Source: Methylobacterium sp. J-067
Lineage (GTDB): Bacteria; Pseudomonadota; Alphaproteobacteria; Rhizobiales; Beijerinckiaceae
NCBI RefSeq assembly: GCF_022829465.1
Contig: NZ_JAKSXZ010000050.1
Location: 40,609 to 104,608 of the forward strand
Direction of reading: 5' to 3'
Length of the DNA: 64,000 bases
The notes below the pieces were generated by a model. The model did no database searches. It was given only the letters and a program-made list of their open reading frames with translations, and had not been told where the DNA came from. Positions 1-64,000 of the stretch are shown piece after piece. How positions within the stretch are numbered: the stretch's first letter is position 1; every line of letters begins with the position of its first letter. Made by a program: the position numbers and the translations under genes.

Positions 1-46
1 GATTGGCGATTGTGCCCCGTATACCTCGGACGCTTCTCGGCCTGTA

Positions 47-526
47 GTGATGGGCGGAGCCGGAGCGCACCCGCGCGTCGGACGGCGAGGGCGCACCGCA
101 CTCGATCGGATCGCCGATGCGATCGCCCGCTTCCGGCTATCCTCGTCGCTTGTCACCGTCAGCCGCTTTGCGGTTCCGGTCTGCCTCTGGATGATCTTCG
201 TCAACGTGGCGAGCCACTATCGTGACGCGGGCCGATTGCCCGACGACGCTCTTGCCGACGTCGTCCAAGCCGAACTGGCCACGCGTCGCTGTCCCGGACT
301 TCGGCTCGATCCGGCCGGTTTTCATGAATACGCCCGGGCGCACGGCATCAATCATGCCGACCTCTACCAAAAGCGCTCGCCTCACCTCCAAAAAGTCGCG
401 GAGCGCCTGGATCGAGCCCTTCGGGCCGACACCGAGACCCAATGCCAGCGGATGATCGAGCTCTATGAGACGGCCGCGCCGCACCTGATCAAGCCCGTTC
501 AGGCCCTGTCTGCGACGCGTTCCTGA
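47..526 (+). CDS. Small membrane-anchored protein of unknown function with two cysteines
   Basis: Unknown function. A hydrophobic stretch at about residues 33-57 looks like a signal anchor, followed by a helical domain with two cysteines (at about RCPGL and TQCQR) likely outside the membrane. The same pattern of Cys, Leu, Asp, a Gly-Ile turn and a second Cys followed by a helix recurs in the degraded frame at 8387-8788, so the two may be paralogues. A GTG at 47 and an ATG at 50 are both possible starts. The reading frame is intact and codon use is normal for the window. No operon partner is visible on the left because the window begins here. Confidence 0.55.
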   Translation: MMGGAGAHPRVGRRGRTALDRIADAIARFRLSSSLVTVSRFAVPVCLWMIFVNVASHYRDAGRLPDDALADVVQAELATRRCPGLRLDPAGFHEYARAHGINHADLYQKRSPHLQKVAERLDRALRADTETQCQRMIELYETAAPHLIKPVQALSATRS

Positions 527-558
527 ATGGCCGCGGCGCACCAGCGTTCGGGGCGCCG

Positions 559-846
559 TCAGCCCGTGCCGAGGCGCCGACGGTTCGCCTGGACCTTCCG
601 CCGGTAGCCGCGCACGACCTTGCGTGGCGTGCCGCCCATGGCGATGGTCAAGGCGGCCTCACCGGCGGCCTTGACCTTCTCGGTCACCATCAGGCGGGCT
701 TCCTTTCGCGCCTTCGGACCGCCGAACATGAACAGCGTCATGCGCTGACCGATGACCATCTGCGCCTCGACGCCAAGCATCGCGAGTTCGGTGCCCATCG
801 TCAGGAGCGATGCGGCCGTCTTCGATGATCTGCGGCTGGAGCGCAT
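559..846 (-). CDS. Conserved hypothetical protein, about 95 residues
   Basis: Basic small protein with a central helical part (residues about 12-40, rich in Leu, Met and Ala) and an Arg/Lys-rich C-terminus. The layout recalls short granule- or DNA-associated proteins, but no named domain can be assigned. The ATG at 846 was preferred to the TTG at 879 because a weak purine-rich stretch precedes it and the extra upstream residues look like untranslated leader. It lies head-to-tail with the YqaE-like gene upstream on the same strand (39 bases apart), so the two may be co-transcribed. Confidence 0.55.
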   Translation of the reverse strand: MRSSRRSSKTAASLLTMGTELAMLGVEAQMVIGQRMTLFMFGGPKARKEARLMVTEKVKAAGEAALTIAMGGTPRKVVRGYRRKVQANRRRLGTG

Positions 847-885
847 TGCACTTCTCTGGTTCCCGGTCTCTCGGATCAACGCGCG

Positions 886-1047
886 TCAGGCCGCTTCCTT
901 CCGCGTGACCACCAGGGCCCAGATCGTCGCCGGGATCCAGCCGATCAGGGTGATGTGCAGAAGGATGCACAGGATCCCCTGGATGACTTTCCCGCGCAGG
1001 AACATGGCGAGCCATGGCGCGAGAATGCAGATGATGATCATAACCAT
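886..1047 (-). CDS. YqaE/Pmp3-family small membrane protein
   Basis: A protein of about 53 residues made almost entirely of two hydrophobic helices with a short basic turn between them, ending in a charged tail. The early ILAPWLAMFLRGK segment and later IGWIPATIWAL segment match the YqaE/Pmp3 (UPF0057) family. These proteins sit in the inner membrane and in several organisms are induced by salt or cold stress. Starts at 1047 or 1041 are both possible; a GGAGA sequence lies about 14 bases before 1047. The gene follows the end of an IS relic on the same strand. Confidence 0.8.
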   Translation of the reverse strand: MVMIIICILAPWLAMFLRGKVIQGILCILLHITLIGWIPATIWALVVTRKEAA

Positions 1048-1118
1048 AGAGTGTCGGTCTCCAGAACTGAGACCGAACATCCCCCAGGAAGGATCGTTCC
1101 TGGCCGATCAATCGTCGG

Positions 1119-1328
1119 TCACCAGCATCCGCACGGACGGTTCTCCTCGTCGAGCGCCTTCAGACACCGCGCGTCCGAGACCTTCAGGCCGCCGAAGCGC
1201 GAGCGCTACGTGGAGAACGTCGCGTCGCCGATGCCGTGGCGGCGACGGATCTCAGCCACCGGCAGCCCAGCCTGCGGCTGCTTCGGGATGCCGATGATCT
1301 GCTCTTCGCGGAACCGGCTCTTCTTCAT
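1119..1328 (-). pseudogene. Truncated IS3-family transposase OrfA with an in-frame stop
   Basis: The minus-strand translation starts MKKSRFREEQIIGIPK and continues with a helix-turn-helix segment that matches the N-terminus of IS407-type OrfA proteins. At codon 41 a TAG replaces the Trp expected after the DATFST stretch. The frame continues with a recognisable RSRFGGLKVSDAR segment before leaving homology at about codon 65 and stopping at 1119. Both the stop and the truncation show that this is dead sequence. Confidence 0.85.
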
Positions 1329-1389
1329 GGTCCGTCTCCTACTCGACGGACCCTCGCTTCAGAATGAGGGCAGGCCAGGGGCAAGGTCA
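1119..1389 (-). mobile_element. Relic of an IS3-family (IS407-like) insertion sequence, left end only
   Basis: Read on the minus strand, the stretch opens with TGACCTTGCCCCTGG, which resembles the terminal repeat of IS407-group elements. It continues through a short leader into the start of the OrfA transposase reading frame. Everything after about the first 70 codons of OrfA, all of OrfB and the other terminal repeat are missing: the next DNA is the YqaE-like gene. The element cannot move. The terminal-repeat assignment is from memory of the family and less certain than the protein match. Confidence 0.7.
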
Positions 1390-1687
1390 GGCGGGTAGCG
1401 GCACCTGATTCTTTGGGCCGACCGCATGCCTCATTTGCCTCTTATCAACAGTAGCAAAAAAGGCACTTTCTGTCGATTCTTTCATCTAACGGCTGCCTAG
1501 CAATCATGGCCACGAAGAGGATTGCCCAATTATCCCGAAACGTGCCGGGATAATCATCCCTTGACCTCGATAGCCGATTTTTGATGTTTCCAATTGTAGT
1601 CAACGATCCAAGCGTTGGCACTTTGCAAAAAGAGACGGTCGACTTATTCTGAGGTCGACTGTCCAAAGGAAACTTTGGGGAGCGCCG

Positions 1688-2701
1688 ATGGCTATTACCT
1701 TCAACAACACCGTCTACCAGGCAGGCTTTGCCGGAACAGACGATGGCGCTCCGAGCGCATCCTTCCAAGTTGATGATGCTTCCACAAATCCTCTCACCGT
1801 AAATGGAACGGTGAGTGCCGCTGGTGATCCTATAACGGTTACTGGTATTCTGCCGGGCGCCACGACATCGTCGACGACGACGTTTTACGCGACGCAGTTC
1901 GACAACTCGTCCATGATCCAGTTTTCGGATACGCAGACCGGAGCAGATAGCTCCTCGACGCGCCTCATTCTGTCGAACTCACAGGTGTTCGGATCGGGTT
2001 CGGCGAACCGGACGCGGTTCACTTCTGACGGCGACACGTCACTCAACAGCTACGCCGCGCCCGTCTGCTTCACGACAGGTACGCTGATCCGCACCAGCCG
2101 TGGCGATGTGGCCGTGGAAGATCTCGTTGTCGGCGACCGTGCCGTCACGGCCTCGGGCGCCCTCCGGCCCATCACCTGGATCGGACAACGCAATCTCGAC
2201 GGCGCCGGCAAAGCGCTACCCCACGACCAGCAGCCGGTCCGCATCCGCAGAGGCGCTTTCGGTCCTGGCCTACCCGCCCGCGATCTGCGTCTGTCCCCCG
2301 GACACCCCGTGCTCGTTGGCGCGGACGCCGACCACCATGGCGGCGCGCTTGTCCCGATCATGTGCCTAGTCAACGGCACGACCATCGCCCGCGAGCCGGC
2401 CACGAACGTGACCTACTGGCACGTCGAACTCGACGCCCATGACATCCTGCTTGCCGAGGGTCTTCCGGCCGAGAGCTACCTCGATTGGGGCGATCGCGAT
2501 TTCTTTGCGGCGCAGTCCGACCATGCCCTGCACAACCCGGACTTCGTCGTGCCGGGCCTGTCCGCCCGCTGCCGCCCCGTCGCAGTGGACGGCGCCCTCG
2601 TCGAGGCCGAGCGTGGTCGGATCGATGCGGTGTTCGCGGGTGAACTCGCTGGGCATTGCGCTTGGGATGAGACTGCGACCCTCGGCGTCCTCGTCTCCTG
2701 A
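1688..2701 (+). CDS. Hint-domain (Hedgehog/intein-like) protein
   Basis: A 337-residue protein. The first ~120 residues are Ser/Thr/Asn/Gly-rich, likely beta-structured, with no classical signal peptide. Residues ~127-280 form a Hint_2-type domain: it begins with the nucleophile-type Cys127 in CFTTGT, continues through a region with alternating charged beta strands, and has His206 in LSPGHPVLV. It ends with the HDILLAEGLPAESYLD segment usual for this family. Hint domains catalyse self-cleavage or thioester chemistry. The substrate here is unknown, and secretion by a type I-like route is only a guess. A GGGGAG ribosome site precedes the ATG. The AT-richer leader (about 1390-1687) holds its promoter. 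It is followed by a methyltransferase and glycosyltransferase genes on the same strand. Confidence 0.8.
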   Translation: MAITFNNTVYQAGFAGTDDGAPSASFQVDDASTNPLTVNGTVSAAGDPITVTGILPGATTSSTTTFYATQFDNSSMIQFSDTQTGADSSSTRLILSNSQVFGSGSANRTRFTSDGDTSLNSYAAPVCFTTGTLIRTSRGDVAVEDLVVGDRAVTASGALRPITWIGQRNLDGAGKALPHDQQPVRIRRGAFGPGLPARDLRLSPGHPVLVGADADHHGGALVPIMCLVNGTTIAREPATNVTYWHVELDAHDILLAEGLPAESYLDWGDRDFFAAQSDHALHNPDFVVPGLSARCRPVAVDGALVEAERGRIDAVFAGELAGHCAWDETATLGVLVS

Positions 2702-2746
2702 TCAACACTTCGGGCAATGGGCGCGTCGGGCAGGGGATAAGGGCTT

Positions 2747-3640
2747 ATGCAACCCGGATCACTCTCGCTCGACGCGTTCCTGGCGCGCCGGGCGAGCGAC
2801 CGTCGGTTGGCGCGTCTCACGCACGATGTGGGCTTGCCGGAAGGTCGCGGCCTGGAGTTCGGCCCGGCCGACAACCCGATACCGCTGCCCGACGGTCTGT
2901 CCATCACCTACGTCGACCGCAGCCGTGATGTCGGTGCGGGCTTTGCCGGAGCGGTACCAATCGATCACGCTTGGTCCGGGTCGGGCGCGCTTACGGCTCT
3001 TCTCGGCCGCGATGATTACGACTTCGCGCTGGCCGCCCAGGTCGGCCAGTACGTCCCCAACCTGCTGGGGTGGCTGCGGGGGATCCACGCCGCGTTGCGC
3101 CCAGGCGGAGTGCTCAACCTGTCGCTGCCGGACAAGCGGTTCATGTTCGACGCCGCTCGGCCGGTCAGCACCTTGGCTGAGTTGATCGAGGCGGATCTGC
3201 TTGCCTATGAGCGGCCGAGCCCGCGTCAGATCTTCGGTCATACCCACGATGTGCGTGCCATCACGCCTGAGGGGATCTGGATGGGCGAGGACCCGGTGCA
3301 TGCGCCGCGGATGGCAGGTGAAGCGGCCCTACCGCATGCCTATGCCGAAGCGGCCGCTGCGCTGGCCGCTGGCGCCTATGTCGCCTGCCACTGTTGGGTT
3401 CTCACGCCGCTTGCATTCCTTGATCTGGTCGAAGGCGCGACGCGACTCGGCCTGTTTCCCTTCGTGCTGAACCATGTCTCAGCCCCACAGCCGGATGGGT
3501 TCGAGTTCTACGTTTCGATGCGACGGGAAGCCCAAACGGAGGCAGGGGCCTTGCTCGGCTTGCAGGTCGGGGCAATCGACCATCTCCGGGGCTTGCTGGA
3601 GGCGCGACGCCATACCGCAAAGTTGATGGCTGGGTTCTAA
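2747..3640 (+). CDS. SAM-dependent methyltransferase-like protein
   Basis: A 297-residue protein with a Rossmann-type class I methyltransferase fold. A weakly conserved cofactor loop lies near residues 29-37 (EFGPADNP). Later come an acidic strand end (YVDRS), a DFALAAQVGQYVPNLLGWLRG segment matching the post-motif helix, and the RPGGVLNLSLPDKR strand typical of the motif III region. The substrate is unknown. The position between a Hint protein and a large glycosyltransferase suggests it modifies a glycan or cell-surface compound. The glycine-rich loop is not the textbook GxGxG, so it could also be an inactive relative. Confidence 0.65.
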   Translation: MQPGSLSLDAFLARRASDRRLARLTHDVGLPEGRGLEFGPADNPIPLPDGLSITYVDRSRDVGAGFAGAVPIDHAWSGSGALTALLGRDDYDFALAAQVGQYVPNLLGWLRGIHAALRPGGVLNLSLPDKRFMFDAARPVSTLAELIEADLLAYERPSPRQIFGHTHDVRAITPEGIWMGEDPVHAPRMAGEAALPHAYAEAAAALAAGAYVACHCWVLTPLAFLDLVEGATRLGLFPFVLNHVSAPQPDGFEFYVSMRREAQTEAGALLGLQVGAIDHLRGLLEARRHTAKLMAGF

Positions 3641-3721
3641 TCGACACTCGGCGGATATCCCCTCATCGAGACACACCCAACGGGCGCACCCCAGCGCTGA
3701 TGCACCACTGCAGAACTAGAT

Positions 3722-6700
3722 ATGCTGATTGTTGCAAGAAATGCTGCGCGCCGCTCTTTCCAGTCAATCAAGCTAAAAATTAAAAGAAAGTACAAGAATT
3801 TAAAAGGATTTAACGCTCAGCTTTATATTTCTAAACTTGAAAAAAGATACGGTTCCCTGCCGGCTGATTTCATTCCAAGTCAGTATCGCGCGCTGCACAG
3901 TGATCTCAATCACATGAGACAGCCATGGGAGCTTGAGGCTCATTACCTTCTGCACGGACGCCGGGAGAAACGGACCTATCAGTTCGACCTGGGCGTGTAT
4001 GAAGAAGAATTCAAGCAGCTCTTTGTCGGCGAGACCGCCGCGAATGATGCATCATCTCGGACTGTGCGGAACTGTAGCCTCAAAGGTATGCTCGACGCTG
4101 CGGGGGTATGGCCAGGGCCTTGGCTGGACCGTTTCATGCTGTTCGAGTTCGCGCTCCTGAATGCGGCGTGGCTCCCCCGTCAGCCCGTATCCCGCGCGGA
4201 TGGGATAAGGCTGTTCCTCCAGCATGGTATCGAGCGCCTTGCGCCAATTGCCATTCGGGAGGCGTTTGACCCGGCATTTTATCGCGTCGCCGCGACCAGC
4301 CTGTCGCCCACGGCGAGCGATGCCGACCTCTACCGCGAATGGCTCAACCGAGGAATCCTACTCGGGGCCTTTCCCAACGAGGGTAGGGCGCTTTTCGCGT
4401 TGATTGGCGAAGACACGTTCCCAGCCGCCTTCGACGAGACCCTCTATCGCGCCCGAGTGCCGAGCAAAGCGGGCCGGCCAGGTTCAGGACGCTTCGCGGC
4501 CTTGGAGCATTTCATCACGACGGGGTTCGCTGTCCTCAAGGCCGAGGTGGTGCGGGGCCCAGGATCGGCCAAGCTATACGAGCAGATCGGGGAGCATCAC
4601 CTCATGCGCGGCAACGCCGCGTTGGCGGTCGAGGCCTTCAACCGCGCTCTCGCGATCCGGCCTGATGTCCTCCGCATGCGCCATCGCCGCGGCGATTCCC
4701 TGCTCGTTCTGAACCGGAGGGAGGAGGCGGCCGAAGATTTCATTGCTGCTGCCGAAGCGCCTGATGCGAGTGTCTGGAGCCACATCCACGCCGCGGAATG
4801 TCTGGTGAAGAGGCCGGAGGGAGCGCCTGCGGCCCTCGATCGCCTGATGCGTTCGGCCCCGTCCTGCCGGAACTCCGTCGCGTGGCGCGCCGCAGGCCAC
4901 CGCGTCATCTCGGAGGTCTTCGCTGCCGCCAGCCGCCGGGCGACAGATCTCTACGCCGAGGGCCGTCGCGCCGAAGCCGACACCTGCCTCACCGAATGTT
5001 TGGATCGCCTGACGCAGGTGATCCCGGTTATCGATCCCCTCCCAGCGCGGCTTCCGGGCCCGCCGGAGGGCGTCGTGGTCATCCTCGCCAACCGTAGCCT
5101 CCCACAATGCGACCATTACCGAGTCGTGCAGAAGCGCATGCAACTGGAGCGCATGGGCTGGACGGTGGAGATCTATGCGCAGTCTGAGGTCGAGGCGTGC
5201 AGGCTGGCTCTGGATCGGGCATGCGCGGTGATCTTCTACCGCGTCGTCGCTTTCCCCGCAGTGCTGCATGCAATCCTGTACGCACGTGCCCTTGGCATCC
5301 CGACGATTTACGAGATCGATGATCTCCTCTTCGATCCAGCTCTCTATCCCGATCCTTTCGAGAGCTTTGAAGGACAGATCACGAGCGCTGAATATATTGG
5401 ACTGCAGTACGGGGTGCCTCTGTTTTGGTACGCCATGCGGCAATGCGAGGTCGGACTCGCGTCAACCCCGGCTCTCGCGCAGGCGATGCGACCTCTCGTG
5501 CGCTCCGGAATCTGCCACGTGCTCCGCAACGGATTGGACGAGCGCAATGCTCCGTTCCTCGACCGGCCCCCAATGCCGTTCTGCCCATCCACCGTGACGA
5601 TCTTTTACGGATCTGGGACGAAGGCCCACAATCGGGATTTCAATGACATCGCGGCACCGGCTCTGCTCGACGTCCTAGGCCGCCAGCCGCATGTTCGTCT
5701 CGTCATCGCTGGTTATCTCCAGCTCGACAGGAGGTTCGCCCCCTTCGCCGATCGGGTCCTGCAGCTCGGCTTCAGTTCGGACGTCTCCGCGTATTGGGAG
5801 ACCCTGTCCGGGGCCGACATCAACCTGGCGGTCCTGGCGCCCAGCCCGATGTCGGACGCCAAGAGCGAGATCAAGTGGCTGGAGGCCGCCATGTGCGGCA
5901 TCCCCTCCGTCGTCTCCGCGACCCAGACTTATCGCGATATCCTCGTCGATGGCGAAGACGCGTTTCTGGCACAGACCCCAAAGGACTGGTCACGCGCCAT
6001 CGATGCCCTGGTCCGGGACGCCGATCTGCGCGGGAGGGTCGGCCGGCAAGCCCGAGCCAAGGCCGTGCGAGAGTACGGGCTCGACGGGGCAACCGGAATT
6101 CTCTCCTGCTTCCTTCCGCCCCCCGCGAAAGCCCGCAAGGCCGGTGATCTTGCCAAGAGCGGACAAGCCCCGGGCATCGCGCGCGTGACGGCGCCGGTTG
6201 CCTCGACTGAGACCGGGTTACGGCGCAAACCGCGCCTTCTCGTCGTCGCTGTTTATTTCCCGCCGCAAACCGTCGGCGGTGCGACGCGCGTCGTGCGCGA
6301 CAACGTCGATTACTTCCTCGACCACGCCGCCGACGCGTTCGAGATCGCGGTTGTCGCCACCGATCACGGTGTCGAACCGGCTTATCGAACCCGGATCGAC
6401 GCCTATCGCGGCGTACCGGTCTATCGCATCGCGGCGCCCCAGTTGGAATACGGGGAGTGGCGCGGGTTCGATCCGGGAATGAAGGCGCCGTTCGAGGCTC
6501 TGCTTGATCGGTTCGAGCCGGATCTTGTGCATTTTCACTGCGTGCAGCACCTGACGGCATCGGTGGTGGAGGCCGTCGCCGAACGAGGCCTGCCCTATCT
6601 CATCACGTTGCACGATGCGTGGTGGATCTCGGATTACCAGTTCCTTGTCGATGAGGACGGGCAGTTGCGAACCCCATCCTTGGACCCCTTGCGGGACAGC

Positions 6701-7456
6701 CTGAACCGCCGCGTCACACCCATCGCGTCGGTCGCGCGCCGGCGCGGGCTGGCCCGCTTGATGGATGGCGCGGCCGGGCTCCTGACAGTCTCGAACACAT
6801 TCGCTCAGCTCTATCGTGCCGCGGGCCATCCCCGAACGATCTCGGTTCCGAATGGCGTCTCGATCCTGCCACGGGTCGACCGCCGGCCAAGCGCGACCAG
6901 GCGCGTGCGCCTAGGGCAAATCGGCGGTCGCACGGTCCATAAGGGCGCGGTTCTGATTGAGGCTGTGCTGCGCGCGCACGCATTCGATCAGCTCTCGATG
7001 ACCGTCGTCGATCACGCGCACGACGGCGACTACCTGCGCGAGGAGGTCTGGGGGACGACACCGGTCCGCATCATCGGGAGGGTGGCACAAGAGCGGATTT
7101 GCGACCTCTACGCGGACCTTGATGTGCTGCTGGCCCCCTCACTCTGGCCGGAGAGCTTCGGGCTCGTAACGCGCGAGGCCCGGACCGCCGGGCTCTGGGT
7201 GGTGGCGAGCGACCGCGGCGCTATTGGTGAGGAGATCGTCGACGACGTAGACGGCTTCCGCATCGACGTGAGTGGTCCCGACGCGTTACTGCGGGTGCTG
7301 AGGCTGATCGATAAGAACCCGCAGCGCTTTCTTCACAGTCCGCCTCCGCCCTCGGTATCGCCGCGAACCATGGCGGATCAGGGCGCGGACCTCGTGGCTC
7401 TCTACGCGGGGTTCTGGCCCGATCCGAGGGCGATCTGGACGGAAGCAACATCGTGA
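3722..7456 (+). CDS. Giant tandem glycosyltransferase (two GT-B domains with TPR and 38-residue modules)
   Basis: A 1244-residue protein. Residues ~50-125 contain two divergent copies of the 38-residue F-x-x-x-x-Y module (starting at Phe50 and Phe88), with more distant copies near 143, 182 and 237. A TPR-like helical pair (about 280-370) follows. A first GT-B domain spans ~450-800 and has EIDDLLFDP and a C-terminal SEIKWLEAAMCGIPSV nucleotide-sugar segment. A second, GT4-type domain spans ~836-1235 with FPPQTVGGATRVV at its start, HDAWWISDYQ, and the PSLWPESFGLVTREA donor-site motif. It probably adds two sugars to a surface polysaccharide in the cytoplasm. The first ~60 codons are much more AT-rich than the rest, suggesting a recombined 5' end. 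FkbM methyltransferase follows 34 bases downstream. Confidence 0.85.
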   Translation: MLIVARNAARRSFQSIKLKIKRKYKNLKGFNAQLYISKLEKRYGSLPADFIPSQYRALHSDLNHMRQPWELEAHYLLHGRREKRTYQFDLGVYEEEFKQLFVGETAANDASSRTVRNCSLKGMLDAAGVWPGPWLDRFMLFEFALLNAAWLPRQPVSRADGIRLFLQHGIERLAPIAIREAFDPAFYRVAATSLSPTASDADLYREWLNRGILLGAFPNEGRALFALIGEDTFPAAFDETLYRARVPSKAGRPGSGRFAALEHFITTGFAVLKAEVVRGPGSAKLYEQIGEHHLMRGNAALAVEAFNRALAIRPDVLRMRHRRGDSLLVLNRREEAAEDFIAAAEAPDASVWSHIHAAECLVKRPEGAPAALDRLMRSAPSCRNSVAWRAAGHRVISEVFAAASRRATDLYAEGRRAEADTCLTECLDRLTQVIPVIDPLPARLPGPPEGVVVILANRSLPQCDHYRVVQKRMQLERMGWTVEIYAQSEVEACRLALDRACAVIFYRVVAFPAVLHAILYARALGIPTIYEIDDLLFDPALYPDPFESFEGQITSAEYIGLQYGVPLFWYAMRQCEVGLASTPALAQAMRPLVRSGICHVLRNGLDERNAPFLDRPPMPFCPSTVTIFYGSGTKAHNRDFNDIAAPALLDVLGRQPHVRLVIAGYLQLDRRFAPFADRVLQLGFSSDVSAYWETLSGADINLAVLAPSPMSDAKSEIKWLEAAMCGIPSVVSATQTYRDILVDGEDAFLAQTPKDWSRAIDALVRDADLRGRVGRQARAKAVREYGLDGATGILSCFLPPPAKARKAGDLAKSGQAPGIARVTAPVASTETGLRRKPRLLVVAVYFPPQTVGGATRVVRDNVDYFLDHAADAFEIAVVATDHGVEPAYRTRIDAYRGVPVYRIAAPQLEYGEWRGFDPGMKAPFEALLDRFEPDLVHFHCVQHLTASVVEAVAERGLPYLITLHDAWWISDYQFLVDEDGQLRTPSLDPLRDSLNRRVTPIASVARRRGLARLMDGAAGLLTVSNTFAQLYRAAGHPRTISVPNGVSILPRVDRRPSATRRVRLGQIGGRTVHKGAVLIEAVLRAHAFDQLSMTVVDHAHDGDYLREEVWGTTPVRIIGRVAQERICDLYADLDVLLAPSLWPESFGLVTREARTAGLWVVASDRGAIGEEIVDDVDGFRIDVSGPDALLRVLRLIDKNPQRFLHSPPPPSVSPRTMADQGADLVALYAGFWPDPRAIWTEATS

Positions 7457-7490
7457 GGCGTCGTTTCGAGCCCCCGATTTTGACGTTACT

Positions 7491-8336
7491 GTGGAAGCGA
7501 GACCGATACGCATCTCCTCCTCCGACGAAAGTAAGAACTTGAGCTTTATAAAAATCGATTTCGCCGGACACTCGTTTCAGTTGGACGCCTCCGACGATAT
7601 GGATCTCGTTGCCCGGCAGATCGCGTCCGGCGGTTACGAGGCTCCACTGCCCTTCCTGATGATGGCGACGCTCCTGCGCACGGAGGGTCTTTTCGTCGAT
7701 GTCGGCGCCAACACCGGCGTCTACACGGTCATGGCCGGCACGGTAGTGCGCGACCGAAGGATCATTGCGTTCGAACCCCTGCCGACCGTCGTTGAGATCC
7801 TGAAGCGTAATCTCGCTGTCAACGATCTCACTGCACGGGTGACGCTTATCGAGGCGGCCCTGAGCGAGCATGCCGGCACGGCCGACCTTCATCTCCCCGA
7901 TCCCGGACACGGACTGATCGAGACGAGTGCGTCTCTCGAACAGAGCTTCCAGAAGCCGCACTCGACAATTCAGGTTCCCGTAAAGCGCCTCGACGATTTC
8001 GCGATCACGGATACGATTGGCGTAATCAAGGTCGATATCGAAGGCCACGAACACGCCTTCCTACGTGGCGCCCGCGAGACCATTCTCCTGCATCGGCCCA
8101 TTATCTTTGCTGAAGTCGTCAAGCCGGCACGGCGGAGTGCGATCGGCGCCTTTCTTCACGACGTCGACTACATCGATTTCCGGCTTAGGCCCGACATGGC
8201 GATCCATGACGGTGAGGTACTCTTTGACGATGCCGCCTGGAACCACGCCCTGGTTCCTTCCGAGCGCCTGACCAAGTTCAAGGAAGCCTGCGACGCCTGC
8301 AACCTTCCGATGCTGAGACGCTTCCAACTCGTATGA
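7491..8336 (+). CDS. FkbM-family methyltransferase
   Basis: A 281-residue SAM-dependent methyltransferase. The cofactor loop is FVDVGANTGVYTV at residues ~64-76, the acidic strand is IIAFEPLP, and VIKVDIEGHEHAFLRGA is the FkbM signature helix. Family members O-methylate sugars or other hydroxyls, and here a glycan built by the preceding glycosyltransferase is the likely target. Translation is taken from the GTG at 7491. The gene is 34 bases after the glycosyltransferase and probably co-transcribed with it. It ends next to a short degraded region. Confidence 0.88.
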   Translation: MEARPIRISSSDESKNLSFIKIDFAGHSFQLDASDDMDLVARQIASGGYEAPLPFLMMATLLRTEGLFVDVGANTGVYTVMAGTVVRDRRIIAFEPLPTVVEILKRNLAVNDLTARVTLIEAALSEHAGTADLHLPDPGHGLIETSASLEQSFQKPHSTIQVPVKRLDDFAITDTIGVIKVDIEGHEHAFLRGARETILLHRPIIFAEVVKPARRSAIGAFLHDVDYIDFRLRPDMAIHDGEVLFDDAAWNHALVPSERLTKFKEACDACNLPMLRRFQLV

Positions 8337-8420
8337 TGGGACAAGGGCAAAACCTATACGGAAATCGCCCGGATCCTGACCTTGAACTACCGCAGCGTCG
8401 TGAGCACCACCGCCGTCATG
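8337..8420 (+). pseudogene. Fragment of a LuxR-type helix-turn-helix protein
   Basis: In one frame the DNA just after the FkbM gene reads WDKGKTYTEIARILTLNYRS followed by VVSTTAVMR. This matches the recognition part of LuxR/NarL-type response-regulator DNA-binding domains (normally G-K-S/T-x-x-E-I-A-x-x-L with a following V-x-x-x). There is no start, no receiver domain and no proper C-terminus. It is read as leftover from a rearrangement. The match is by eye and short, so it could be coincidence. Confidence 0.4.
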
Positions 8421-8788
8421 CGGGTTCCGGGGCGAGGGCTGGGTGAGGGGCAGCGTGCGAGGAAGATCCCCGGGATGATCCGGCCCTTCTGGCCGAACAG
8501 CTCCACGGCCTCTCCGCAGCTTGCCGGCACATCCTTCTCGTAGGCGGCGAGGGAGGCGCGGGCCTGCAGCATCGGCGCGTCGCGATCGATCTCCGCGGGA
8601 TCGACTCCCATCGACCGGATCGCGCCCTTGAAGCGTTCCGCGTCCGATTTGAGCGCGCTGCAATGGAGGTTCACGAAGCCGACAAAGCCGGCAAGCTTGG
8701 CCGCATTGCGCTTTTCCGCAGGGATGTCGCCGGCCTCCTGGCCCCGCGGCGTCCGACCCGTACGCGACGTTCGCCTGGATTGATGCAC
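8387..8788 (-). pseudogene. Degraded two-cysteine hypothetical protein
   Basis: An open minus-strand frame whose central part (about residues 28-100) looks like a real domain: RNAAKLAGFVGFVNLHC, then a GVDPAEIDRD turn and a DVPASCGEAVELFG stretch with the second Cys. The pattern parallels the gene at 47-526. The N-terminus (about 25 residues) and the last ~25 residues look like random translation, no ribosome site precedes the nominal GTG, and the expected signal anchor is missing. It is therefore listed as a remnant, although a short functional protein cannot be excluded. Confidence 0.4.
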
Positions 8789-8801
8789 GTTTCACATTAA
8801 T
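8779..8801. promoter_or_regulatory. Operator candidate of the sugar-acid regulon, copy 1 (aldolase promoter)
   Basis: ATTGATGC, seven bases, then ACATTAAT. This is an inverted repeat 130 bp upstream of the GarL-type aldolase ATG. Two better copies with the same arm length and spacing lie at 15753-15775 and 18477-18499, ahead of the other two transcription units of the same pathway. This copy matches 6 of 8 bases in its right arm. The regulator is not obvious within the window. Confidence 0.55.
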
Positions 8802-8930
8802 CAATCCAATTTTGGCGTTTGACCGAATACATCTCTCCATTCACGCTCGTCCGAGCAATGGCCGCATCGGGGGAGCCCCTGAAAGAATGGCCAGGCGCGA
8901 ATTGCGCGACATCGTGGAGAGAAACAGACG

Positions 8931-9701
8931 ATGATCCAGTGGAGGAACACGCTCAAGGGAGCTCTGCAGGCCGGCGAGCAGCAGATCGGTCTCTGGTGCA
9001 GCTTGGCCAACACCATTTCCACTGAGGTCGTCGCGGGGGCGGGGTTCGATTGGCTGCTCCTCGATATGGAGCATTCGCCGAACGACCTGCGGGATGTCTA
9101 CAGCCAGCTTCAGGTCATGACCGGCGAGGGCACCCAGCCCATGGTGCGGGTGCCGAGCGCCGACCCGATCGTCATCAAGCGGATCCTCGACGCGGGCGCC
9201 CAGTCGCTCCTGATCCCGAACGTCGACGATGCCGAGCAGGCCCGCATCGCCGTGGCGGCCACCCGCTACGCACCGCGCGGCGTGCGCGGCTTCTCTCAAT
9301 CGCCCCGGGCCGCCCGGTTCGGGCGCATCCCGGATTACCACGCGACGTGTGAGGCCGAACTCCTCGTGGCCGTTCAGGTCGAGTCGCGCCACGCGCTCGA
9401 CAATCTCGAGCAGATCGCAGCGGTGGACGGCGTCGACTGCGTCTTCATCGGGCCCGGCGACCTCTCGATGAGCCTCGGCTATCTCGGCCAGCAGAATCAC
9501 CCCGAGATCGTCCGCATCATCGAAGAGACGATCCGGCGCATCGTGCGCACGGGCAAGGTCGCCGGCATCCTGACCGCCAACGAGGACCTGGCCCGGCGCT
9601 ACATCGCGGCGGGCACGCGCCTCACGGCGGTCGGCTCGGATGCAGGTCTCCTGGCCCGCGCCTCGGAGGCCCTGGCGGCCCGGTTCAAGGATGACGCCTG
9701 A
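8931..9701 (+). CDS. garL: HpcH/HpaI-family aldolase, 2-dehydro-3-deoxyglucarate aldolase type
   Basis: A 256-residue class II aldolase of the GarL/HpaI family. It would split 5-keto-4-deoxy-D-glucarate (or its 2-keto isomer) into pyruvate and tartronate semialdehyde. Visible features are the LLLDMEHSPND loop with catalytic-type His48, the metal-ligand Glu in VQVES and Asp in IGPGDLS, and a closing AVGSD segment, all collinear with E. coli GarL. The reductase that consumes tartronate semialdehyde is 27 bases downstream, supporting the sugar-acid role over HpaI-type aromatic breakdown. Translation starts at the ATG at 8931. Confidence 0.88.
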   Translation: MIQWRNTLKGALQAGEQQIGLWCSLANTISTEVVAGAGFDWLLLDMEHSPNDLRDVYSQLQVMTGEGTQPMVRVPSADPIVIKRILDAGAQSLLIPNVDDAEQARIAVAATRYAPRGVRGFSQSPRAARFGRIPDYHATCEAELLVAVQVESRHALDNLEQIAAVDGVDCVFIGPGDLSMSLGYLGQQNHPEIVRIIEETIRRIVRTGKVAGILTANEDLARRYIAAGTRLTAVGSDAGLLARASEALAARFKDDA

Positions 9702-9728
9702 CCCGGCGCAACGAAGAGGACGACGCGC

Positions 9729-10628
9729 ATGAAGATCGGATTTATCGGGCTCGGCATCATGGGCCGCCCCATGGCGGCGAACCTGATGAAGGCTGGCCAC
9801 GACCTCTTCCTGAAATCCGGATCGAAACCGGTGGCGGAGGATCTGGTCTCGGCCGGCGGCCGCGTCTGCGAGAGCGCCCGCGCCGTGGCCGAGCAGGCCG
9901 ACGTGATCATCACGATGGTGCCGGACACGCCGCAGGTCGAGGCGGTGCTGTTCGGTCCCGCCGGTGTCGCAGAGGGCCTGAGCCCCGGCAAGCTGGTGAT
10001 CGACATGAGTTCGATCTCGCCGATCGCCACCAAGGACCTCGCCCGCCGCATCAACGAACGCGGCTGCGACTACCTCGATGCACCGGTCTCGGGCGGCGAG
10101 GTCGGGGCGAGGGCCGCCTCGCTCACCATCATGGTCGGCGGGCCCGAGGCCGCCTTCGCGCGGGCGATGCCGCTGTTCGAGGCGATGGGCAAGACCATCA
10201 CCCTCGTCGGCGGGAACGGCGACGGCCAGACCACCAAGGTGGCCAACCAGATCATCGTCGCGCTGAACATCGAGGCCGTGGCCGAGGCGCTGGTCTTCGC
10301 CGCGAAGGCCGGAGCCGACCCGGCCCGCGTGCGCCAGGCCCTCATGGGGGGGTTCGCCGCGTCTCGCGTCCTCGAGGTGCACGGCGAACGCATGGTCAAG
10401 GGCACCTTCGACCCGGGCTTCCGGATCGAACTGCACCAGAAGGACCTGAACCTCGCGCTTCAGGGCGCCCGGACGCTCGGCGTGCCGCTGCCCAACACGG
10501 CGACCGCGCAGGAGCTCTTCAACACCTGCGCGGCGCAGGGCGGCCAGGGGTGGGACCATTCCGCGATGGTCCGGGCCCTGGAGCTCATGGCGAACCGCAC
10601 CCTGGCCGGCCCGCCCGCGGTCGCCTGA
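9729..10628 (+). CDS. garR: 2-hydroxy-3-oxopropionate (tartronate semialdehyde) reductase
   Basis: A 299-residue beta-hydroxyacid dehydrogenase that reduces tartronate semialdehyde to D-glycerate with NAD(P)H. The N-terminal GLGIMGRPMAANL is the dinucleotide loop, DAPVSGGEVGA is the substrate-binding loop at about residues 118-128, and the catalytic Lys lies in KVANQIIVALN at about 173. Length and motif order match GarR/GlxR. It directly follows the aldolase that makes its substrate, as in the galactarate pathway. It ends 14 bases from the convergent ABC transporter gene. Confidence 0.92.
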   Translation: MKIGFIGLGIMGRPMAANLMKAGHDLFLKSGSKPVAEDLVSAGGRVCESARAVAEQADVIITMVPDTPQVEAVLFGPAGVAEGLSPGKLVIDMSSISPIATKDLARRINERGCDYLDAPVSGGEVGARAASLTIMVGGPEAAFARAMPLFEAMGKTITLVGGNGDGQTTKVANQIIVALNIEAVAEALVFAAKAGADPARVRQALMGGFAASRVLEVHGERMVKGTFDPGFRIELHQKDLNLALQGARTLGVPLPNTATAQELFNTCAAQGGQGWDHSAMVRALELMANRTLAGPPAVA

Positions 10629-10642
10629 CCCCGCCGGGGAAC

Positions 10643-11737
10643 TCAGTGTTCCAGCAGGATGCAATGGTCCGGGTCGGCCGACAGCGAGGCCGCCTGACCC
10701 TCCGACCAGGGTTGCATGCCGGTCTGGCGGACGACCAATTCACGGCCGCCCCACTCCACATGAACCTGGGTGAGGTCGCCCAGGAAGATGGCCCGCTTCA
10801 CCGTCACCGGCCACACGTTCGTCTCATGCGCCGGGGCCTGCGGCGTCAGCTTGAGATGGACCGTCCGGACGGAGAAGCTCGGCCGGTCGCCGACGGCGCG
10901 GCCGTGGGCCGATCCGTGGATGAGGTGGCCGCCCGGGGTCTCCAGGGCGATCGCGTCGCCCCGGGTCAGGTCCGGCCTGATCCGGCCCTGGATGAGGTTG
11001 GCCGAACCGACGAAGTCGGCGACGAACTCGGTGCGCGGATAATTGTAGATCTCGGAGGGCGGGCCGCTCTGCTCGATCTGCCCGGCGCGCATCACGACGA
11101 TCTTGTCGGACATCGCGAGCGCCTCCTCCAGGTCGTGCGTGACGTAGAGCGAGGTGACGCCGAGGCGGTGCTGAAGCTCGCGCAGCTCGATGCGCATGTC
11201 GCCCCGCAGCTTCGCGTCGAGGTTCGACAGCGGCTCGTCGAACAGCAGGACCGACGGCGAGAAGGCGCAGGCCCGCGCCAGCGCCACCCGCTGCTGCTGC
11301 CCGCCCGAGAGCTGCGAGGCGTGGCGGTCGGCGTACGGCCCCATCTGGACGAGGTCGAGGGCGGCGCCCACCCGCTCGCGGATCTCGGCCGCCCCCTTCT
11401 GGCGCACGCGCAGGCCGTACGCGACGTTCTCGAAGACCGTCATGTGCGGCCAGATCGCGTAGGACTGGAACACCATCGACAGCCCCCGCGCCTCGGCGGG
11501 AACGTCGATGCCGCGCGCCCCGTCGTAGACGGTGCGGCCGCCGATGCGGATCGCGCCCGCGCTCGGCTTCTCCAGCCCCGCGACCGCGCGCAGCGTCGTC
11601 GTCTTGCCGCAGCCCGAGGGCCCGAGCAGCGTGAGCTGCTGGCCGGCGGCGACCGTGAAGCTGACCGGACCGACCGCAGCCACCGCGCCGTAGCGGATGA
11701 CAAGGTCCTCGACCTCGATGTGCTGTCCCGGGCTCAT
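10643..11737 (-). CDS. ABC transporter ATP-binding protein, Fbp/Pot family
   Basis: A 364-residue ATPase. The Walker A is GPSGCGKTT, the signature is LSGGQQQRVALARA, and the Walker B is VLLFDEPLSNLD followed by the switch histidine in VTHDLEEAL. A C-terminal TOBE-type extension (about 240-364) fits the CysA/PotA/FbpC class. It powers import through the permease whose stop codon lies one base upstream. Annotation pipelines usually call this type an iron(III) or spermidine system. Here the neighbours argue for a sugar-acid or related anionic substrate, which is an inference. Confidence 0.9.
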   Translation of the reverse strand: MSPGQHIEVEDLVIRYGAVAAVGPVSFTVAAGQQLTLLGPSGCGKTTTLRAVAGLEKPSAGAIRIGGRTVYDGARGIDVPAEARGLSMVFQSYAIWPHMTVFENVAYGLRVRQKGAAEIRERVGAALDLVQMGPYADRHASQLSGGQQQRVALARACAFSPSVLLFDEPLSNLDAKLRGDMRIELRELQHRLGVTSLYVTHDLEEALAMSDKIVVMRAGQIEQSGPPSEIYNYPRTEFVADFVGSANLIQGRIRPDLTRGDAIALETPGGHLIHGSAHGRAVGDRPSFSVRTVHLKLTPQAPAHETNVWPVTVKRAIFLGDLTQVHVEWGGRELVVRQTGMQPWSEGQAASLSADPDHCILLEH

Positions 11738-11738
11738 G

Positions 11739-13460
11739 CTAGGCTCCGATCCGCCCGTAGCGGCGGGTGATGGCGAGGAAGACGAGCATCGCGACCCCGA
11801 CGAAGGCGGTCTGGATCAGCGCCATCGCCGCGGTGAGTTCACTCGAGGAGGAGAAGAACGCCTCCACGATGGCGGGGGTCAGCACCTTCGAATCGGGCCC
11901 CATCAGCAGGATCGAGGCGCCGAGCTCCCGCACGCTCGCCACGAAGATGAGCAGCCAGGCGGCGAACAGGCCGGGCTTCAGGAGCGGCATGGTGATGGTG
12001 CGCAGCCGCTGGCCCCAGCTCGCACCGCACACCTCGCCACATTCCTCCAGGCTCTTGTCGAGCTGGACCAGCACGCCGCTGATCGCCCGCACGCCGAGCG
12101 GCAGGAACACGGTGAGATAGGCGATCAGCAGGATCCAGATCGTGCCGTAGACCGGTATCGGGAACACCAGCCACGCCCACATCATGCCGAAGGCGAAGAC
12201 CAGCCGCGGCACCGCCTGCGGGAACATCACGATGTATTCGAGCATGCCCCGCCCCGCGAGGCGGGAGCGCTGGATCAGCCATGCGAGCAGCCCTGTCACG
12301 ACGACACCGATCGTCGCGGTCAGCACGCCGAGGAACAGGCTGTTCCAGATCGCCTGCCGCACGGCGTTGAGCGAGAGCGCGGTGCGGTAATGCTCCAGGG
12401 TGAAGTTGTCGGCCGAGGGCAGCGCCACCGCGAGCCGCTGGACCGAGGCGTAGCCCAGCGTCGCGATCGGCAGGACGACCGAGAGGACGACATAGGCGAT
12501 GCACAGCGCGAACAGCGCCCAGCGCAGGCCCCCGACATCCATCGGGCGCGGCCGGAAGGCCTTGCCGGTCACGGTCACGTAGCTGCGGCCGCGGGTGACA
12601 CGCCGGTAGGCATAGAGCATCGCGAACATCACGACGAACAGCGACACGCCCATGGCGGCGGCGAGCGGCAGCTTCGGGGGGTATTGGGAGACGAGCTGAT
12701 AGATCGCCGTGGTGATCACGTAGAAGCGGTTCGGCGTCCCGAGCACCAGCGCGGCCGCGAACGACCCGAGCATCTCGGCGAAGACGAAGAGCGCGGCCCC
12801 GAGCACGCCGGGGGCGACGAGCGGCAGGGTTACCTTCAGCATGGTGCGCAGCCGGCTCCCGCCGAGGATCTGGCTCGCCTCCTCCAGCGACGGATCCATC
12901 GACTTCATCACGGCGCTGATCATCACGAAGGCGACGGAGCCCTCGAACAGCGCCATCACCCAGGCGATCCCGACGGGCCCCGTGATGTCGACGATCGCCC
13001 CGCCGCCGCCCAGCGCACGCCAGATCTGGTTGATGAACCCGCTCTCGGGCGCGCCGAGGAAGTTCCAGGCCAGCGCGCCGAGCAGCGGCGTGACGTAATA
13101 GGGCACCGCCATCAGCTGCTCCAGCGTGCCGCGGAAGGGCACGTTGGTGCGCGTCAGGATCCAGGCGAACAGGAAGCCGAACACCATCGCCATCGCCGTC
13201 GCGGCGAAGGCGACGACGAGGGTGTTGAGCATCACCTCCCAGTAGTTCGGGAGCAGCGCGTAATTGTCGAGGCCGTAGGCGGTCGGCGGCCGCACGTTCG
13301 GGTCGCCGACGTCCAGGGAGGCCTGGATCAGGTAGTAGATCGGGTAGAGCACGCACAGCGCGGCGGTGATCGCCACGGCATAGCCGACGACCTTCTGCGT
13401 CGGGAAATGCCGGCGGTGCGCGACCATCGGCAGGGGCGGGGCGTCCGTAAGCGCGGTCAT
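11739..13460 (-). CDS. ABC transporter permease, two fused inner-membrane domains (FbpB type)
   Basis: A 573-residue inner-membrane protein with about twelve transmembrane helices in two homologous halves. Each half carries the EAA loop that docks to the ATPase (EEASQILGGSRLRTMLKV in the first, EECGEVCGASWGQRLRTI in the second). Fusion of two permease domains is normal for the FbpB/ThiP class. It sits between the solute-binding protein (10 bases upstream) and the ATPase, forming one importer operon. Confidence 0.92.
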   Translation of the reverse strand: MTALTDAPPLPMVAHRRHFPTQKVVGYAVAITAALCVLYPIYYLIQASLDVGDPNVRPPTAYGLDNYALLPNYWEVMLNTLVVAFAATAMAMVFGFLFAWILTRTNVPFRGTLEQLMAVPYYVTPLLGALAWNFLGAPESGFINQIWRALGGGGAIVDITGPVGIAWVMALFEGSVAFVMISAVMKSMDPSLEEASQILGGSRLRTMLKVTLPLVAPGVLGAALFVFAEMLGSFAAALVLGTPNRFYVITTAIYQLVSQYPPKLPLAAAMGVSLFVVMFAMLYAYRRVTRGRSYVTVTGKAFRPRPMDVGGLRWALFALCIAYVVLSVVLPIATLGYASVQRLAVALPSADNFTLEHYRTALSLNAVRQAIWNSLFLGVLTATIGVVVTGLLAWLIQRSRLAGRGMLEYIVMFPQAVPRLVFAFGMMWAWLVFPIPVYGTIWILLIAYLTVFLPLGVRAISGVLVQLDKSLEECGEVCGASWGQRLRTITMPLLKPGLFAAWLLIFVASVRELGASILLMGPDSKVLTPAIVEAFFSSSSELTAAMALIQTAFVGVAMLVFLAITRRYGRIGA

Positions 13461-13470
13461 GGCCGGCGGC

Positions 13471-14562
13471 TCACAGGCCCATCATCCCGTTCCATTCCTT
13501 GACGAAGGCGGAATGGGACTGGGCAAGCTTCTCGATGTCGGGAAACAGGAGCTTGTACTCGCGCAGGTTGGCCCCGCCGGGCATCGGCGGCGCGTCCCTG
13601 CGCAGGGAGGGATAATAGTAGAACGGGTTGTTCTGGTAGACGGCCTGCCCGCGCTGCGACATGAGCCAGTCCAGGAACAGGCGGGCGGCCTGCGGGTGCG
13701 GCGCCTTGGTGGCGAGGCCGGTGGCGAGCGTCGCGGTCGGCGCCCCATCCTCCGGCACCACAAACCGCACCGGAGCGCCCTTGTCCTTGGCGAGTTGGTA
13801 GCCGGCCCATTCGGCCATGCCGCAAATCTTGTCGTCGCCCTTTGCGAGTCGGTCGAAGATCTGGGCGCGGGAATCGAAGCCGCGCGGGCGCTGCTTGGCG
13901 AAGTCCTTCCAGAAGCCGTCGCCGTAGAGCCGCCGCAGCTCGTACCATTGCACGAACTGCGATCCGCTCGTCACCTGCTTGGTGCTGATCGTGCCGCGCC
14001 ACTTCGGGTCGAGCAGATCCTTCCAGCTCTTGGGCGCCTCGGCCTCGGGCACGCGGTCGGTGTTGTAGGCGATGCCGATGGGCAGCACGCCGGAATGGAA
14101 GAAGTAGCCGGGCGGATTGTCGAGCGCGGTCTCAGGATAGGCCTTCGCTTGCGGCGAGACGTAGAGCTCGAAGCCGTCCCTCTTGCGGAAGTCCATGGCG
14201 GTCGGGACTTCCGAAAACTGGATGACGTCGGCGGCGAAGCGGCCGGCTGAGCGTTCGGCCAGGAGCTTGCTGTAGAGCGCGCCGGTCTGGGCGCGCAGGT
14301 AGTTGCCCTTGATCTTCGGGAAATCGGTCGAGAAGGCCTTCATCAGCGCCGCCGCCGCAGGATCGCTGTCGTGCGTGTAGAAGAGGATCTCGCCCTCCTT
14401 CTCGGCGGCCGCGACGTCGGCGCCTGTCTCGAAGCCGTGGACCGTGGTGGTCGCGTGGCCCTGCGCCCAGGCCTGCCGCAGGAGCGCGGGCGCGAGCGGG
14501 AGGGCGAGGCCGCTGGCGAGCAGGCTGCGCCGGGACGGCCCGCCCTTCGTCAATTCCGTCAT
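13471..14562 (-). CDS. Periplasmic solute-binding protein of the Fbp-type ABC importer
   Basis: A 363-residue extracellular binding protein, family 1 (FbpA/FutA-like). The N-terminus SRRSLLASGLALPLAPALL carries a twin-arginine pair before the hydrophobic core and ends with a signal cleavage region near QAWAQG, so Tat export is possible. The EGEILFYTHDSDPAAAALM segment is the ligand-binding entry of the family. The iron-coordinating double tyrosine of true FbpA is not evident, which weakens an iron role. The second of two adjacent ATGs (14562) is better spaced from GGGAGG than the first at 14565. Confidence 0.88.
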   Translation of the reverse strand: MTELTKGGPSRRSLLASGLALPLAPALLRQAWAQGHATTTVHGFETGADVAAAEKEGEILFYTHDSDPAAAALMKAFSTDFPKIKGNYLRAQTGALYSKLLAERSAGRFAADVIQFSEVPTAMDFRKRDGFELYVSPQAKAYPETALDNPPGYFFHSGVLPIGIAYNTDRVPEAEAPKSWKDLLDPKWRGTISTKQVTSGSQFVQWYELRRLYGDGFWKDFAKQRPRGFDSRAQIFDRLAKGDDKICGMAEWAGYQLAKDKGAPVRFVVPEDGAPTATLATGLATKAPHPQAARLFLDWLMSQRGQAVYQNNPFYYYPSLRRDAPPMPGGANLREYKLLFPDIEKLAQSHSAFVKEWNGMMGL

Positions 14563-14668
14563 CATGTCCTCCCGTATCGTTGTTGTTTGGACGCCGCCTC
14601 CGGTCTTCGCCGGGGTTCGGCCCTTTGGGGTCCGCGCGGGGCGCGGCCTCGCCGACGGCCGTCTGGCC

Positions 14669-15646
14669 CTATGCGGCCGTGCGCGGCCCGGCGGTTTCCG
14701 GCACCGGCGTCAGCGGTTCCTTCCCGGCGAACCACGCGACGAGGTTGTCGACGACGAGGCGGGCCATCGCGTCCCGGGTGTGATGCGAGGCGGACCCGAT
14801 ATGGGGGAGCAGCACCGCATTGGCGCAGGCGAGCAAGGCCTCGGGCACCCGCGGCTCGTGCGCGAACACGTCGAGCCCGGCGCCCGCGATGGTGCCGTCG
14901 GCGAGCGCCCCGGCCAGGGCTGCCTCGTCGATGATCGAGCCCCGGCCGACATTCACCACGATGCCGTTCGGACCCAGGGCTTCCAGCACCGCACGCCCGA
15001 CCAGGCCGTCGGTCGCGGCCCCGCCCGGCGCCGCGATGACCAGCGTGTCGACCGCAGCGGCGAGGTCGAGCACGTCCGCGTAATAGGGGTAATCGACCTC
15101 GGGCTGGTTGCGGCGGCCGCAATAGCTGACGGGCAGGCCGAACGCCTCGACCCGGCGGGCGATCGCCTTGCCGATCCGGCCGAGCCCGAGGATGCCGACG
15201 GAACGCCCGCGCAGGCTCGCCGTGGGGGGAAAGGCGCCCGCGAGCCAGGCGCCGCTCCGCAGGAAGCGCTCCGCCTCGCCCGTCCGGCGCACGGTCGAGA
15301 GCAGGAGGGCGAGGGCGATGTCGGCGACGTCGTCGGTGAGGACATCGGGCGTGTGGGTGACGACGATGCCGCGCCGGGCCGCCTCGGCGGCGTCGATGTG
15401 GTCGTAGCCGACGCCGAAGCTCGCGACGATCTCGAGATGGGGCAGACGGTCGAAGAAGCGCGCGTCGATCGGGTCATGGCCGCCGCCGGCCGCGATGGCC
15501 CGGATCGATGCCGCCTCGCTTCCGGCCAGCCCGGAATAATCCGTATCGTTCGGGATCCGGACGGGTGTGAAATGCTGGGAAATCCCCGCATCGATCAGTG
15601 GCTTGGAGATGCCGTAATGCAGCACATGAGGCGCCGGCGAATGCAT
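14669..15646 (-). CDS. D-isomer 2-hydroxyacid dehydrogenase (glyoxylate/hydroxypyruvate reductase type)
   Basis: A 325-residue NAD(P)-dependent reductase. The cofactor loop is GILGLGRIGKAIARRVEAFG. The catalytic triad is suggested by Arg near VIAAPGG, Glu after NVGRGSIIDEAAL, and His in LLPHIGSASHHTR. Likely substrates are hydroxypyruvate or glyoxylate, which fits the glycerate produced by the GarR step. It is the first gene of a probable operon with the ABC importer (103 bases downstream) and has the shared 23-bp operator candidate 107 bp upstream. Confidence 0.87.
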   Translation of the reverse strand: MHSPAPHVLHYGISKPLIDAGISQHFTPVRIPNDTDYSGLAGSEAASIRAIAAGGGHDPIDARFFDRLPHLEIVASFGVGYDHIDAAEAARRGIVVTHTPDVLTDDVADIALALLLSTVRRTGEAERFLRSGAWLAGAFPPTASLRGRSVGILGLGRIGKAIARRVEAFGLPVSYCGRRNQPEVDYPYYADVLDLAAAVDTLVIAAPGGAATDGLVGRAVLEALGPNGIVVNVGRGSIIDEAALAGALADGTIAGAGLDVFAHEPRVPEALLACANAVLLPHIGSASHHTRDAMARLVVDNLVAWFAGKEPLTPVPETAGPRTAA

Positions 15647-15752
15647 GGCGATAACTCCCCTCCCGGCCTATCCACTTGCAGTGAGCGGATATTTGCTTTG
15701 ATGACCAAGCCAACATTGTTGCTCGATCATGTCTAGTTCAAATCTTGCATCA

Positions 15753-15775
15753 ATTGTTGCGCTTCGAGCATCAAT
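15753..15775. promoter_or_regulatory. Operator candidate of the sugar-acid regulon, copy 2 (dehydrogenase/ABC promoter)
   Basis: ATTGTTGC, seven bases, GCATCAAT; arms match 7 of 8 as an inverted repeat. It lies 107 bp upstream of the hydroxyacid dehydrogenase ATG. An additional GCATCAAT at 15747-15754 overlaps its left edge, giving three half-sites in 29 bp. Both arms are identical to copy 3. Confidence 0.65.
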
Positions 15776-15834
15776 CGCCGACGACAGGACCTGGATTGCA
15801 ACCGGGCACTGTCGTCACCGTCCTCTCGCAGCGA

Positions 15835-16965
15835 TCAGTGCAGGCTGCCGAACCCCGCCACGTCCCGCGTCCAGGCCAGCGCCTGTTCGCTGAGGCTGAT
15901 GCCGAGACCGGGGCGGGTCGGCACGAGCATCCGTCCATCTTGCAATTCCAGACGCTCGTTGAACAGCGGCTCCAGCCACTCGAAATGCTCCACCCACGGC
16001 TCCCGCTGCATCGCGGCGGCGAGGTGGATGTGCAGCTCCATCGAGAAGTGCGGGGCGATGGTCATGCCGGCGAACTCGGCGAGCGTCGCGACCCTCAGAT
16101 AGGGGGTGATGCCGCCCACGCGGGGGGCATCCGGCATCAGGAAGTCGGCGCTGTTCTGGCGGATGAAGTCCCAGTGCTCGGACACGCTCGTCAGCATTTC
16201 GCCGGTGGCGATCGGCGTGTCGAGGGCGGCGGCGAGCGCCGCGTGGCCGGCGGCGTCGTAGCAATCGAGGGGTTCCTCGATCCAGATCAGGTTGAACCGC
16301 TCGAAGATGCGGCCCATCCGCATCGCGGTCGGCCGGTCCCATTGCTGGTTGGCGTCGACCATCAGCGGGAAGGCGTCGCCGAGATGTTCGCGAACGCGGG
16401 ACACGCGCTCGATGTCGAGGGCCCAGTCCGGCTGACCGACCTTCAGCTTGATGCCGCCGATCCCCTTCTCGCGGGAGCGGTCGGTGTTCACCAGAAGCTC
16501 CTCCAGCGGGGTGTGCAGGAAGCCGCCGGAGGTGTTGTAGCAGCGCACCGAGTCGCGCTGCGCCCCGAGGAGCTTGGCCAGAGACAGGCCGGCGCGCTTC
16601 GCCTTCAGGTCCCAGAGCGCCACGTCGAAGGCGCCGATCGCCTGCACGGCGAGGCCGCTGCGCCCCACCGAGGCGCCCGCCCACGCGAGCTTGTCCCAGG
16701 CCTTGGCGATGTCGCTCGGGTCCTCGCCGAGGAGCGCCGGGGCGATCTCGCAGGCATGGGCGAACTGCCCCGGCCCGCCGGCCCGCTTCGAGTAGCTGAT
16801 CCCGAGGCCGCGATGCCCACCCTCGGTCTCGACCTCGCAGAACAGGATCGCGATCTCGGTCATCGGCTTCTGCCGGCCGGTCAGCACCTTGGCATCGCTG
16901 ATCGGGGTCTTGAGCGGCAGGTAGACCGAGCGCAGGCGGATGCCGGTGACTGTGTCCTGGGCCAT
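15835..16965 (-). CDS. L-talarate/galactarate dehydratase, enolase superfamily
   Basis: A 376-residue mandelate-racemase-type enzyme that would dehydrate galactarate (or talarate) to 5-keto-4-deoxy-D-glucarate. Visible motifs are the KLKVGQPD catalytic lysine strand, metal ligands in VDANQQW, IEEPLD and ATGEMLTS, and the catalytic His in APHFSMELHIH. The C-terminal EPWVEHFEWLEPLFNE and LELQDGRM stretches closely follow Salmonella TalrD/GalrD as I remember it. The ATG at 16965 has a GGAGG five bases before it; an open frame continues upstream but has no homology. It lies 32 bases after the MFS transporter. Confidence 0.88.
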   Translation of the reverse strand: MAQDTVTGIRLRSVYLPLKTPISDAKVLTGRQKPMTEIAILFCEVETEGGHRGLGISYSKRAGGPGQFAHACEIAPALLGEDPSDIAKAWDKLAWAGASVGRSGLAVQAIGAFDVALWDLKAKRAGLSLAKLLGAQRDSVRCYNTSGGFLHTPLEELLVNTDRSREKGIGGIKLKVGQPDWALDIERVSRVREHLGDAFPLMVDANQQWDRPTAMRMGRIFERFNLIWIEEPLDCYDAAGHAALAAALDTPIATGEMLTSVSEHWDFIRQNSADFLMPDAPRVGGITPYLRVATLAEFAGMTIAPHFSMELHIHLAAAMQREPWVEHFEWLEPLFNERLELQDGRMLVPTRPGLGISLSEQALAWTRDVAGFGSLH

Positions 16966-16997
16966 GATGTCCTCCAAAAGGGTTGGGAATGCCGCGC

Positions 16998-18362
16998 TCA
17001 GGCCCGGGCGGTGCCGACATCGCGCGGGAGGACCGGCTCCGCATCCACCGCGCGCCCGTCGCCGCGGATCTCGAGGCGGTTCAGCGGCCCGACGATGACG
17101 AGGTAGGAGAGGGCGCCGATCAGCGCGACCACGCCGATGTAGACGAGGGCGAGGTCGAAGGAGCCCATTTCCTTGACGATGATGCCGATGGCGAGCGGCG
17201 TGACGATGCTGGCGAGGTTGCCGCACAGATTGAAGATGCCGCCGCTGACGCCCATGATCTGCTTGGGCGAGACGTCGCCGACGATGCACCAGCCGAGGTT
17301 GCCGATGCCCTTGGCGAAGAAGGCGACGCTCATCACCACGATCACGAACACGTCGGATTGGACGTAGTTGGCAAGGATGATCGTCGAGGAGAACAGGAGC
17401 CCGACGATGATCGGGAGCTTGCGCGCCGTCGTGAGACTGAAGCCGCGCCGGAGCATCCAATCCGACCACAGGCCACCCGCCAGGCCGCCGAGGAAGCCGC
17501 AGATCGCCGGGATCGCCGCCACGAGGCCGACCTTGAGGATCGACATGCCCCGCGCTTCGAGCAGGTAGGTCGGGAACCACGTTAGGAAGAACCACGTGAT
17601 CGTGGTGAGGCAGAACTGGCCGATATAGATTCCGACCATCATGCGGTTGCTGATCAGCGCCTTCACTTCGGACCAACGGATCCGGTCGCGCTTGTCCCCC
17701 ATGTTCGGCAGACCGCCGCCGGCCTCGATGTAGTCGAGCTCGCCCTGGTTGACGCCCCGGTGGTGGCGCGGCTCGTGGACGTAGAGCAGCCACACGATGC
17801 CGAGGACGATGCCGACGCCGCCGGCCCAGTAGAAGATCGCCTGCCAGCTATGGGCGTGCAGGATCCACGTCATGATCGGCGTGAAGACGGCGAGCGCGAA
17901 ATATTGCGCGGACTGGAAGATCGAGGTGGCGAAGGCCCGTTCCTTGGTCGGGAACCACATCACCGTCAGGCGGCTGTTGGCCGGGAAGGCGGGCGCTTCG
18001 GCGATGCCCATCAGGAAGCGCAGGGCGAACAGCGCGAGGAAGGTGAACGAGACGGCGTGGACGAGGCCCTGCATCATCGTGAGGGCCGACCACAGGATCA
18101 GGCCGATGCCGTAGACGAGGCGGGTGCCGTGTTTGTCGAGCACCCAGCCGCCGGGGATCTGCATCGCCGTGTAGGCCCAGCCGAAGGCCGAGAAGGCGAG
18201 ACCCATCGTGATCGCATCGAAACCGAATTCGGCGCGCATCGCCGGGGCCGCGACGGAGAGGGTGGCGCGGTCGACGTAATTGAATGTCGTTGCCAGGAAG
18301 ATCAGCGCCAGGATCACGTACCTGACATTGGTCTTCTTCAGGGCGTGCCCTGGTTGAGCCAT
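16998..18362 (-). CDS. MFS sugar-acid transporter (GudP/GarP, anion:cation symporter family)
   Basis: A 454-residue inner-membrane permease with twelve predicted helices. The ATFNYVDRATLSVAAPAM motif in helix 1, the GWAYTAMQIPGGWVLDKHG loop and the central cytoplasmic loop are diagnostic of the ACS family that carries galactarate, glucarate and D-galactonate. It opens the operon with the dehydratase. The ATG at 18362 has GGAGGA upstream; an extra 15 residues in frame upstream lack support. The operator candidate lies 115 bp upstream. Confidence 0.9.
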   Translation of the reverse strand: MAQPGHALKKTNVRYVILALIFLATTFNYVDRATLSVAAPAMRAEFGFDAITMGLAFSAFGWAYTAMQIPGGWVLDKHGTRLVYGIGLILWSALTMMQGLVHAVSFTFLALFALRFLMGIAEAPAFPANSRLTVMWFPTKERAFATSIFQSAQYFALAVFTPIMTWILHAHSWQAIFYWAGGVGIVLGIVWLLYVHEPRHHRGVNQGELDYIEAGGGLPNMGDKRDRIRWSEVKALISNRMMVGIYIGQFCLTTITWFFLTWFPTYLLEARGMSILKVGLVAAIPAICGFLGGLAGGLWSDWMLRRGFSLTTARKLPIIVGLLFSSTIILANYVQSDVFVIVVMSVAFFAKGIGNLGWCIVGDVSPKQIMGVSGGIFNLCGNLASIVTPLAIGIIVKEMGSFDLALVYIGVVALIGALSYLVIVGPLNRLEIRGDGRAVDAEPVLPRDVGTARA

Positions 18363-18476
18363 GGCGGTCCTCCGATGTCGAGGCCCGTCTCGTCGCTCAC
18401 GGAGCAACGGCAGCCTTCGTTCAACGGAATGGGTGGCAAAGGACTGTTTTCGTGTCCAACGTCATTTTTGGATCGA

Positions 18477-18499
18477 TTGTTGCGCAATCGGCATCAATG
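18477..18499. promoter_or_regulatory. Operator candidate of the sugar-acid regulon, copy 3 (MFS/dehydratase promoter)
   Basis: ATTGTTGC, seven bases, GCATCAAT, 115 bp upstream of the MFS transporter ATG. The arms are identical to copy 2 and only the central seven bases differ, which is what conserved protein contacts at two half-sites would produce. The rest of the stretch up to the fumC stop codon holds no supportable gene. Confidence 0.65.
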
Positions 18500-18661
18500 C
18501 GAGGAGACACCTTGGATTTCATGGATCTGAGCGGCTGGCGACCGACGGGACTGCATGATCGTGATCCAAAAGTCGTTCGTCCGTTTCGGACGCGAAGCGG
18601 CCAACGGACCGTGGCCGGGAGACATCATCGAAGATGTTCGGAATGACTGAGACCTGAACTC

Positions 18662-20077
18662 TCAGTATTCCTGGGAAGGGGCGGATGAGGTCATCGCGGC
18701 CGGGTCTACGATGCGGTCATACTCGTCCGCGGTCATGTCGCCCAGGGCGACCGCCGCAGCGCGTGGAGTCAGCCCCTCGGCCATGGCCTTGCGGGTGATG
18801 GCCGCGACGCGGTCGTAGCCGAGCGTGGGATTGAGCGCCGTCGCGAGCAGCAGCGCGTTCGCGACGTTCTCGGCGAGCCGGGCCCGGTCGACGTCGAGGT
18901 CCCGCACCAACTTCTCGGCGAAGACGTGCGCGGCGTCCGCCAGAAGCCGAATCGACTGCAGCAGGTTGTGGATCAGGACAGGCTTGGCAACGTTCAACTC
19001 GAACGTCCCGGACGCACCGGCCGCCGTGATCGTCGCATGGTTGCCGACGACCTGAAAGGCGGCCTGGATCAGGGCCTCGGCGATGGTCGGGTTGCGCTTG
19101 CCGGGCATGATCGAGGACGACAGTCCGTCGTCGGGGATCACGAGTTCGCCGAGGCCGCAGCGCGGCCCCGAGCCGAGCAGGCGGATGTCGTTGGCGATCT
19201 TGATGAGGGACACCGCCAGCACGTTGAGCGAGCCCGAAACCTCGACGAGAGCGTCGTGGGCGCCCATCCCCTCGAACTTGCTCGGATTGGGCGTGACCGG
19301 CAGCCCGGTGAGGTCCGCGACCTCCTCGCAGAAGGCCGCGTCGAACCCGGCCGGGGCGTTGAGGCCCGACCCCACGGCGGTACCGCCCTGGGCGAGTCGA
19401 TGGAGCCGCGGTGCCGTGGCCTCGATCCGCTCGATCCCATGGCCGACCTGACGCGCGAAGGCGTCGAAGGTCTGTCCCATCGTCATGGGCACGGCGTCCA
19501 TGAGATGCGTCCGGCCGATCTTCACGACGTCCTTGAACCCGTCTGCCTTGGCGGCGAGGGTGTCACGCAGCCGCCCCAGCGCCGGCAGCAGCCGGTCGCG
19601 CAGTTCCAGCCCGGCACTCAGGTGCATCACGGTCGGGAAGCTGTCGTTCGAGGATTGCGACCGGTTGACGTGGTCGTTGGGGTGGACCGGCCGGCGCGTG
19701 CCCAAAGGCTGCCCCAGGATCTCGTTGGCCCGGTTGGCGATGACCTCGTTCGCGTTCATGTTGGTCTGGGTGCCCGAGCCGGTCTGCCAGACCGGCAGCG
19801 GGAAATGCCCGTCGAAGCGCCCCTCCCAGACCTCCCGGGCCGCCGCCTCGATGGCCCTGGCGAGGGGCTCGTCGAGGGTCCCGAGACGGCGGTTGGCGCG
19901 GGCCGCCGCCAGCTTCTGGAGGCCGAAGGCGCGCACGAGGCAGGTCGGGAAGCGTTCCTCGCCGATCTGGAAGATACCGAGGGCGCGCTGCGTCTGGGCC
20001 CCCCAGTAGCGGTCGGCCGGGATCTCGACGGGACCGAAGGCGTCGTGTTCGGTTCGAACGTTCGCAGGCTCGCTCAT
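18662..20077 (-). CDS. fumC: Class II fumarate hydratase
   Basis: A 471-residue cytoplasmic fumarase converting fumarate to L-malate. The superfamily signature SSSIMPGKRNP is present, as are the TGSGTQTNMNANEVIANRA and HPNDHVNRSQSSND substrate-site regions. The ATG at 20077 is preceded by GAGGA and gives the usual FumC length. A start at 20149 would overlap dctA and add residues without homology. It is last in a run of three minus-strand genes behind the lyase and dctA, which suggests that fumarate from the lyase or from uptake is fed to the TCA cycle. Confidence 0.94.
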   Translation of the reverse strand: MSEPANVRTEHDAFGPVEIPADRYWGAQTQRALGIFQIGEERFPTCLVRAFGLQKLAAARANRRLGTLDEPLARAIEAAAREVWEGRFDGHFPLPVWQTGSGTQTNMNANEVIANRANEILGQPLGTRRPVHPNDHVNRSQSSNDSFPTVMHLSAGLELRDRLLPALGRLRDTLAAKADGFKDVVKIGRTHLMDAVPMTMGQTFDAFARQVGHGIERIEATAPRLHRLAQGGTAVGSGLNAPAGFDAAFCEEVADLTGLPVTPNPSKFEGMGAHDALVEVSGSLNVLAVSLIKIANDIRLLGSGPRCGLGELVIPDDGLSSSIMPGKRNPTIAEALIQAAFQVVGNHATITAAGASGTFELNVAKPVLIHNLLQSIRLLADAAHVFAEKLVRDLDVDRARLAENVANALLLATALNPTLGYDRVAAITRKAMAEGLTPRAAAVALGDMTADEYDRIVDPAAMTSSAPSQEY

Positions 20078-20145
20078 CGGCGTTGTCCTCGTCTGGATCC
20101 GGGAATCCCTAACGCAAGCGCCCCGCATCGGGGTGATGGGGCGGG

Positions 20146-21486
20146 TCACGCCGCCGCTGCGCGCTCCGCACGCAGGCGGGCCATCGCGTCATGGGCCATG
20201 CTGGCGTCGAACTCCCCGGCGAGCTTGGCGGTGACAACGGTGGCCACGCTATTGCCGATGACGTTCGTCGTGGCGATGGCGATGGACATGAAGCGGTAGA
20301 CGCCGAACAGGATCGGCAGGCCCTCCAGCGGCAGCACGCCAGTCGCCGCCACCGTTGCGGCGAAGACCACGAAGCTGCCGCCCGACACCGTCGCCGCGCC
20401 CTTCGAGGTCAGCAGCATGATCGCCAGGATGCCGAGCTGCTGACCGAGGTCGAGGGGCACATGGTAGGCGTTGGCCAGGAAGATCACGCCCATCGACATG
20501 TAGATCGAGGTGCCGTCGAGGTTGAACGCGTAGCCGGTGGGCAGGACGAGTCCGACCGACTGGCGCGAGCAGCCGTAGGTCGGCAGCTTCTCGAGGAGGC
20601 GGGGCAGCACGCTTTCCGAGGAAGCGGTGCCGAGCACGATGTAGATCTCCTCGCGGATGAAGTTCAGGAACTGGAACAGGTTGATCTTGAAGATAGCCGA
20701 GATCGTCCCGAGGACCACGACGATGAAGACAGCGACCACCGCGTAGAAGCTCAGGATCAGGTAGAGCAGCGACAGGAGCACGTTGGTGCCGCTCGATCCG
20801 ACCGCGAAGGCCACGGCCCCGAACGTCCCGATGGGCGCCGTCAGCATGATGAGGTGGATGAACTCGAAGAAGGCGTCCGAAATCTTGTTCAGGCCCGCCT
20901 CGATGGGCGCGCGCTTCTCGACCGGGAGGTGGAGCAGCGCCGCCCCGAAGATCAGGGCGATGACCAGCACCTGCAGGAGTTCGCCTTTGGCGAAGGCGCC
21001 GATGAAGTTGTCGGGGAAGACGTTGAGGATGAAGTCGAGCGTCGAGTGCGGGGCGGCGGCGCCGGTGGGCGCCTTGCCCTGGGCGAGGTTGGCGCGGGTC
21101 GCGTCCGCCATGCCCTGGCCGACCCCGAGCAGGTTGCCCGCGAGGAGGCCGACGCCGAGCGCGAGGGTCGAGACGATCTCGAAGTAGAGCATCGCGATCA
21201 GGCCGACCTTGCCCACCCGCTTGAAGTCACCCGCCGACGTCACGCCGACGACGACGCACAGGAAGACCAGCGGGGCGACGGCGGTCTTGATCAGCCGCAG
21301 GAAGATGTCGCCGAGGATCTTGAGCGGGACGGCGACCTCGGGAACGAGGAAGCCGGTGGCGGCGCCGAGCAGCATCGCGACGACGATCTGGAAGCCGAGA
21401 TTGGTCCAGAGCGACTTTTTCTTCTTCATGGGGACCAAGGGCGTCGAACTGGGGACGACGTGCGGGTCGGTGCTGGCGGTGGGCAT
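20146..21486 (-). CDS. dctA: C4-dicarboxylate/proton symporter, DAACS family
   Basis: A 446-residue inner-membrane transporter for succinate, fumarate and malate. Eight helices and two re-entrant loops fit the family. Visible are the serine-rich loop (LGTASSESVLPRLLEKLP) and the GYAFNLDGTSIYMSMGVIFLANA segment with the substrate-binding Asp. The C-terminal NVIGNSVATVVTAK stretch carries the conserved Asn residues. The ATG at 21486 has GGAGGA before it. It is flanked by fumC and the lyase on the same strand. Confidence 0.93.
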   Translation of the reverse strand: MPTASTDPHVVPSSTPLVPMKKKKSLWTNLGFQIVVAMLLGAATGFLVPEVAVPLKILGDIFLRLIKTAVAPLVFLCVVVGVTSAGDFKRVGKVGLIAMLYFEIVSTLALGVGLLAGNLLGVGQGMADATRANLAQGKAPTGAAAPHSTLDFILNVFPDNFIGAFAKGELLQVLVIALIFGAALLHLPVEKRAPIEAGLNKISDAFFEFIHLIMLTAPIGTFGAVAFAVGSSGTNVLLSLLYLILSFYAVVAVFIVVVLGTISAIFKINLFQFLNFIREEIYIVLGTASSESVLPRLLEKLPTYGCSRQSVGLVLPTGYAFNLDGTSIYMSMGVIFLANAYHVPLDLGQQLGILAIMLLTSKGAATVSGGSFVVFAATVAATGVLPLEGLPILFGVYRFMSIAIATTNVIGNSVATVVTAKLAGEFDASMAHDAMARLRAERAAAA

Positions 21487-21604
21487 GGCTTCCTCCGGGC
21501 AGGTTCGGGCGGCTGCGCACTCTCGTTGTCGTCAGGCGGGCGGTCCCGACGGTTCGGTGCGGTCAGCGGGTGGGGCAGGATCTCGGTGGGGAAACGGACG
21601 TGGC

Positions 21605-22978
21605 TCAAGCGCCGCGGGGGACTGAGGCCAGGACGCGGTCGACCATTGCGGGGGCGGCCCCCAGGTAGTGGGCCGGGTCGGTCAGGCGTTCGATGGCGGC
21701 GCGGTCGAAATGCGCCGTGACCTCGGGCACCTGCGCCAGCGCCTCGGCCAGGGTGCCGCCCTTCTCGTTGACGACGCGGCAGGCGGCGTAGACGAGGTCG
21801 TGGGCCTGCTGGCGGCCGGTATGGGGGGCGAGCGCCATCATCACAGCCTCGGCGACGATCAGGCCACGGCTGATCCCGAGATTGTCGCGCATGCGCGCCT
21901 CGTCGACGATCAGGCCGCCGAGAGCGAACTTCGCTTGGTGCAGGGCGCCGGCGGTGAGCACGAAGCTCTCCGGCAGGGCCATCCACTCGGCGTGCCAGGG
22001 GCCGGTGGCCCGCTCGAAGTCCTGGACCATCGCGTCGAGCATCAGCCCGGCATGCTGGCGGACGCCCTTGGAGGCGGCGAGCATGAGCTCCGAGGAGATC
22101 GGGTTGCGCTTCTGCGGCATGGTCGAGGAGGCGCCTCGCCCGGTGACGAAGGGCTCATAGACCTCCGCGAACTCGGTCGAGGCCATGATCATGATGTCGA
22201 GCGCGATCTTGCCGAGCGAGCCGGTGATCAGCGCCAGCAGGTTGAGCGTCTCCGCGAACCCGTCGCGGGCCACGTGCCAGGTCGAGGCGGGCTGGCCGAG
22301 ACCCAACTCCCGGCAGAACGCCTCCTGCACCGCCAGACCGTCCCCGCCGAGCGAGGCCAGCGTGCCCGCCGCACCGGCGAACTCACCGACCAGCACGCGA
22401 GGCTTCAGCTGCTCCAGGCGCTCGGCGTGGCGGTCGAACATGGCGAGCCAGATCGCGGTCTTGTAGCCGAAGGTGACGGGCAGGGCCTGCTGGAGGTGGG
22501 TGCGCCCGGCCATCGGCGTGTCGCGGTAGCGCCGCGACAGGTCCGCCAGGATCGTGCGGAGTTCGGCGATGTCGGCCTCCACGATCTCCAGCCCGGCCCG
22601 GATCTGGAGGGCGTTGGCCGTGTCCATGATGTCCTGGGTGGTGGCGCCCCAGTGGACGTAGCGGCCGGCCTCGCCGCATTGGTGCACGAGCTGATGCACG
22701 AGCGGGAGGATCGGGTAGCCGACGTTGTCCGTCTCCCGGCGCAGCAGATCGAAGTCGAGGGCGTCGAAGTCACATTGCGCGGCGATGACCTCGGCGGCCT
22801 CGGCCGGGATGACGCCGCAGGCCGCCTCGGCTTTCGCCAGGGCGATCTCGGCCTCGATGTAGCGCTGGATCAGAGCGTGGTCGGAGAACACCGCCCGCAT
22901 GGCGGGCGTGCCGAAGGCGTCGCGGAACAAGAGGGAATCGAGGGCGGTGGTGGCGGTTGGGGGGAGCTGGCGGCCCAC
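21605..22978 (-). CDS. Fumarase/aspartase-superfamily lyase (adenylosuccinate lyase / PcaB-like), substrate unknown
   Basis: A 457-residue lyase. The superfamily signature appears as GASSTMPQKRNP, the HWGATTQDIMDTA loop carries the acid/base His region, and AGRTHLQQALPVTFG is the second conserved block. Members cleave C-N or C-O bonds and usually release fumarate; PcaB is the exception, making a lactone. No other pca genes are present, whereas dctA and fumC are, so a fumarate-releasing reaction is more likely. The GTG at 22978 with AGGAGG five bases before it is chosen. Upstream ATG codons in frame would run through the operator region. Control by the divergent GntR regulator is likely. Confidence 0.82.
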   Translation of the reverse strand: MGRQLPPTATTALDSLLFRDAFGTPAMRAVFSDHALIQRYIEAEIALAKAEAACGVIPAEAAEVIAAQCDFDALDFDLLRRETDNVGYPILPLVHQLVHQCGEAGRYVHWGATTQDIMDTANALQIRAGLEIVEADIAELRTILADLSRRYRDTPMAGRTHLQQALPVTFGYKTAIWLAMFDRHAERLEQLKPRVLVGEFAGAAGTLASLGGDGLAVQEAFCRELGLGQPASTWHVARDGFAETLNLLALITGSLGKIALDIMIMASTEFAEVYEPFVTGRGASSTMPQKRNPISSELMLAASKGVRQHAGLMLDAMVQDFERATGPWHAEWMALPESFVLTAGALHQAKFALGGLIVDEARMRDNLGISRGLIVAEAVMMALAPHTGRQQAHDLVYAACRVVNEKGGTLAEALAQVPEVTAHFDRAAIERLTDPAHYLGAAPAMVDRVLASVPRGA

Positions 22979-23011
22979 GGTTTCCTCCTGGCGAACGCGC
23001 CCGTATCTTTT

Positions 23012-23023
23012 ATGTTCGGACAT
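23012..23023. promoter_or_regulatory. GntR-type operator candidate, distal copy
   Basis: ATGTTCGGACAT, palindromic at 10 of 12 bases, 34 bp upstream of the lyase GTG. It is 27 bp (start to start) from a perfect copy at 23039-23050. Its position between the lyase and the divergent GntR/UTRA gene makes that protein the likely binder. Confidence 0.6.
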
Positions 23024-23038
23024 TAATAACGGTATGTC

Positions 23039-23050
23039 ATGTCCGGACAT
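23039..23050. promoter_or_regulatory. GntR-type operator candidate, perfect palindrome
   Basis: ATGTCCGGACAT reads identically on both strands and shares its outer and central bases with the copy at 23012. It lies about 50 bp before the GntR start, so it probably mediates autoregulation as well as control of the lyase operon. Confidence 0.65.
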
Positions 23051-23100
23051 TATGTCAATCGGCATGGCGTAAGCGGAGGACCGGCGGATGGAACGGTGCG

Positions 23101-23862
23101 ATGGGTGAGACGCTCTGGGCGCAGGTGGCGCAGGACCTGACGGCGGGGATCAGCTCGGGGCGTTTCCCGGTCGGTTCGTTGCTGCCGACGGAGCTCGATC
23201 TCTGCGCGCATTACGGGACGAGCCGGCACACGGTGCGCACCGCCATTCGGCAGTTGCAGGAGCAGGGGCTGGTCTCGCGCAACAAGAAGGCTGGGACGCG
23301 GGTCGAGGCCACCGCCCCGACCAGCGGATACCGGCAGGCGCTGGCCTCCCTGGAGGACCTCGTCCAGTTCGGCGAGGCCCATGTCCGCGAGGTCCAGGCG
23401 ACCGGCCCGGTGACGGCCGATGCCGGCCTCGCGGCGGAACTCGGGTGCGCGCCGGGAACGCGATGGTTCCGGATCTCCAGCCTGCGCCTGGACGGCAGGC
23501 CGGGCAGCGCCCCGGTCGGCTGGACGGACGTGTACGTCGACCCGGCCTATGCCGATCTCGGCGAGATCGTCCGCGCGGCACCGCACCTTCTGGTCATCAC
23601 CCTGATCGAACAACGGCACGGCCGAAGCTGCGCCGAGATCCGGCAGGACGTGGATGCCGTCGCCCTACCCCCCGCGCAGGCCGCGACGCTCGGCGCCCAG
23701 TCCGGGAGCCCCGCGCTCCGGATCGTCCGGCACTACCTGGACCAAGCGGGCAAGGTCATGGAGATCTCATCGACCCTCCACCCAGCGGGCCGGTTTTCCG
23801 TCTCGCAGCGCATGCGCCGGATGATCGACGCGAACGATGTAGCGCGATCCGAGGCGCGGTAG
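23101..23862 (+). CDS. GntR-family transcriptional regulator, HutC/UTRA type
   Basis: A 253-residue regulator. Residues ~5-75 form the winged helix-turn-helix (PTELDLCAHYGTSRHTVRTAIRQL, followed by a wing ending GTRV). Residues ~90-245 are a UTRA ligand domain with the YLDQAGKVMEISSTLHPAGRFS ending. It is divergent from the lyase and two palindromes lie between them. The effector is probably the substrate of the lyase or a metabolite of it. The ATG at 23101 gives the canonical N-terminus, but its distance (about 20 bases) from GGAGG is longer than usual. Upstream ATGs are out of frame. Confidence 0.88.
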   Translation: MGETLWAQVAQDLTAGISSGRFPVGSLLPTELDLCAHYGTSRHTVRTAIRQLQEQGLVSRNKKAGTRVEATAPTSGYRQALASLEDLVQFGEAHVREVQATGPVTADAGLAAELGCAPGTRWFRISSLRLDGRPGSAPVGWTDVYVDPAYADLGEIVRAAPHLLVITLIEQRHGRSCAEIRQDVDAVALPPAQAATLGAQSGSPALRIVRHYLDQAGKVMEISSTLHPAGRFSVSQRMRRMIDANDVARSEAR

Positions 23863-24060
23863 CTTCGCAAGCGGAGACATCGGCTCTTCAAGCGAACGGA
23901 CTTTCCTGATGAGGCCTTGCTAGGGCGATGAGAGTTGCCTCGCAGTTGTACAAACGTGACCGCCGCGACGTCCGCTTCGGAGCAACGGTGAGTGATGGCT
24001 GCGTGACCGAGATGGGCGCATCGCGGAACGTCCGGTTCACGTCTCCGGTCAGGTCGCTCC

Positions 24061-25212
24061 TCACACCCCTCCGTCATCGCTCGCCGCGGCGGCGAGGAAG
24101 GCGCCCGTCCCCGCCGGGATCGACGCGGAGCGGGCGACCATGCGGGCCGTCCGCGGTGCGATTTCGAAATGCAGGCGATGGGCGACGCCGAGGCATTCGG
24201 GGGAGACCGGGCCGCCGGCGGCCGCCTGCAGCAGCGCCTTCAGGAGCGACCACGGGTGGCCGAGCCCCCGCAGGATCATCGTGAGGGCATGAGGCGTCGG
24301 CGCGGCGTGGCAGGCGATCAGCACGCCGACCGGTACATCCACATCCCGCGCCAGGGTCGCCAGCACGTCTTCGAGGCGTCGGCGCGCGAGCCACTCCGCG
24401 AGCGTCGAGGAGCGGGTGGGTTTCGGCCCCGGCGCCTTGGCCGCGACGGCCGCCGAGGCGGCGTGGCGGTCGAGATGCGCGGCGCACACCAGCGTGCGGA
24501 AGGTCCGCGCGACATGGTCCAGGAGCGTGTCGGCTTCCCCGCCGCTGAACTCCCCCTCCTCGGTCAGGGCCTGCGCCGCCGCCTGCCGCGCGAGGGCCGC
24601 CAGGGTGGCGCGGCCGCTTTCGGACAGGTCGGCCCGGTTCGCCAGCGCGAGCAGCAGCGGAAGCGAACGGGCGGCCTCCGGGAGGAGGCTGTCCAACGCG
24701 TCCGCGGCCAAGACCGCCCCCGGATTGGTGAGCAGCCCCGTGACGACACGCGGCTCCCCGCCCTGGAGGAGGAGTCCTGCCACGACCGGCCCGAGGCTGC
24801 GCCGCCGCGCGACGGCCGCCTGTTGCTCCGGCCCGATGCCGTGGAGGATGTCGAGCAGCCAGTCGTCGTCGAAGCTGGGACATTGCGCCAGGAGCGGCAC
24901 CGAGACGGCGGGGGAGGGGTCGCGGGCCAAGCGGGTGGCCGTGATCCGGGGCGCCCGCCGGAGCGGCGTCAGGCATTGGGCGAAGGTCGCGCGGGCCTCC
25001 TCGTCGACCTGTTCGAGCAGGCTCGCCAGGAGGTGATCGAAGCTCGGCTTGTCCGTGGCCGGCAGCCGCGACCAATGCCGCGTGAGGGCCGCCGCCGACC
25101 GCAGCACCAGCTCGGATTGGCGGGCGCGGTCCTTGCCGAGGATCGCGGTTTCGATGTCGCGCACCAGCAGGTCGAGACGCGGCAGCGGCATGCGGCCGGG
25201 AGAGGCGTTCAT
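24061..25212 (-). CDS. DUF2336 domain protein
   Basis: A 383-residue, probably all-helical, cytoplasmic protein. The HEAT-like pattern in which RLARDPSPAVSVPLLAQCPSF is followed by DDDWLLDILHGIGPEQQAAVARRRSLG matches DUF2336, a domain common in Methylobacterium and other Rhizobiales. Its function is not known. The gene overlaps the stop of the upstream double-receiver gene by four bases (ATGA), so the two are translationally coupled and may act together. Its own stop is followed by a gene-free gap of 198 bp. Confidence 0.8.
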   Translation of the reverse strand: MNASPGRMPLPRLDLLVRDIETAILGKDRARQSELVLRSAAALTRHWSRLPATDKPSFDHLLASLLEQVDEEARATFAQCLTPLRRAPRITATRLARDPSPAVSVPLLAQCPSFDDDWLLDILHGIGPEQQAAVARRRSLGPVVAGLLLQGGEPRVVTGLLTNPGAVLAADALDSLLPEAARSLPLLLALANRADLSESGRATLAALARQAAAQALTEEGEFSGGEADTLLDHVARTFRTLVCAAHLDRHAASAAVAAKAPGPKPTRSSTLAEWLARRRLEDVLATLARDVDVPVGVLIACHAAPTPHALTMILRGLGHPWSLLKALLQAAAGGPVSPECLGVAHRLHFEIAPRTARMVARSASIPAGTGAFLAAAASDDGGV

Positions 25213-26021
25213 CGCGCGGCCGACGCCGCCGCGAGGTCATCCTCGTGGCGTTCGTACTCCTTCCGCAGCGCTTCCAGGAGATAGGGCTGCCACAGGCCGT
25301 AGGTCTCGTAGACGGCCCGGTCGATGTCGGTCGCGGTGAAGGGAAGGCGCAGGGTCGTGCTGGCGCCGAACAGCGAGAGCTTCGACGCGGACATGTCCTC
25401 GTTCGGTCCGACCACCATGACGATGCGCGCGCCCGTTCCGTGGGCGTCGATCCGGCAGGCGACCTCCGAGGGCGGCATGTCGGGGATGGACGGGCCGACG
25501 ACCACGAGGTCGATGGCCTGCGTCGCGGCCGCCTTCACGGCGCTGCGGCCGTCCTTCGCCTCGATCACGCGGAAGCGGAAGGAGGTGGCGGCGAAGATCT
25601 GCTGGGCGACCTGCCGGGTCTTCGAGCCGGGCTCGACGAAGAGCAGCGTCAGCTCCCGGCACAGGAAGGCGGCGGCCTGCAGCACATGCCTGACATTGCG
25701 CTGGCCGAGGGGCTTCAGGAGGACATCGTAGGCATTGAGCCGCCGCGCGATCGTCGGCCAGCGCGCCGCCAGCAGATCCGCCACGAGGACGATCACGCTG
25801 TGGGCGCCGGCCCCCGCGCGCCAGGTGGTGATCATCTCGGCATTCGTGCCCGGCAGGATCGTCTCGATGAACAGGATGTCCGGCGAGGTCTCGGCGATCG
25901 CCCGCCGCAATTCGAGGCCGTTGGTCGCCTCCCGGACACAGGCGTCCGGAAGAACGGCGACGATCGCCTCCAGAAGTGTCAGGCGCGTTTCCTCGTCCGC
26001 ATCCGCGATCAGGATCTTCAT
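25209..26021 (-). CDS. Protein with two degenerate response-regulator receiver domains
   Basis: A 270-residue protein with two REC folds in tandem and no output domain. In the first (about 1-115) the acidic pair is present (Asp7, Asp9), and so is the conserved Lys (Lys103), but the phosphorylated Asp is replaced by Glu53 (FIETILPG). In the second (about 123-240) the equivalent position is Gly176 (VVVGPSIPD) and the conserved Lys is lost. Neither can be phosphorylated in the normal way, and Glu53 could imitate the phosphorylated state. The ATG at 26021 is chosen because the first REC strand begins there. Coupled to the DUF2336 gene by a 4-base overlap. Confidence 0.82.
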   Translation of the reverse strand: MKILIADADEETRLTLLEAIVAVLPDACVREATNGLELRRAIAETSPDILFIETILPGTNAEMITTWRAGAGAHSVIVLVADLLAARWPTIARRLNAYDVLLKPLGQRNVRHVLQAAAFLCRELTLLFVEPGSKTRQVAQQIFAATSFRFRVIEAKDGRSAVKAAATQAIDLVVVGPSIPDMPPSEVACRIDAHGTGARIVMVVGPNEDMSASKLSLFGASTTLRLPFTATDIDRAVYETYGLWQPYLLEALRKEYERHEDDLAAASAAR

Positions 26022-26410
26022 GACGCCACCTTCATCGCCGAGGGTCCATGCGAGGCGGCGGCGTGCGGGGGTCGGGAAGATCCGTGTTCGGTCGAGATCG
26101 GGGCGCTCTCGCGGATCGGCCGGCTGATTTTCAAAGCTGAGGCTCTGTGATCGTCGGCGCGGGCGCGCGTTTCCGAATTCGACGATGGTGACACGGCGGA
26201 TCTTAAATTTATCCATACCGTGCAGACACAGACAGCAGTTGTGTGCTCGACGAAAGCCGATCCGGCACGCATCCCGAGACGCGGCGTGGCCGCGTTGCAA
26301 TCCCCTCCGCCGCGCCCCACACTGAGGGCGGTGAGCCGATCTCAGGCATGGTACGGAGGCGGCATCGGGGCGCCGGACGCCGGCAGACCGACCGAATGGC
26401 CCTTCAGAGG
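26022..26410. other. Divergent intergenic region without a supportable gene
   Basis: A 389-bp gap between the double-receiver gene and a small gene on the other strand. It must hold both promoters, and a somewhat AT-richer stretch lies near 26190-26240. No convincing inverted repeat or RNA gene was found by eye. Several open frames cross it in GC-rich DNA, but none has a ribosome site or recognisable sequence. Confidence 0.5.
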
Positions 26411-26665
26411 ATGACGCGTACGATGCCGATCCAGGCACTCAACGAGCGGAAAAAGCTGTCGAGCGACTTCAACGACGCCAACGATGCCTTCATCGACGCC
26501 GTGCTGGGCGCGCTCCAATCCGGCGAGATCCCCCTCGATCTGGCCCGCGCCTACCTCGCCCATCCGGTCGCCATGATGCATGCGGACGGCGCGCAGGCCG
26601 TGGCGAACTACTTCGACCGGATCCTGGCGCAGCGGCCGAACATCGATTGGACGCCGGGGGACTGA
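26411..26665 (+). CDS. Conserved small protein, about 84 residues
   Basis: Unknown function. The protein is mostly helical and acidic: the region NERKKLSSDFNDANDAFIDAVL is followed by a DLARAYLAHPVAMMHADGAQAVANYFDRIL core. There is no signal or membrane segment. The start is uncertain: AGAGG abuts the ATG at 26411 but sits 12 bases before the ATG at 26423, so the protein may begin at MPIQAL. The next small gene follows 52 bases later on the same strand. Confidence 0.55.
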   Translation: MTRTMPIQALNERKKLSSDFNDANDAFIDAVLGALQSGEIPLDLARAYLAHPVAMMHADGAQAVANYFDRILAQRPNIDWTPGD

Positions 26666-26717
26666 GCGTCCCCGGCCCGAGGTTCCGAGCGCGAGCGGGT
26701 CTTCCAAGGAACGGGAT

Positions 26718-26900
26718 ATGGCCGACAACTACAGCAAAGAGCGGATGCAGGCAGAGGCGGCCTTCGCGAAGACGCAGGATCGCCCCGGCGGGAAGACGCC
26801 CGTCGCGCCGAGCGTCAGCGCCGCCGACCAGAACACCGCCCGCCTCAAGGCGGCCCGCCTCGAACGGGACGCCCTCAAGGCGCGGTCGGGCAAGCCATAG
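26718..26900 (+). CDS. Small lysine- and alanine-rich hypothetical protein
   Basis: A 60-residue hydrophilic protein with the start MADNYSKERMQAEAAFAK, rich in Lys, Arg and Ala and probably disordered or helical. No family is recognised. An AAGGAACGGGA purine run precedes the ATG. It lies between two other small genes on the same strand that could form a loose operon. Confidence 0.5.
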   Translation: MADNYSKERMQAEAAFAKTQDRPGGKTPVAPSVSAADQNTARLKAARLERDALKARSGKP

Positions 26901-26989
26901 GCGGCGGCGTCCGGACGCGGCCCCACCGCGCGAACGAACTTCCGGGGGCTCCGGCGCCTTGGTCGAGGATCGGACAGGAGATCTCGGCC

Positions 26990-27433
26990 ATGTGGTACCT
27001 CTACGGCTTCGTGCTGCTGGCCGGCGTCGCCAACGCCGTCCAGGCCGGACAGAACGGCGCGCTCTCGAAGGGATTGGACGAATCCCTGACCGCCGGCCTC
27101 GTCGTGGTCGCCGGCACGGCCACCTGCATCCTCCTCGTCGGCGTCCTCTCCGGGAAGCTCGCATGGCCGACCTCGGCCCAGGCGCTCGCGATGCCGTGGT
27201 GGGCGTGGTTCGGCGGCATCCTCGGCGGCGGCATCATCCTCGCGCAGTTCGTCGTCGCCCGGCAGATCGGCGCGGCGCCGTTCCTCGGCCTCCTCGTGAC
27301 GGCCGGCGTGGTGACCTCGATCCTGCTCGACAATTTCGGGTGGGTCGGCTTCGAGCGCCACCCTGCGAGCCTCTGGCGGATCCTCGGCGGGTGCCTGATG
27401 GTGGGCGGCGTCGCCCTGGTCGCCCTGTTCTGA
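26990..27433 (+). CDS. YdcZ/DUF606-type inner-membrane protein (DMT superfamily)
   Basis: A 147-residue membrane protein with about five hydrophobic helices. The opening GFVLLAGVANAVQAGQNGALSK, central WWAWFGGILGGGIILAQFVVARQIGAAPFLGLLVTAG and C-terminal RILGGCLMVGGVALVALF match the DMT_YdcZ family (PF04657). The family is half the size of EamA transporters and usually works as dimers; substrates are poorly known. An AGGAGA ribosome site precedes the ATG. Confidence 0.85.
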   Translation: MWYLYGFVLLAGVANAVQAGQNGALSKGLDESLTAGLVVVAGTATCILLVGVLSGKLAWPTSAQALAMPWWAWFGGILGGGIILAQFVVARQIGAAPFLGLLVTAGVVTSILLDNFGWVGFERHPASLWRILGGCLMVGGVALVALF

Positions 27434-27482
27434 CCGCTCGGCCCCGCGACGCCCTCGTCTTGCCGATCCCTGGGAGAAGGCC

Positions 27483-27668
27483 ATGACCGAACCACCGGAC
27501 GACAACCTGGACCATTATGCACTGGGCTTCTACGCGCCCGGCAAGCACATCGCCCGCGAATCCTGCCCCTATGCAGAGGGCACGGAGGCGCAGGCGCGCT
27601 GGCTGGCTGGCTACGATGCCGCCGTCCGCGGCGAGGCCCTGGAGGATCGCGCTGAGGGTTCGGCGTGA
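27483..27668 (+). CDS. CrpP/ribosome modulation factor-like small protein
   Basis: A 61-residue protein. The core LGFYAPGKHIARESCPY, followed by a WLAGYDAAVRG motif, follows the RMF/CrpP pattern (G-x-x-A-x-x-G, CPY, W-x-x-GY). E. coli RMF dimerises 70S ribosomes in stationary phase; family members in alphaproteobacteria are mostly uncharacterised. A GGGAGAAGG stretch precedes the ATG. A second member lies at 60142-60315, where the Cys is not conserved. Confidence 0.68.
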   Translation: MTEPPDDNLDHYALGFYAPGKHIARESCPYAEGTEAQARWLAGYDAAVRGEALEDRAEGSA

Positions 27669-27778
27669 GGTCGGGCTCGCGTCCCTGTGACCTTCCCGGC
27701 CTTCGCACGTTGGCCTGAGACGGAGGCGCTCGGCTTCGGAGCCGTGCGACGCCTCATCGAGCCTCGAAGGACACCCCC

Positions 27779-28045
27779 ATGAAACGCATCCTGATCGCAT
27801 CCGTCCTCATCCTGTCGCCGTTCGCGCTCGCCGCGACCGCGGAGGCCCAGGGCACCATTCCCGGCGCCCAGCGCGGAGCGGAGGACGGCAACCGCGCGGC
27901 GGGGCCGATCGGCGGCGTCGTCGGTGGAGCGGTCGGGGCCGCGACCGGCACGGTCGGCGGCGTCCTCGGCGTCGATCCGGAGCGGGATCGCCGGGACGAG
28001 CGGATGGAGCGCCGGGAGGAGCGTCGGGAGATGCAGCGGCGTTAA
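27779..28045 (+). CDS. Small secreted protein with Gly-rich core and charged tail
   Basis: An 88-residue protein. Residues 1-23 are a signal peptide (MKRILIASVLILSPFALA then ATAEA), followed by a Gly/Ala-rich stretch with G-A-V-G-x-A-T-G repeats (about 40-62) resembling glycine-zipper outer-membrane proteins. The tail is made of Arg/Glu blocks. The glycine-zipper type often sits at the outer membrane, but the length is too short to name it. AAGGA precedes the ATG. A strong hairpin follows at 28060-28086. Confidence 0.6.
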   Translation: MKRILIASVLILSPFALAATAEAQGTIPGAQRGAEDGNRAAGPIGGVVGGAVGAATGTVGGVLGVDPERDRRDERMERREERREMQRR

Positions 28046-28059
28046 GGGCCGGATTCTTG

Positions 28060-28086
28060 CTGCCGCCGGCCGAGGGCCGGCGGCAG
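28060..28086. terminator. Perfect 12-bp stem-loop between two small genes
   Basis: CTGCCGCCGGCC, loop GAG, GGCCGGCGGCAG: twelve uninterrupted pairs, nearly all G-C. No run of T follows on either strand, so it is not a textbook intrinsic terminator. It could cause factor-assisted termination or protect the upstream mRNA end. Confidence 0.5.
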
Positions 28087-28128
28087 CGCCGGAACCGCCC
28101 TTGTTAAGGCCCTCCGCCCGGAGCCCCG

Positions 28129-28410
28129 ATGACCCGCCCCCGCCGTATCGGCCTGCCGTGGTACGCCCCGGAGAATTACGACGCGCTTCGTGCGAGCCTC
28201 GACGACGGCGCGCGGCTCCCTCCGGCCTACGAGACATGGCGGATCGCGACCGAGCAGATGGAGCGGGAGGTCCAGCGCAGCGGCGTCGAGGTCGTCCGTG
28301 TCCCGATCGAGCCGGACGCGTTCGCCCTGTGGTGCGTCCGCGACGGCGGGAAGCCGGACGCCGCCGCCCGCTCCCGCTATGCCGCCGAGGTCATCGGCCG
28401 GGACGGCTAG
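28129..28410 (+). CDS. Conserved hypothetical protein, 93 residues
   Basis: Hydrophilic cytoplasmic protein without a recognised domain. Visible features are a PWYAPENYDALRASLDDG start and a central helix EQMEREVQRSG, followed by an EVVRVPIEPDAFALWCV strand region. The frame is intact, GGAG lies before the ATG, and codon use matches the window. Its stop overlaps the convergent glycosyltransferase gene by four bases. Confidence 0.55.
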   Translation: MTRPRRIGLPWYAPENYDALRASLDDGARLPPAYETWRIATEQMEREVQRSGVEVVRVPIEPDAFALWCVRDGGKPDAAARSRYAAEVIGRDG

Positions 28411-30713
28411 CGGCAGCCCGCCGCCTCGCGCCGTGCCGCCCTGGCCGTCGCGATGGCCCGCAGGCGCTCGGCCGCCGCCCGCCCGGTCACGTCGCCATTC
28501 AGCCGCGCCTCTAGATCGGCCTTGGCCCGCAGGCCGAGGGCGCGCGCCGCGTCCGGATCGTCGAACAGGCGACGCATCAACCGGGCGGCGTGGGCGATGT
28601 CCGGCTCGGCCCAGCGCATTCCGGCCTCGTAGGGCGGGATGTCCCGGTCGAGGGTGACGAGCTCGCAATCGACCAGCAGGCTGTTCCCGTCGTCCATGAA
28701 GTCGAGGTTCCCCGAATACCGGGTCGCGATGACCGGGCGGCCGAGGAGCATCGCTTCGGCCATGGTGAGGCCAAGGCCCTCGCTGCGGTGCAGGGACACG
28801 TAGGCGTCGGCCGCCGCCATGAGGCTCAGGGTTTCCTCGTGCGCGGTCGTCCGGTCGATGACGGTCACGTTCGCTCCCGCCGCCGCCGTCAGCCGCGCGA
28901 GTTCGTCGGGATGGCGCTCGCCGAACGAGGTCTTGATCACGAGACGGGCCGGCTCCCCGCCGGGGAACGCCCGGGTGAACGCCTCGATCAGGCCGAACGG
29001 GTTCTTCCGGTCCATGACGCTCGTCATGTGGAACACGAAGACGAACACGAACTCGTCGTCGCGCAGCCCGAACGCCGCCCGGGGCAGGGGGGTGAACGGG
29101 GCGATCTCGACCCCCGGGGGAAGGACGTGGACCGGCTGCCGGTACTGGCGGCGCAGGGCGGCGGCCACGAACTCCGTCGCGGTCCAGAACTCGTCGCAAT
29201 GCAGGGCCGCCTCGTTCCAGGCCTCCGGCACCGCGTCGAATTCCCAGTACCAGTAGCCGATCCGGTAGGTCCGCTCCGGGCGCGGCCGGAGGCCGGCCTG
29301 CGGGTACGCGCGCAGGAAGTAGGGTTCCGGCTGCAGGTGGATCAGGGTCGTGTCGTGGGCCTCCATCCCCTGGAAGCGGCCGGGAAGCGGCTCGTCCGTG
29401 TCCCGCGTCGTCGGGGCGTTGCGCAGGCTCAGCGCGACGCCCTGGCGGCCGAGGCCCTGGACGAGGTTCTCGACCGAGATGCGCAGGCCGGACGGGTAGG
29501 CGAAATGGCCGATGACGTTGAGGCCGGGCCGCACGATCTCCCGGGCGAGGGCCTCGCTGGACCGTTCGGCCAGCCAGGCCAGCGGCAGGGCGTGCAGACC
29601 GGCGCCGGGGCTTTGCAGGAAGGCGAGGAGGCCGCGGGCGGCTGCCTCGTCGGTCATCGCCTCCGGACAACGCCGCTGCCAGTCCGGCCGCGCGCCATAG
29701 GCGAGGCGAACCTGGTCGGCCTCGCCCAGCCGCGTCGGAAAGCGCTGCGCAAAGATCGCGGGATCGTGGCAATCGTGGGTCTCGGCGACCCATTCGGCGA
29801 GGCGCAGGATGCCGAAGACGGTGCCGCCGTCCGGGACCGCCGCCTGCCAGTCCGGCGTCAGGGCCCAGGTCTCGCAGAGCGCGGCCTGCGCGTCCTGCGC
29901 GCTCCGGATCAGGAACCACCAGATCTCCTCGCGCGTCACGCTCCCCTCCCGCAGGGCGGCGAACAGCGTCCGGCACGCCATCCAGGCGCCGGTGGGCATC
30001 AGGAACAGGGGCTCCCGGCGGCGCAGGTCGGCATCGGACGCGAGACGATGATGCGCCCGCATCTCCGGCTCCGCCGCGAGGGCGGGCTCGATCCAGGGAG
30101 CATGCTCCGGGCTCAGCCCAAGGCGCGCGAGGCCCTCCGTCGTCGCGAAACGCGCGAAGGGGCCGTCCGGGCCCTCGTGCAGCGCGCGCGGGAAGCGCAC
30201 GCGCAGATCCCGGTGGCGCAGGAGTTCGAGCACGATCCGGATTCCCGCGTCCAACGCGGGCTGCAGCCGGGACGGCTCGAAGGTCCCCAATGTCGGATCG
30301 AGGCCGGGCCCGGCCGCCGCCGCGATCATCGCCTCGTCGAAGATGTCGAGGCGCCGCCCACCGTGGGGGCGCGGGGAGGGGTGCCAGCTATCCCCGGACG
30401 CAGCCAGCGTCCGCCCCTCCCGGAGGCCGTGTTCGAGGTAGTGGGCGAGGGGATTGCCCCCGAGGAGGGCCACGTCGGGGTTGGCGGCGAGGTAGGCCTT
30501 CGTGTCGAAGTGCGGTCCCGCCGCGCGCCCCTCGGCTGCGCCGTACAGCATGAAGTGGGCGAGGGGGCCGTCCGGGAACCCGGCGACGTCGGGATAGGCA
30601 CAGAGGTACCATTCCGGGTCGAACAATCCCGAGTCGGTGATCAGTTGGTCGAGGCGCTGGCGGCGGGACCGCGCGCGGCGTGCCCCGCTCAACGAAACGA
30701 TCTTGCGCAACAT
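28407..30713 (-). CDS. GT4-like glycosyltransferase with two N-terminal 38-residue modules
   Basis: A 768-residue protein. Two copies of the 38-residue module begin at Phe31 and Phe69 (FDPEWYLCAYPDV and FDTKAYLAANPDV, each followed by an L-A-H-x-x-x-x-G-x-x-E-GR tail). A middle region of ~280 residues has no clear family. Residues ~400-760 are a GT-B glycosyltransferase domain with HVLPPGVEIAPF, the ARLVIKTSFG strand and the donor-site YVSLHRSEGLGLTMAEAM loop. It likely acts on a surface polysaccharide. It is 142 bp downstream of rmd on the same strand. Confidence 0.83.
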   Translation of the reverse strand: MLRKIVSLSGARRARSRRQRLDQLITDSGLFDPEWYLCAYPDVAGFPDGPLAHFMLYGAAEGRAAGPHFDTKAYLAANPDVALLGGNPLAHYLEHGLREGRTLAASGDSWHPSPRPHGGRRLDIFDEAMIAAAAGPGLDPTLGTFEPSRLQPALDAGIRIVLELLRHRDLRVRFPRALHEGPDGPFARFATTEGLARLGLSPEHAPWIEPALAAEPEMRAHHRLASDADLRRREPLFLMPTGAWMACRTLFAALREGSVTREEIWWFLIRSAQDAQAALCETWALTPDWQAAVPDGGTVFGILRLAEWVAETHDCHDPAIFAQRFPTRLGEADQVRLAYGARPDWQRRCPEAMTDEAAARGLLAFLQSPGAGLHALPLAWLAERSSEALAREIVRPGLNVIGHFAYPSGLRISVENLVQGLGRQGVALSLRNAPTTRDTDEPLPGRFQGMEAHDTTLIHLQPEPYFLRAYPQAGLRPRPERTYRIGYWYWEFDAVPEAWNEAALHCDEFWTATEFVAAALRRQYRQPVHVLPPGVEIAPFTPLPRAAFGLRDDEFVFVFVFHMTSVMDRKNPFGLIEAFTRAFPGGEPARLVIKTSFGERHPDELARLTAAAGANVTVIDRTTAHEETLSLMAAADAYVSLHRSEGLGLTMAEAMLLGRPVIATRYSGNLDFMDDGNSLLVDCELVTLDRDIPPYEAGMRWAEPDIAHAARLMRRLFDDPDAARALGLRAKADLEARLNGDVTGRAAAERLRAIATARAARREAAGCR

Positions 30714-30855
30714 GCCTGGGACGCCCCCGCGGGTTGCAAAGGCAGCTGCCGTTCCCGGACGCGGCCCGCAAGACGACCGGCAAGACGACCGCTGAGGTTC
30801 CGCCGGGCTGGGGCTGCGCCATGTCAGGGTCCGCTCCGCCGCCTGGGCGAGCCCT

Positions 30856-31836
30856 TCACGGTCTCGCGGCGCAGGCCTGCCGGGCGGCGTTGAGGATATC
30901 GGTCAGGGTCTGTCGCCAGGGGATGACGGGGGCCCAGCCGGTGGTGTCCCGCAGCTTCTGCGCGTTCCCGGCCGCGATGGCGATCTCCGAGGGGCGCTGA
31001 CGGTCCGGCGCCGCCACCGCCTCGAAGGGGACGCGGGCGAGGGCGCGCAGTTCGGCCAGGATCTCGGCGATCGTGCGTGGCTCACCGCTGGCCACGTTGA
31101 AGACGGTGCCGTGGGCGATGGCCTCGGAGTTCGCGATCACCGAGGCGTAGGCCCGCACCACGTCGCGGGCATCGAGGAAGTCTCGCTTCGCGTCGAGATT
31201 GCCGACCATGAGCCGAGGCGGGGCGAGTCCGGCCTCGATCCGGGCGATCTGGCTCGCGAAGCTCGCGACGACGAAGCGCTCGTCCTGGCCGGGGCCGGTA
31301 TGGTTGAACGGCCGCAGCACGATCGAGCGAACGCCGCTGTTGGCGAAGATGTCGGACAACATCTCCTCGCCCACGAGCTTGGTTCGGGCATAGGTCCCGG
31401 CGGGGAGGGGGGTGATGTCCTCCACCACCGTCTCGTGGTTCAGGAAGGCGCGGCCATAGACCTCGCCGGAACTCACGAACAGGAAGGTGGCGGTCGGCGC
31501 GGCGAACTGGACCGCCTCGACGAGGTTCATGAGCGCCGTCACGTTGGCGCGCCACGTCCCGAGGGGCCCGGTCGGCGTGTAGCCGATCGAGGCCTGCCCC
31601 GCGAGGTGGAGGATGTGCGTCGGCCCGAAGCCGGCGATCAGGGTCTGAAGAGAGGCGGCCTCTTCGAGATCGACGGAGTAGAAGGAGGCCCCAGGCGGCA
31701 GCGTGTCGAAGGATCCCCGGCCGATTCCCAGGACGTCGTAATCCTCCGAGGCGGCGAAGGCTGACATCGCATGGCGGCCGACGAAGCCGGCCGCACCGGT
31801 GACGAGAAGTCTCTTACGCAGGGGTGCGGCCGCCAT
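30856..31836 (-). CDS. rmd: GDP-4-keto-6-deoxy-D-mannose reductase (GDP-D-rhamnose forming), SDR family
   Basis: A 326-residue short-chain dehydrogenase. The cofactor loop TGAAGFVGRH is at residues 13-22, the catalytic serine region is SSGEVYG (122-128), and the YxxxK pair is Tyr149/Lys153. The RPFNHTGPGQ segment and RDFLDARDVV stretch are characteristic of Rmd/GDP-6-deoxy-hexulose reductases. It would reduce the Gmd product to GDP-D-rhamnose (or a C-methylated form). Gmd lies 7 bases upstream in the same operon. The C-4 stereochemistry cannot be proven from sequence. Confidence 0.88.
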   Translation of the reverse strand: MAAAPLRKRLLVTGAAGFVGRHAMSAFAASEDYDVLGIGRGSFDTLPPGASFYSVDLEEAASLQTLIAGFGPTHILHLAGQASIGYTPTGPLGTWRANVTALMNLVEAVQFAAPTATFLFVSSGEVYGRAFLNHETVVEDITPLPAGTYARTKLVGEEMLSDIFANSGVRSIVLRPFNHTGPGQDERFVVASFASQIARIEAGLAPPRLMVGNLDAKRDFLDARDVVRAYASVIANSEAIAHGTVFNVASGEPRTIAEILAELRALARVPFEAVAAPDRQRPSEIAIAAGNAQKLRDTTGWAPVIPWRQTLTDILNAARQACAARP

Positions 31837-31843
31837 GAAGGGA

Positions 31844-32857
<1,014 letters not shown>

Positions 32858-33059
32858 CTACGATCCTTGCGGGGATGGGTCAAGGCTGTCATCCGGACAA
32901 AAAAATCTCAGCGCCGAAGCGGGCACGAGCCTGCATCAAAGAGCATGAGCGCGGTTCGTGCAAATGCCGGCCGAGCAGCCGAGGCGATGCCGTGCGGCCG
33001 GATTGGATCAATACGCGTCCTAGACTGCCGCGGCGCGGATGGCCTATAGGGGCATCCAT

Positions 33060-33083
33060 ACTCAGAACCCTGACTCTCTGAGT
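33060..33083. promoter_or_regulatory. Short inverted repeat just before the C-methyltransferase ribosome site
   Basis: ACTCAGA and TCTGAGT, 7-bp perfect arms with a 10-base spacer, ending three bases before AGGAGGG. It could be an operator or an mRNA hairpin that affects translation. Confidence 0.35.
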
Positions 33084-33096
33084 GCAGGAGGGCCAA

Positions 33097-34335
33097 TTGG
33101 CGGAAAGCTACACAGCACTCGAGAGGTGCCGCGTCAGTGGGTCGAAGTCGCTCATCACGGTGCTCGACCTCGGCGAGCAGGCGCTGACGGGTGTGTTCCC
33201 CGCTGACCAGGCCCAGCCCGTCACCGCAGGGCCGCTGCGCCTTGTCTGGTGCCCCGATTCGGGGCTCCTGCAACTCGCTCATTCGTACGACCTCGGCGAG
33301 ATGTACGGGGACAATTACGGCTACCGCTCCGGCCTCAACCAGAGCATGGTCAACCACCTGACGGTGAAGATCCGGGAGCTGGAGCGTTTCGCCGACCTGA
33401 AGCCGGGCGATGCGGTGCTCGACATCGGCAGCAACGATTGCACGTCGCTCAAGGCCTACGAGACCACCGGATTGAAGCGGATCGGCATCGATCCCTCGGG
33501 TCAGAAGTTCCTGGAATACTACCCGTCGGACGTCCGCCTCGTGCCGGATTTCTTCACGGCCGAGAACTACTGCTCGACCGGCGCGCCGCCGGCCAAGATC
33601 GTGACGTCCATCGCGATGTTCTACGATCTCGAAAGCCCGGTGAGCTTCGCCCGGGAGATCGAGAGCATCCTGGCGCCGGGCGGCCTCTGGCACTTCGAGC
33701 AGAGCTACATGCCCTCGATGCTGCGCATGACCTCCTACGATACGGTCTGCCACGAGCATCTCGAATACTATTCGCTGGGCGTCGTGAACCGGATCCTCGC
33801 GGAGGCGGGCCTGCGTCCCGTCGACGTCAAGATGAACGCGGTCAACGGCGGCAGCTTCGCGGTGACGGCCGTCCGCAAGGACGATCCCCGGCGGGGCAGC
33901 GAGGCCGTGGTGGCGTGGCTTCTGGAGCAGGAAGAGCGGATGGGGCTCACGACGCCCCGCCCCTATCGCGAGTTCGAAGAGCGTACCTTCCGCCATCGCA
34001 GGGACCTGCGCCGGCTGCTGGAGGCGCTCAAGGCCGACGGCAAGGTCGTGCTCGGCTACGGGGCGTCCACCAAGGGCAACGTGGTGCTCCAGTTCTGCGA
34101 CATCGGGCCGGACCTCCTGCCCGCCATCGCCGAGGTCAACCCCGACAAGTTCGGCAAGTTCACCCCCGGCACCGGCATCCCGATCGTGTCGGAGGCCGAG
34201 GCGCATGCGATGAAGCCGGATTACATGCTCGTCCTGCCCTGGCACTTCCGCGACGGCATCGTCCGGCGCGAATCCGAGTTCCTCGCCCGGGGCGGGCGGC
34301 TCATCTTCCCGTTCCCGGAAATCGAGATCGTCTGA
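33097..34335 (+). CDS. Sugar C-methyltransferase-like SAM-dependent methyltransferase
   Basis: A 412-residue three-part protein of the TylCIII/NovU/TcaB9 type. The N-terminal zinc-binding-like segment is CRVSG near residue 8 and CPDSG later, so one Cys of each pair is Ser here. A SAM domain follows with VLDIGSNDCTSL (about 108-119) and a catalytic-type CHEHLEYYS block (known relatives often read YHEH). A Methyltransf_14-like C-terminal domain contains YGASTKGNVVLQ. Known relatives C-methylate NDP-4-keto-6-deoxysugars, which matches Gmd next door. The TTG at 33097 is four bases after AGGAGGG and preferred to the GTG at 33082. Confidence 0.8.
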   Translation: MAESYTALERCRVSGSKSLITVLDLGEQALTGVFPADQAQPVTAGPLRLVWCPDSGLLQLAHSYDLGEMYGDNYGYRSGLNQSMVNHLTVKIRELERFADLKPGDAVLDIGSNDCTSLKAYETTGLKRIGIDPSGQKFLEYYPSDVRLVPDFFTAENYCSTGAPPAKIVTSIAMFYDLESPVSFAREIESILAPGGLWHFEQSYMPSMLRMTSYDTVCHEHLEYYSLGVVNRILAEAGLRPVDVKMNAVNGGSFAVTAVRKDDPRRGSEAVVAWLLEQEERMGLTTPRPYREFEERTFRHRRDLRRLLEALKADGKVVLGYGASTKGNVVLQFCDIGPDLLPAIAEVNPDKFGKFTPGTGIPIVSEAEAHAMKPDYMLVLPWHFRDGIVRRESEFLARGGRLIFPFPEIEIV

Positions 34336-34362
34336 GGCGGCACGGCTCCGCAGGCCTGGAAG

Positions 34363-34396
34363 GGCGCCGGTCCGAGGGGGGCCGGCGCCTTCTTCG
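34363..34396 (+). terminator. Rho-independent terminator candidate after the C-methyltransferase
   Basis: GGCGCCGG (34363-34370) pairs perfectly with CCGGCGCC (34382-34389) and is followed by TTCTTCG. It sits 28 bp after the stop codon and separates the methyltransferase from the next glycosyltransferase. Confidence 0.6.
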
Positions 34397-34468
34397 TATC
34401 GCGGTGTTTCAGGAGCCGGCGGTGGGACCGGATGCGCCGAGGCATGACGATCCGGGCGAGATGAATTG

Positions 34469-36658
34469 ATGAAGGCGAAGCCAGTACTGCAGATCTTCAA
34501 GAATACGGCCGCCGCCGCGACGGGCCTTCGCACGCGCGCCTTCGGTCTCGGCCTCCCCCTGCGGAAGGTGCGGAAAGCCCGCGAGATGGCCGCCTGCCAG
34601 GCCCTCTTCGATCTGGAGTATTACTCCAACAAGACGCAGGTGACGTTCAGGAACAAGAAAGACGCCCTGCGGCATTTCCTGTCGGCGCCCTTGTCCGATC
34701 TCGCCTCGCCGCATCCTCTGTTCGATGTGGCCTGGTATCTCCAGAAATACCCCGACGTCGCCCTGGAGCGGATCAATCCTCTGATCCATTTCGTCGCCCA
34801 TGGCGCGATCGAAGGGCGTAGCCCGTCACGGTATTTTGATTCGCAGTATTACCTTGCGACATACCCGGATGTGGTGAAATCCAGGGCCAACCCGCTCATC
34901 CATTTCCTCGAACGCGGCGCCGCGGAAGGCCGCAATCCCTCGGCGCAATTCGACACGCGATGGTATCTCGACACCTATCCCGATGTCGCGGCGGCGAAGC
35001 GCAACCCGCTCGTTCACTACGTGGAGCATGGCGAGGCCGAGGGGCGCCGCCGCGCGGGTGAGGCCACGTTCCGGCTCGACGCGAAATACTCCCTGCCGGC
35101 CGAGGACTTCTCGGCATGGCGCTACCACCTCGATCACACGATGCGGAGCCGGGAGCCCGCACCCCGTCGTCCTGCGCCGACGCTGGACGCGTCGCCTCGC
35201 ACGGGAGGGGCCAGCCTCGGGAAGATCCTGATCGCCATCAGGGCGGACGGCGCCGGCGCGGAGCGTAACGCGACGCGCGAAACGGCGGGGAGCATCGCGG
35301 ATGCATCCTCCGATTGCACGTCCCACGTCGTTGACCGGTTCACCTACGGCGCGATCGACGACCTCGTGCGGCATGTCGAGGAGAAGCACGAGGACGCGAC
35401 CTTCGTGCTCCTCATGGAGGCCGGCGACACGATCGACGCGAAGGGCTTCGCGCGCCTCGTGGCGTGGCTGAACGACCGCGTCTCGGTCTGTGTGTTCGAC
35501 AGCTACTTCGAAAGGGATGATCGGATCGTCCCGATCTTGCAGCCCGGTGCGAACAGGGGGCAATTGCGCGAGGTCGATGCCGTCTTCTCGCGCTTCGCCA
35601 TCCGCGCGGATCTCCTGAAACGCGCCGCGCACCCGTCGCGGACCCAAGACCCGCATGCGCTGCTCACGGCCGCTCTCGATATCCTGGCGGCGGGCCGGCA
35701 GTTGAGCGGGTTCGTGCATTGTGCCTTCCCGGTGCTGCGGACCCCGGATCTCTCCGGGGCCATCGCCGACCTGCAGGCCTCGCGGGTGGCCGCTCCCCCC
35801 CCGGTCGGTCCGGTGCCGGAGGCCTCGGTCTCCGTGATCATCTGCACGCGGAACAAGGCTCACCTTCTCACGCAATTGCTGGAGAACCTCGTCGGCGTCT
35901 CCAGCCGGATCGTGAAGGAGATCGTGATCGTCTCGAACAACACCGACAATCTCCGCGCCAAGGAGAACTTGCGGGTCTGGTCGGAGCATCCTCAGGTCAG
36001 GATCGTCGAATACAACCAGAAATTCAATTTCTCGGACCAGTGTAACGTCGCCGCGCTGGGATGTTCCGGTGAGTTTCTCTTGATGCTGAACGACGACATC
36101 GTTCCCATCACGACGGATTGGCTGGCCAGGATCGTCGCCCGGTTCGAGGATCCGACCCTCGGCGCGGTCGGCCCGCTGCTCCTCTATCCCGACGAAACCG
36201 TCCAGCATGGCGGGATGTTTCTCGGCCACCACGGGGCCGCGGGCCATACGCTGCGGCATGCCACGCTGCCCGAGGCCGATTATCTCGTGACGGCGACGAG
36301 CCCGCGCGATGTGTCCTGCGTGACGGGTGCCGTGATGCTACTCCGGCGCTCGATCTTCGAGGCGTTGAACGGCTTCGATGTCCAGCTTTCGACGATCTTT
36401 CAGGATGTCGACCTGTGCATCCGGATCGTCAACAGCGGCTATCGCATCCTCTACGATCCGAGCGTCGTCCTGCTGCACATGGAATCCGTGTCGATCAAGG
36501 CTCTGATCGCGCAGCCGGGCATCCAGGATCAGCGCGGGCGCGAGTACGAGTATTTCTGCCGCCGGCATGGCCGCCAAGGTCAGGGCAGCGACGTCTATCA
36601 CAATCCCTCGTTCTCGGTGGAGGACGAAAGCCTTCGGACGTTGAGCCTCGTCGATTGA
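34469..36658 (+). CDS. GT2 glycosyltransferase with four 38-residue modules
   Basis: A 729-residue protein. Four 38-residue units start at Phe47, Phe85, Phe123 and Phe161; the last three are nearly regular (FDxxWYLxxYPDV, then NPL-x-H and an EGR end) and the first is worn. Residues ~200-440 are variable. A GT2 domain spans ~452-700 with VSVIICTRNKA, the metal-binding MLNDDIVP at ~537, and the TIFQDVDLCIRI acceptor-site segment. GT2 enzymes of this sort extend rhamnan or other O-chain glycans. The ATG at 34469 is used, and a TTG one codon earlier cannot be excluded. The next glycosyltransferase gene is on the same strand, 107 bp downstream. Confidence 0.87.
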   Translation: MKAKPVLQIFKNTAAAATGLRTRAFGLGLPLRKVRKAREMAACQALFDLEYYSNKTQVTFRNKKDALRHFLSAPLSDLASPHPLFDVAWYLQKYPDVALERINPLIHFVAHGAIEGRSPSRYFDSQYYLATYPDVVKSRANPLIHFLERGAAEGRNPSAQFDTRWYLDTYPDVAAAKRNPLVHYVEHGEAEGRRRAGEATFRLDAKYSLPAEDFSAWRYHLDHTMRSREPAPRRPAPTLDASPRTGGASLGKILIAIRADGAGAERNATRETAGSIADASSDCTSHVVDRFTYGAIDDLVRHVEEKHEDATFVLLMEAGDTIDAKGFARLVAWLNDRVSVCVFDSYFERDDRIVPILQPGANRGQLREVDAVFSRFAIRADLLKRAAHPSRTQDPHALLTAALDILAAGRQLSGFVHCAFPVLRTPDLSGAIADLQASRVAAPPPVGPVPEASVSVIICTRNKAHLLTQLLENLVGVSSRIVKEIVIVSNNTDNLRAKENLRVWSEHPQVRIVEYNQKFNFSDQCNVAALGCSGEFLLMLNDDIVPITTDWLARIVARFEDPTLGAVGPLLLYPDETVQHGGMFLGHHGAAGHTLRHATLPEADYLVTATSPRDVSCVTGAVMLLRRSIFEALNGFDVQLSTIFQDVDLCIRIVNSGYRILYDPSVVLLHMESVSIKALIAQPGIQDQRGREYEYFCRRHGRQGQGSDVYHNPSFSVEDESLRTLSLVD

Positions 36659-36765
36659 TCCCGGTCGGGTTCGCGGTGCAGCAAGGACGAGGATCGGCGG
36701 GTGGCTGGCCGATCACACTCAGCAATCACATCGGCGGGCCAGGACAGGCGAGGGGCGGGCGATCG

Positions 36766-39411
36766 ATGCAAGGGGCTGCGAAGGACAAGACCCGGATACT
36801 CTATCTGGCGCCCTATACCTGCGAGAGCACGAGCCGCAGCGGTCTGCAGCGGGTCGCCGTTCAGGTGGCGCGGGCGCTTCTCGGCATGGCGGATGTCGAG
36901 TTCGTCAAATGGGATCCAATCGATGGGCAGCTGCGCTACTTCAATGCCCGGGACCTGACGAACTTCTTTCGGACGAGTCCCTGGCCCGAGGGCGTCCGGA
37001 TCAACCCCTTCGCGGAGCGCCGCCGCTACCGCTTCGATGAGACCCTGGGCGAGGACAAGGCCGGAACCTGGCTGCTGATGCCGGAGATCTCCTACCTGTC
37101 CCCGGGCGGCGCGGAGTTCTACGCCCGGATCGTCGCCCAGGCCCGTGAGTACGGGATCGGGACCGCGACGATCTTCTACGATCTGATCCCCATCACGAAC
37201 CCCGATTACCAGAGCGCGGGGAGCCTTCTTCACGAGCGCTACGTCCGTGAGCTTCTCACCGTCGATCTGGTCTTGCCAATCTCGCACTATTCTGCGGAGG
37301 TCCTCAGGGCCTACGAGAGCGAGCATTTCAAGCTGGACGATGCGGGCCGTGTCCGGATCGGCCATACGATTGCGGCCGTGCCCCTCGCGACGGTCAACGA
37401 CGATGCGCGGATGGTGCCGGCGCATCCCGATCCCGCCGCGCGCAACCTCGTCGTCCTGCTCGGCACCGTCGAGCCGCGCAAACGGCAAGTCGAAGTGCTG
37501 CGGGCCTTCCGCCACGCCCGCCTCCACGAGCGGTTCGGGCTGCAACTGGTCGTCGTCGGCTCCCTCCACCCGAAGGTCGCCGAAGCCTTCACCGCGCTGG
37601 TGGAGAGCGATCCCGGCATCACGTATCTCGGCTATGCCGACCAGGCGCTGGTCGCCGATCTGTTCAGCCGCGCCCGGTTCAGCGTCTTCGCGTCGAACGA
37701 CGAGGGTTTCGGGCTGCCCATTTGCGAAAGCCTCGCCCACGGCGTGCCCTGCCTGACGGCGGATTTCGGCGCCATGCGCGAGGTCGGATGGGGCGGCGGC
37801 TGCCTGCTCCTCGACGTCAACGACGAGGCCGAGCTGAAGCGCGGCCTCGAACGCCTCGCGCAGGACGACGCCCTCGTCGCACAGCTGCGCTCCGAGATCA
37901 CCGAGCGCCCGTTCCGGACCTGGGTCGATTACGGCAACGACCTGCTCGGCGCGATGGAGGCCTATCGCGACGAGACCGTCCGGCGCGAGGAAGACGACGC
38001 CACGCGCGCGCTTCGGGCGTTCCTCTCGACCCGCCCCCCGGCCCGGACCCTGCCGATCCTCGGCGAGGAGTGGAGCCTCGTCGATCTCAAGGACGGTGAT
38101 CGCAGGCTGGGCCTTGCGGGACCGGCGGGCCCCGGCCACCGCTTGGCCGTCGTCTTCTCCGGGTCCATCGATGCGGTGGATGGGCTGGACGCGGGCGACC
38201 GGGCGCGGGTCTTCGGCGCCGATGTCTGGGCCGTGGCGGACCGGCCTGCCTTCGAGGGCCTCGTCGCCAAGGCGAGCGCGGCCGCTTATCCGGGCCTGCT
38301 CCCGTCGGATTGCGTCATCGGTTCGGAAACGGATGCCGAGGCGGCGATCGTCGCGGCCATCCTCGGCAAGGCGCGGGCGCATCGCCGCCGCCGCGTGATC
38401 GCCGCCCGCGAGGCGGCCCTGCAGATCGCCGCCGAGGGGGCGCCGGAATTCCGGCAGGATCCCCTCCTCGGCATCGTCATCTCGACCTACAATCGCGGGC
38501 CGTTCGTCGCGGAGAACGTGCGCTGGCTGCTCTCGCAGATCGGCCGTTACAAGGGGCGCGTGACCCTCACGGTCGTCGACAACGCCTCGACCGACGACAC
38601 CGAACTGCGCTTGGCCGGCTTCGCGGGCGCGCCTCATCTGCGGATCGTCCGCAACGCCGCGAATGTCGGCATGCTCGGCAACCTTCAGGTCTGCTCGACC
38701 CTGACGGGCGCCCAGCATGTCTGGATCGTGGGCGACGACGATTTCATCCTGCCGGAGGCGCTCCACACCGTCCTGGAGGCGGTGGAGACGAAGCCGTATC
38801 TGCCGTTCGCCTTCGTCAACTTCGGCGTCTATCACCGGGTCGCCCTGGGGCCGACCGATACGGCCGAAGGGCTCGTCAAGGACCCGGTGCAACTCGCCCC
38901 CGACCCGTCACCGACCGGCCTGTACCGGGTCAACGCGATCGCGGCGGAACACGACAACCTGTTCACGGCGATCTATCCGATCGTCTTCCGCGCCGACATC
39001 CTGGCGGCCTGCTTCAACTACACCTTCACGGGCAAGCCGTTCTCGTCGCTGATCGAGTCGATCCCGACGACCAAGCAGATCCTGGAAAGCTACGGCGAGA
39101 CCGAAGCCCTCTGGATCGCGCCGATCGGGATCGTCGGCAACGCTCACAATTCGTGGTCGCGCTACCGCGTGCCGTGGCACGGGGTGCTGATGCCCCTGGC
39201 CTTCGAGCTCGCCCGGGAGGCGGGGGTCGACAGCGCCAAGCTCTACACGTGGTCGCAACTCCATCGCGGCCTGTTCGCGGAGGCGTGGGGCCTGTTCCCG
39301 GACCAATCGCTGAAGGACACCTTCCCGCCGGCCATCGCGGATGTGAGCCGCCGGATCTTCCGCGCGGATCTCGAGGCGTCGGGGCCGCCGGCCCGGACGC
39401 CCCAGCCCTAG
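36766..39411 (+). CDS. Bifunctional GT4-GT2 glycosyltransferase
   Basis: An 881-residue fusion. Residues ~1-400 form a GT4-type GT-B domain (LAPYTCESTSRSGLQRVA entry, VVLLGTVEPRKRQVEVL hinge, and donor site FASNDEGFGLPICESLA). A linker of ~150 residues follows. Residues ~565-830 form a GT-A family 2 domain (GIVISTYNRGPFVAENV, VVDNASTDDTE, and the metal site GDDDFILPEA at ~655). The two activities probably add successive sugars. An open frame extends upstream to 36118, but it overlaps the previous gene and has no homology, so the ATG at 36766 (after GGGGCGGG) is used. Confidence 0.86.
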   Translation: MQGAAKDKTRILYLAPYTCESTSRSGLQRVAVQVARALLGMADVEFVKWDPIDGQLRYFNARDLTNFFRTSPWPEGVRINPFAERRRYRFDETLGEDKAGTWLLMPEISYLSPGGAEFYARIVAQAREYGIGTATIFYDLIPITNPDYQSAGSLLHERYVRELLTVDLVLPISHYSAEVLRAYESEHFKLDDAGRVRIGHTIAAVPLATVNDDARMVPAHPDPAARNLVVLLGTVEPRKRQVEVLRAFRHARLHERFGLQLVVVGSLHPKVAEAFTALVESDPGITYLGYADQALVADLFSRARFSVFASNDEGFGLPICESLAHGVPCLTADFGAMREVGWGGGCLLLDVNDEAELKRGLERLAQDDALVAQLRSEITERPFRTWVDYGNDLLGAMEAYRDETVRREEDDATRALRAFLSTRPPARTLPILGEEWSLVDLKDGDRRLGLAGPAGPGHRLAVVFSGSIDAVDGLDAGDRARVFGADVWAVADRPAFEGLVAKASAAAYPGLLPSDCVIGSETDAEAAIVAAILGKARAHRRRRVIAAREAALQIAAEGAPEFRQDPLLGIVISTYNRGPFVAENVRWLLSQIGRYKGRVTLTVVDNASTDDTELRLAGFAGAPHLRIVRNAANVGMLGNLQVCSTLTGAQHVWIVGDDDFILPEALHTVLEAVETKPYLPFAFVNFGVYHRVALGPTDTAEGLVKDPVQLAPDPSPTGLYRVNAIAAEHDNLFTAIYPIVFRADILAACFNYTFTGKPFSSLIESIPTTKQILESYGETEALWIAPIGIVGNAHNSWSRYRVPWHGVLMPLAFELAREAGVDSAKLYTWSQLHRGLFAEAWGLFPDQSLKDTFPPAIADVSRRIFRADLEASGPPARTPQP

Positions 39412-39420
39412 GGCGCCCGG

Positions 39421-41553
39421 TCAGAACCGCCCGGCGATGGTCAGACGCACGGCGGTCGGCTCCACGGGGTGGAACACCCGATCGATCAGCCCCTCGGCCG
39501 GCTCGCCGGGCAGGCGCGAGACATAGGCGTAGGTGATCTGGTCGGACCGGCTGTTCGTCAGGTTCAGCACGTCGAGCGAGACGCTGACGCCGTTCTCGAA
39601 ATTGTAGCCGAACCGGCCGTTGAGGAGCGCCGTCGGGCGCGAGCGGATCGAATTGTCCTCGATCAGCGGGCGCGGCCCGAAATAGCGGAAGCGGAGCGAT
39701 CCGAACCAGCCCAGCGGCTCGCCGAAGGTGATGCCGGCCGAGGCGATGGTGGTCGGCGCCTCCGGCACCCGGTTGCCCACCGGGTCGACATCCGAGAACC
39801 GGGCATTGGTGATCGTCAGGTCGCCCTCCAGCGAGAGCCAGGGCGTCACCGCGTAGCGGTTCGTCCATTCCACGCCGAAGCGGCGGGTCGGGCGGCTCGG
39901 CTCCGTCGTGCCGGTGTCGCCCTGGAACAGGTTCTCGGAGGCGAAATCGAGCCGGAACAGGGCGAGGCTCGTCTCAAGGCCCGCGATGGACCGGTTGCGC
40001 AGGCCGATCTCGTAGCCCGTCGAGGGGACGAGGAAGGGCGAGCGGGTGGTGTTGAACAGCGAAGACGTCGGATCGACCGTGGCGGTCACGCCGCGCACGT
40101 CGTTCGAATGGAAGCCGCCGCCGTAGTTCAGGTAGAGTTCGGTGTCGAACCATGGCCCGAGCACGAGGCCGAGCTTCGGGTTGACGATGGCGTCCCGCGC
40201 CTTGCCCGAATTGGCCGGCGTGTCCGAGACGACGCTGGCGTAATAGCCGTCCGCGCGGAAGCCGAGGCTGGTGCGCAGCCAGTCGGTCCAGCGCACGCGG
40301 TTGTCGAAGTAGAACGCCCCGCTCGTCTCCAGCACCCGGTCGTCGAGGATGCCGGAGCGGAACTGCCGGTTCGTCGTGTTGAACAGGCCGACGCGGATCG
40401 AATCCGTGCGGGTCTGGACCCCGATCTCGTTCTCCATCGGCAGCCCGAACAGGTCGCCCTGGAAGATGTGCAGCGCCTCGCCGCCGCCGATGATGCGCTG
40501 GTCGAGCTGGTGGAACTGGTCGCCGTTGACCGGGTCGTTGAGAAAATATGTGAAGTCGTTGAACAGGTTGAGCTGCGAGCGGATCACGTAGGCCGAGGCC
40601 CGCGTCACGCCCGTGTCGTCCGTCGCGCTGAACCGGCCGGAGAGGGAGAACCGCGAGGTGTCGCCGCCATCGGTGGGGTTGAGCGTGCCGTAGCGGTCGA
40701 GCTGGCCGGAGACGACGGCGCGTTCGGGGATCTGGTTGGTGGCGGTCCAGCGGGCGGCATAGGCCATGCCGGTGACGGAGAACCCGTCGAGCGCCGTGCC
40801 CTGGCTGTAGCGGGCGACCGTGCTGATCTTGCGCAGCGCATCCGGCACCGCCCAGGGCCCGTCGTAGAGTTGCGCGTCCGCCGCCACGAGGAGGCGGCCC
40901 TCGGCCAGCGGCGCCGAGGCGATGGACAGCGCCCGCTTGTAGCCGAAGCTGCCGATCGACGTGAGCGCGAGGTTCTGCGGGGTGCTGTCGAGATAGTCGA
41001 TCCGCACCGAGCCGGCGGAGGCGAAATCGCCGTCGCGGACGAAATACGGGCCCTTGTGGAATTCCACCGCCCCGACGAGCTCGGGGATCAGGAAGTTGAT
41101 GTCGGCGTAGCCCTGGCCATGGGCATGGGTGCGCATGTTGAGCGGCATGCCGTCGAGGAACAGGGCGATGTCGGTGCCGTGGTCGAGGTTGAAGCCGCGC
41201 AGGAAGAACTGGTTGGCTTTGCCCTCGCCGGAATGCTGCGTGACGATCAGGCCCGGCACCGCCTCCAGCACCTCGCCGGGGCGGGTCACGGGCCGGCTGT
41301 TGATCACAGCGCCCGACACGAGGCCGGCGCTGGCGGAATCCACGGTGAGGAGCGGGCCGCCGATGCCGGTGGTGCCGCCGGCATAGCCGGCGCTCGCGGC
41401 GGGCGTGGCCGGGGCCGGGGAGGGGGAAGCCGGCTCGGCGGTGACGGAAATCTCGTCGAGGGTCGCCTCCAGCGCGGCGGCCGGGGCGGGGAGGGCGGCG
41501 AGGCCGGAGACGGCGAGGGCGGCACGCAACGATCGGCGTGAGGGACGGATCAC
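39421..41553 (-). CDS. TonB-dependent outer-membrane receptor under cobalamin-riboswitch control
   Basis: A 710-residue receptor. Residues ~1-28 are a signal peptide, LDEISVTAEP is the TonB-box region, a plug domain follows (VLEAVPGLIVTQHSGEGKAN then FFLRGFNLDHGTDIALFLDGMPL), and then a 22-strand barrel ends in RLTIAGRF with the terminal Phe. The plug has an unusual His-rich stretch (THAHGQGY). B12-riboswitch control suggests import of cobalamin, a precursor or cobalt. The plug resembles the broad TonB receptor class seen in Methylobacterium more than E. coli BtuB, so the ligand is not certain. Confidence 0.85.
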   Translation of the reverse strand: MIRPSRRSLRAALAVSGLAALPAPAAALEATLDEISVTAEPASPSPAPATPAASAGYAGGTTGIGGPLLTVDSASAGLVSGAVINSRPVTRPGEVLEAVPGLIVTQHSGEGKANQFFLRGFNLDHGTDIALFLDGMPLNMRTHAHGQGYADINFLIPELVGAVEFHKGPYFVRDGDFASAGSVRIDYLDSTPQNLALTSIGSFGYKRALSIASAPLAEGRLLVAADAQLYDGPWAVPDALRKISTVARYSQGTALDGFSVTGMAYAARWTATNQIPERAVVSGQLDRYGTLNPTDGGDTSRFSLSGRFSATDDTGVTRASAYVIRSQLNLFNDFTYFLNDPVNGDQFHQLDQRIIGGGEALHIFQGDLFGLPMENEIGVQTRTDSIRVGLFNTTNRQFRSGILDDRVLETSGAFYFDNRVRWTDWLRTSLGFRADGYYASVVSDTPANSGKARDAIVNPKLGLVLGPWFDTELYLNYGGGFHSNDVRGVTATVDPTSSLFNTTRSPFLVPSTGYEIGLRNRSIAGLETSLALFRLDFASENLFQGDTGTTEPSRPTRRFGVEWTNRYAVTPWLSLEGDLTITNARFSDVDPVGNRVPEAPTTIASAGITFGEPLGWFGSLRFRYFGPRPLIEDNSIRSRPTALLNGRFGYNFENGVSVSLDVLNLTNSRSDQITYAYVSRLPGEPAEGLIDRVFHPVEPTAVRLTIAGRF

Positions 41554-41675
41554 GGGAGCCTCAGGGGCGGCAGTGGCACGTCACCGCGAAGGACTCTCCG
41601 CGCCCGGCCCCACGGCCCGGCGCTTCGACACCCGCCAGGACACCCCGCCCGACGCGTTTCGCGTGTGACCACGAC

Positions 41676-41840
41676 TGACGGCAGGTCTCCTGGCTCGCGG
41701 GTCGCCGCCCCTGCACCGTCTTCCCGGATGAGACTCATCCAGTGACGTGGTGGTGCCGGGCTCGCCGCTCACAGTTGCGGGGGCAGCCGCGGATTCGGGT
41801 CGCCCCGCACCGCGTTCCCTTTTGATCCCCGAGGGGAACC
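41676..41840 (-). promoter_or_regulatory. Cobalamin (adenosylcobalamin) riboswitch
   Basis: Read on the minus strand, the segment starts with GGTTCC, continues with AAAAGGGAA, GCGGTGCG and the diagnostic B12-box-like GCTGCCCCCGCAACTGTGA, and ends with GGGAAG and GAGCCAGGAGACCTGCC. The order and spacing fit the class I cobalamin riboswitch. It ends 122 bases before the TonB receptor start and would shut the receptor off when cobalamin is plentiful. Confidence 0.93.
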
Positions 41841-42095
41841 GTCAAAGCCGAGCTTACGGAGAGGCGGGAGGCGGCGTCAACGCGGTCACCGCCGCTTCCC
41901 GGGGCACTGTGCTTTCCCGGTCGCGGCGAGGCGGGGGGCGTGACTGGCGGAGGTCGGCCTCCTCTGAAGTATCGGTGTCGCACCGACGTCCGGATGACAG
42001 GTGAGGGGGCGTACGTCAGGCCGGGAACAGTTTCCGAAGACTGTCGCCGTGGTGGCCAATGACACGGGGACCGGCGACGTGTGCCGAGGGGGCCC

Positions 42096-42437
42096 TCAGG
42101 ATTTCGGCGGCGCGCCCGGCCGCCCCTCGTGCCGGTCGCGGTGGGCGGCGGCGCGGGCGAGGAGCAGCAGCGTGACCGGCGTCGTGACCGTGAGGAACAC
42201 GCCGATCAGCAGGTCGCGCAGCACGAGGCGCCCCTCGATCAGCGACAGCAGCAGCACCGAGCTGCACAGGATCAGCGCCATGCCGAGGGTCGCGCCCAGC
42301 GTCGGCGCGTGGACGCGCTCGTAGAAGGTCCTGAGCCGGATCAGGCCGATGGCGCCGGTGAGCGAGAAGGCGGCGCCCGTCAGGGCGAGGCCGACGACGA
42401 GGAGGGCGGCCCAGACGGGCAGGCCGGCGCCGGTCAC
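42096..42437 (-). CDS. mrpG: Cation/proton antiporter subunit G
   Basis: A 113-residue membrane protein with three helices. The LTGAAFSLTGAIGLIRLRTFYERVHAPT stretch is the MnhG/PhaG/MrpG signature. The GTG at 42437 overlaps the stop of mrpF, showing translational coupling. It is the last gene of the Mrp operon. The C-terminal tail is basic and probably cytoplasmic. MrpG is needed for assembly of the Na+(K+)/H+ antiporter complex. Confidence 0.88.
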   Translation of the reverse strand: MTGAGLPVWAALLVVGLALTGAAFSLTGAIGLIRLRTFYERVHAPTLGATLGMALILCSSVLLLSLIEGRLVLRDLLIGVFLTVTTPVTLLLLARAAAHRDRHEGRPGAPPKS

Positions 42438-42718
42438 TGCACCACCTCGCCCTGCATCAGGAACTTGGCCAGCGCCACCGAGGCGGTGAAGCCGAGCATC
42501 CCGACGATGAAGGCCGCCTCGAAATACAGGCCGCTGCCGGTGCGCATCCCATGCACCACGATCGCCAGCATCCCGTTGAGATAAAGGGTGTCGAGGCCGA
42601 GCACCCGGTCCTGCGCGCGGGGGCCGCGCAGCATCCGCCAGGCGGCGATGGCCATGGCGAGGACCAGCATCGCCTGGGCGAGGCCGAGCCCCCAATCGAG
42701 GATGGTCACGGCGCTCAT
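42434..42718 (-). CDS. mrpF: Cation/proton antiporter subunit F
   Basis: A 94-residue inner-membrane protein with three helices; the RGPRAQDRVLGLDTLYLNGM segment is the MrpF signature. The ATG at 42718 overlaps the mrpE stop by four bases. The gene is part of an uninterrupted AB-C-D-E-F-G operon in the expected order. Confidence 0.9.
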   Translation of the reverse strand: MSAVTILDWGLGLAQAMLVLAMAIAAWRMLRGPRAQDRVLGLDTLYLNGMLAIVVHGMRTGSGLYFEAAFIVGMLGFTASVALAKFLMQGEVVQ

Positions 42719-43200
42719 GCGAAGATCTCCATCAGGGGACGTTCGTAGCGGTCCTTCACTCGGCGGATCCAGGCCTCGCCGTCCGGGAAGTCGAGGACGT
42801 GCAGCAGGAGCCGGCCGGTGTCGGAATCGTACTGCACCCAGAGGGTGCCCGGCGTCGCCGTGAGGATGATCGACAGGAGCGACAGGGCGAAGGGCTCGCG
42901 CAGGTCGAGGGGGATCGCCACGAACCCCGTCCGCCGCGCGCCGGTTTGCCGGCCGAGGATGATCCGCGCGACGTCGATGTTCGAGCGGACCATATCCACG
43001 AGCACGATCCCCGCCAGCCGGAGGAGGGCGCCGGGGGCCTTCACCCGCACGGGCCGGGCCTGGAGGGCGTTCATCACCGCCGGGACGGTCAGGCCCACGG
43101 CCAGCGCCAGCAGCAGGCTGCCGGGCGTCACCGGGGCGTTGAGGAGGAGCCACGCCAGGGCGAGGCCGGCAGAGAGCCAGGGATGGGGCAGGAGCCTCAC
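42715..43200 (-). CDS. mrpE: Cation/proton antiporter subunit E
   Basis: A 161-residue protein with two or three N-terminal helices and a cytoplasmic C-terminal domain. Features such as VDMVRSNIDVARIIL and ILTATPGTLWVQYDSDTG are typical of MrpE. The GTG at 43200 is chosen because it overlaps the mrpD stop codon. The product belongs to the membrane antiporter complex. Confidence 0.88.
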   Translation of the reverse strand: MRLLPHPWLSAGLALAWLLLNAPVTPGSLLLALAVGLTVPAVMNALQARPVRVKAPGALLRLAGIVLVDMVRSNIDVARIILGRQTGARRTGFVAIPLDLREPFALSLLSIILTATPGTLWVQYDSDTGRLLLHVLDFPDGEAWIRRVKDRYERPLMEIFA

Positions 43201-44801
43201 GGGGCGGACCCTCCCAGGACGGCGCGGACGTAATCCTGCGGCTGGGTCAGCCAGCCCACCGTCGCGTCGGCATAGGCGAGCGCCGGGCCGCCCCAGACGG
43301 AGAGGGCGAGGCAGGTCGCGAGCAGGCCGGCCAGCGCCGCGACCTCGGAGCGGGCCAGCGTCGGCGGCTTGTCCGCGTCGCGCACCCAGAGGTTCAGGAT
43401 GCCGAGCCGCACCAGCGGCATCAGCGTGAACAGGCTCGACAGGGTGAGGGCGGCGATCAGCCACCAGCCGGTGGGGGAGGGCGCGTCGGCGGCGCCCACG
43501 AAGATCGCGAGCTTGCCGACGAAGCCCGCGAGCGGCGGGATACCCGCCAGCATCAGCGTGCAGAGCAGGAAGCCGACGCCGAGGATCGCGACGCCCGCCG
43601 GGATGACGCTGCCGACCTCGACGGAATCCTCGTCGTCGAACGGGTCGCGGTACTCGTCGGCGAAGACCGGCGCGGCGGCCTCGGCCGGATCGCGCCCGCG
43701 CTGGAGGATCTCTGCGAGGAGGAACAGGGCGCCCGCCGCCAGCGTCGAGCCGACGAGGTAGTAGAGCGCCCCCGCCAGCGCCCGGTCGTTGCCGGAGCCG
43801 AGGGCGGCGAGCACCGTGCCGGAGGAGACCATCACCGCGTAGCCCGCCGCGCGGGTGAGGTCGCGGGCGGCGAGCAGGCCCACCGTCCCGAAGGCGAGGG
43901 TCGCGAGCCCCGCCGCGAACAGCATTGTCTGGCCGAAGCCCGCCGAGACACCCGCGCCGAAGACGAGGAGGCTCAGGCGCACCACCACGTAGATGCCGAC
44001 CTTGCTGAGGATCGCGAGGATGGCGGCGGCCGGCGCGGTGGCCGCCGCGTAGGTGGAGGGCAGCCAGAAGCCCAGGGGCCACGCGCTGCACTTGATCAGG
44101 AAGGCGAGGCCGAGGATGGCGCAGCCGATCTCGAACAGGGCGAGTTCGCCCGCCGTGGGCCCGGCGAGGCGCCGGGCGAGGTCGGCCATGTTGAGCGTGC
44201 CCATCGTGCCGTAGATCAGGCTGACGCCGACGAGGAAGAACAGCGAGGCGACAAGGTTCACGGCGATGTAGCCGAGCCCGGCGCGGATCCGCGTCTCCCC
44301 CGAACCGTGCAGGACGAGCCCGTAGGAGGCCGCGAGCATCACCTCGAAGAACACGAACAGGTTGAACAGGTCGCCGGTCAGGAAGGCGCCGTTCACCCCC
44401 ATCAGCAGGAGCAGGAACAGGCCGTGGAAGCGCGGCCCCGCCCGCCCCCAGCGGGCGAAGGAGAAGACCAGCGCGCAGAGCCCCAGCACCGAGGACAGGG
44501 CGAGCATCATCGCCGAGAGCCGGTCGGCCACAAGGACGATCCCGTAGGGCGCGGCCCAGTTGCCGAGGCGGTAGACGCGCGGCGCGTCCGAGACCGAGAC
44601 GACGAGGGTCACGGCGATGGCGATCAGGGCGAGGATCGTCGCGAAGGATAGGCTCGCCTTCAGCGCGCGGCGGCGCTCGTCGAGGAGGAACATCGCCCCG
44701 GCCACCGCGATCGGCAGCACCACCGGCAGGACGGTGACGTGGTCCGACCACGCGGTCTCGACGGCGAGGTTCGTCACGGCCGGGTTCATGCGCGGGTTCA
44801 T
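43197..44801 (-). CDS. mrpD: Cation/proton antiporter subunit D
   Basis: A 534-residue membrane protein homologous to the proton-pumping NuoM/NuoN subunits, with about fourteen helices. The FNLFVFFEVMLAASYGLV helix carries the conserved Glu, and IKCSAWPLGFWLPSTYA carries the key Lys. It would catalyse part of the proton/cation exchange. The ATG at 44801 overlaps the mrpC stop. An insertion of acidic residues (EYRDPFDDEDS, about 390-400) lies between helices and looks specific to this lineage. Confidence 0.92.
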   Translation of the reverse strand: MNPRMNPAVTNLAVETAWSDHVTVLPVVLPIAVAGAMFLLDERRRALKASLSFATILALIAIAVTLVVSVSDAPRVYRLGNWAAPYGIVLVADRLSAMMLALSSVLGLCALVFSFARWGRAGPRFHGLFLLLLMGVNGAFLTGDLFNLFVFFEVMLAASYGLVLHGSGETRIRAGLGYIAVNLVASLFFLVGVSLIYGTMGTLNMADLARRLAGPTAGELALFEIGCAILGLAFLIKCSAWPLGFWLPSTYAAATAPAAAILAILSKVGIYVVVRLSLLVFGAGVSAGFGQTMLFAAGLATLAFGTVGLLAARDLTRAAGYAVMVSSGTVLAALGSGNDRALAGALYYLVGSTLAAGALFLLAEILQRGRDPAEAAAPVFADEYRDPFDDEDSVEVGSVIPAGVAILGVGFLLCTLMLAGIPPLAGFVGKLAIFVGAADAPSPTGWWLIAALTLSSLFTLMPLVRLGILNLWVRDADKPPTLARSEVAALAGLLATCLALSVWGGPALAYADATVGWLTQPQDYVRAVLGGSAP

Positions 44802-45151
44802 GGGCGGGGCTCTTCCTGGTGCGGCTCGCGCCCGTCGACATGGTCCGAGCCGGTCACGCCCCGGGCGGCCAGCAGCACCACGAGGAACAGGGCGGTCAGC
44901 GCGAAGCTGATCACTACGGCGGTGAGCACCAGGGCCTGGGGCACGGGATCGTCCACGGAGACGATGTCCGGCCCGGCGCCGAGGACCGGCGGCGCCCCGA
45001 CGGTCAGCCGCCCCATGCCGAAGATGAACAGGTTCACCGCGTAGCTCAGGAGCGACAGCCCGAGCACGACCTGGAAGGTGCGTGGCCGCAGGATCAGCCA
45101 GATCCCGGCGGCGGACAGCACCCCGATCCCGAGGGAGAGGACGAGTTCCAT
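44798..45151 (-). CDS. mrpC: Cation/proton antiporter subunit C
   Basis: A 117-residue NuoK-like membrane protein with three helices (GIGVLSAAGIWLILRPR, YAVNLFIFGMG, PQALVLTAVVISFALTAL). The ATG at 45151 shares one base with the stop of the fused AB gene (TGATG), so translation is coupled. The polar tail is cytoplasmic. Confidence 0.9.
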   Translation of the reverse strand: MELVLSLGIGVLSAAGIWLILRPRTFQVVLGLSLLSYAVNLFIFGMGRLTVGAPPVLGAGPDIVSVDDPVPQALVLTAVVISFALTALFLVVLLAARGVTGSDHVDGREPHQEEPRP

Positions 45152-48063
45152 CAGGCGCGCTCCCGCTCGGCCTCGACCCCCCGCGTCCGCCGCAGGGACT
45201 GGTGGGCCAGCGCCACGAGCATCAGCACGCTCGCGCCGACGACGAGGACCATGATGCCGAGATCGAAGATCAGGGCGGAGGCGAGCGGCACCTTGCCGAG
45301 GATCGGCGCATCCCAATAGGCGAAGGCGGCGGTGAGGAACGGGTGCGCGAACAGCCAGGAGGTCGCCCCGGCGAAAACCGACACGAGGAGGCCGATCCCG
45401 ATCCAGAGGATCGGCTGGATGCGCAGGCGCGCCTCCACCCATTCGGCGCCGTTGGCCATGTATTGCAGCATGAAGCCGATGGTCAGCGTGATGCCCGCAG
45501 CGAAGCCGCCGCCGGGTAGGTCGTGCCCGCGCAGGAACAGGTGCAGGGCGAGCAGCACGACGAAGGGAAACAGCCACGTGATCACCGTGCGCGGCACCAT
45601 CAGCGCATCGGCGGCGGTGTGGCCGGGCTCGCGCCCCTCGCGGCCTCGATCGTAGGCGTCCTGCCGGATCTGCTGGGCCGGGCGCGCGCGGCTGTCGGGG
45701 GCGGGGCGGAAGCGGCGGAGCAGGGCGAAGACGGTGAGCCCGACCACGCCCAGCACGCAGATCTCGCCCAGGGTGTCGAAGGCCCGGAAATCGACCAGCA
45801 GCACGTTGACGACGTTGCGCCCGCCCGCCTGCGGATAGGCCTCCTCCACGAACCAGCGGCTGATCCCCTCGACGGGGGGCCGGGTCATCACCGCGTAAGC
45901 CAGCCCGGCGAGGCCGGACCCGGCGCAGGCCGCGATGGCGAGGTCGATGAGGCGCCGCCGCCGCGCCCGCCCCCGCTCGGAGGCTGGCGCGGGGATCGCC
46001 GCGTCGCGCTTGGGCAGCCAGCGTAGGCCCAGGAGCAGCATCACCGTGGTGACGATCTCCACGAGGATCTGCGTCACCGCGAGGTCCGGGGCCGAGAGCC
46101 AGAGGAAGCTGAGGCAGCTCACGAGACCCGCCCCGCCGAGCAGGATCACCGCCGAGAGCCGGTGGTATTTCGCCCGCTCCGCCGCGCCGACGGCGCAAGC
46201 CGCGCCGACCAGCCAGAGCAGGGCGAAGGCGGGATCGAAGGCGGTGGTCCGCCCCGGCGCGAACAGGTCGAGCCCCCGCCCGAGGCCCGCCGCCGTGGCG
46301 GCCAGCAGGGCGGCGAGGAACAGGATGCGCAGCTGCGGCTGCAGCCTCTCGGTGCCGAGCCGCGCCTCGAGCCAGCGGGCGCCGCGCACGAGGTTGGTCA
46401 TGCCGCGCTCGAACAGCCAGCCGCCGTCGAGCCGGTCCATCAGCCACGGGCCGCCGCGCGGGTTGGTGTCGATGCGCTTGCCGAAGGCCATGTAGAGCGC
46501 GACGCCGCCTGCCAGCGCCAGGACGCTCATGGCCAGGGGCGCGTTGAACCCGTGCCAGAGGGCGAGGTCGTAATCGGGCGTGCGGTCCCCGAGCACGGCG
46601 CGGGCGGCGCCGGCCAGGAGCGGCCCGATCGTCAGGTTCGGCACGAGGCCGATGGCGACGCAGACGAGCACCAGCGCCTCGATGGGGATGCGCATCCAGC
46701 GCGCCGGCTCGTGTGGCGCGTGGGGCAGGTCCCGCGCCGGGGGGCCGAAGAAGGTCTGGCGGATGAAGCGCAGGGAGTAGAGCACCGTGAAGGCGCTCGC
46801 CAGGGTCGCCAGCACCGGCAGGGCGAGGTTGAGGGCGTGGTCGCCCCGGTTGTCGACCGCCTCGGCCAGGAACATCTCCTTGGAAAGGAAGCCGTTGAGC
46901 AGCGGCACGCCGGCCATGGCGGCGGCGGCGACCATGGCGAGCGTTCCGGTGTAGGGCATGGCCCGCCACAGCCCGCTGAGGCGGCGCATGTCCCGCGTGC
47001 CGGTCTCGTGGTCGATGATCCCGGCGGCCATGAACAGCGAGGCCTTGAAGGTCGCGTGGTTCACCGTGTGGAAGATCGCGGCCACCACCGCCAGCGGCGA
47101 ATCGAGGCCGAGCAGCAGGGTGATCAGCCCGAGATGGCTGATGGTGGAATAGGCGAGCAGCCCCTTCAGGTCGTGCTGGAAGATCGCGCTCCAGGCGCCG
47201 ACCAGCATCGTCGCCATGCCGGCGGTGCCGACGATCCAGTACCAGCTCTCCGTGCCCGACAGGACCGGCCACAGGCGGATCATCAGGAAGATGCCGGCCT
47301 TCACCATCGTCGCCGAGTGGAGGTAGGCGCTGATCGGCGTCGGCGCCGCCATCGCCCGGGGCAGCCAGATGTGGAACGGGAACTGCGCCGACTTGGTGAG
47401 CGCCCCGGCCAGGATCAGCACCAGGGCCGGCAGGTAGAGGGGGCTCTCGCGGATCGCCGTCCCCGAGGCGAGCACCGCGTCGAGATCGTAGCTGCCCGCG
47501 ATCCGCCCGAGGATGACCATGCCGACGAGGAGGCACAGGCCCCCGGCGGCGGTGATGGTGAGCGCCATCCGCGCCCCATCGCGGGCCGAGGCGTTGTCGG
47601 ACCAGTAGCCGATCAGCAGGAACGAGACGATGCTCGTCAATTCCCAGAAGACGACGAGCTGGAGCACGTTGCCCGAGAGCACGATGCCGAGCATCGCGCC
47701 CACGAAGGCGAGGAAGTAGCAGAACAGGCGCGGCACCGGATCGGCGGCGGCCATGTAGTACTGCGCATAGAGCACCACCAGCGCGCCGATCCCGAGGATC
47801 AGCAGCGAGAAGATCCAGGCGAGTCCGTCGAGGCGCAGGACGAAGCGGACGCCGAGGCTCGGCAGCCAGTCGACGGCGAATGTGACGGGCTCCGGCCCCG
47901 CGGCGAGGGGCGAGAGCCACGCGAGGCAGGCGAGGCTCGCCAGCGTCGCGAATCCCGTCACCCCGGCGGCGGCCCCGCGCGCGTGGCTCGGCAGGCAGAT
48001 CGCCACGACGCTGCCGAGGAAGGGCAGGGTCGCGGCGGCGGCGAGGAGGAGTTCGGGCGGCAT
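45151..48063 (-). CDS. mrpA: Fused Na+/H+ antiporter subunits A and B
   Basis: A 970-residue protein. The N-terminal ~750 residues are a NuoL-like subunit with about twenty helices (LTSIVSFLLIGYWSD, HSATMVKAGIFLMIRLWPVL, VNHATFKASLFMAAGIIDHETGTRD). The C-terminal ~200 residues are MrpB (DLPGGGFAAGITLTIGFMLQY). A/B fusion is the usual arrangement in group 2 (Pha-like) systems of alphaproteobacteria. The complex exports Na+ or K+ in exchange for protons and supports pH and salt tolerance. The ATG at 48063 is used; an in-frame upstream ATG at 48126 lacks a membrane start and ribosome site. Confidence 0.92.
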   Translation of the reverse strand: MPPELLLAAAATLPFLGSVVAICLPSHARGAAAGVTGFATLASLACLAWLSPLAAGPEPVTFAVDWLPSLGVRFVLRLDGLAWIFSLLILGIGALVVLYAQYYMAAADPVPRLFCYFLAFVGAMLGIVLSGNVLQLVVFWELTSIVSFLLIGYWSDNASARDGARMALTITAAGGLCLLVGMVILGRIAGSYDLDAVLASGTAIRESPLYLPALVLILAGALTKSAQFPFHIWLPRAMAAPTPISAYLHSATMVKAGIFLMIRLWPVLSGTESWYWIVGTAGMATMLVGAWSAIFQHDLKGLLAYSTISHLGLITLLLGLDSPLAVVAAIFHTVNHATFKASLFMAAGIIDHETGTRDMRRLSGLWRAMPYTGTLAMVAAAAMAGVPLLNGFLSKEMFLAEAVDNRGDHALNLALPVLATLASAFTVLYSLRFIRQTFFGPPARDLPHAPHEPARWMRIPIEALVLVCVAIGLVPNLTIGPLLAGAARAVLGDRTPDYDLALWHGFNAPLAMSVLALAGGVALYMAFGKRIDTNPRGGPWLMDRLDGGWLFERGMTNLVRGARWLEARLGTERLQPQLRILFLAALLAATAAGLGRGLDLFAPGRTTAFDPAFALLWLVGAACAVGAAERAKYHRLSAVILLGGAGLVSCLSFLWLSAPDLAVTQILVEIVTTVMLLLGLRWLPKRDAAIPAPASERGRARRRRLIDLAIAACAGSGLAGLAYAVMTRPPVEGISRWFVEEAYPQAGGRNVVNVLLVDFRAFDTLGEICVLGVVGLTVFALLRRFRPAPDSRARPAQQIRQDAYDRGREGREPGHTAADALMVPRTVITWLFPFVVLLALHLFLRGHDLPGGGFAAGITLTIGFMLQYMANGAEWVEARLRIQPILWIGIGLLVSVFAGATSWLFAHPFLTAAFAYWDAPILGKVPLASALIFDLGIMVLVVGASVLMLVALAHQSLRRTRGVEAERERA

Positions 48064-48096
48064 CGTCAGAGGGAAGAGCGCACTTTCCGCGGCCAA

Positions 48097-48109
48097 GCAA
48101 CAGTGTTGC
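48097..48109. promoter_or_regulatory. Palindrome upstream of the Mrp operon
   Basis: GCAACAGTGTTGC, two 6-bp perfect arms around one central base, 34 bp before the mrpA start and 97 bp before the divergent small gene. Spacing and symmetry suit a regulator of the Mrp operon or of both genes. Confidence 0.35.
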
Positions 48110-48205
48110 CGCCGTGGAACGCGCAAAGCCCGGCGCCACGCCTTGCCGGCGGGCGGCGCCGGCCCATCTCACCGGCTCCGGACGATCGTCCGTAGGGAGG
48201 TCGCC

Positions 48206-48499
48206 ATGCGCGTCACGTCGCTTGCGGTGGTTCTGGGCCTCGCCGCCGCAGGGCCGGCCCTCGCGCAGGGGGGCGGCGAAGCGGTCCCGGTCTGCGAGAA
48301 CCTCGTCGCCCTGCGGCAATGGTCGGCCGGGGCGGGGGACGATCCCGTCCGGGCGGCGGCACAGGCCGAGAAGCCGCCCGGCTGCCGCCTCGTCGCGCGG
48401 GAGACGCTCGGCGCCGTGGAGCGCCGCTCGACCTTCGGCGGGGCGATCTACGAATGCCTCGCCCAGGCCGGCGGCGCCTGCGTCTGGGTGATGCCGTAG
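48206..48499 (+). CDS. Small secreted protein of unknown function
   Basis: A 97-residue protein with a signal peptide (MRVTSLAVVLGLAAAGPALA then cleavage) and three cysteines in the mature part (VCENL, GCRLV, ECLAQ) plus one near the C-terminus (ACVWV), enough for two disulfides. No family recognised. AGGGAGG lies six bases before the ATG. It is divergent from the Mrp operon and convergent with the next gene. Confidence 0.65.
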   Translation: MRVTSLAVVLGLAAAGPALAQGGGEAVPVCENLVALRQWSAGAGDDPVRAAAQAEKPPGCRLVARETLGAVERRSTFGGAIYECLAQAGGACVWVMP

Positions 48500-48503
48500 G
48501 GCC

Positions 48504-48986
48504 TCAGCCCTTCAGCCGCTTGTTGCACGCGCTGTAATAGCCGCCGCCCTTCTGGATCCACTTCATGTCGCCGAGCGTGCCGGCGGCCTTGGCGGCGTTG
48601 TAGCTGTCGAGGCAGGTGTGCATCCGCTGCTTGCCGGCCGACTCGCTCGCGTATTTCGGATCGACCTTCGCCGGGAAGGCGGCCGTGCCGGTCGCGGCGG
48701 CGGTGGCCGCCGGCGCGGGGGAGGGGGCCGGCGCGGGGGCGGCGGTCTTGGTGCCGCCGGCCGGGGCCATCGGGTTCGGCACGGTCGCGGCCGCCTGGGC
48801 CGGAGCGGCCTCCGCGCCGCATTCGGCCCTGCGGAAATCGTTCCACTTCCGGCCGTTCAGCGTGCCGTCCTGCTTGGCGGCCTGGTACTTGGTCGAGCAC
48901 TCCTTCGTGGTCAGGGCGAGGGCGGGGGTGACGGACAGGCCGAGGGTGACACCGAGCAGGGCGGTGGCTAGGGGTGAGCGGACCAT
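48504..48986 (-). CDS. Secreted protein with two PsiF-type repeats
   Basis: A 160-residue protein. A signal peptide (about 1-24) is followed by two similar ~35-residue units with a Cys near each end and a G-x-x-W core: TTKECSTKYQAAKQDGTLNG at 26-45 and HTCLDSYNAAKAAGTLGD near 122-139. They are joined by a Pro/Ala/Thr-rich linker. The repeat matches the PsiF family (E. coli PsiF is phosphate-starvation inducible), whose function is not known. Both units keep their Cys pairs and so should form disulfides in the periplasm. Confidence 0.72.
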   Translation of the reverse strand: MVRSPLATALLGVTLGLSVTPALALTTKECSTKYQAAKQDGTLNGRKWNDFRRAECGAEAAPAQAAATVPNPMAPAGGTKTAAPAPAPSPAPAATAAATGTAAFPAKVDPKYASESAGKQRMHTCLDSYNAAKAAGTLGDMKWIQKGGGYYSACNKRLKG

Positions 48987-49112
48987 GACGGGATCCTCCA
49001 GGTCGCGGGCGCGTGCGAACCGGAGCGGACGCTACTTGCGGCTGTGATTTCGACAAGCGCGCAACCGTCATTCGCAGTTGAAAACTGCGTGTGCGGAGAG
49101 GGGCTTGTGGCG

Positions 49113-49967
49113 CTACAGGAGCGGCTTCGCCTTGAACGTGTAGTCCACGCGCAGGCCGAAGGTGAACTGGTCGGGGTTGCCGTAGGGGCGGTCGACCAGG
49201 GGGCTTTCGCCGGAGGCGCCGAGGATGCGGCTGTAGCCGCCATAGGCGGTGTAGGACCACGTGTCGTCCTGGCGGAACGTGACGGCCGCGAGGAGTCCGG
49301 CGGAATAGAAGCTGCCGGGGTCGTAGGGGGCGACGCGGCCGTTGACGGCGGCCTCGATCGGGCTCACCCCGAAATAGGTCCGCGCGAAGCTCGCATCGCC
49401 GATGTTGAAGCGCGGCCCCGCCGAGATCAGCCACCGCCCCACGGGCAGGAGGTAGTCGGCGGCCACGGTGCCCACCGTGCCGTGATGCCCGTAGACCCCC
49501 TGGCGGACCTCACCGCGCAGGCGGATGGCGGAGACGGGGTAGATCTCCACGAACAGGCCGGGCTCGAAGGCCATCCGCGCGTCGCGGAACCCGAACAGGT
49601 GCGCGCGGTCGTCGCCGTAATAGCGGCCGGGGACGAAGCGCAGGGTCGGGCCGGTGCGGAACGCCTCGGTGTCGTAGAGGGTGAAGCTGAAATTGTCGTC
49701 CGGCGCGGAGAAACGGCGCGGCTCGCCGGACTTGCGGATGTCGAGGCCGGGATAGCCCACGGCGGTGTAATCCGCCGCCCCCGGATAGCGCGGGATCGCC
49801 TGGGCCGTGGCGCTCACGGTGATCTCCCAGGTCTCGGCGTCCACGTAGGTGAAGGCGGCCGGGCGCGCGGGCATGTCCTGCGCGACGGCGGGGGTGACGG
49901 CGGCGGCGAGGGGCAGGCAGGCCACCCCGGCGCGCAGGCCGGATACGAGACTCGACGCGTTACCCAC
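49113..49967 (-). CDS. MipA/OmpV-family outer-membrane protein
   Basis: A 284-residue beta-barrel precursor. The GTG at 49967 gives a well-formed signal peptide ending near TPAVAQ; a start at 50027 would add 20 Arg-rich residues. The mature protein opens with TWEITVSATAQAIPRYPGAADY, the MipA/OmpV signature, and ends VDYTFKAKPLL with alternating strands. Family members act as outer-membrane pores or scaffold proteins. A divergent regulator is not evident nearby. Confidence 0.78.
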   Translation of the reverse strand: MGNASSLVSGLRAGVACLPLAAAVTPAVAQDMPARPAAFTYVDAETWEITVSATAQAIPRYPGAADYTAVGYPGLDIRKSGEPRRFSAPDDNFSFTLYDTEAFRTGPTLRFVPGRYYGDDRAHLFGFRDARMAFEPGLFVEIYPVSAIRLRGEVRQGVYGHHGTVGTVAADYLLPVGRWLISAGPRFNIGDASFARTYFGVSPIEAAVNGRVAPYDPGSFYSAGLLAAVTFRQDDTWSYTAYGGYSRILGASGESPLVDRPYGNPDQFTFGLRVDYTFKAKPLL

Positions 49968-50099
49968 CGAACGGACCTGCCTTTCTCGGCGCGCAGATTC
50001 CCGCGCGCGCCGCGGCACGCCAGACACATTGTCTCGATCAGCGCCGTTTCGGTCCGGGCTGCGGCACCATGGCCGCGCGGGGGGGCGTCGTGAGGCGGC

Positions 50100-50378
50100 T
50101 CAGCCGCGCCGCAGCAGGACGATGGTCTCGCCCTGGGCGAGGGTGGGGGCGTCCTGCCGGGGGGCCGAGGGCCGGCCGAAGGTCTGGGCCCAGGTGAGGG
50201 TGATGACCTGCGCGCTCCCGGACGTCTCCTCGCGCTGCATGCGCAAGGCCCGGCGGCGGGCGGCGCCGATCCAGCGCCGGATCCGGGGATTGCGGGTCCG
50301 CGACGATTCCGGCGCCCACATCTCGTCCTGCCGCCGCCTGAGCCAGGCCACCGGCCGCTCACCCTCTCTCCGCACCAT
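50100..50378 (-). CDS. Arginine-rich small hypothetical protein
   Basis: A frame of ~92 residues with clustered Arg (WLRRRQDEM, RIRRWIGAARRRALRM) and a C-terminal region with a LAQGETIVLLRRG ending. No domain recognised, no clear ribosome site. It lies between the MipA-like gene and the AraC gene, all on the minus strand. It may be genuine (the intergenic space would otherwise be over 500 bp) but is weakly supported. A start at 50384 is equally possible. Confidence 0.35.
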   Translation of the reverse strand: MVRREGERPVAWLRRRQDEMWAPESSRTRNPRIRRWIGAARRRALRMQREETSGSAQVITLTWAQTFGRPSAPRQDAPTLAQGETIVLLRRG

Positions 50379-50481
50379 GGACATCCATCCAGCACAACCT
50401 GGAGATATGTCGCGCGAAGCCGGGTCCCTCGCGACCGGCGCCCGTCCCAAAGTGTTCAGCGGGCGTCCCAATGCACCGGCC

Positions 50482-51522
50482 TCACACGTCGAGTCGGAGC
50501 ACCCAATCGTAGAAATCGTCCCAGCCGCCGGCAGGCAGCGCATCCGGGGCGCCCCCGCCCGGCCCGGCCCCGGACCCGCCGGCCCGCACGTCCACCGGGC
50601 TGAGGCCGAACTCCGCCCGGAACGCCTGGGTGAAGCTCACCGGACTGCCGTAGCCGTAGCGGTAGGCGATCTCCGAGACGCGGATCCCGTGCGGCCCGGC
50701 CTCCACGAGGTCGCGGTAGGCGCGGGCGAGCCGGCAGCGGCGGATGTATTCGAGCACGCCGCCCAGCGGCGCGAACAGGCGGTAGAGCCCGCTGCGGGAG
50801 ATGCCGAAGCGGTGGCAGAGGTGGCTCACGCTCAACAGCGGCGAGCCGATCTCGGCGTCGATGTAGCGGCGGATCACGAGGAGCACCGGCGCGCGCTCCG
50901 CCGGGCGCCCGCCGCGATCCGCCCCGGCCGCCGTGCGGGCCGCCATGCCGACGAGGATGGCCGTCGCCTCGGAGGCGGCCCGCGCCTCGTCGGCGGTGAA
51001 ATGCGGCGCGTTCGTCCCGAGGGAGCGCAGGTGGTCGCTCACCAGGGTGCCGAACGGCGTGCGCCCCCGCAGGATCGTCCCATGCGCCTCCTCCAGGCCC
51101 TGCCCCTCCTCCGGGAACAGGGCGCGGGGCATGATCAGGGTCATCGCCCGGTAATCGGTCGAGCGCATCGCGAGGGGCCGCGACAGGTCCAGGAGGGCGA
51201 TGTCGCCGGTGGCAAGGTCCGTCTCGCGCCCGGCGGCCTCCACCTCGGCATGGCCGTCCATGCGCATCTGGATGGCGATGTGATCGACGCCCATCCGCGC
51301 GACGAGGCCACGCGAGCGCTCGATGCGCAACTCCGAGGCGGCGGTGAAGCCGACGATGGCGTTGCCGAGGTGGTAGACCTCCGACCGGCCCCGGAATTCC
51401 GGCGTGTCCTCCTTGCGGATGCGCACGTCCCAGAACGGGGCCACGGCCTCGCGCCAGGCCGAGACCTTCCGCGGGCCGAGGGTCGAGCCCTCCAGACGGA
51501 GATTGGGTCCGCGTACCGTCAT
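50482..51522 (-). CDS. AraC-family transcriptional regulator
   Basis: A 346-residue regulator. The N-terminal ~200 residues form a cupin-like AraC-binding domain (DHIAIQMRMDGHAEVE, GDIALLDLSRPLAM). Residues ~218-320 form the double helix-turn-helix with HLCHRFGISRSGLYRLFAPL and the VSEIAYRYGYGSPVSFTQAFR second helix pair. The C-terminal ~25 residues are Gly/Pro-rich and unlikely to fold. It is similar to Feo/NitR-type regulators by layout only. The effector is unknown. Confidence 0.87.
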   Translation of the reverse strand: MTVRGPNLRLEGSTLGPRKVSAWREAVAPFWDVRIRKEDTPEFRGRSEVYHLGNAIVGFTAASELRIERSRGLVARMGVDHIAIQMRMDGHAEVEAAGRETDLATGDIALLDLSRPLAMRSTDYRAMTLIMPRALFPEEGQGLEEAHGTILRGRTPFGTLVSDHLRSLGTNAPHFTADEARAASEATAILVGMAARTAAGADRGGRPAERAPVLLVIRRYIDAEIGSPLLSVSHLCHRFGISRSGLYRLFAPLGGVLEYIRRCRLARAYRDLVEAGPHGIRVSEIAYRYGYGSPVSFTQAFRAEFGLSPVDVRAGGSGAGPGGGAPDALPAGGWDDFYDWVLRLDV

Positions 51523-51831
51523 CGCTGGTTCGAACGTCGCTCCGGTCCGCCTGCTCGACCGGGCTGGACCCGTGTCCGGTCAAGGTCTTACCGAGGGATC
51601 AGCCCGGCACAACACAGTTGCCATGGATTTGGTGTCAATTGCAGACAATCTTTCTACCCAGGGGCAGGGCGGGCTCGACAGCACCGGCCGCGCCCAGGAC
51701 CGCCCGGCGACGCGGCAGGCCTGCGACGGAGCTATGCACCTTCAAGTTGTATGTTTAAGCACAGGTTCGGCATTGAACTGGCATGGGGGTCGCTTTAGTT
51801 ATCTCTATTGTTCAAGCCGAAAGCCTTCTCC
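51523..51831. other. Intergenic region between AraC and MucR genes
   Basis: A 309-bp divergent gap. The last ~110 bases before the MucR gene are AT-richer (TTTAAGCAC, TTTAGTTATCTC), which suits a Ros/MucR self-binding promoter since these proteins prefer AT-rich targets. No gene, RNA or clear palindrome could be supported. Confidence 0.45.
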
Positions 51832-52335
51832 ATGACCGGATCAGCCCCCGACAAAACTTTAGAGTTTATTGAGATGACCGGCGAGATTGTCGCCGCTTAT
51901 GTCTCCCACAATCACGTTGCCGTGACCGATCTGCCTGCGCTCATCGCCAGCGTGCACGCCTCGCTCAACGGCTTCGCCGACGGGAGCGCCCTCCAGGGGG
52001 CCGAGGAGCCTTCGAACAAGCCGTCGGCGGCGCAGATCCGCAAGTCGGTGAAACCGGAGGGCATCGTCAGCTTCATCGACGGCAAGACCTACAAGACGCT
52101 GAAGCGTCACCTGACCTCGCATGGCCTCGACCCGGACAGCTACCGGGAGCGGTTCGGCCTGCCGGGCGACTATCCGATGGTGGCCCTGGCCTACAGCGAG
52201 AAGCGCTCCAGCCTCGCCAAGTCCCTGGGCCTCGGCCGCCCCGGCGAGCGCGCCGCGCGCAAGGCTCCCGAGCCGGTCGCCCCCGAGCCCGCCGCCGAGG
52301 CCGCCCCCGCGAAGGGCCGCCGCAAGGTCGCCTGA
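51832..52335 (+). CDS. Ros/MucR-family transcriptional regulator lacking the zinc-binding cysteines
   Basis: A 167-residue DNA-binding protein. The core DGKTYKTLKRHLTSHGLD with DSYRERFGLP and PMVALAYSEKRSSLAKSLGLGRPG matches Ros/MucR, which represses exopolysaccharide and motility genes in rhizobia. In Ros the finger starts with two cysteines two residues apart. Here those positions are Ser80 and Asp83, while the histidines (His93, His97) remain, so zinc is either absent or bound differently. The Ala/Pro-rich tail (~145-167) is lineage-specific. The ATG at 51832 is used. A DCC-family gene follows 12 bases later. Confidence 0.88.
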   Translation: MTGSAPDKTLEFIEMTGEIVAAYVSHNHVAVTDLPALIASVHASLNGFADGSALQGAEEPSNKPSAAQIRKSVKPEGIVSFIDGKTYKTLKRHLTSHGLDPDSYRERFGLPGDYPMVALAYSEKRSSLAKSLGLGRPGERAARKAPEPVAPEPAAEAAPAKGRRKVA

Positions 52336-52347
52336 CGGGCCGCCGCG

Positions 52348-52770
52348 ATGGCCGGCCCCCCCTCGTCTCCCCTCGGCGGATCGGACAAGGACCTCACGGT
52401 CTATTACGACGGAAGCTGTCCGCTCTGCCGCGCCGAGATCGACCATTACCGCGGCTGCGAGGGCGCCCGGCGGCTCGACTTCGTCGATGTCGGGCGGAAC
52501 CCGGACGCGGTCCTGGGCGAGGGCCTGGACCGCACGTGCGCCCTGCGCCGCTTCCACGTGCGCGACGGGGCCGGGACCCTCGTCTCCGGCGCGGCGGCCT
52601 TCGCGCGCCTGTGGCGGGTCCTGCCGGGCTGGCGCTGGCTCGCGGGACTCGTGGACCTGCGCGTCTTGGGGTTTCGCCCCGTCCTGCCCGTGGCGGAGGC
52701 CGCCTACCGCCTCTCCCTGCCGCTGCGGCCCTGGCTGGCGCGGCTCGTCGGGCGGTGGCGGCGCGACTGA
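52348..52770 (+). CDS. DCC-family (DUF393) thiol-disulfide oxidoreductase-like protein
   Basis: A 140-residue protein with the VYYDGSCPLCRAEI motif at residues ~18-31 that defines the DUF393/DCC family (here CPLC). A hydrophobic C-terminal stretch (residues ~85-135) could associate with the membrane. Family members are predicted thiol-redox proteins of unknown target. It lies directly behind the MucR gene and may share its transcript. It has no strong ribosome site of its own. Confidence 0.83.
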   Translation: MAGPPSSPLGGSDKDLTVYYDGSCPLCRAEIDHYRGCEGARRLDFVDVGRNPDAVLGEGLDRTCALRRFHVRDGAGTLVSGAAAFARLWRVLPGWRWLAGLVDLRVLGFRPVLPVAEAAYRLSLPLRPWLARLVGRWRRD

Positions 52771-52873
52771 GGGCGGCATTCGGCACCGGCCTGCAATCGC
52801 GCTTTGTTGCGGCGCCCTCTTCGCGTAATTCGTGGCGACACCCTGCTTTGCCATCGATGCCAAGGGAGCCGCT

Positions 52874-54301
52874 GTGAGCAGCCTGAAATTCGGAACGAGC
52901 GGCCTGCGCGGCTTGGTCGTGGACCTCGTGGGAGGCCCGAGCTTCGCCTACGCGCAGGCCTTCTTCCACGCCATCGCGGCGGGCCACCCCGGCGAGCGCA
53001 CCGTGGTGATCGGACGGGACCTGCGGGCCAGCAGCCCAGAGATCGCGGCCACCGTGGCGGAGGCGGCGGCGGCCTCCGGCTTCGCGGCCGTCGATTGCGG
53101 CGCCCTGCCGACGCCGGCCCTGGCCCTCGAGGCGATGCGGCGCGGCGCCTGCGCCGTCATGGTGACCGGCAGCCACATCCCGGAGGACCGCAACGGCCTG
53201 AAGTTCTACCGGGCCGAGGGCGAGATCACCAAGGCCGACGAGAGCGCCATCCTGGCGGCGCTCAAGGCCGTCGCGGAGACCGGCGGGCCGTCGGCGGCCT
53301 CCCCAGCCACCCAGGAGCAGGGGGCGATCGAGCGCTACCGGCAGCGCTACCGGGACGCCTTCCCGGCCGACGCCCTCGCCGGCCTGCGGATCGCGGTCTA
53401 CCAGCAGAGCTCGGTCGCCCGCGACCTGCTCAGCGACCTGCTCGCGGCCTTCGGCGCCGAGGCGATGGCCATCGGCCGCTCGGAGACCTTCGTGCCGATC
53501 GACACCGAGGCGCATCGCCCGGAGGACATCGCCTTCATCCGCGAGGTGATGGCCTCCGGCGCGTACGATGCCCTGGTGACGACCGACGGCGACGCCGACC
53601 GGCCGCTGATGGCCGACGGCGCGGGTCGGATCGTGCGCGGGGATATCCTGGGCCTGATCACGTCCCGCCACCTGGGCATCGACACGGTAGTGGTGCCGGT
53701 GACGGCCGGCTCGGCCCTGGAGCGCACCGGCGGCTTCCGCCGCGTCGTGCGGACGAAGGTCGGCTCGCCCTTCGTCATCGCCGGCATGGAGGCGGCGCGG
53801 GCGGACGGGGCCGCCCCGGTCGCCGGGTTCGAGGCCAATGGCGGCTTCCTCCTCGGCTCCGACGTGGTGGTGGGCCATGGCCCCCTCGCGGCCCTGCCGA
53901 CCCGCGACGCGATGCTGCCGATCCTCGCCACCCTGGCGGCGATGCGCGCCTCCGGCGGGACGCTGGCCGAGCTCGTCACCTCCCTCGACGCGGGCGAGAT
54001 GGCGAGCGACCGCCTCCCGAACACGCCCTCGGACCTCAGCGGCGCCTTCCTGGCCCGGCTCGACGACGCGGCCTTCCGGGCGGACTTCCTCCGCGCGCTT
54101 GGCACCCCGCAGGCGGTCGACCGGCAGGACGGCGTGCGGATCGAGCTGGACGGAGGGCGGACGATCCACTTCCGCGCCTCCGGCAACGCACCGGAGCTGC
54201 GCTGCTACGCCGAGGCGCCCTCGGCCGACGCCGCGCAGGAGCTGGTGCGCTGGGGGCTGGCGGCGGCCCGGGATGCGATGGGCGGACGTTCAGGGGCCTG
54301 A
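52874..54301 (+). CDS. manB: Phosphomannomutase
   Basis: A 475-residue alpha-D-phosphohexomutase. The catalytic phosphoserine is Ser100 in VTGSHIP (the common form is TASHNP), the metal loop is TTDGDADRPL (about 239-248) and the sugar-recognition loop is GFEANGGF (about 318-325). It interconverts mannose-6- and mannose-1-phosphate, feeding GDP-mannose for Gmd and the glycosyltransferases. The GTG at 52874, five bases after AAGGGAG, is preferred. An in-frame ATG at 52832 adds 14 residues without homology. It overlaps glnE tail-to-tail by 12 bp. Confidence 0.9.
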   Translation: MSSLKFGTSGLRGLVVDLVGGPSFAYAQAFFHAIAAGHPGERTVVIGRDLRASSPEIAATVAEAAAASGFAAVDCGALPTPALALEAMRRGACAVMVTGSHIPEDRNGLKFYRAEGEITKADESAILAALKAVAETGGPSAASPATQEQGAIERYRQRYRDAFPADALAGLRIAVYQQSSVARDLLSDLLAAFGAEAMAIGRSETFVPIDTEAHRPEDIAFIREVMASGAYDALVTTDGDADRPLMADGAGRIVRGDILGLITSRHLGIDTVVVPVTAGSALERTGGFRRVVRTKVGSPFVIAGMEAARADGAAPVAGFEANGGFLLGSDVVVGHGPLAALPTRDAMLPILATLAAMRASGGTLAELVTSLDAGEMASDRLPNTPSDLSGAFLARLDDAAFRADFLRALGTPQAVDRQDGVRIELDGGRTIHFRASGNAPELRCYAEAPSADAAQELVRWGLAAARDAMGGRSGA

Positions 54302-57238
54302 TCGCGAACGCCGCCCGCTCCGGGCGGCGAGCATCCCCTTGAGCGCGACCAGCCGGGTGCGGACGCTCCTGCGCTGGACGCGCAACTCGGCCGCGAGCGT
54401 ACGGGCATCCGGCAGGTTCATGGCGTGGGCGATGCGGCGGGCGGCGTTGGCCGGGGGCGGCTTGGTCGCGTCCTCCAGGGTCAGGCGCTGCCACTGGGCG
54501 GCGGCGTCGAGCACCGCGTGGGCCTGCGCCAGGGCCTCCGCCGCCTCGGGCGGGATCAGGCCGCGCTCCCCCGCCCGGTGCAGGACGTGGCCGGCCGCGC
54601 AGCCGACGCAGTCCGTCAGATGGCCCGCGAGGATGAGGGCCTGGGCCAGGAAATCGAGGTCGAACAGCCCGCCCGGCGCCAGCTTCAGATCGTGCGGGCC
54701 GGCAAAGCCGCGCGCCTTCGTCACCAGGGCGCGCATCGCCCCGGCCTCGGCGCAGAGGGAAGCCGGGTCGCGGGGGCGCGTCACGACATCGGCGATGATC
54801 CCCTCCACCTCGGCCGCGAGGCTGGCATCGCCCGCCACGATCCGGGCGCGGGTCAGCGCCATGTGCTCCCAGGCCTCGGCCTCGCCCTCCTCCGAATAAT
54901 AGGCGGCGAAGCCCTTCACCTGCACGGCGGGCGGCGCGTGGCTGCCGAAGGGGCGCAGCCGCAGGTCCACCCGGTAGAGCCGCCCGCGCCGCGTCGGCAC
55001 CGTCAGCGCCGCGACGAGGCGCTGGGCGAGGCGGTTGTAGGCCACCACCGCGTCGAGGGGGCGCGGGCCGTCGCTCATCCGGGCGTCGGGGTCGAAATCG
55101 TAGACGACGACGAGGTCGAGGTCGGACGCGGCGGTGAGCTGGCGCGAGCCGAGCCGCCCCAGCGCCAGCACGCAGCAGCGCCCGCGCGGTACGGAGCCGT
55201 GCTCCTCCGCGAAGCGTCGCGTCTCGGCCTCCAGCACGAGGCCGACCGCCGCCTCGGCGATTCCCGAATAGGCGTGGCCCGCCTGGGCCGGCGTGATCAG
55301 GCCGGAGACGAGGCGCGCCCCCGTGACGAAGCCCATCCGCCGCGCCGCGTCGCGGCAGCGGTCGAGGAGATCCTCGTAGGTGGCGGGCGCGCCGACCAGC
55401 GCCCGGTATTGGCCGGCGAGGGCCTCCGGCCCGGAGACCGGCGCGATGAAATCCGGCTCCAGCACCGCGTCGAGGACGTGGGGGCTGCGCCCTACCGTCT
55501 CGGCGAGGAGCGGCGAGGCGCCGAGCAGGTCCGCGAACAGCCCGCGCAGGCGCTCGTGCGAGCGCAGGATCGCCAGGAGTTCCGCCGCCGCCGGCATTCG
55601 GGCGAAGGCCCGGTCGAGGGTCAGCAGCGCCGCGTCCGGGTCCGGCGTGCCACCGAGCGCCGTCAGGAGGGCGGGCAGGAAATCCGACAGGATCTCGCGG
55701 GCGCGCCCGCCGCGCAGGGCGCCGTGGCGGCCGAGATGCCAGTCTCGCACGATGCCATGGGCGCGCGCCGCCTCGCGGAAGCCGAGCCGTTCGAGCCCCG
55801 CGAGGGTTGCGGGCTCGGCCTCGCCGGGGCCGAAGGCGAGGGGCGCCGCCGCCTCGCCCGCCCCGCCCTCGAACAGCAGGGCGTAATGCCCCTGCACCCG
55901 GGCCGCATGGGCGAGCAGGGTCTCGTCGAAGGCCGCGCGGGTGGCAAAGCCGCAGAAGCGCGCGAAGCCCTCCAGGGCGTCGGGATCGGAGGGCAGGCGC
56001 TGGGTCTGCTCGTCGCGCAGCATCTGCAGGCGGTGCTCGATGGTGCGCAGGAACGTGTAGGCCTCGGTCAGTTCGTCCCGCGCCCGCGCGTCGATCCAGC
56101 CCGCCGCGCACAGCCCGCCCAGGGTCTCGACGGTGCGGCGGCTGCGCAGGGCCGGCTGCCGGCCGCCGAAGACGAGCTGCTGCGTCTGCGCGAAGAACTC
56201 GATCTCGCGGATGCCCCCGCGCCCGATCTTGATGTCGTGCCCTTCCACCGCGATCTCGTCGTGGCCGCGCACGGCGTGGATCTGCCGCTTGAGGGCGTGG
56301 ATCTCGGCGATGGCCGCGAAGTCGAAGTGGCGGCGCCAGATGAAGGGGCCGAGTTCGGCCAGGAACGCGTCCCCGGCCTCGATGTCGCCCGCGATCGCCC
56401 GCGCCTTGATGAAGGCCGCGCGCTCCCAATCCTGCCCGATGGACTGGTAGTACTCGAAGGCATAGGCCGTGGAGAGGGCGAGCGCGGTCGAGCCCGGATC
56501 GGGCCGCAGCCGGTAATCGACCCGGTGGACGTAGCCGTCCGCCGTGCGCTGGGACAGGAGCTTCCCGAGGTCCTGCGCGACCTTGCCGAACACGGCCTTG
56601 GCCTCTGCCCCGGCGACGGCTTCGGCGCGCGCCGCGTCGTAGAAGACGACGAGGTCGATATCGCTCGAATAGTTGAGCTCGCCCCCGCCGAGCTTGCCGA
56701 GCCCGAGGACGAATAGCCCGCTTGCCCGGGCGGGGTCATCGGGATCGGCGAGGCGGACCCGCCCCCCGGCGGCGGCCCGGCGCAGCAGCGCATCGAGCCC
56801 GGCGGCAACGGAGGCGTCGGCGAACTCCGTCAGGGCCCGCGTGACCGCGTCGAGGTCCCACAGCCCGCCGAGGTCGGCGAGCGCCACGAGGAGCGCATGG
56901 GCGATCCGGTTGGCCCGGAACCGCTTGCCGAGGGCGGCGAGGTCGGCCTCGCTGGCGCACGAAGCCCCTGCCGCCCGCTGCCCGGCGACGAGATCGGCAT
57001 GGGCCGCCTCCGGCGCCTGCTCCACCAGGGCGACGAACCGCTCCGGCGCCCGCGCCACGCTCTGCCACAGGAACTCGGAATGCTCCGCGAGGCCGAGGAG
57101 CAAGTCCCGCAGGGGCGGCGTCAGGAACCCGTCGGGAAAGGCGGTCGCGATCTCCGCGAGCCGCTCGCGGGCGAGGGGGGACGCGACCGCGGGACAGCAC
57201 GGCCGCAGCCGCTGGCGCAGGGTGCCGTCCATCCGCAT
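54290..57238 (-). CDS. glnE: Bifunctional glutamine synthetase adenylyltransferase/deadenylylating enzyme
   Basis: A 982-residue enzyme that adds or removes AMP on glutamine synthetase in response to PII. Two nucleotidyltransferase domains are visible: NYSSDIDLVVFYD (about 189-201, deadenylylating half) and AASDLDLVVVYDFD (about 700, adenylylating half). GRGGIREIEFFAQTQQL lies between them and is highly conserved. The length matches other alphaproteobacterial GlnE proteins. The ATG at 57238 follows GGAGG. No upstream partner is in view. Confidence 0.95.
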   Translation of the reverse strand: MRMDGTLRQRLRPCCPAVASPLARERLAEIATAFPDGFLTPPLRDLLLGLAEHSEFLWQSVARAPERFVALVEQAPEAAHADLVAGQRAAGASCASEADLAALGKRFRANRIAHALLVALADLGGLWDLDAVTRALTEFADASVAAGLDALLRRAAAGGRVRLADPDDPARASGLFVLGLGKLGGGELNYSSDIDLVVFYDAARAEAVAGAEAKAVFGKVAQDLGKLLSQRTADGYVHRVDYRLRPDPGSTALALSTAYAFEYYQSIGQDWERAAFIKARAIAGDIEAGDAFLAELGPFIWRRHFDFAAIAEIHALKRQIHAVRGHDEIAVEGHDIKIGRGGIREIEFFAQTQQLVFGGRQPALRSRRTVETLGGLCAAGWIDARARDELTEAYTFLRTIEHRLQMLRDEQTQRLPSDPDALEGFARFCGFATRAAFDETLLAHAARVQGHYALLFEGGAGEAAAPLAFGPGEAEPATLAGLERLGFREAARAHGIVRDWHLGRHGALRGGRAREILSDFLPALLTALGGTPDPDAALLTLDRAFARMPAAAELLAILRSHERLRGLFADLLGASPLLAETVGRSPHVLDAVLEPDFIAPVSGPEALAGQYRALVGAPATYEDLLDRCRDAARRMGFVTGARLVSGLITPAQAGHAYSGIAEAAVGLVLEAETRRFAEEHGSVPRGRCCVLALGRLGSRQLTAASDLDLVVVYDFDPDARMSDGPRPLDAVVAYNRLAQRLVAALTVPTRRGRLYRVDLRLRPFGSHAPPAVQVKGFAAYYSEEGEAEAWEHMALTRARIVAGDASLAAEVEGIIADVVTRPRDPASLCAEAGAMRALVTKARGFAGPHDLKLAPGGLFDLDFLAQALILAGHLTDCVGCAAGHVLHRAGERGLIPPEAAEALAQAHAVLDAAAQWQRLTLEDATKPPPANAARRIAHAMNLPDARTLAAELRVQRRSVRTRLVALKGMLAARSGRRSRSGP

Positions 57239-57622
57239 GAGAGGGCCTCCGAAAGCATTCGCCGAGGGCTAAACCCACCCGTGCGCAGACCGCGTCCGCC
57301 GCACCGTGTCAATCGAGACGACTCAGAAGAGAGGTTGCACACGATAGCTCGCGCTTCGATCGATGCATTGTCGGGACGGCTCAACCTCGGCGCGACCTGT
57401 GCGAGCCGTTGCAGGCTGAGGGCTGGCTACGGATGGGGTTGGGCATTCGAATGATGATGGGCCGCTCGGCAGACATTCCCGCGGGATGGGCTGCGCCCCC
57501 TCAAACACACCCGTACTTTATCTTAGCCATCCGTTAGAAAGCTGGATGAAGCATCGACCTGCGAGCTTGACGGCAAGAAAGATTCGACTGCTATTAGGCG
57601 AGTCAGCTAGACAGGCCTTTCG
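57239..57622. other. Divergent intergenic region
   Basis: A 384-bp gap between glnE and a secreted protein gene. The right half is AT-richer. A possible promoter (TTGACG 57567-57572, then a GCTATT-like box 57590-57595, spacing 17) lies just before the secreted-protein gene. No gene or RNA can be supported. Confidence 0.45.
57567..57595 (+). promoter_or_regulatory. Candidate sigma-70-type promoter
   Basis: TTGACG followed 17 bases later by GCTATT, 27 bases before the ATG of the secreted protein. The -35 matches the consensus at 5 of 6; the -10 is weak. Confidence 0.35.
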
Positions 57623-58066
57623 ATGCGCATTGACTTTTTAACACTTTTCGTCGGCAGCTTTGTAGCATTCTCTTATACTGCCGAAGCACAGCCGCTGCGC
57701 ACAGTCGAGAAGGTCGTAGAAAGCGGGAAAATACAGCAGATAGAACGCCTCGTAGGCCTCGATGCAGACTGCCATCCGATTGCGAAGCCCACGATTTCAT
57801 TGCTGCAAGAACCATCGCAAGGTCGTGTCACTGTCGAAAACATTTCAGTTTATCCTAGTTTTCCGCCTCAGAATCCGCGCTATAGATGCAATACCAAGAA
57901 GGTGATCGGCCAAGGTATCTTCTACAAATCGCGCCCATCCTCAAGTGGAGAGGACGCCTTCATTGTTGAGTTTGTAGACCTGTTGGGGACACCGCATCGA
58001 CATCGATATCATGTAACGATTCGTTCAAATGGAAAGCCCGAAACAGCAGATCAAAAGTCACTGTGA
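57623..58066 (+). CDS. Secreted protein of unknown function, AT-rich gene
   Basis: A 147-residue protein with a signal peptide (MRIDFLTLFVGSFVAFSYTA then EA). The mature part has two cysteines (DADCHPI and YRCNTKK) that could pair, and a beta-rich pattern (GRVTVENISVYP, AFIVEFVDLLG, HRYHVTIRSNG). Codon use is clearly more AT-rich than its neighbours, so it was probably acquired. No named family recognised. Confidence 0.65.
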   Translation: MRIDFLTLFVGSFVAFSYTAEAQPLRTVEKVVESGKIQQIERLVGLDADCHPIAKPTISLLQEPSQGRVTVENISVYPSFPPQNPRYRCNTKKVIGQGIFYKSRPSSSGEDAFIVEFVDLLGTPHRHRYHVTIRSNGKPETADQKSL

Positions 58067-58409
58067 GGGCATCATCTGACGGTGGTAAGGGCTGAGGCTC
58101 TGCCGAGAAGGATCTGTGGGGCATCGCCCTATTGCCGCGGCGGCCGCTTTCGCCGCGCTCGCCGATTAGCCCTGATCGACGTAGACGACGTCCGTGCTGT
58201 CGAGCCCCTAGGCGAAAGACCCCCCGGTCCGGCCCGCAGCCAAGCACAGCACCCCGCGCAAACTATGCTTGTGCTGGGCGGCCGTCTCGGGCAGCCGCGT
58301 CAAGTGGGGGGGCGACCCGTGTCCGTTCTTCATCGCTGACATCGGACCGATAGGCGCGACAGGATTGCATCCTCGCAAAACTGGCGCAGCTGCAGGTCCG
58401 TAACAGCCG
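58067..58409. other. Convergent intergenic region, no supported gene
   Basis: A 343-bp gap between the secreted protein and a methyltransferase on the opposite strand. Open frames on both strands are present, but their translations look like GC-rich noise or leftovers of repeat sequence. No terminator with a T-tract was found. Confidence 0.4.
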
Positions 58410-59402
58410 CTAAGCCCGCCTGTAGATAAAGGCCGCCTGATCCCCCCTGCCGCTGCGGTTGAGATCTTGGGCCAGATGGTCGAATTCCCGAAGCTTCTGT
58501 TTCGAGATCGTGAGGGCGGGCTTGTCGAGGCGGTCTGTGATTCCGTTCCGGACCAGTGAGATGTTCTGCAGGTATTGCTCGCTGCCCCAAAACTGAAAAC
58601 CCGAGGAATCGTCGATCGTCTCGACCAACTTGAGCCCGTTGTTGTCGCCCATGATCGCCATGCCCTCCCGGGAGGGGATGATGAGATGGCGGGGCGGGTC
58701 GAGCTGAACCCAGTTGGCGCCGTAACGCTCCCACGCTTCGGACGATGTCGTTGGCAGTCGAATGATGCAGACGCCATCGGGGGACAGTTTGCTGCGAATG
58801 ACCCCGAGCGTCTTGGACGGCTCTCCGACATGCTCCAGGCAATGGTGGAGCATGATCACATCAAAGACGCCAGGGGTCTCTTGAAGCTCTCGTTTGAGTA
58901 CTTTGACGCCACGGGAGGTCGTGATCTCACGCTCAATGAAGGGGTCGGCGCCCAGCAGGTCGGTGTATCCGCCCGCAGCAAGGACGTCTAAGAGCGCCCC
59001 GCCTCCGCAGCCTACGTCAAGAATACGAGCCGACTTCTTGATCTTGAGTTTCTTGAACAGGACAAGATTTTGGCTTGGCCGCTTCAGCCAGCAAAGTATT
59101 GCGCCGACGATGCTCCGTTTACCCAAAGCATGCATGTCGCGGCTGGAGATGAGTTTCCAAATAATTCGTTCGCGAAGGCTGATCTTACGGTCGGATCCCG
59201 TGGTCGAAAATGAGTAATAATCGGCTGGGTAGTAGCGAGACAGATCGGGTGGGACAGCCGCTATCTGCGCAGAGCTGCAATCGGAGCATGTCACGTATTT
59301 GAACTCGTCCCGCATACCAAACATCATCTCGCGCGCGATAAACGGCTCGCCGAGAGATGTTGAGTCGCAGACACGACAAACGTTATTCGTGAGATTGCCC
59401 AT
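58410..59402 (-). CDS. Class I SAM-dependent methyltransferase with N-terminal zinc-ribbon-like segment
   Basis: A 330-residue protein. Two cysteine pairs at the start (CRVCD at ~9-13 and CSDCSS at ~39-44) form a likely zinc site, as in the Methyltransf_13/23 group. The SAM domain follows with ARILDVGCGGGALLDVLA (about 130-147), a LGADPF acidic strand and a VIMLHHCLEHVGEP block. The C-terminal part is the usual alpha/beta end. The target may be a lipid-linked or surface glycan. Gene and promoter are AT-rich relative to the region. The ATG at 59402 lacks a clear ribosome site, so it may be leaderless. Confidence 0.82.
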   Translation of the reverse strand: MGNLTNNVCRVCDSTSLGEPFIAREMMFGMRDEFKYVTCSDCSSAQIAAVPPDLSRYYPADYYSFSTTGSDRKISLRERIIWKLISSRDMHALGKRSIVGAILCWLKRPSQNLVLFKKLKIKKSARILDVGCGGGALLDVLAAGGYTDLLGADPFIEREITTSRGVKVLKRELQETPGVFDVIMLHHCLEHVGEPSKTLGVIRSKLSPDGVCIIRLPTTSSEAWERYGANWVQLDPPRHLIIPSREGMAIMGDNNGLKLVETIDDSSGFQFWGSEQYLQNISLVRNGITDRLDKPALTISKQKLREFDHLAQDLNRSGRGDQAAFIYRRA

Positions 59403-59840
59403 GTGATAGCGTGTTGAATGTCAACGAACTTGATCTCGCGAGATACAAGATCAATTCGTGTCAACGAATATAATTACATAGGAATTTAACACCGATCTTA
59501 TGACTGCGTCAATGGCCTGACGATGCCGAAATTCCGAATTTAATCATTCAAGTTTTTCACCCAAATGAGTATAGCGCCTCGGCCGCAACGATGCGGATGT
59601 AACAGAGACCGTATAGGCGCGCAGAAGGCCGGGAGGGCGCCGATCTCGGCCGGAAGCCCTGCTTCACGCGGCAGCCGCGCGACACGGTGCGGGAGGGGCG
59701 AGCGCAGGGCCAGGGGCTGTTCAGCGGCGGGGCTCAGCCGGCAGACAGTCTACCACCCTGGCCCGATGGCAAACGGCCGAAGGGGTCTGATGGCCTTCTG
59801 TCGCATCGCGCGGTGCGCCCGCAGCTCCCATCTCGGGGAC
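59403..59840. other. AT-rich promoter region with paired repeats
   Basis: A 438-bp gap. The first ~160 bases are AT-rich and contain the 10-bp direct repeat TGTCAACGAA at 59419-59428 and 59459-59468, with the palindrome TCTCGCGAGA (59434-59443) between them. The rest is GC-rich and holds no supported gene up to the small gene at 59841. Confidence 0.5.
59419..59468. promoter_or_regulatory. Direct repeats flanking a palindrome upstream of the methyltransferase
   Basis: Two identical 10-mers TGTCAACGAA, 40 bp apart, flank TCTCGCGAGA, itself within TTGATC...GATCAA arms. The block lies 17-66 bp before the methyltransferase ATG, where an operator would be expected. Confidence 0.45.
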
Positions 59841-60065
59841 ATGCAGGACGCACCCTTCAACATCATCATTCGCGGACGAAACTACGAGTGCCGCGTCTTC
59901 GGGGAAACCGAGGGCGAGACTGCCACGGCGGCCGAGACCATCCTGCTCCAGCTCCGCGAGGAGGCGGCGGTTTTTCCGGCGCAGCTTCACATCGAGTGTC
60001 GGGATCTGGAGGTGGCGAAGCGTATGGCGGCTTACTTCGCTGACATCACCGTCGAGTCGAACTGA
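59841..60065 (+). CDS. Small conserved hypothetical protein, 74 residues
   Basis: An alpha/beta protein with the start MQDAPFNIIIRGRNYECRVF and a C-terminal helix LEVAKRMAAYFADI. No family recognised. The ATG at 59841 after CGGGGA is preferred to the upstream ATG at 59766, because the upstream segment is basic and unrelated in character. No operon partners; the next gene is convergent. Confidence 0.55.
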   Translation: MQDAPFNIIIRGRNYECRVFGETEGETATAAETILLQLREEAAVFPAQLHIECRDLEVAKRMAAYFADITVESN

Positions 60066-60141
60066 GTTCGGCCCGAGGCAAGCCAGCAGCCGTCGCGGGG
60101 GCGGCCCTCGCGCGATCTGCCAAGAGCCGGCCCCTTTGTCC

Positions 60142-60315
60142 TCAGCCCTCGCCAGGTTCGGGACGGTCTACGTTCTGCTCCCGCTCATCGTCGGTGTAGC
60201 CCGCGAGCCAGTCGGCACTTTCCTGCGAGCCCGCGCGGTAGGGGTCGGCGGTGTAGGGCGCCCCGGATTGCTTGGCCGCCTTGCCTTCATCCCACTGAGC
60301 CGAATGGGTTGCCAT
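60142..60315 (-). CDS. Second CrpP/RMF-like small protein
   Basis: A 57-residue protein with GKAAKQSGAPYTADPYRAGS followed by the WLAGYTDDE motif. It shares the A-x-W-L-A-G-Y core with the gene at 27483-27668 but has no CPY, so it is a divergent member. The ATG at 60315 has AGGAGG seven bases before it. It could protect or modulate ribosomes under stress, which is an inference from the family. Confidence 0.6.
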   Translation of the reverse strand: MATHSAQWDEGKAAKQSGAPYTADPYRAGSQESADWLAGYTDDEREQNVDRPEPGEG

Positions 60316-60511
60316 CGTCGCCTCCTCTGAGCATTTGCCGAGAGACAACGCCGGAGGTGGGGACGGGATGCCGCCCGCCTCAGACTTTAGCCGCGCTGGG
60401 CCATCGGCGGCTTCCGTGACCGCATGTGCGCCCCATTCAAGACGGCGCTGGGCTCATCCCAACTTATCGCGTCCTGCCGCGTTGTTCGTCCCTGACCGCA
60501 GGAGAACAGCC

Positions 60512-60757
60512 ATGGCCTACGTGACGATTGAGAAAGATGGCGAACCCTGGATGTATTGCCACTCGATGCATGACGCTGACTTGGAGCGTCAAATGTCCGA
60601 AGCGAGAGCGAAGGCGCCAAGCTCGACCTTTACCCATCGCCTTTCGACGCCCATCGAAAGCCAGCATTGCTCGGATGCCATGGATGCCGAGGGCGGTTTG
60701 ATGGAGGACACGTTCAAGTTCTTCGCCGTGCCCGTCGTGGATGATCTCGCGGCCTGA
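60512..60757 (+). CDS. Small hypothetical protein, 81 residues
   Basis: Hydrophilic, with two cysteines (MYCHSM and QHCSDAM) and Asp/His-rich short stretches (HDADLERQMSEARAK) that might bind metal. The AGGAG ribosome site lies six bases before the ATG. No family recognised. It is the last gene before the tRNA-Glu fragment and integrated element. Confidence 0.5.
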   Translation: MAYVTIEKDGEPWMYCHSMHDADLERQMSEARAKAPSSTFTHRLSTPIESQHCSDAMDAEGGLMEDTFKFFAVPVVDDLAA

Positions 60758-60927
60758 TCGAGTCCTCCACTCCACCACTATCCGGCGGCCATGCAGACGC
60801 GTCGGATGGTGGTGCCAGTCACGACCGGCTGGCGGGGGGGCGCATCGCACGACAGTTGGGGTCCATCCCCCAACATCGTCCAGGCTAACTGAGTGCAGCT
60901 GCAATTGATTGTGGGGCTGAGCACCGC

Positions 60928-60972
60928 TGGCGCGCCCTACGGGAATCGAACCCGTGTTTTCGCCGTGAAAGA
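60928..60972 (-). other. 3' half of tRNA-Glu (TTC): left attachment site of an integrated element
   Basis: The minus strand reads CTTTCACGGCG at the anticodon loop, then ACACGGGTTCGATTCCCGT (T-arm) and AGGGCGCG with CCA. This is the 3' part of a tRNA-Glu with anticodon TTC. The D-arm, 5' acceptor strand and anticodon 5' stem are absent. Such 3' copies are made when a tyrosine integrase inserts into a tRNA gene. The integrase begins 149 bp to the right, so the fragment should be the left attachment site and the intact tRNA should lie at the element's far right end, outside the window. Confidence 0.8.
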
Positions 60973-61120
60973 GACGCTGTGACGTCTACCTGCGTCAATT
61001 CCTGAACCGAAAACCGATCTTCCAACAATTAGATGGTCGAATGCCGCCTAGGCTTGTCTACCTGAGCCTAGCGCTGCATATTGGACATCTGTTGGACATC
61101 GCCTGCAAAGGAGCCTCGCT

Positions 61121-62398
61121 GTGGCCCGCAGTGTTCGTGACGCCAACCTAGAGACACGCACCGCTCGCCAGCGGCTGCTTCCGCGCGGGAAGCCATACTA
61201 TCGCGGCTTGGAGCCGGGCCTGCACCTCGGCTACCGCCGCCCTCAGAAGGGTGCCGGGAAGTGGGTCGCCCGTCACTACATCGGCGACAAAGATTATGAG
61301 GTCGAGACGCTAGCCGTCGCCGACGACTACTCCGACCCGGATGGCGTAGCTGTGCTGAGCTTCCGGCAGGCGCAGGACCTTGCTCGAAACCGGATGGTCT
61401 CTCGGGCTCACAGTGCCGCCGGCAAGACCGGCCCCCTTACCGTCCGGGATGCGCTGATCTCCTACGTCGAATTTCTCGACGCGAACCGAAAGACCGGTGT
61501 GGATGCTCGTCACCGCTCTGAAGCGCACATCCTGCCGACCCTCGGTGACATCGAGGTGGAAGCGCTCACCACGAAGCAGATCGAGACGTGGCTTTCCAAC
61601 CTAGCGAAGGCCGCTCCACGGGTTCGCTCAAAAGCCGGTGGCGAACAGCGACACCGGATGATCGCAAACGACGACGAGACGAAGCGCAAGCGCCGCTCGT
61701 CGGCCAATCGGACTCTGACGATCCTCAAGGCTGCGCTGAACCGAGCGTGGAGGGGAGGTGGCATTTCCTCCGATCTGGCTTGGCGGCGCGTGGAGCCATT
61801 CGAGAACGTTGATGCCGCCCGCGTTCGCTACCTGACGATTGCGGAGGCCAAGCGCCTGATCAACGCGGCCGAGCCGGGCTTCCGCGCTCTAGTGCAAGCC
61901 GGTTTGGAAACCGGCGCCCGCTACGGTGAACTCTGCGCTCTGGAGGTGCGAGACTTCAACTCCGACTCTGGGACGGTCGCTATCCGCACCTCGAAATCTG
62001 GCAAGCCGCGTCACATCGTGCTGACGGATGACGGAGCGGCTTTCTTCGCGCGCCACACGGCCGGGCGTCACGGTGCGGAGCGGATGTTCCTGAAGTCGAA
62101 TGGCGATCCTTGGGCGCCGTCGCATCAGAACCGCCCGATGGGTGAGGCTTGCACCAACGGTAGCATCACGCCGCCGATCAGCTTTCACGGATTGCGCCAC
62201 ACCTGGGCGTCGTTGTCCGTCATGGCCGGCGTCCCGCTGATGGTGGTGTCTCGCAACCTCGGCCACGCGGACACGCGCATGGTCGAGAAGCACTACGGGC
62301 ACCTCGCGCCCAGCTACGTCGCAGATGCCATCCGCGCGGGCGCGCCGCGTTTCGGCGGCGTCGGCGACAACGTGCAGCCAATCCCGTTGGTCCGATGA
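61121..62398 (+). CDS. int: Tyrosine-recombinase integrase
   Basis: A 425-residue site-specific recombinase. The N-terminal ~90 residues are an arm-binding domain, ~105-210 the core-binding domain (SAM-like), and ~235-400 the catalytic domain. The full active site is visible: Arg267 (GARYGEL), Lys292, His356 and Arg359 (HGLRH), His382 (LGHAD) and nucleophile Tyr392 (KHYGHL). It appears active. The GTG at 61121 follows GGAG. The last four bases overlap the start of the next gene. Confidence 0.95.
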   Translation: MARSVRDANLETRTARQRLLPRGKPYYRGLEPGLHLGYRRPQKGAGKWVARHYIGDKDYEVETLAVADDYSDPDGVAVLSFRQAQDLARNRMVSRAHSAAGKTGPLTVRDALISYVEFLDANRKTGVDARHRSEAHILPTLGDIEVEALTTKQIETWLSNLAKAAPRVRSKAGGEQRHRMIANDDETKRKRRSSANRTLTILKAALNRAWRGGGISSDLAWRRVEPFENVDAARVRYLTIAEAKRLINAAEPGFRALVQAGLETGARYGELCALEVRDFNSDSGTVAIRTSKSGKPRHIVLTDDGAAFFARHTAGRHGAERMFLKSNGDPWAPSHQNRPMGEACTNGSITPPISFHGLRHTWASLSVMAGVPLMVVSRNLGHADTRMVEKHYGHLAPSYVADAIRAGAPRFGGVGDNVQPIPLVR

Positions 62399-62952
62399 CA
62401 GGGCCAAGTTTTACACCTGCCGGTTTGTTACGTCTGGAAACCCTCTTAAACGAGGTTGAGACGGAAGATCTCGGCTCATTGTTAGCCAGCGGGTCGATTT
62501 CGGCGATGTACTATTCAGATGCAACGAGCTTCTCGGTTATTCCGCCCCAAGTATGGTTGGGTGAACACGCAAGAATCATTCTCACTGGTGGTGTCATATC
62601 TGCGGAAGTTGCGGCGCAGGTACTCGGAATATGGACCCGAGGGCAGGATCTACCCGTCTTTGTCCGCGAGGTTGAGTTGGACCGGTACCTTGAACCGGCA
62701 TCAAACCAAGACCTCCACGACGGCGCCGCAACCGCGGAATTAGGCAAGCCGCTATCAGAAGCAGATACCGTCAAGGCAATTGAGATGCTGCGCTATGAAA
62801 GTGTGACGCAAAGGATGACGAAGCCCGAGAGGAGAGAGTTTCTAAGTCAGGCTTTTCCTGGTCGCCACATCACCGAGCCAGTTTTTCGGCGGATTGAGAG
62901 GGAAGCACCAGCGAAGATTGGGCGTCCCAAAAAGGATGACCGTAAAGTCTGA
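62395..62952 (+). CDS. Element-encoded protein of unknown function
   Basis: A 185-residue protein, coupled to the integrase by a four-base overlap (ATGA). The N-terminal ~90 residues have alternating strands and helices (FSVIPPQVWLGEHARIILTG), and the C-terminal ~75 residues are charged with helices (VTQRMTKPERREFLSQAFPG) and end in a basic GRPKKDDRKV tail suggesting DNA contact. Possible roles are integration control or an accessory factor, but no family match can be claimed. AT-richer than the chromosome. Confidence 0.55.
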   Translation: MTGPSFTPAGLLRLETLLNEVETEDLGSLLASGSISAMYYSDATSFSVIPPQVWLGEHARIILTGGVISAEVAAQVLGIWTRGQDLPVFVREVELDRYLEPASNQDLHDGAATAELGKPLSEADTVKAIEMLRYESVTQRMTKPERREFLSQAFPGRHITEPVFRRIEREAPAKIGRPKKDDRKV

Positions 62953-63045
62953 CGGAAAATGCGAACATCACGCTTATCATCGTTTTATTCTGAATAGTTC
63001 TGCATAATCTTACATGCACCGCCCCGAACACAGGCAGGTGCAGAG

Positions 63046-63237
63046 ATGCAAGTTTGGACAATTGAAGAGTGGTGTGAGCGCAGGAAGATCTGCCGAGCCA
63101 CTTTCTACAATCTGCTCAGGGCCGGCAAAGGGCCCCGCATCATGAAAGTCGGGCGCTCCGTCCGGATCAGCGAGGCCGCTGATGCCGATTGGCTGCGCGC
63201 ATGTGAGGTCGATGCTGCTCAGAAGGAAGCTGCTTGA
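63046..63237 (+). CDS. Excisionase-like helix-turn-helix protein (AlpA/MerR-like)
   Basis: A 63-residue DNA-binding protein. TIEEWCERRKICRATFYNLLRAGKGPRIMKVGRSVRIS is the layout of a winged helix with a short wing, as in AlpA-type excisionases. Its place just behind the integrase fits a directionality factor that favours excision. AT-rich sequence precedes it. Confidence 0.72.
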   Translation: MQVWTIEEWCERRKICRATFYNLLRAGKGPRIMKVGRSVRISEAADADWLRACEVDAAQKEAA

Positions 63238-63240
63238 GCC

Positions 63241-63441
63241 ATGAAGAAACCCGCGCATCGCGGGGCGACGGCGGGTCTCTCGAATGCTTTCCGGCAAGTC
63301 AGCGTTAAGAGATATGCGCCAGATCACGCCCCTCTTCAAGCCCGTATTCTGATCCACCGCTTTGGCCTCCCGCCCGCAACGGCGGCGATGCTGGCCGAGC
63401 TTGCTTATCCCGTCCTCGACTCATGGAGGGCGCAGCGATGA
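63241..63441 (+). CDS. Small element-encoded hypothetical protein
   Basis: A 66-residue basic protein. Residues ~30-64 (ARILIHRFGLPPATAAMLAELAYP) could be a helical DNA- or protein-binding unit. It lies three bases after the excisionase-like gene and overlaps the next gene by four bases, so the three are coupled. Confidence 0.5.
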   Translation: MKKPAHRGATAGLSNAFRQVSVKRYAPDHAPLQARILIHRFGLPPATAAMLAELAYPVLDSWRAQR

Positions 63442-64000
63442 GCGCTCGTAATCCCTACGGCATGTTCCCGACCGCTTATGGCGTATCCGTCCCGGTCTTT
63501 AAGCCGTCGTCGGATGCATCATCCGACCCCGACCACTTCCTGTTCGATCTGGAGGGGACCGCAGTGATGGCAGGCATCCATGATGCCGCCGAGCGCTGCC
63601 GTTTCGTGGCGGATGCAAGGCGTCTGAGTGGTTGTCCTCGCTTTGAGAACTACGGCGGTCACAGCGTGCCGCACTCGCCACTGCCGAGGCCGAAGGAGCC
63701 TGCCTACCCTAAGGTAGCTGGGATGGAGGCCGACATACCGGTCGAAGCATGGACGACCGGCATTCTCGACTGTTCGCGGTGGATCGACCGCGCCGACTTC
63801 CTCTTGGACATCATCGGCGACAACCAAGTGCTGGCCACCGCGTGGGTCAATGACACCTGCATGGCAGAGGTGAGTGCGCTAGGCTTGTCCATCGTAATGA
63901 CGGCCGCTCTCGAACATCTCTGCGAGACGGAGATCGACTGTCTTGAAGCGGCGGCGATGTACGCGCTGACCGAGCACGACGAATGGCGCCAAGCTGGTAT
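63438..64000 (+). CDS. Element-encoded protein of unknown function, cut by the window edge
   Basis: At least 187 residues, open to the end of the window. It begins MSARNPYGMFPTAYGVSVP and contains EHLCETEIDCLEAAAMYALT near the cut. There is a run of Pro/Lys (HSPLPRPKEPAYPK) and several Cys, Trp and Asp residues but no recognised motif. Starts with an ATGA overlap with the previous gene, so translation is coupled. Confidence 0.55.
   Translation, partial: MSARNPYGMFPTAYGVSVPVFKPSSDASSDPDHFLFDLEGTAVMAGIHDAAERCRFVADARRLSGCPRFENYGGHSVPHSPLPRPKEPAYPKVAGMEADIPVEAWTTGILDCSRWIDRADFLLDIIGDNQVLATAWVNDTCMAEVSALGLSIVMTAALEHLCETEIDCLEAAAMYALTEHDEWRQAG

What the first reader, a model, noticed from the sequence alone, without database searches (positions are those of the whole stretch)
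8779..18499. A 23-bp inverted repeat marks all three promoters of one sugar-acid pathway
The same element, ATTG[AT]TGC-N7-[GA]CAT[CT]AAT, occurs at 8779-8801, 15753-15775 and 18477-18499. Each copy lies 107-130 bp upstream of the first gene of a unit (aldolase/reductase; hydroxyacid dehydrogenase plus ABC importer; MFS permease/dehydratase). Arms are conserved (identical in two copies) and the central seven bases vary, the signature of a dimeric regulator. No regulator gene sits in the block, so the controlling protein must be encoded elsewhere and may be unassigned.
Basis: seen in the sequence. Interest (0 to 1): 0.75.

Follow-up and report, generated by a model that had tools for sequence, protein, structure and literature searches.

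The report
Scattered galactarate regulon's shared LysR operator
Five places scattered over one Methylobacterium genome, three of them in this window, carry the same 45-base element in front of sugar-acid genes, and it is likely read by a LysR-type regulator encoded beside one of them, so that a dispersed pathway for plant-type sugar acids would be switched on as a unit.

Summary
It is the upstream half of a 45-bp element, ATYGWTGC-N10-WYRAT-YVATCCAR-N8-TTGGAC. At up to 3 mismatches this occurs five times in the genome; its reversed control matches nowhere in 111 genus genomes. Of 128 distinct sites in 65 of those genomes, 125 lie upstream of sugar-acid enzyme or transporter genes. The fifth own site touches the start codon of a LysR-type gene (LTTR-B, contig C39) divergent from kdgD and garD; seven relatives read carry a related LysR gene (LTTR-A) inside such clusters. 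LTTR presence tracks the element (63/7/2/39 genomes); the window's GntR gene does not. The geometry fits a LysR promoter: T-N11-A dyad near a predicted -64, downstream half over TTGGAC, a TA 18-19 bases further on in 72 of 128. Binding, inducer and sign of control are untested. The species has LTTR-B alone where most relatives have LTTR-A: a possible regulator hand-over.

The parts
8779..8823 (+).
   Evidence: 1 mismatch to the 45-bp pattern; gene starts 107 bp after it
15731..15775 (-). 45-bp element 2 (dyad 15753-15775), before the hydroxyacid dehydrogenase gene; downstream half weak
   Evidence: 3 mismatches; also present at the one 80% ortholog, in G089
18454..18498 (-). 45-bp element 3 (dyad 18476-18498), before the MFS permease gene
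   Evidence: 0 mismatches; present before this permease in 9 other genomes
8931..9701 (+). HpcH/HpaI-family aldolase, likely 5-keto-4-deoxyglucarate aldolase
   Evidence: Pfam PF03328; GarL 290.9 and HpaI 316.2 bits, both under their cut-offs, so the substrate is inferred
9729..10628 (+). tartronate semialdehyde reductase (GarR type)
   Evidence: TIGR01505 440.8 bits, cut-off 340.75
14669..15646 (-). D-2-hydroxyacid dehydrogenase
   Evidence: Pfam PF02826 and PF00389
13471..14565 (-). ABC importer, solute-binding protein
   Evidence: Pfam PF13343
11739..13460 (-). ABC importer, permease
   Evidence: Pfam PF00528
10643..11737 (-). ABC importer, ATPase
   Evidence: Pfam PF00005 and PF08402
16998..18362 (-). 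MFS sugar-acid permease (ATG start; a TTG start at 18407 is possible)
   Evidence: TIGR00893 428.7 bits, cut-off 395
15835..16965 (-). L-talarate/galactarate dehydratase
   Evidence: NF047820 673.5 bits, cut-off 500; nearest solved chains 2og9 and 2pp0

Best explanation
The repeat is the upstream half of a 45-bp promoter element that occurs at five places in this genome (at up to 3 mismatches), and that element is likely the two-part binding site of a LysR-type regulator whose gene lies at one of the five (LTTR-B, G000:C39:259434-260309) and which is predicted to switch on galactarate/talarate catabolism when a sugar-acid inducer is present. Shown: the element, its orientation, its place before the genes, its conservation, and its co-occurrence with the LysR genes. 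Inferred from the geometry and from LysR promoters in general: one dimer of a tetramer sits on the dyad ATYGATGC-N7-GCATCRAT (a T-N11-A box centred near a predicted -64), the other on the downstream half TCCA-N10-TGGA, which overlaps the likely -35 hexamer TTGGAC; the inducer would change the downstream contact and let RNA polymerase in. Between kdgD and LTTR-B the dyad runs into the LTTR-B start codon, so binding there would also hold LTTR-B down (autorepression, inferred). The units so joined would turn galactarate and L-talarate (GarD on C39, the dehydratase at 15835-16965) into 5-keto-4-deoxyglucarate and pass it to two exits: KdgD and an aldehyde dehydrogenase to 2-oxoglutarate, and the aldolase plus reductase to pyruvate and glycerate.
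For: Specificity: five 45-bp sites in the own genome; reversed control 0 in each of 111 genomes. Targets: 125 of 128 distinct sites have a sugar-acid enzyme or transporter gene starting 55-127 bp (one 402) downstream. Positions left free in the search pattern are conserved too (16-18 GCA, 34-37 TTTG). Regulator: in seven relatives' loci (L056-L061, L064) a LysR gene sits inside the cluster (Pfam run on two of the seven). The best of 23 LysR matches in the own genome is LTTR-B, 50% identical (next 36%); the fifth site touches its start codon, with kdgD divergent. Co-occurrence LTTR-A/B vs element 63/7/2/39, Fisher p = 2.5e-20; GntR 9/6/56/40, p = 1. Geometry: a TA begins 18 or 19 nt after the hexamer in 72 of 128 sites, about 1.9 expected per offset. 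Passages of PMC5603801 and PMC12016517 put the LysR regulatory site (T-N11-A) near -65 and the activation site at about -35. BenM and CatM are among the closest solved relatives of LTTR-B; their Site 1 is ATAC-N7-GTAT (figure legend of PMC6628147). LTTR-B's DNA-binding domain is the closest to LTTR-A of the 20 own LysR domains that aligned, with the helix TQSPLSRQIQ against TQPPLSRQIQ. Of 80 related LysR loci in named genomes, 53 have a core sugar-acid gene in the fetched flank.
Against: No binding, expression or growth data. Co-occurrence is not corrected for kinship. Seven genomes with an LTTR match have no element (G002, G005, G016, G030, G071, G104, G106; 58-61% identical to the LTTR-A query); G072 and G073 have an element without such an LTTR, in G073 before an MFS gene. 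Element 2 is weak in its downstream half, and its unit has one 80% ortholog only. The lactonase element is found upstream of none of 29 other lactonase homologues fetched with 1.5 kb flanks. G012 has LTTR-B and the dehydratase gene but an element only at kdgD. LTTR-B might serve only its own kdgD operon: the kdgD element has a different right arm (GGGATAAT for GCATCRAT). 'Activator' and 'inducer' are taken from the family. 14 of the 65 site-bearing genomes shaped the pattern.
Confidence: 0.85

Rival explanations
1. The element is an operator, but in this species the window's promoters are read by a regulator other than LTTR-B, which would control only kdgD.
For: The kdgD element differs from the other four in the right arm; LTTR-B is only about 50% identical to LTTR-A, the regulator found in the clusters with the usual element; the own genome has at least 22 further LysR matches.
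Against: No other LysR gene of the genome has a 45-bp site (five sites in all); the next LysR match is 36% identical; G102 also has LTTR-B without LTTR-A and carries the element before the same permease gene; at positions 3, 21 and 31 all five own elements share the base of the kdgD type, and at 38-39 four of five do.
Confidence: 0.1
2. The GntR/UTRA regulator at 22957-23862 controls the block.
For: It is the nearest regulator gene in the window.
Against: It occurs in 15 of 111 genomes, 9 of them with the element, while 56 genomes have the element without it; it has no 45-bp element.
Confidence: 0.02
3. The element is a composite: a LysR protein binds the dyad and a second, unrelated factor (or only RNA polymerase) reads the downstream half.
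For: The downstream half is not a T-N11-A box, and part of it (TTGGAC) is a likely -35 hexamer.
Against: Activation sites of LysR promoters are known to differ from the regulatory site and to overlap -35 (passages); TCCA upstream of the hexamer is conserved as well, though it was part of the search pattern.
Confidence: 0.12

Closest known systems
BenM/CatM regulatory sites of Acinetobacter (LysR type; PMC6628147, passages only)
   Same: Dyad with N7 spacer and T-N11-A spacing upstream of a promoter; BenM and CatM are among the nearest solved relatives of LTTR-B.
   Different: Half-sites ATYGATGC instead of ATAC; LTTR-B scores far under the BenM and CatM cut-offs (140.3 vs 600, 140.7 vs 580 bits); the targets are sugar-acid genes.
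GguR regulons for galactarate/glucarate (GntR family; passages of PMC5507952; Bouvier et al. 2019 not held, seen only in a reference list)
   Same: Same pathway; one regulator predicted to join the galactarate/glucarate operon with further operons.
   Different: Another regulator family; the GntR gene tested here does not track the element.
AlsR (best NCBIfam hit of LTTR-B)
   Same: LysR fold and length.
   Different: 234.4 bits against a cut-off of 430: not a member.
LysR promoters with a T-N11-A site near -65 and an activation site at about -35 (PnpR/PnpM, PMC5603801; BhbR1, PMC12016517; passages)
   Same: Same layout by predicted position.
   Different: PMC5603801 says that no conserved motif had been identified for the activation site; here CGATCCA-N9-TTGGAC is shared by many promoters, part of it being the likely -35 hexamer.

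Membership tests
LysR-type regulator with its operator | Regulator has HTH_1 and LysR_substrate domains | tested here: met
   Pfam for LTTR-A of L064 and L061; Pfam was not run on LTTR-B, which aligns with LTTR-A over its length at 47-50% and with BenM chains over residues 3-292
LysR-type regulator with its operator | T-N11-A within a dyad | tested here: met
   T6 in 100% and A18 in 93% of weighted sites, 11 bases between; A18 was free in the pattern, T6 was not
LysR-type regulator with its operator | Dyad near -65 and second site near -35 of the transcript start | tested here: inconclusive
   fits by predicted -35 and -10; no mapped transcript start
LysR-type regulator with its operator | Regulator gene divergent from a target and autoregulated | tested here: inconclusive
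   divergent from kdgD with the element at its start codon; regulation itself cannot be tested here
LysR-type regulator with its operator | Binding and inducer response | not testable with these tools
   needs protein and cells
BenM/CatM | NCBIfam cut-off for the name | tested here: not met
   140.3 vs 600 and 140.7 vs 580 bits
AlsR | NCBIfam cut-off for the name | tested here: not met
   234.4 vs 430 bits
GguR/GntR-type galactarate regulon | A GntR-family regulator gene tracks the operator | tested here: not met
   window's GntR/UTRA gene: 9/6/56/40, p = 1; other GntR genes were not searched genus-wide

The most novel reading that the evidence does not exclude
Two LysR regulators that parted long ago (about 50% identical, in separate branches of the LysR tree) read the same 45-bp two-part operator in Methylobacterium. 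In the window's species LTTR-A has been lost and LTTR-B has taken over its regulon; the operators stayed in place and drifted towards the LTTR-B type. A whole scattered regulon would then have been handed from one regulator to another without moving its binding sites, and both end states and the intermediate (both regulators) survive in one genus.
Probability: 0.45. Interest if true: 0.62.

Novelty: new member of a known kind. Interest (0 to 1): 0.5.

Why it matters
It turns an anonymous repeat into a testable regulon with one candidate regulator, five promoters and two exit branches for galactarate/talarate in a plant-associated genus; five searches of the held library listed no paper on a LysR-type regulator of this pathway as far as titles and abstract starts show. 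The element is sharp enough to point to target genes in 65 of 111 genomes. It has a conserved downstream half, where LysR activation sites are said to lack a common motif (PMC5603801). Species with LTTR-A alone, LTTR-B alone and both make a natural series for watching regulator replacement at fixed operators.

Tried and rejected
The GntR/UTRA gene near the block as the regulator: rejected by co-occurrence. The 23-bp dyad at 1 mismatch as a genus-wide marker: too loose; none of the seven loci L065-L071 fetched for such hits had a reference gene or, by eye, the downstream half, hence the 45-bp pattern. Dyads with 1-3 mismatches elsewhere in the own genome: apart from the one on C39 none is a 45-bp site. 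Generality of the lactonase element: tested, not supported. A conserved element at hydroxyacid dehydrogenases in general: 106 of 111 genomes have a match, but only G089's is above 62% identity (80%), and that one has the element. Papers: the LysR plus galactarate/glucarate searches showed 15 of 20, 12 of 30, 6 of 6, 10 of 11 and 0 of 0 papers; I saw listings, and passages of six papers, no whole paper; the library lacks most subscription journals, so absence from print is not claimed.
Full report
Observation. The pattern ATTGWTGC-N7-RCATYAAT matches the window exactly at 8779-8801, 15753-15775 and 18476-18498; with up to 3 mismatches only these three places match (six matches counting both strands) against 0.70 expected. 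The window lies at G000:C90:40609-104608 of a genome of 5,357,301 bases; one more exact copy exists, C36:5594-5616, 116 bp before an SMP-30/gluconolactonase-type gene, C36:5733-6752.

Genes. Behind element 1: an HpcH-family aldolase and a tartronate semialdehyde reductase (TIGR01505 above cut-off). Behind element 2: a D-2-hydroxyacid dehydrogenase and an ABC importer. Behind element 3: an MFS sugar-acid permease and an L-talarate/galactarate dehydratase (NF047820 above cut-off; nearest solved chains 2og9 and 2pp0). The aldolase scores under the cut-offs of GarL and HpaI, so its substrate is inferred; so is the substrate of the ABC importer and of the hydroxyacid dehydrogenase.

The element is larger. 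In 13 loci from 13 relatives (L052-L064) the dyad recurs before the same kinds of genes and is followed, on the gene side, by a second conserved stretch. Written as ATYGWTGC-N10-WYRAT-YVATCCAR-N8-TTGGAC and searched at up to 3 mismatches in 111 genus genomes, it gives five sites in the own genome (the three of the window, the lactonase one and C39:259391-259435), matches in 65 genomes, and no match of the reversed control in any of the 111. By my count its rows list 131 sites; fetched (and search loci) and made distinct they are 128, three being identical copies that were not scored apart (L331, L338, L339). One truncated duplicate (L307 at position 9, a 129th row) was dropped before the count. 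In 125 of 128 a reference gene starts 55-127 bp downstream (one at 402): second permease type 36, HpcH aldolase 26, enolase-superfamily dehydratase 24, KdgD 18, window-type permease 10, talarate/galactarate dehydratase 5, GarD 3, hydroxyacid dehydrogenase 2, lactonase 1; none for L278, L279 and L299. Nine of the 36 permease matches are only 61-67% identical. The own genome and the 13 relatives shaped the pattern; the other 51 site-bearing genomes did not.

Independent signs of function. Positions left free in the pattern are conserved (16-18 GCA, 0.8-2.1 bits; 34-37 TTTG, 1.0-1.8 bits); the N7 spacer carries at most 0.3 bit and the flanks at most about 0.4, apart from a weak signal of up to 0.7 some 20 bases downstream. 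There a TA begins 18 or 19 nt after TTGGAC in 38 and 34 of 128 sites, with about 1.9 expected per offset; TTGGAC is therefore likely the -35 hexamer and the dyad centre lies near -64. In the promoter before the window-type permease of nine aligned genomes, 24 of 45 element columns are invariant against 11 of 100 upstream; 43 of 80 downstream columns are invariant too, so conservation on the gene side is not special to the element there.

The regulator. In L056-L061 and L064 a LysR gene (LTTR-A) lies among the target genes. The own genome has no LTTR-A at 1e-85; its best LysR match is LTTR-B, C39:259434-260309, 50% identical, the next being 36%. LTTR-B is divergent from kdgD, which is followed by an MFS gene, an aldehyde-dehydrogenase-like gene (no name above cut-off) and garD; KdgD and GarD are above their cut-offs. 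The fifth element lies between the two, points at kdgD and overlaps the LTTR-B start codon by two bases. LTTR-B homologues of 72-85% identity occur in 19 other genus genomes, and the kdgD element in 17 further distinct copies. LTTR-A or LTTR-B against the element over 111 genomes: 63 both, 7 LTTR only, 2 element only, 39 neither (p = 2.5e-20, not corrected for kinship); the window's GntR gene: 9, 6, 56, 40 (p = 1). The seven LTTR-only genomes are all in the 58-61% group.

Wider spread. In 347 genomes of the order, 16 (in 5 of 134 genera; three of the 16 are of the own genus) have the element at up to 3 mismatches. Eight loci outside the genus have it between a LysR gene and kdgD, one between a LysR gene and an enolase-superfamily dehydratase gene; of six loci with no reference gene nearby I looked at four, of which three have it before a gene that looks like a TRAP-type binding protein and the fourth near one, and two more loci have it between a LysR gene and a TctC-like gene (sequence reading only); L411 shows nothing relevant and L415 only a distant LysR match. 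Of 80 LysR relatives in named genomes (the best 80 of a capped list), 53 have a core sugar-acid gene in the fetched flank, by identity limits that I set, from 19 of the first 20 to 8 of the last 20.

Regulator hand-over. In a tree of 65 LysR proteins LTTR-A groups with Bradyrhizobium and a few other proteins (99/97) and LTTR-B with another set that includes Pseudomonas and Burkholderia proteins (94/81, under the star limit), so they do not look like recent duplicates within the genus. Ten genomes carry the element before the window-type permease: LTTR-B alone in G000 and G102, LTTR-A alone in five (G080, G083, G085, G087, G092), both in three (G040, G086, G090). Scored between a kdgD (B) type and an A type, the two B-only genomes are the only positive ones at this promoter (+10.9 and +17.8 bits; the other eight -34.6 to -8.9). 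The aldolase element is -7.9 in the own genome against -75.1 to -63.4 in 25 others, but 23 of those 25 helped to train the A type; the own lactonase and hydroxyacid dehydrogenase elements are also slightly negative (-7.3, -7.6). All five own elements share the B-type base at positions 3, 21 and 31, and four of five at 38-39. The B type rests on one promoter family, and G000 and G102 may simply be kin, so this is suggestive only.

Limits. Nothing here shows binding, inducer or sign of regulation. Of 30 lactonase loci fetched with 1.5-kb flanks, only the own one and G108's have the element at up to 5 mismatches, and G108's lies downstream of the lactonase gene; in G108 the lactonase gene follows a permease gene that does have an element. 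Of 23 talarate/galactarate dehydratase matches in 21 genomes, 15 have an element directly before them or before the permease in front; G012, which has LTTR-B, is among those that do not. Literature: passages of PMC6628147, PMC5603801, PMC12016517, PMC6353982, PMC9162365 and PMC5507952 were read; Bouvier et al. 2019 was not available.

Noticed in passing
G000:C3:137025-137047 and G000:C58:100288-100310; similar 1-mismatch matches in many genus genomes: A GC-rich look-alike of the dyad, about ATTGTTGCC[CG]GG[CG]CCGCA[AG]TAAT, recurs across the genus; its context was not studied.
   Followed up: no
L416, L418, L422, L412, L414 (genomes of the order), element at 1501-1545: Further sites precede genes that look like TRAP-type or TctC-type solute-binding proteins, in L412 and L414 next to a LysR gene: possible further transport targets.
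   Followed up: partly
window 18662-23862: Fumarase-like, dicarboxylate symporter, lyase-like and divergent GntR/UTRA genes form a second block without the element; the GntR gene matches in 15 of 111 genomes, three of these with an internal stop.
   Followed up: partly
G002, G005, G016, G030, G071, G104, G106: Genomes with an LTTR at 58-61% identity to the LTTR-A query but no element at 3 mismatches; others of that group (such as G011, G063, G105) have a divergent form before a permease. The operator may have drifted with a third LysR type.
   Followed up: no
L053:5372-7218: An FCD-type GntR gene and a DHDPS-family gene lie near the MFS-dehydratase unit of G083.
   Followed up: no
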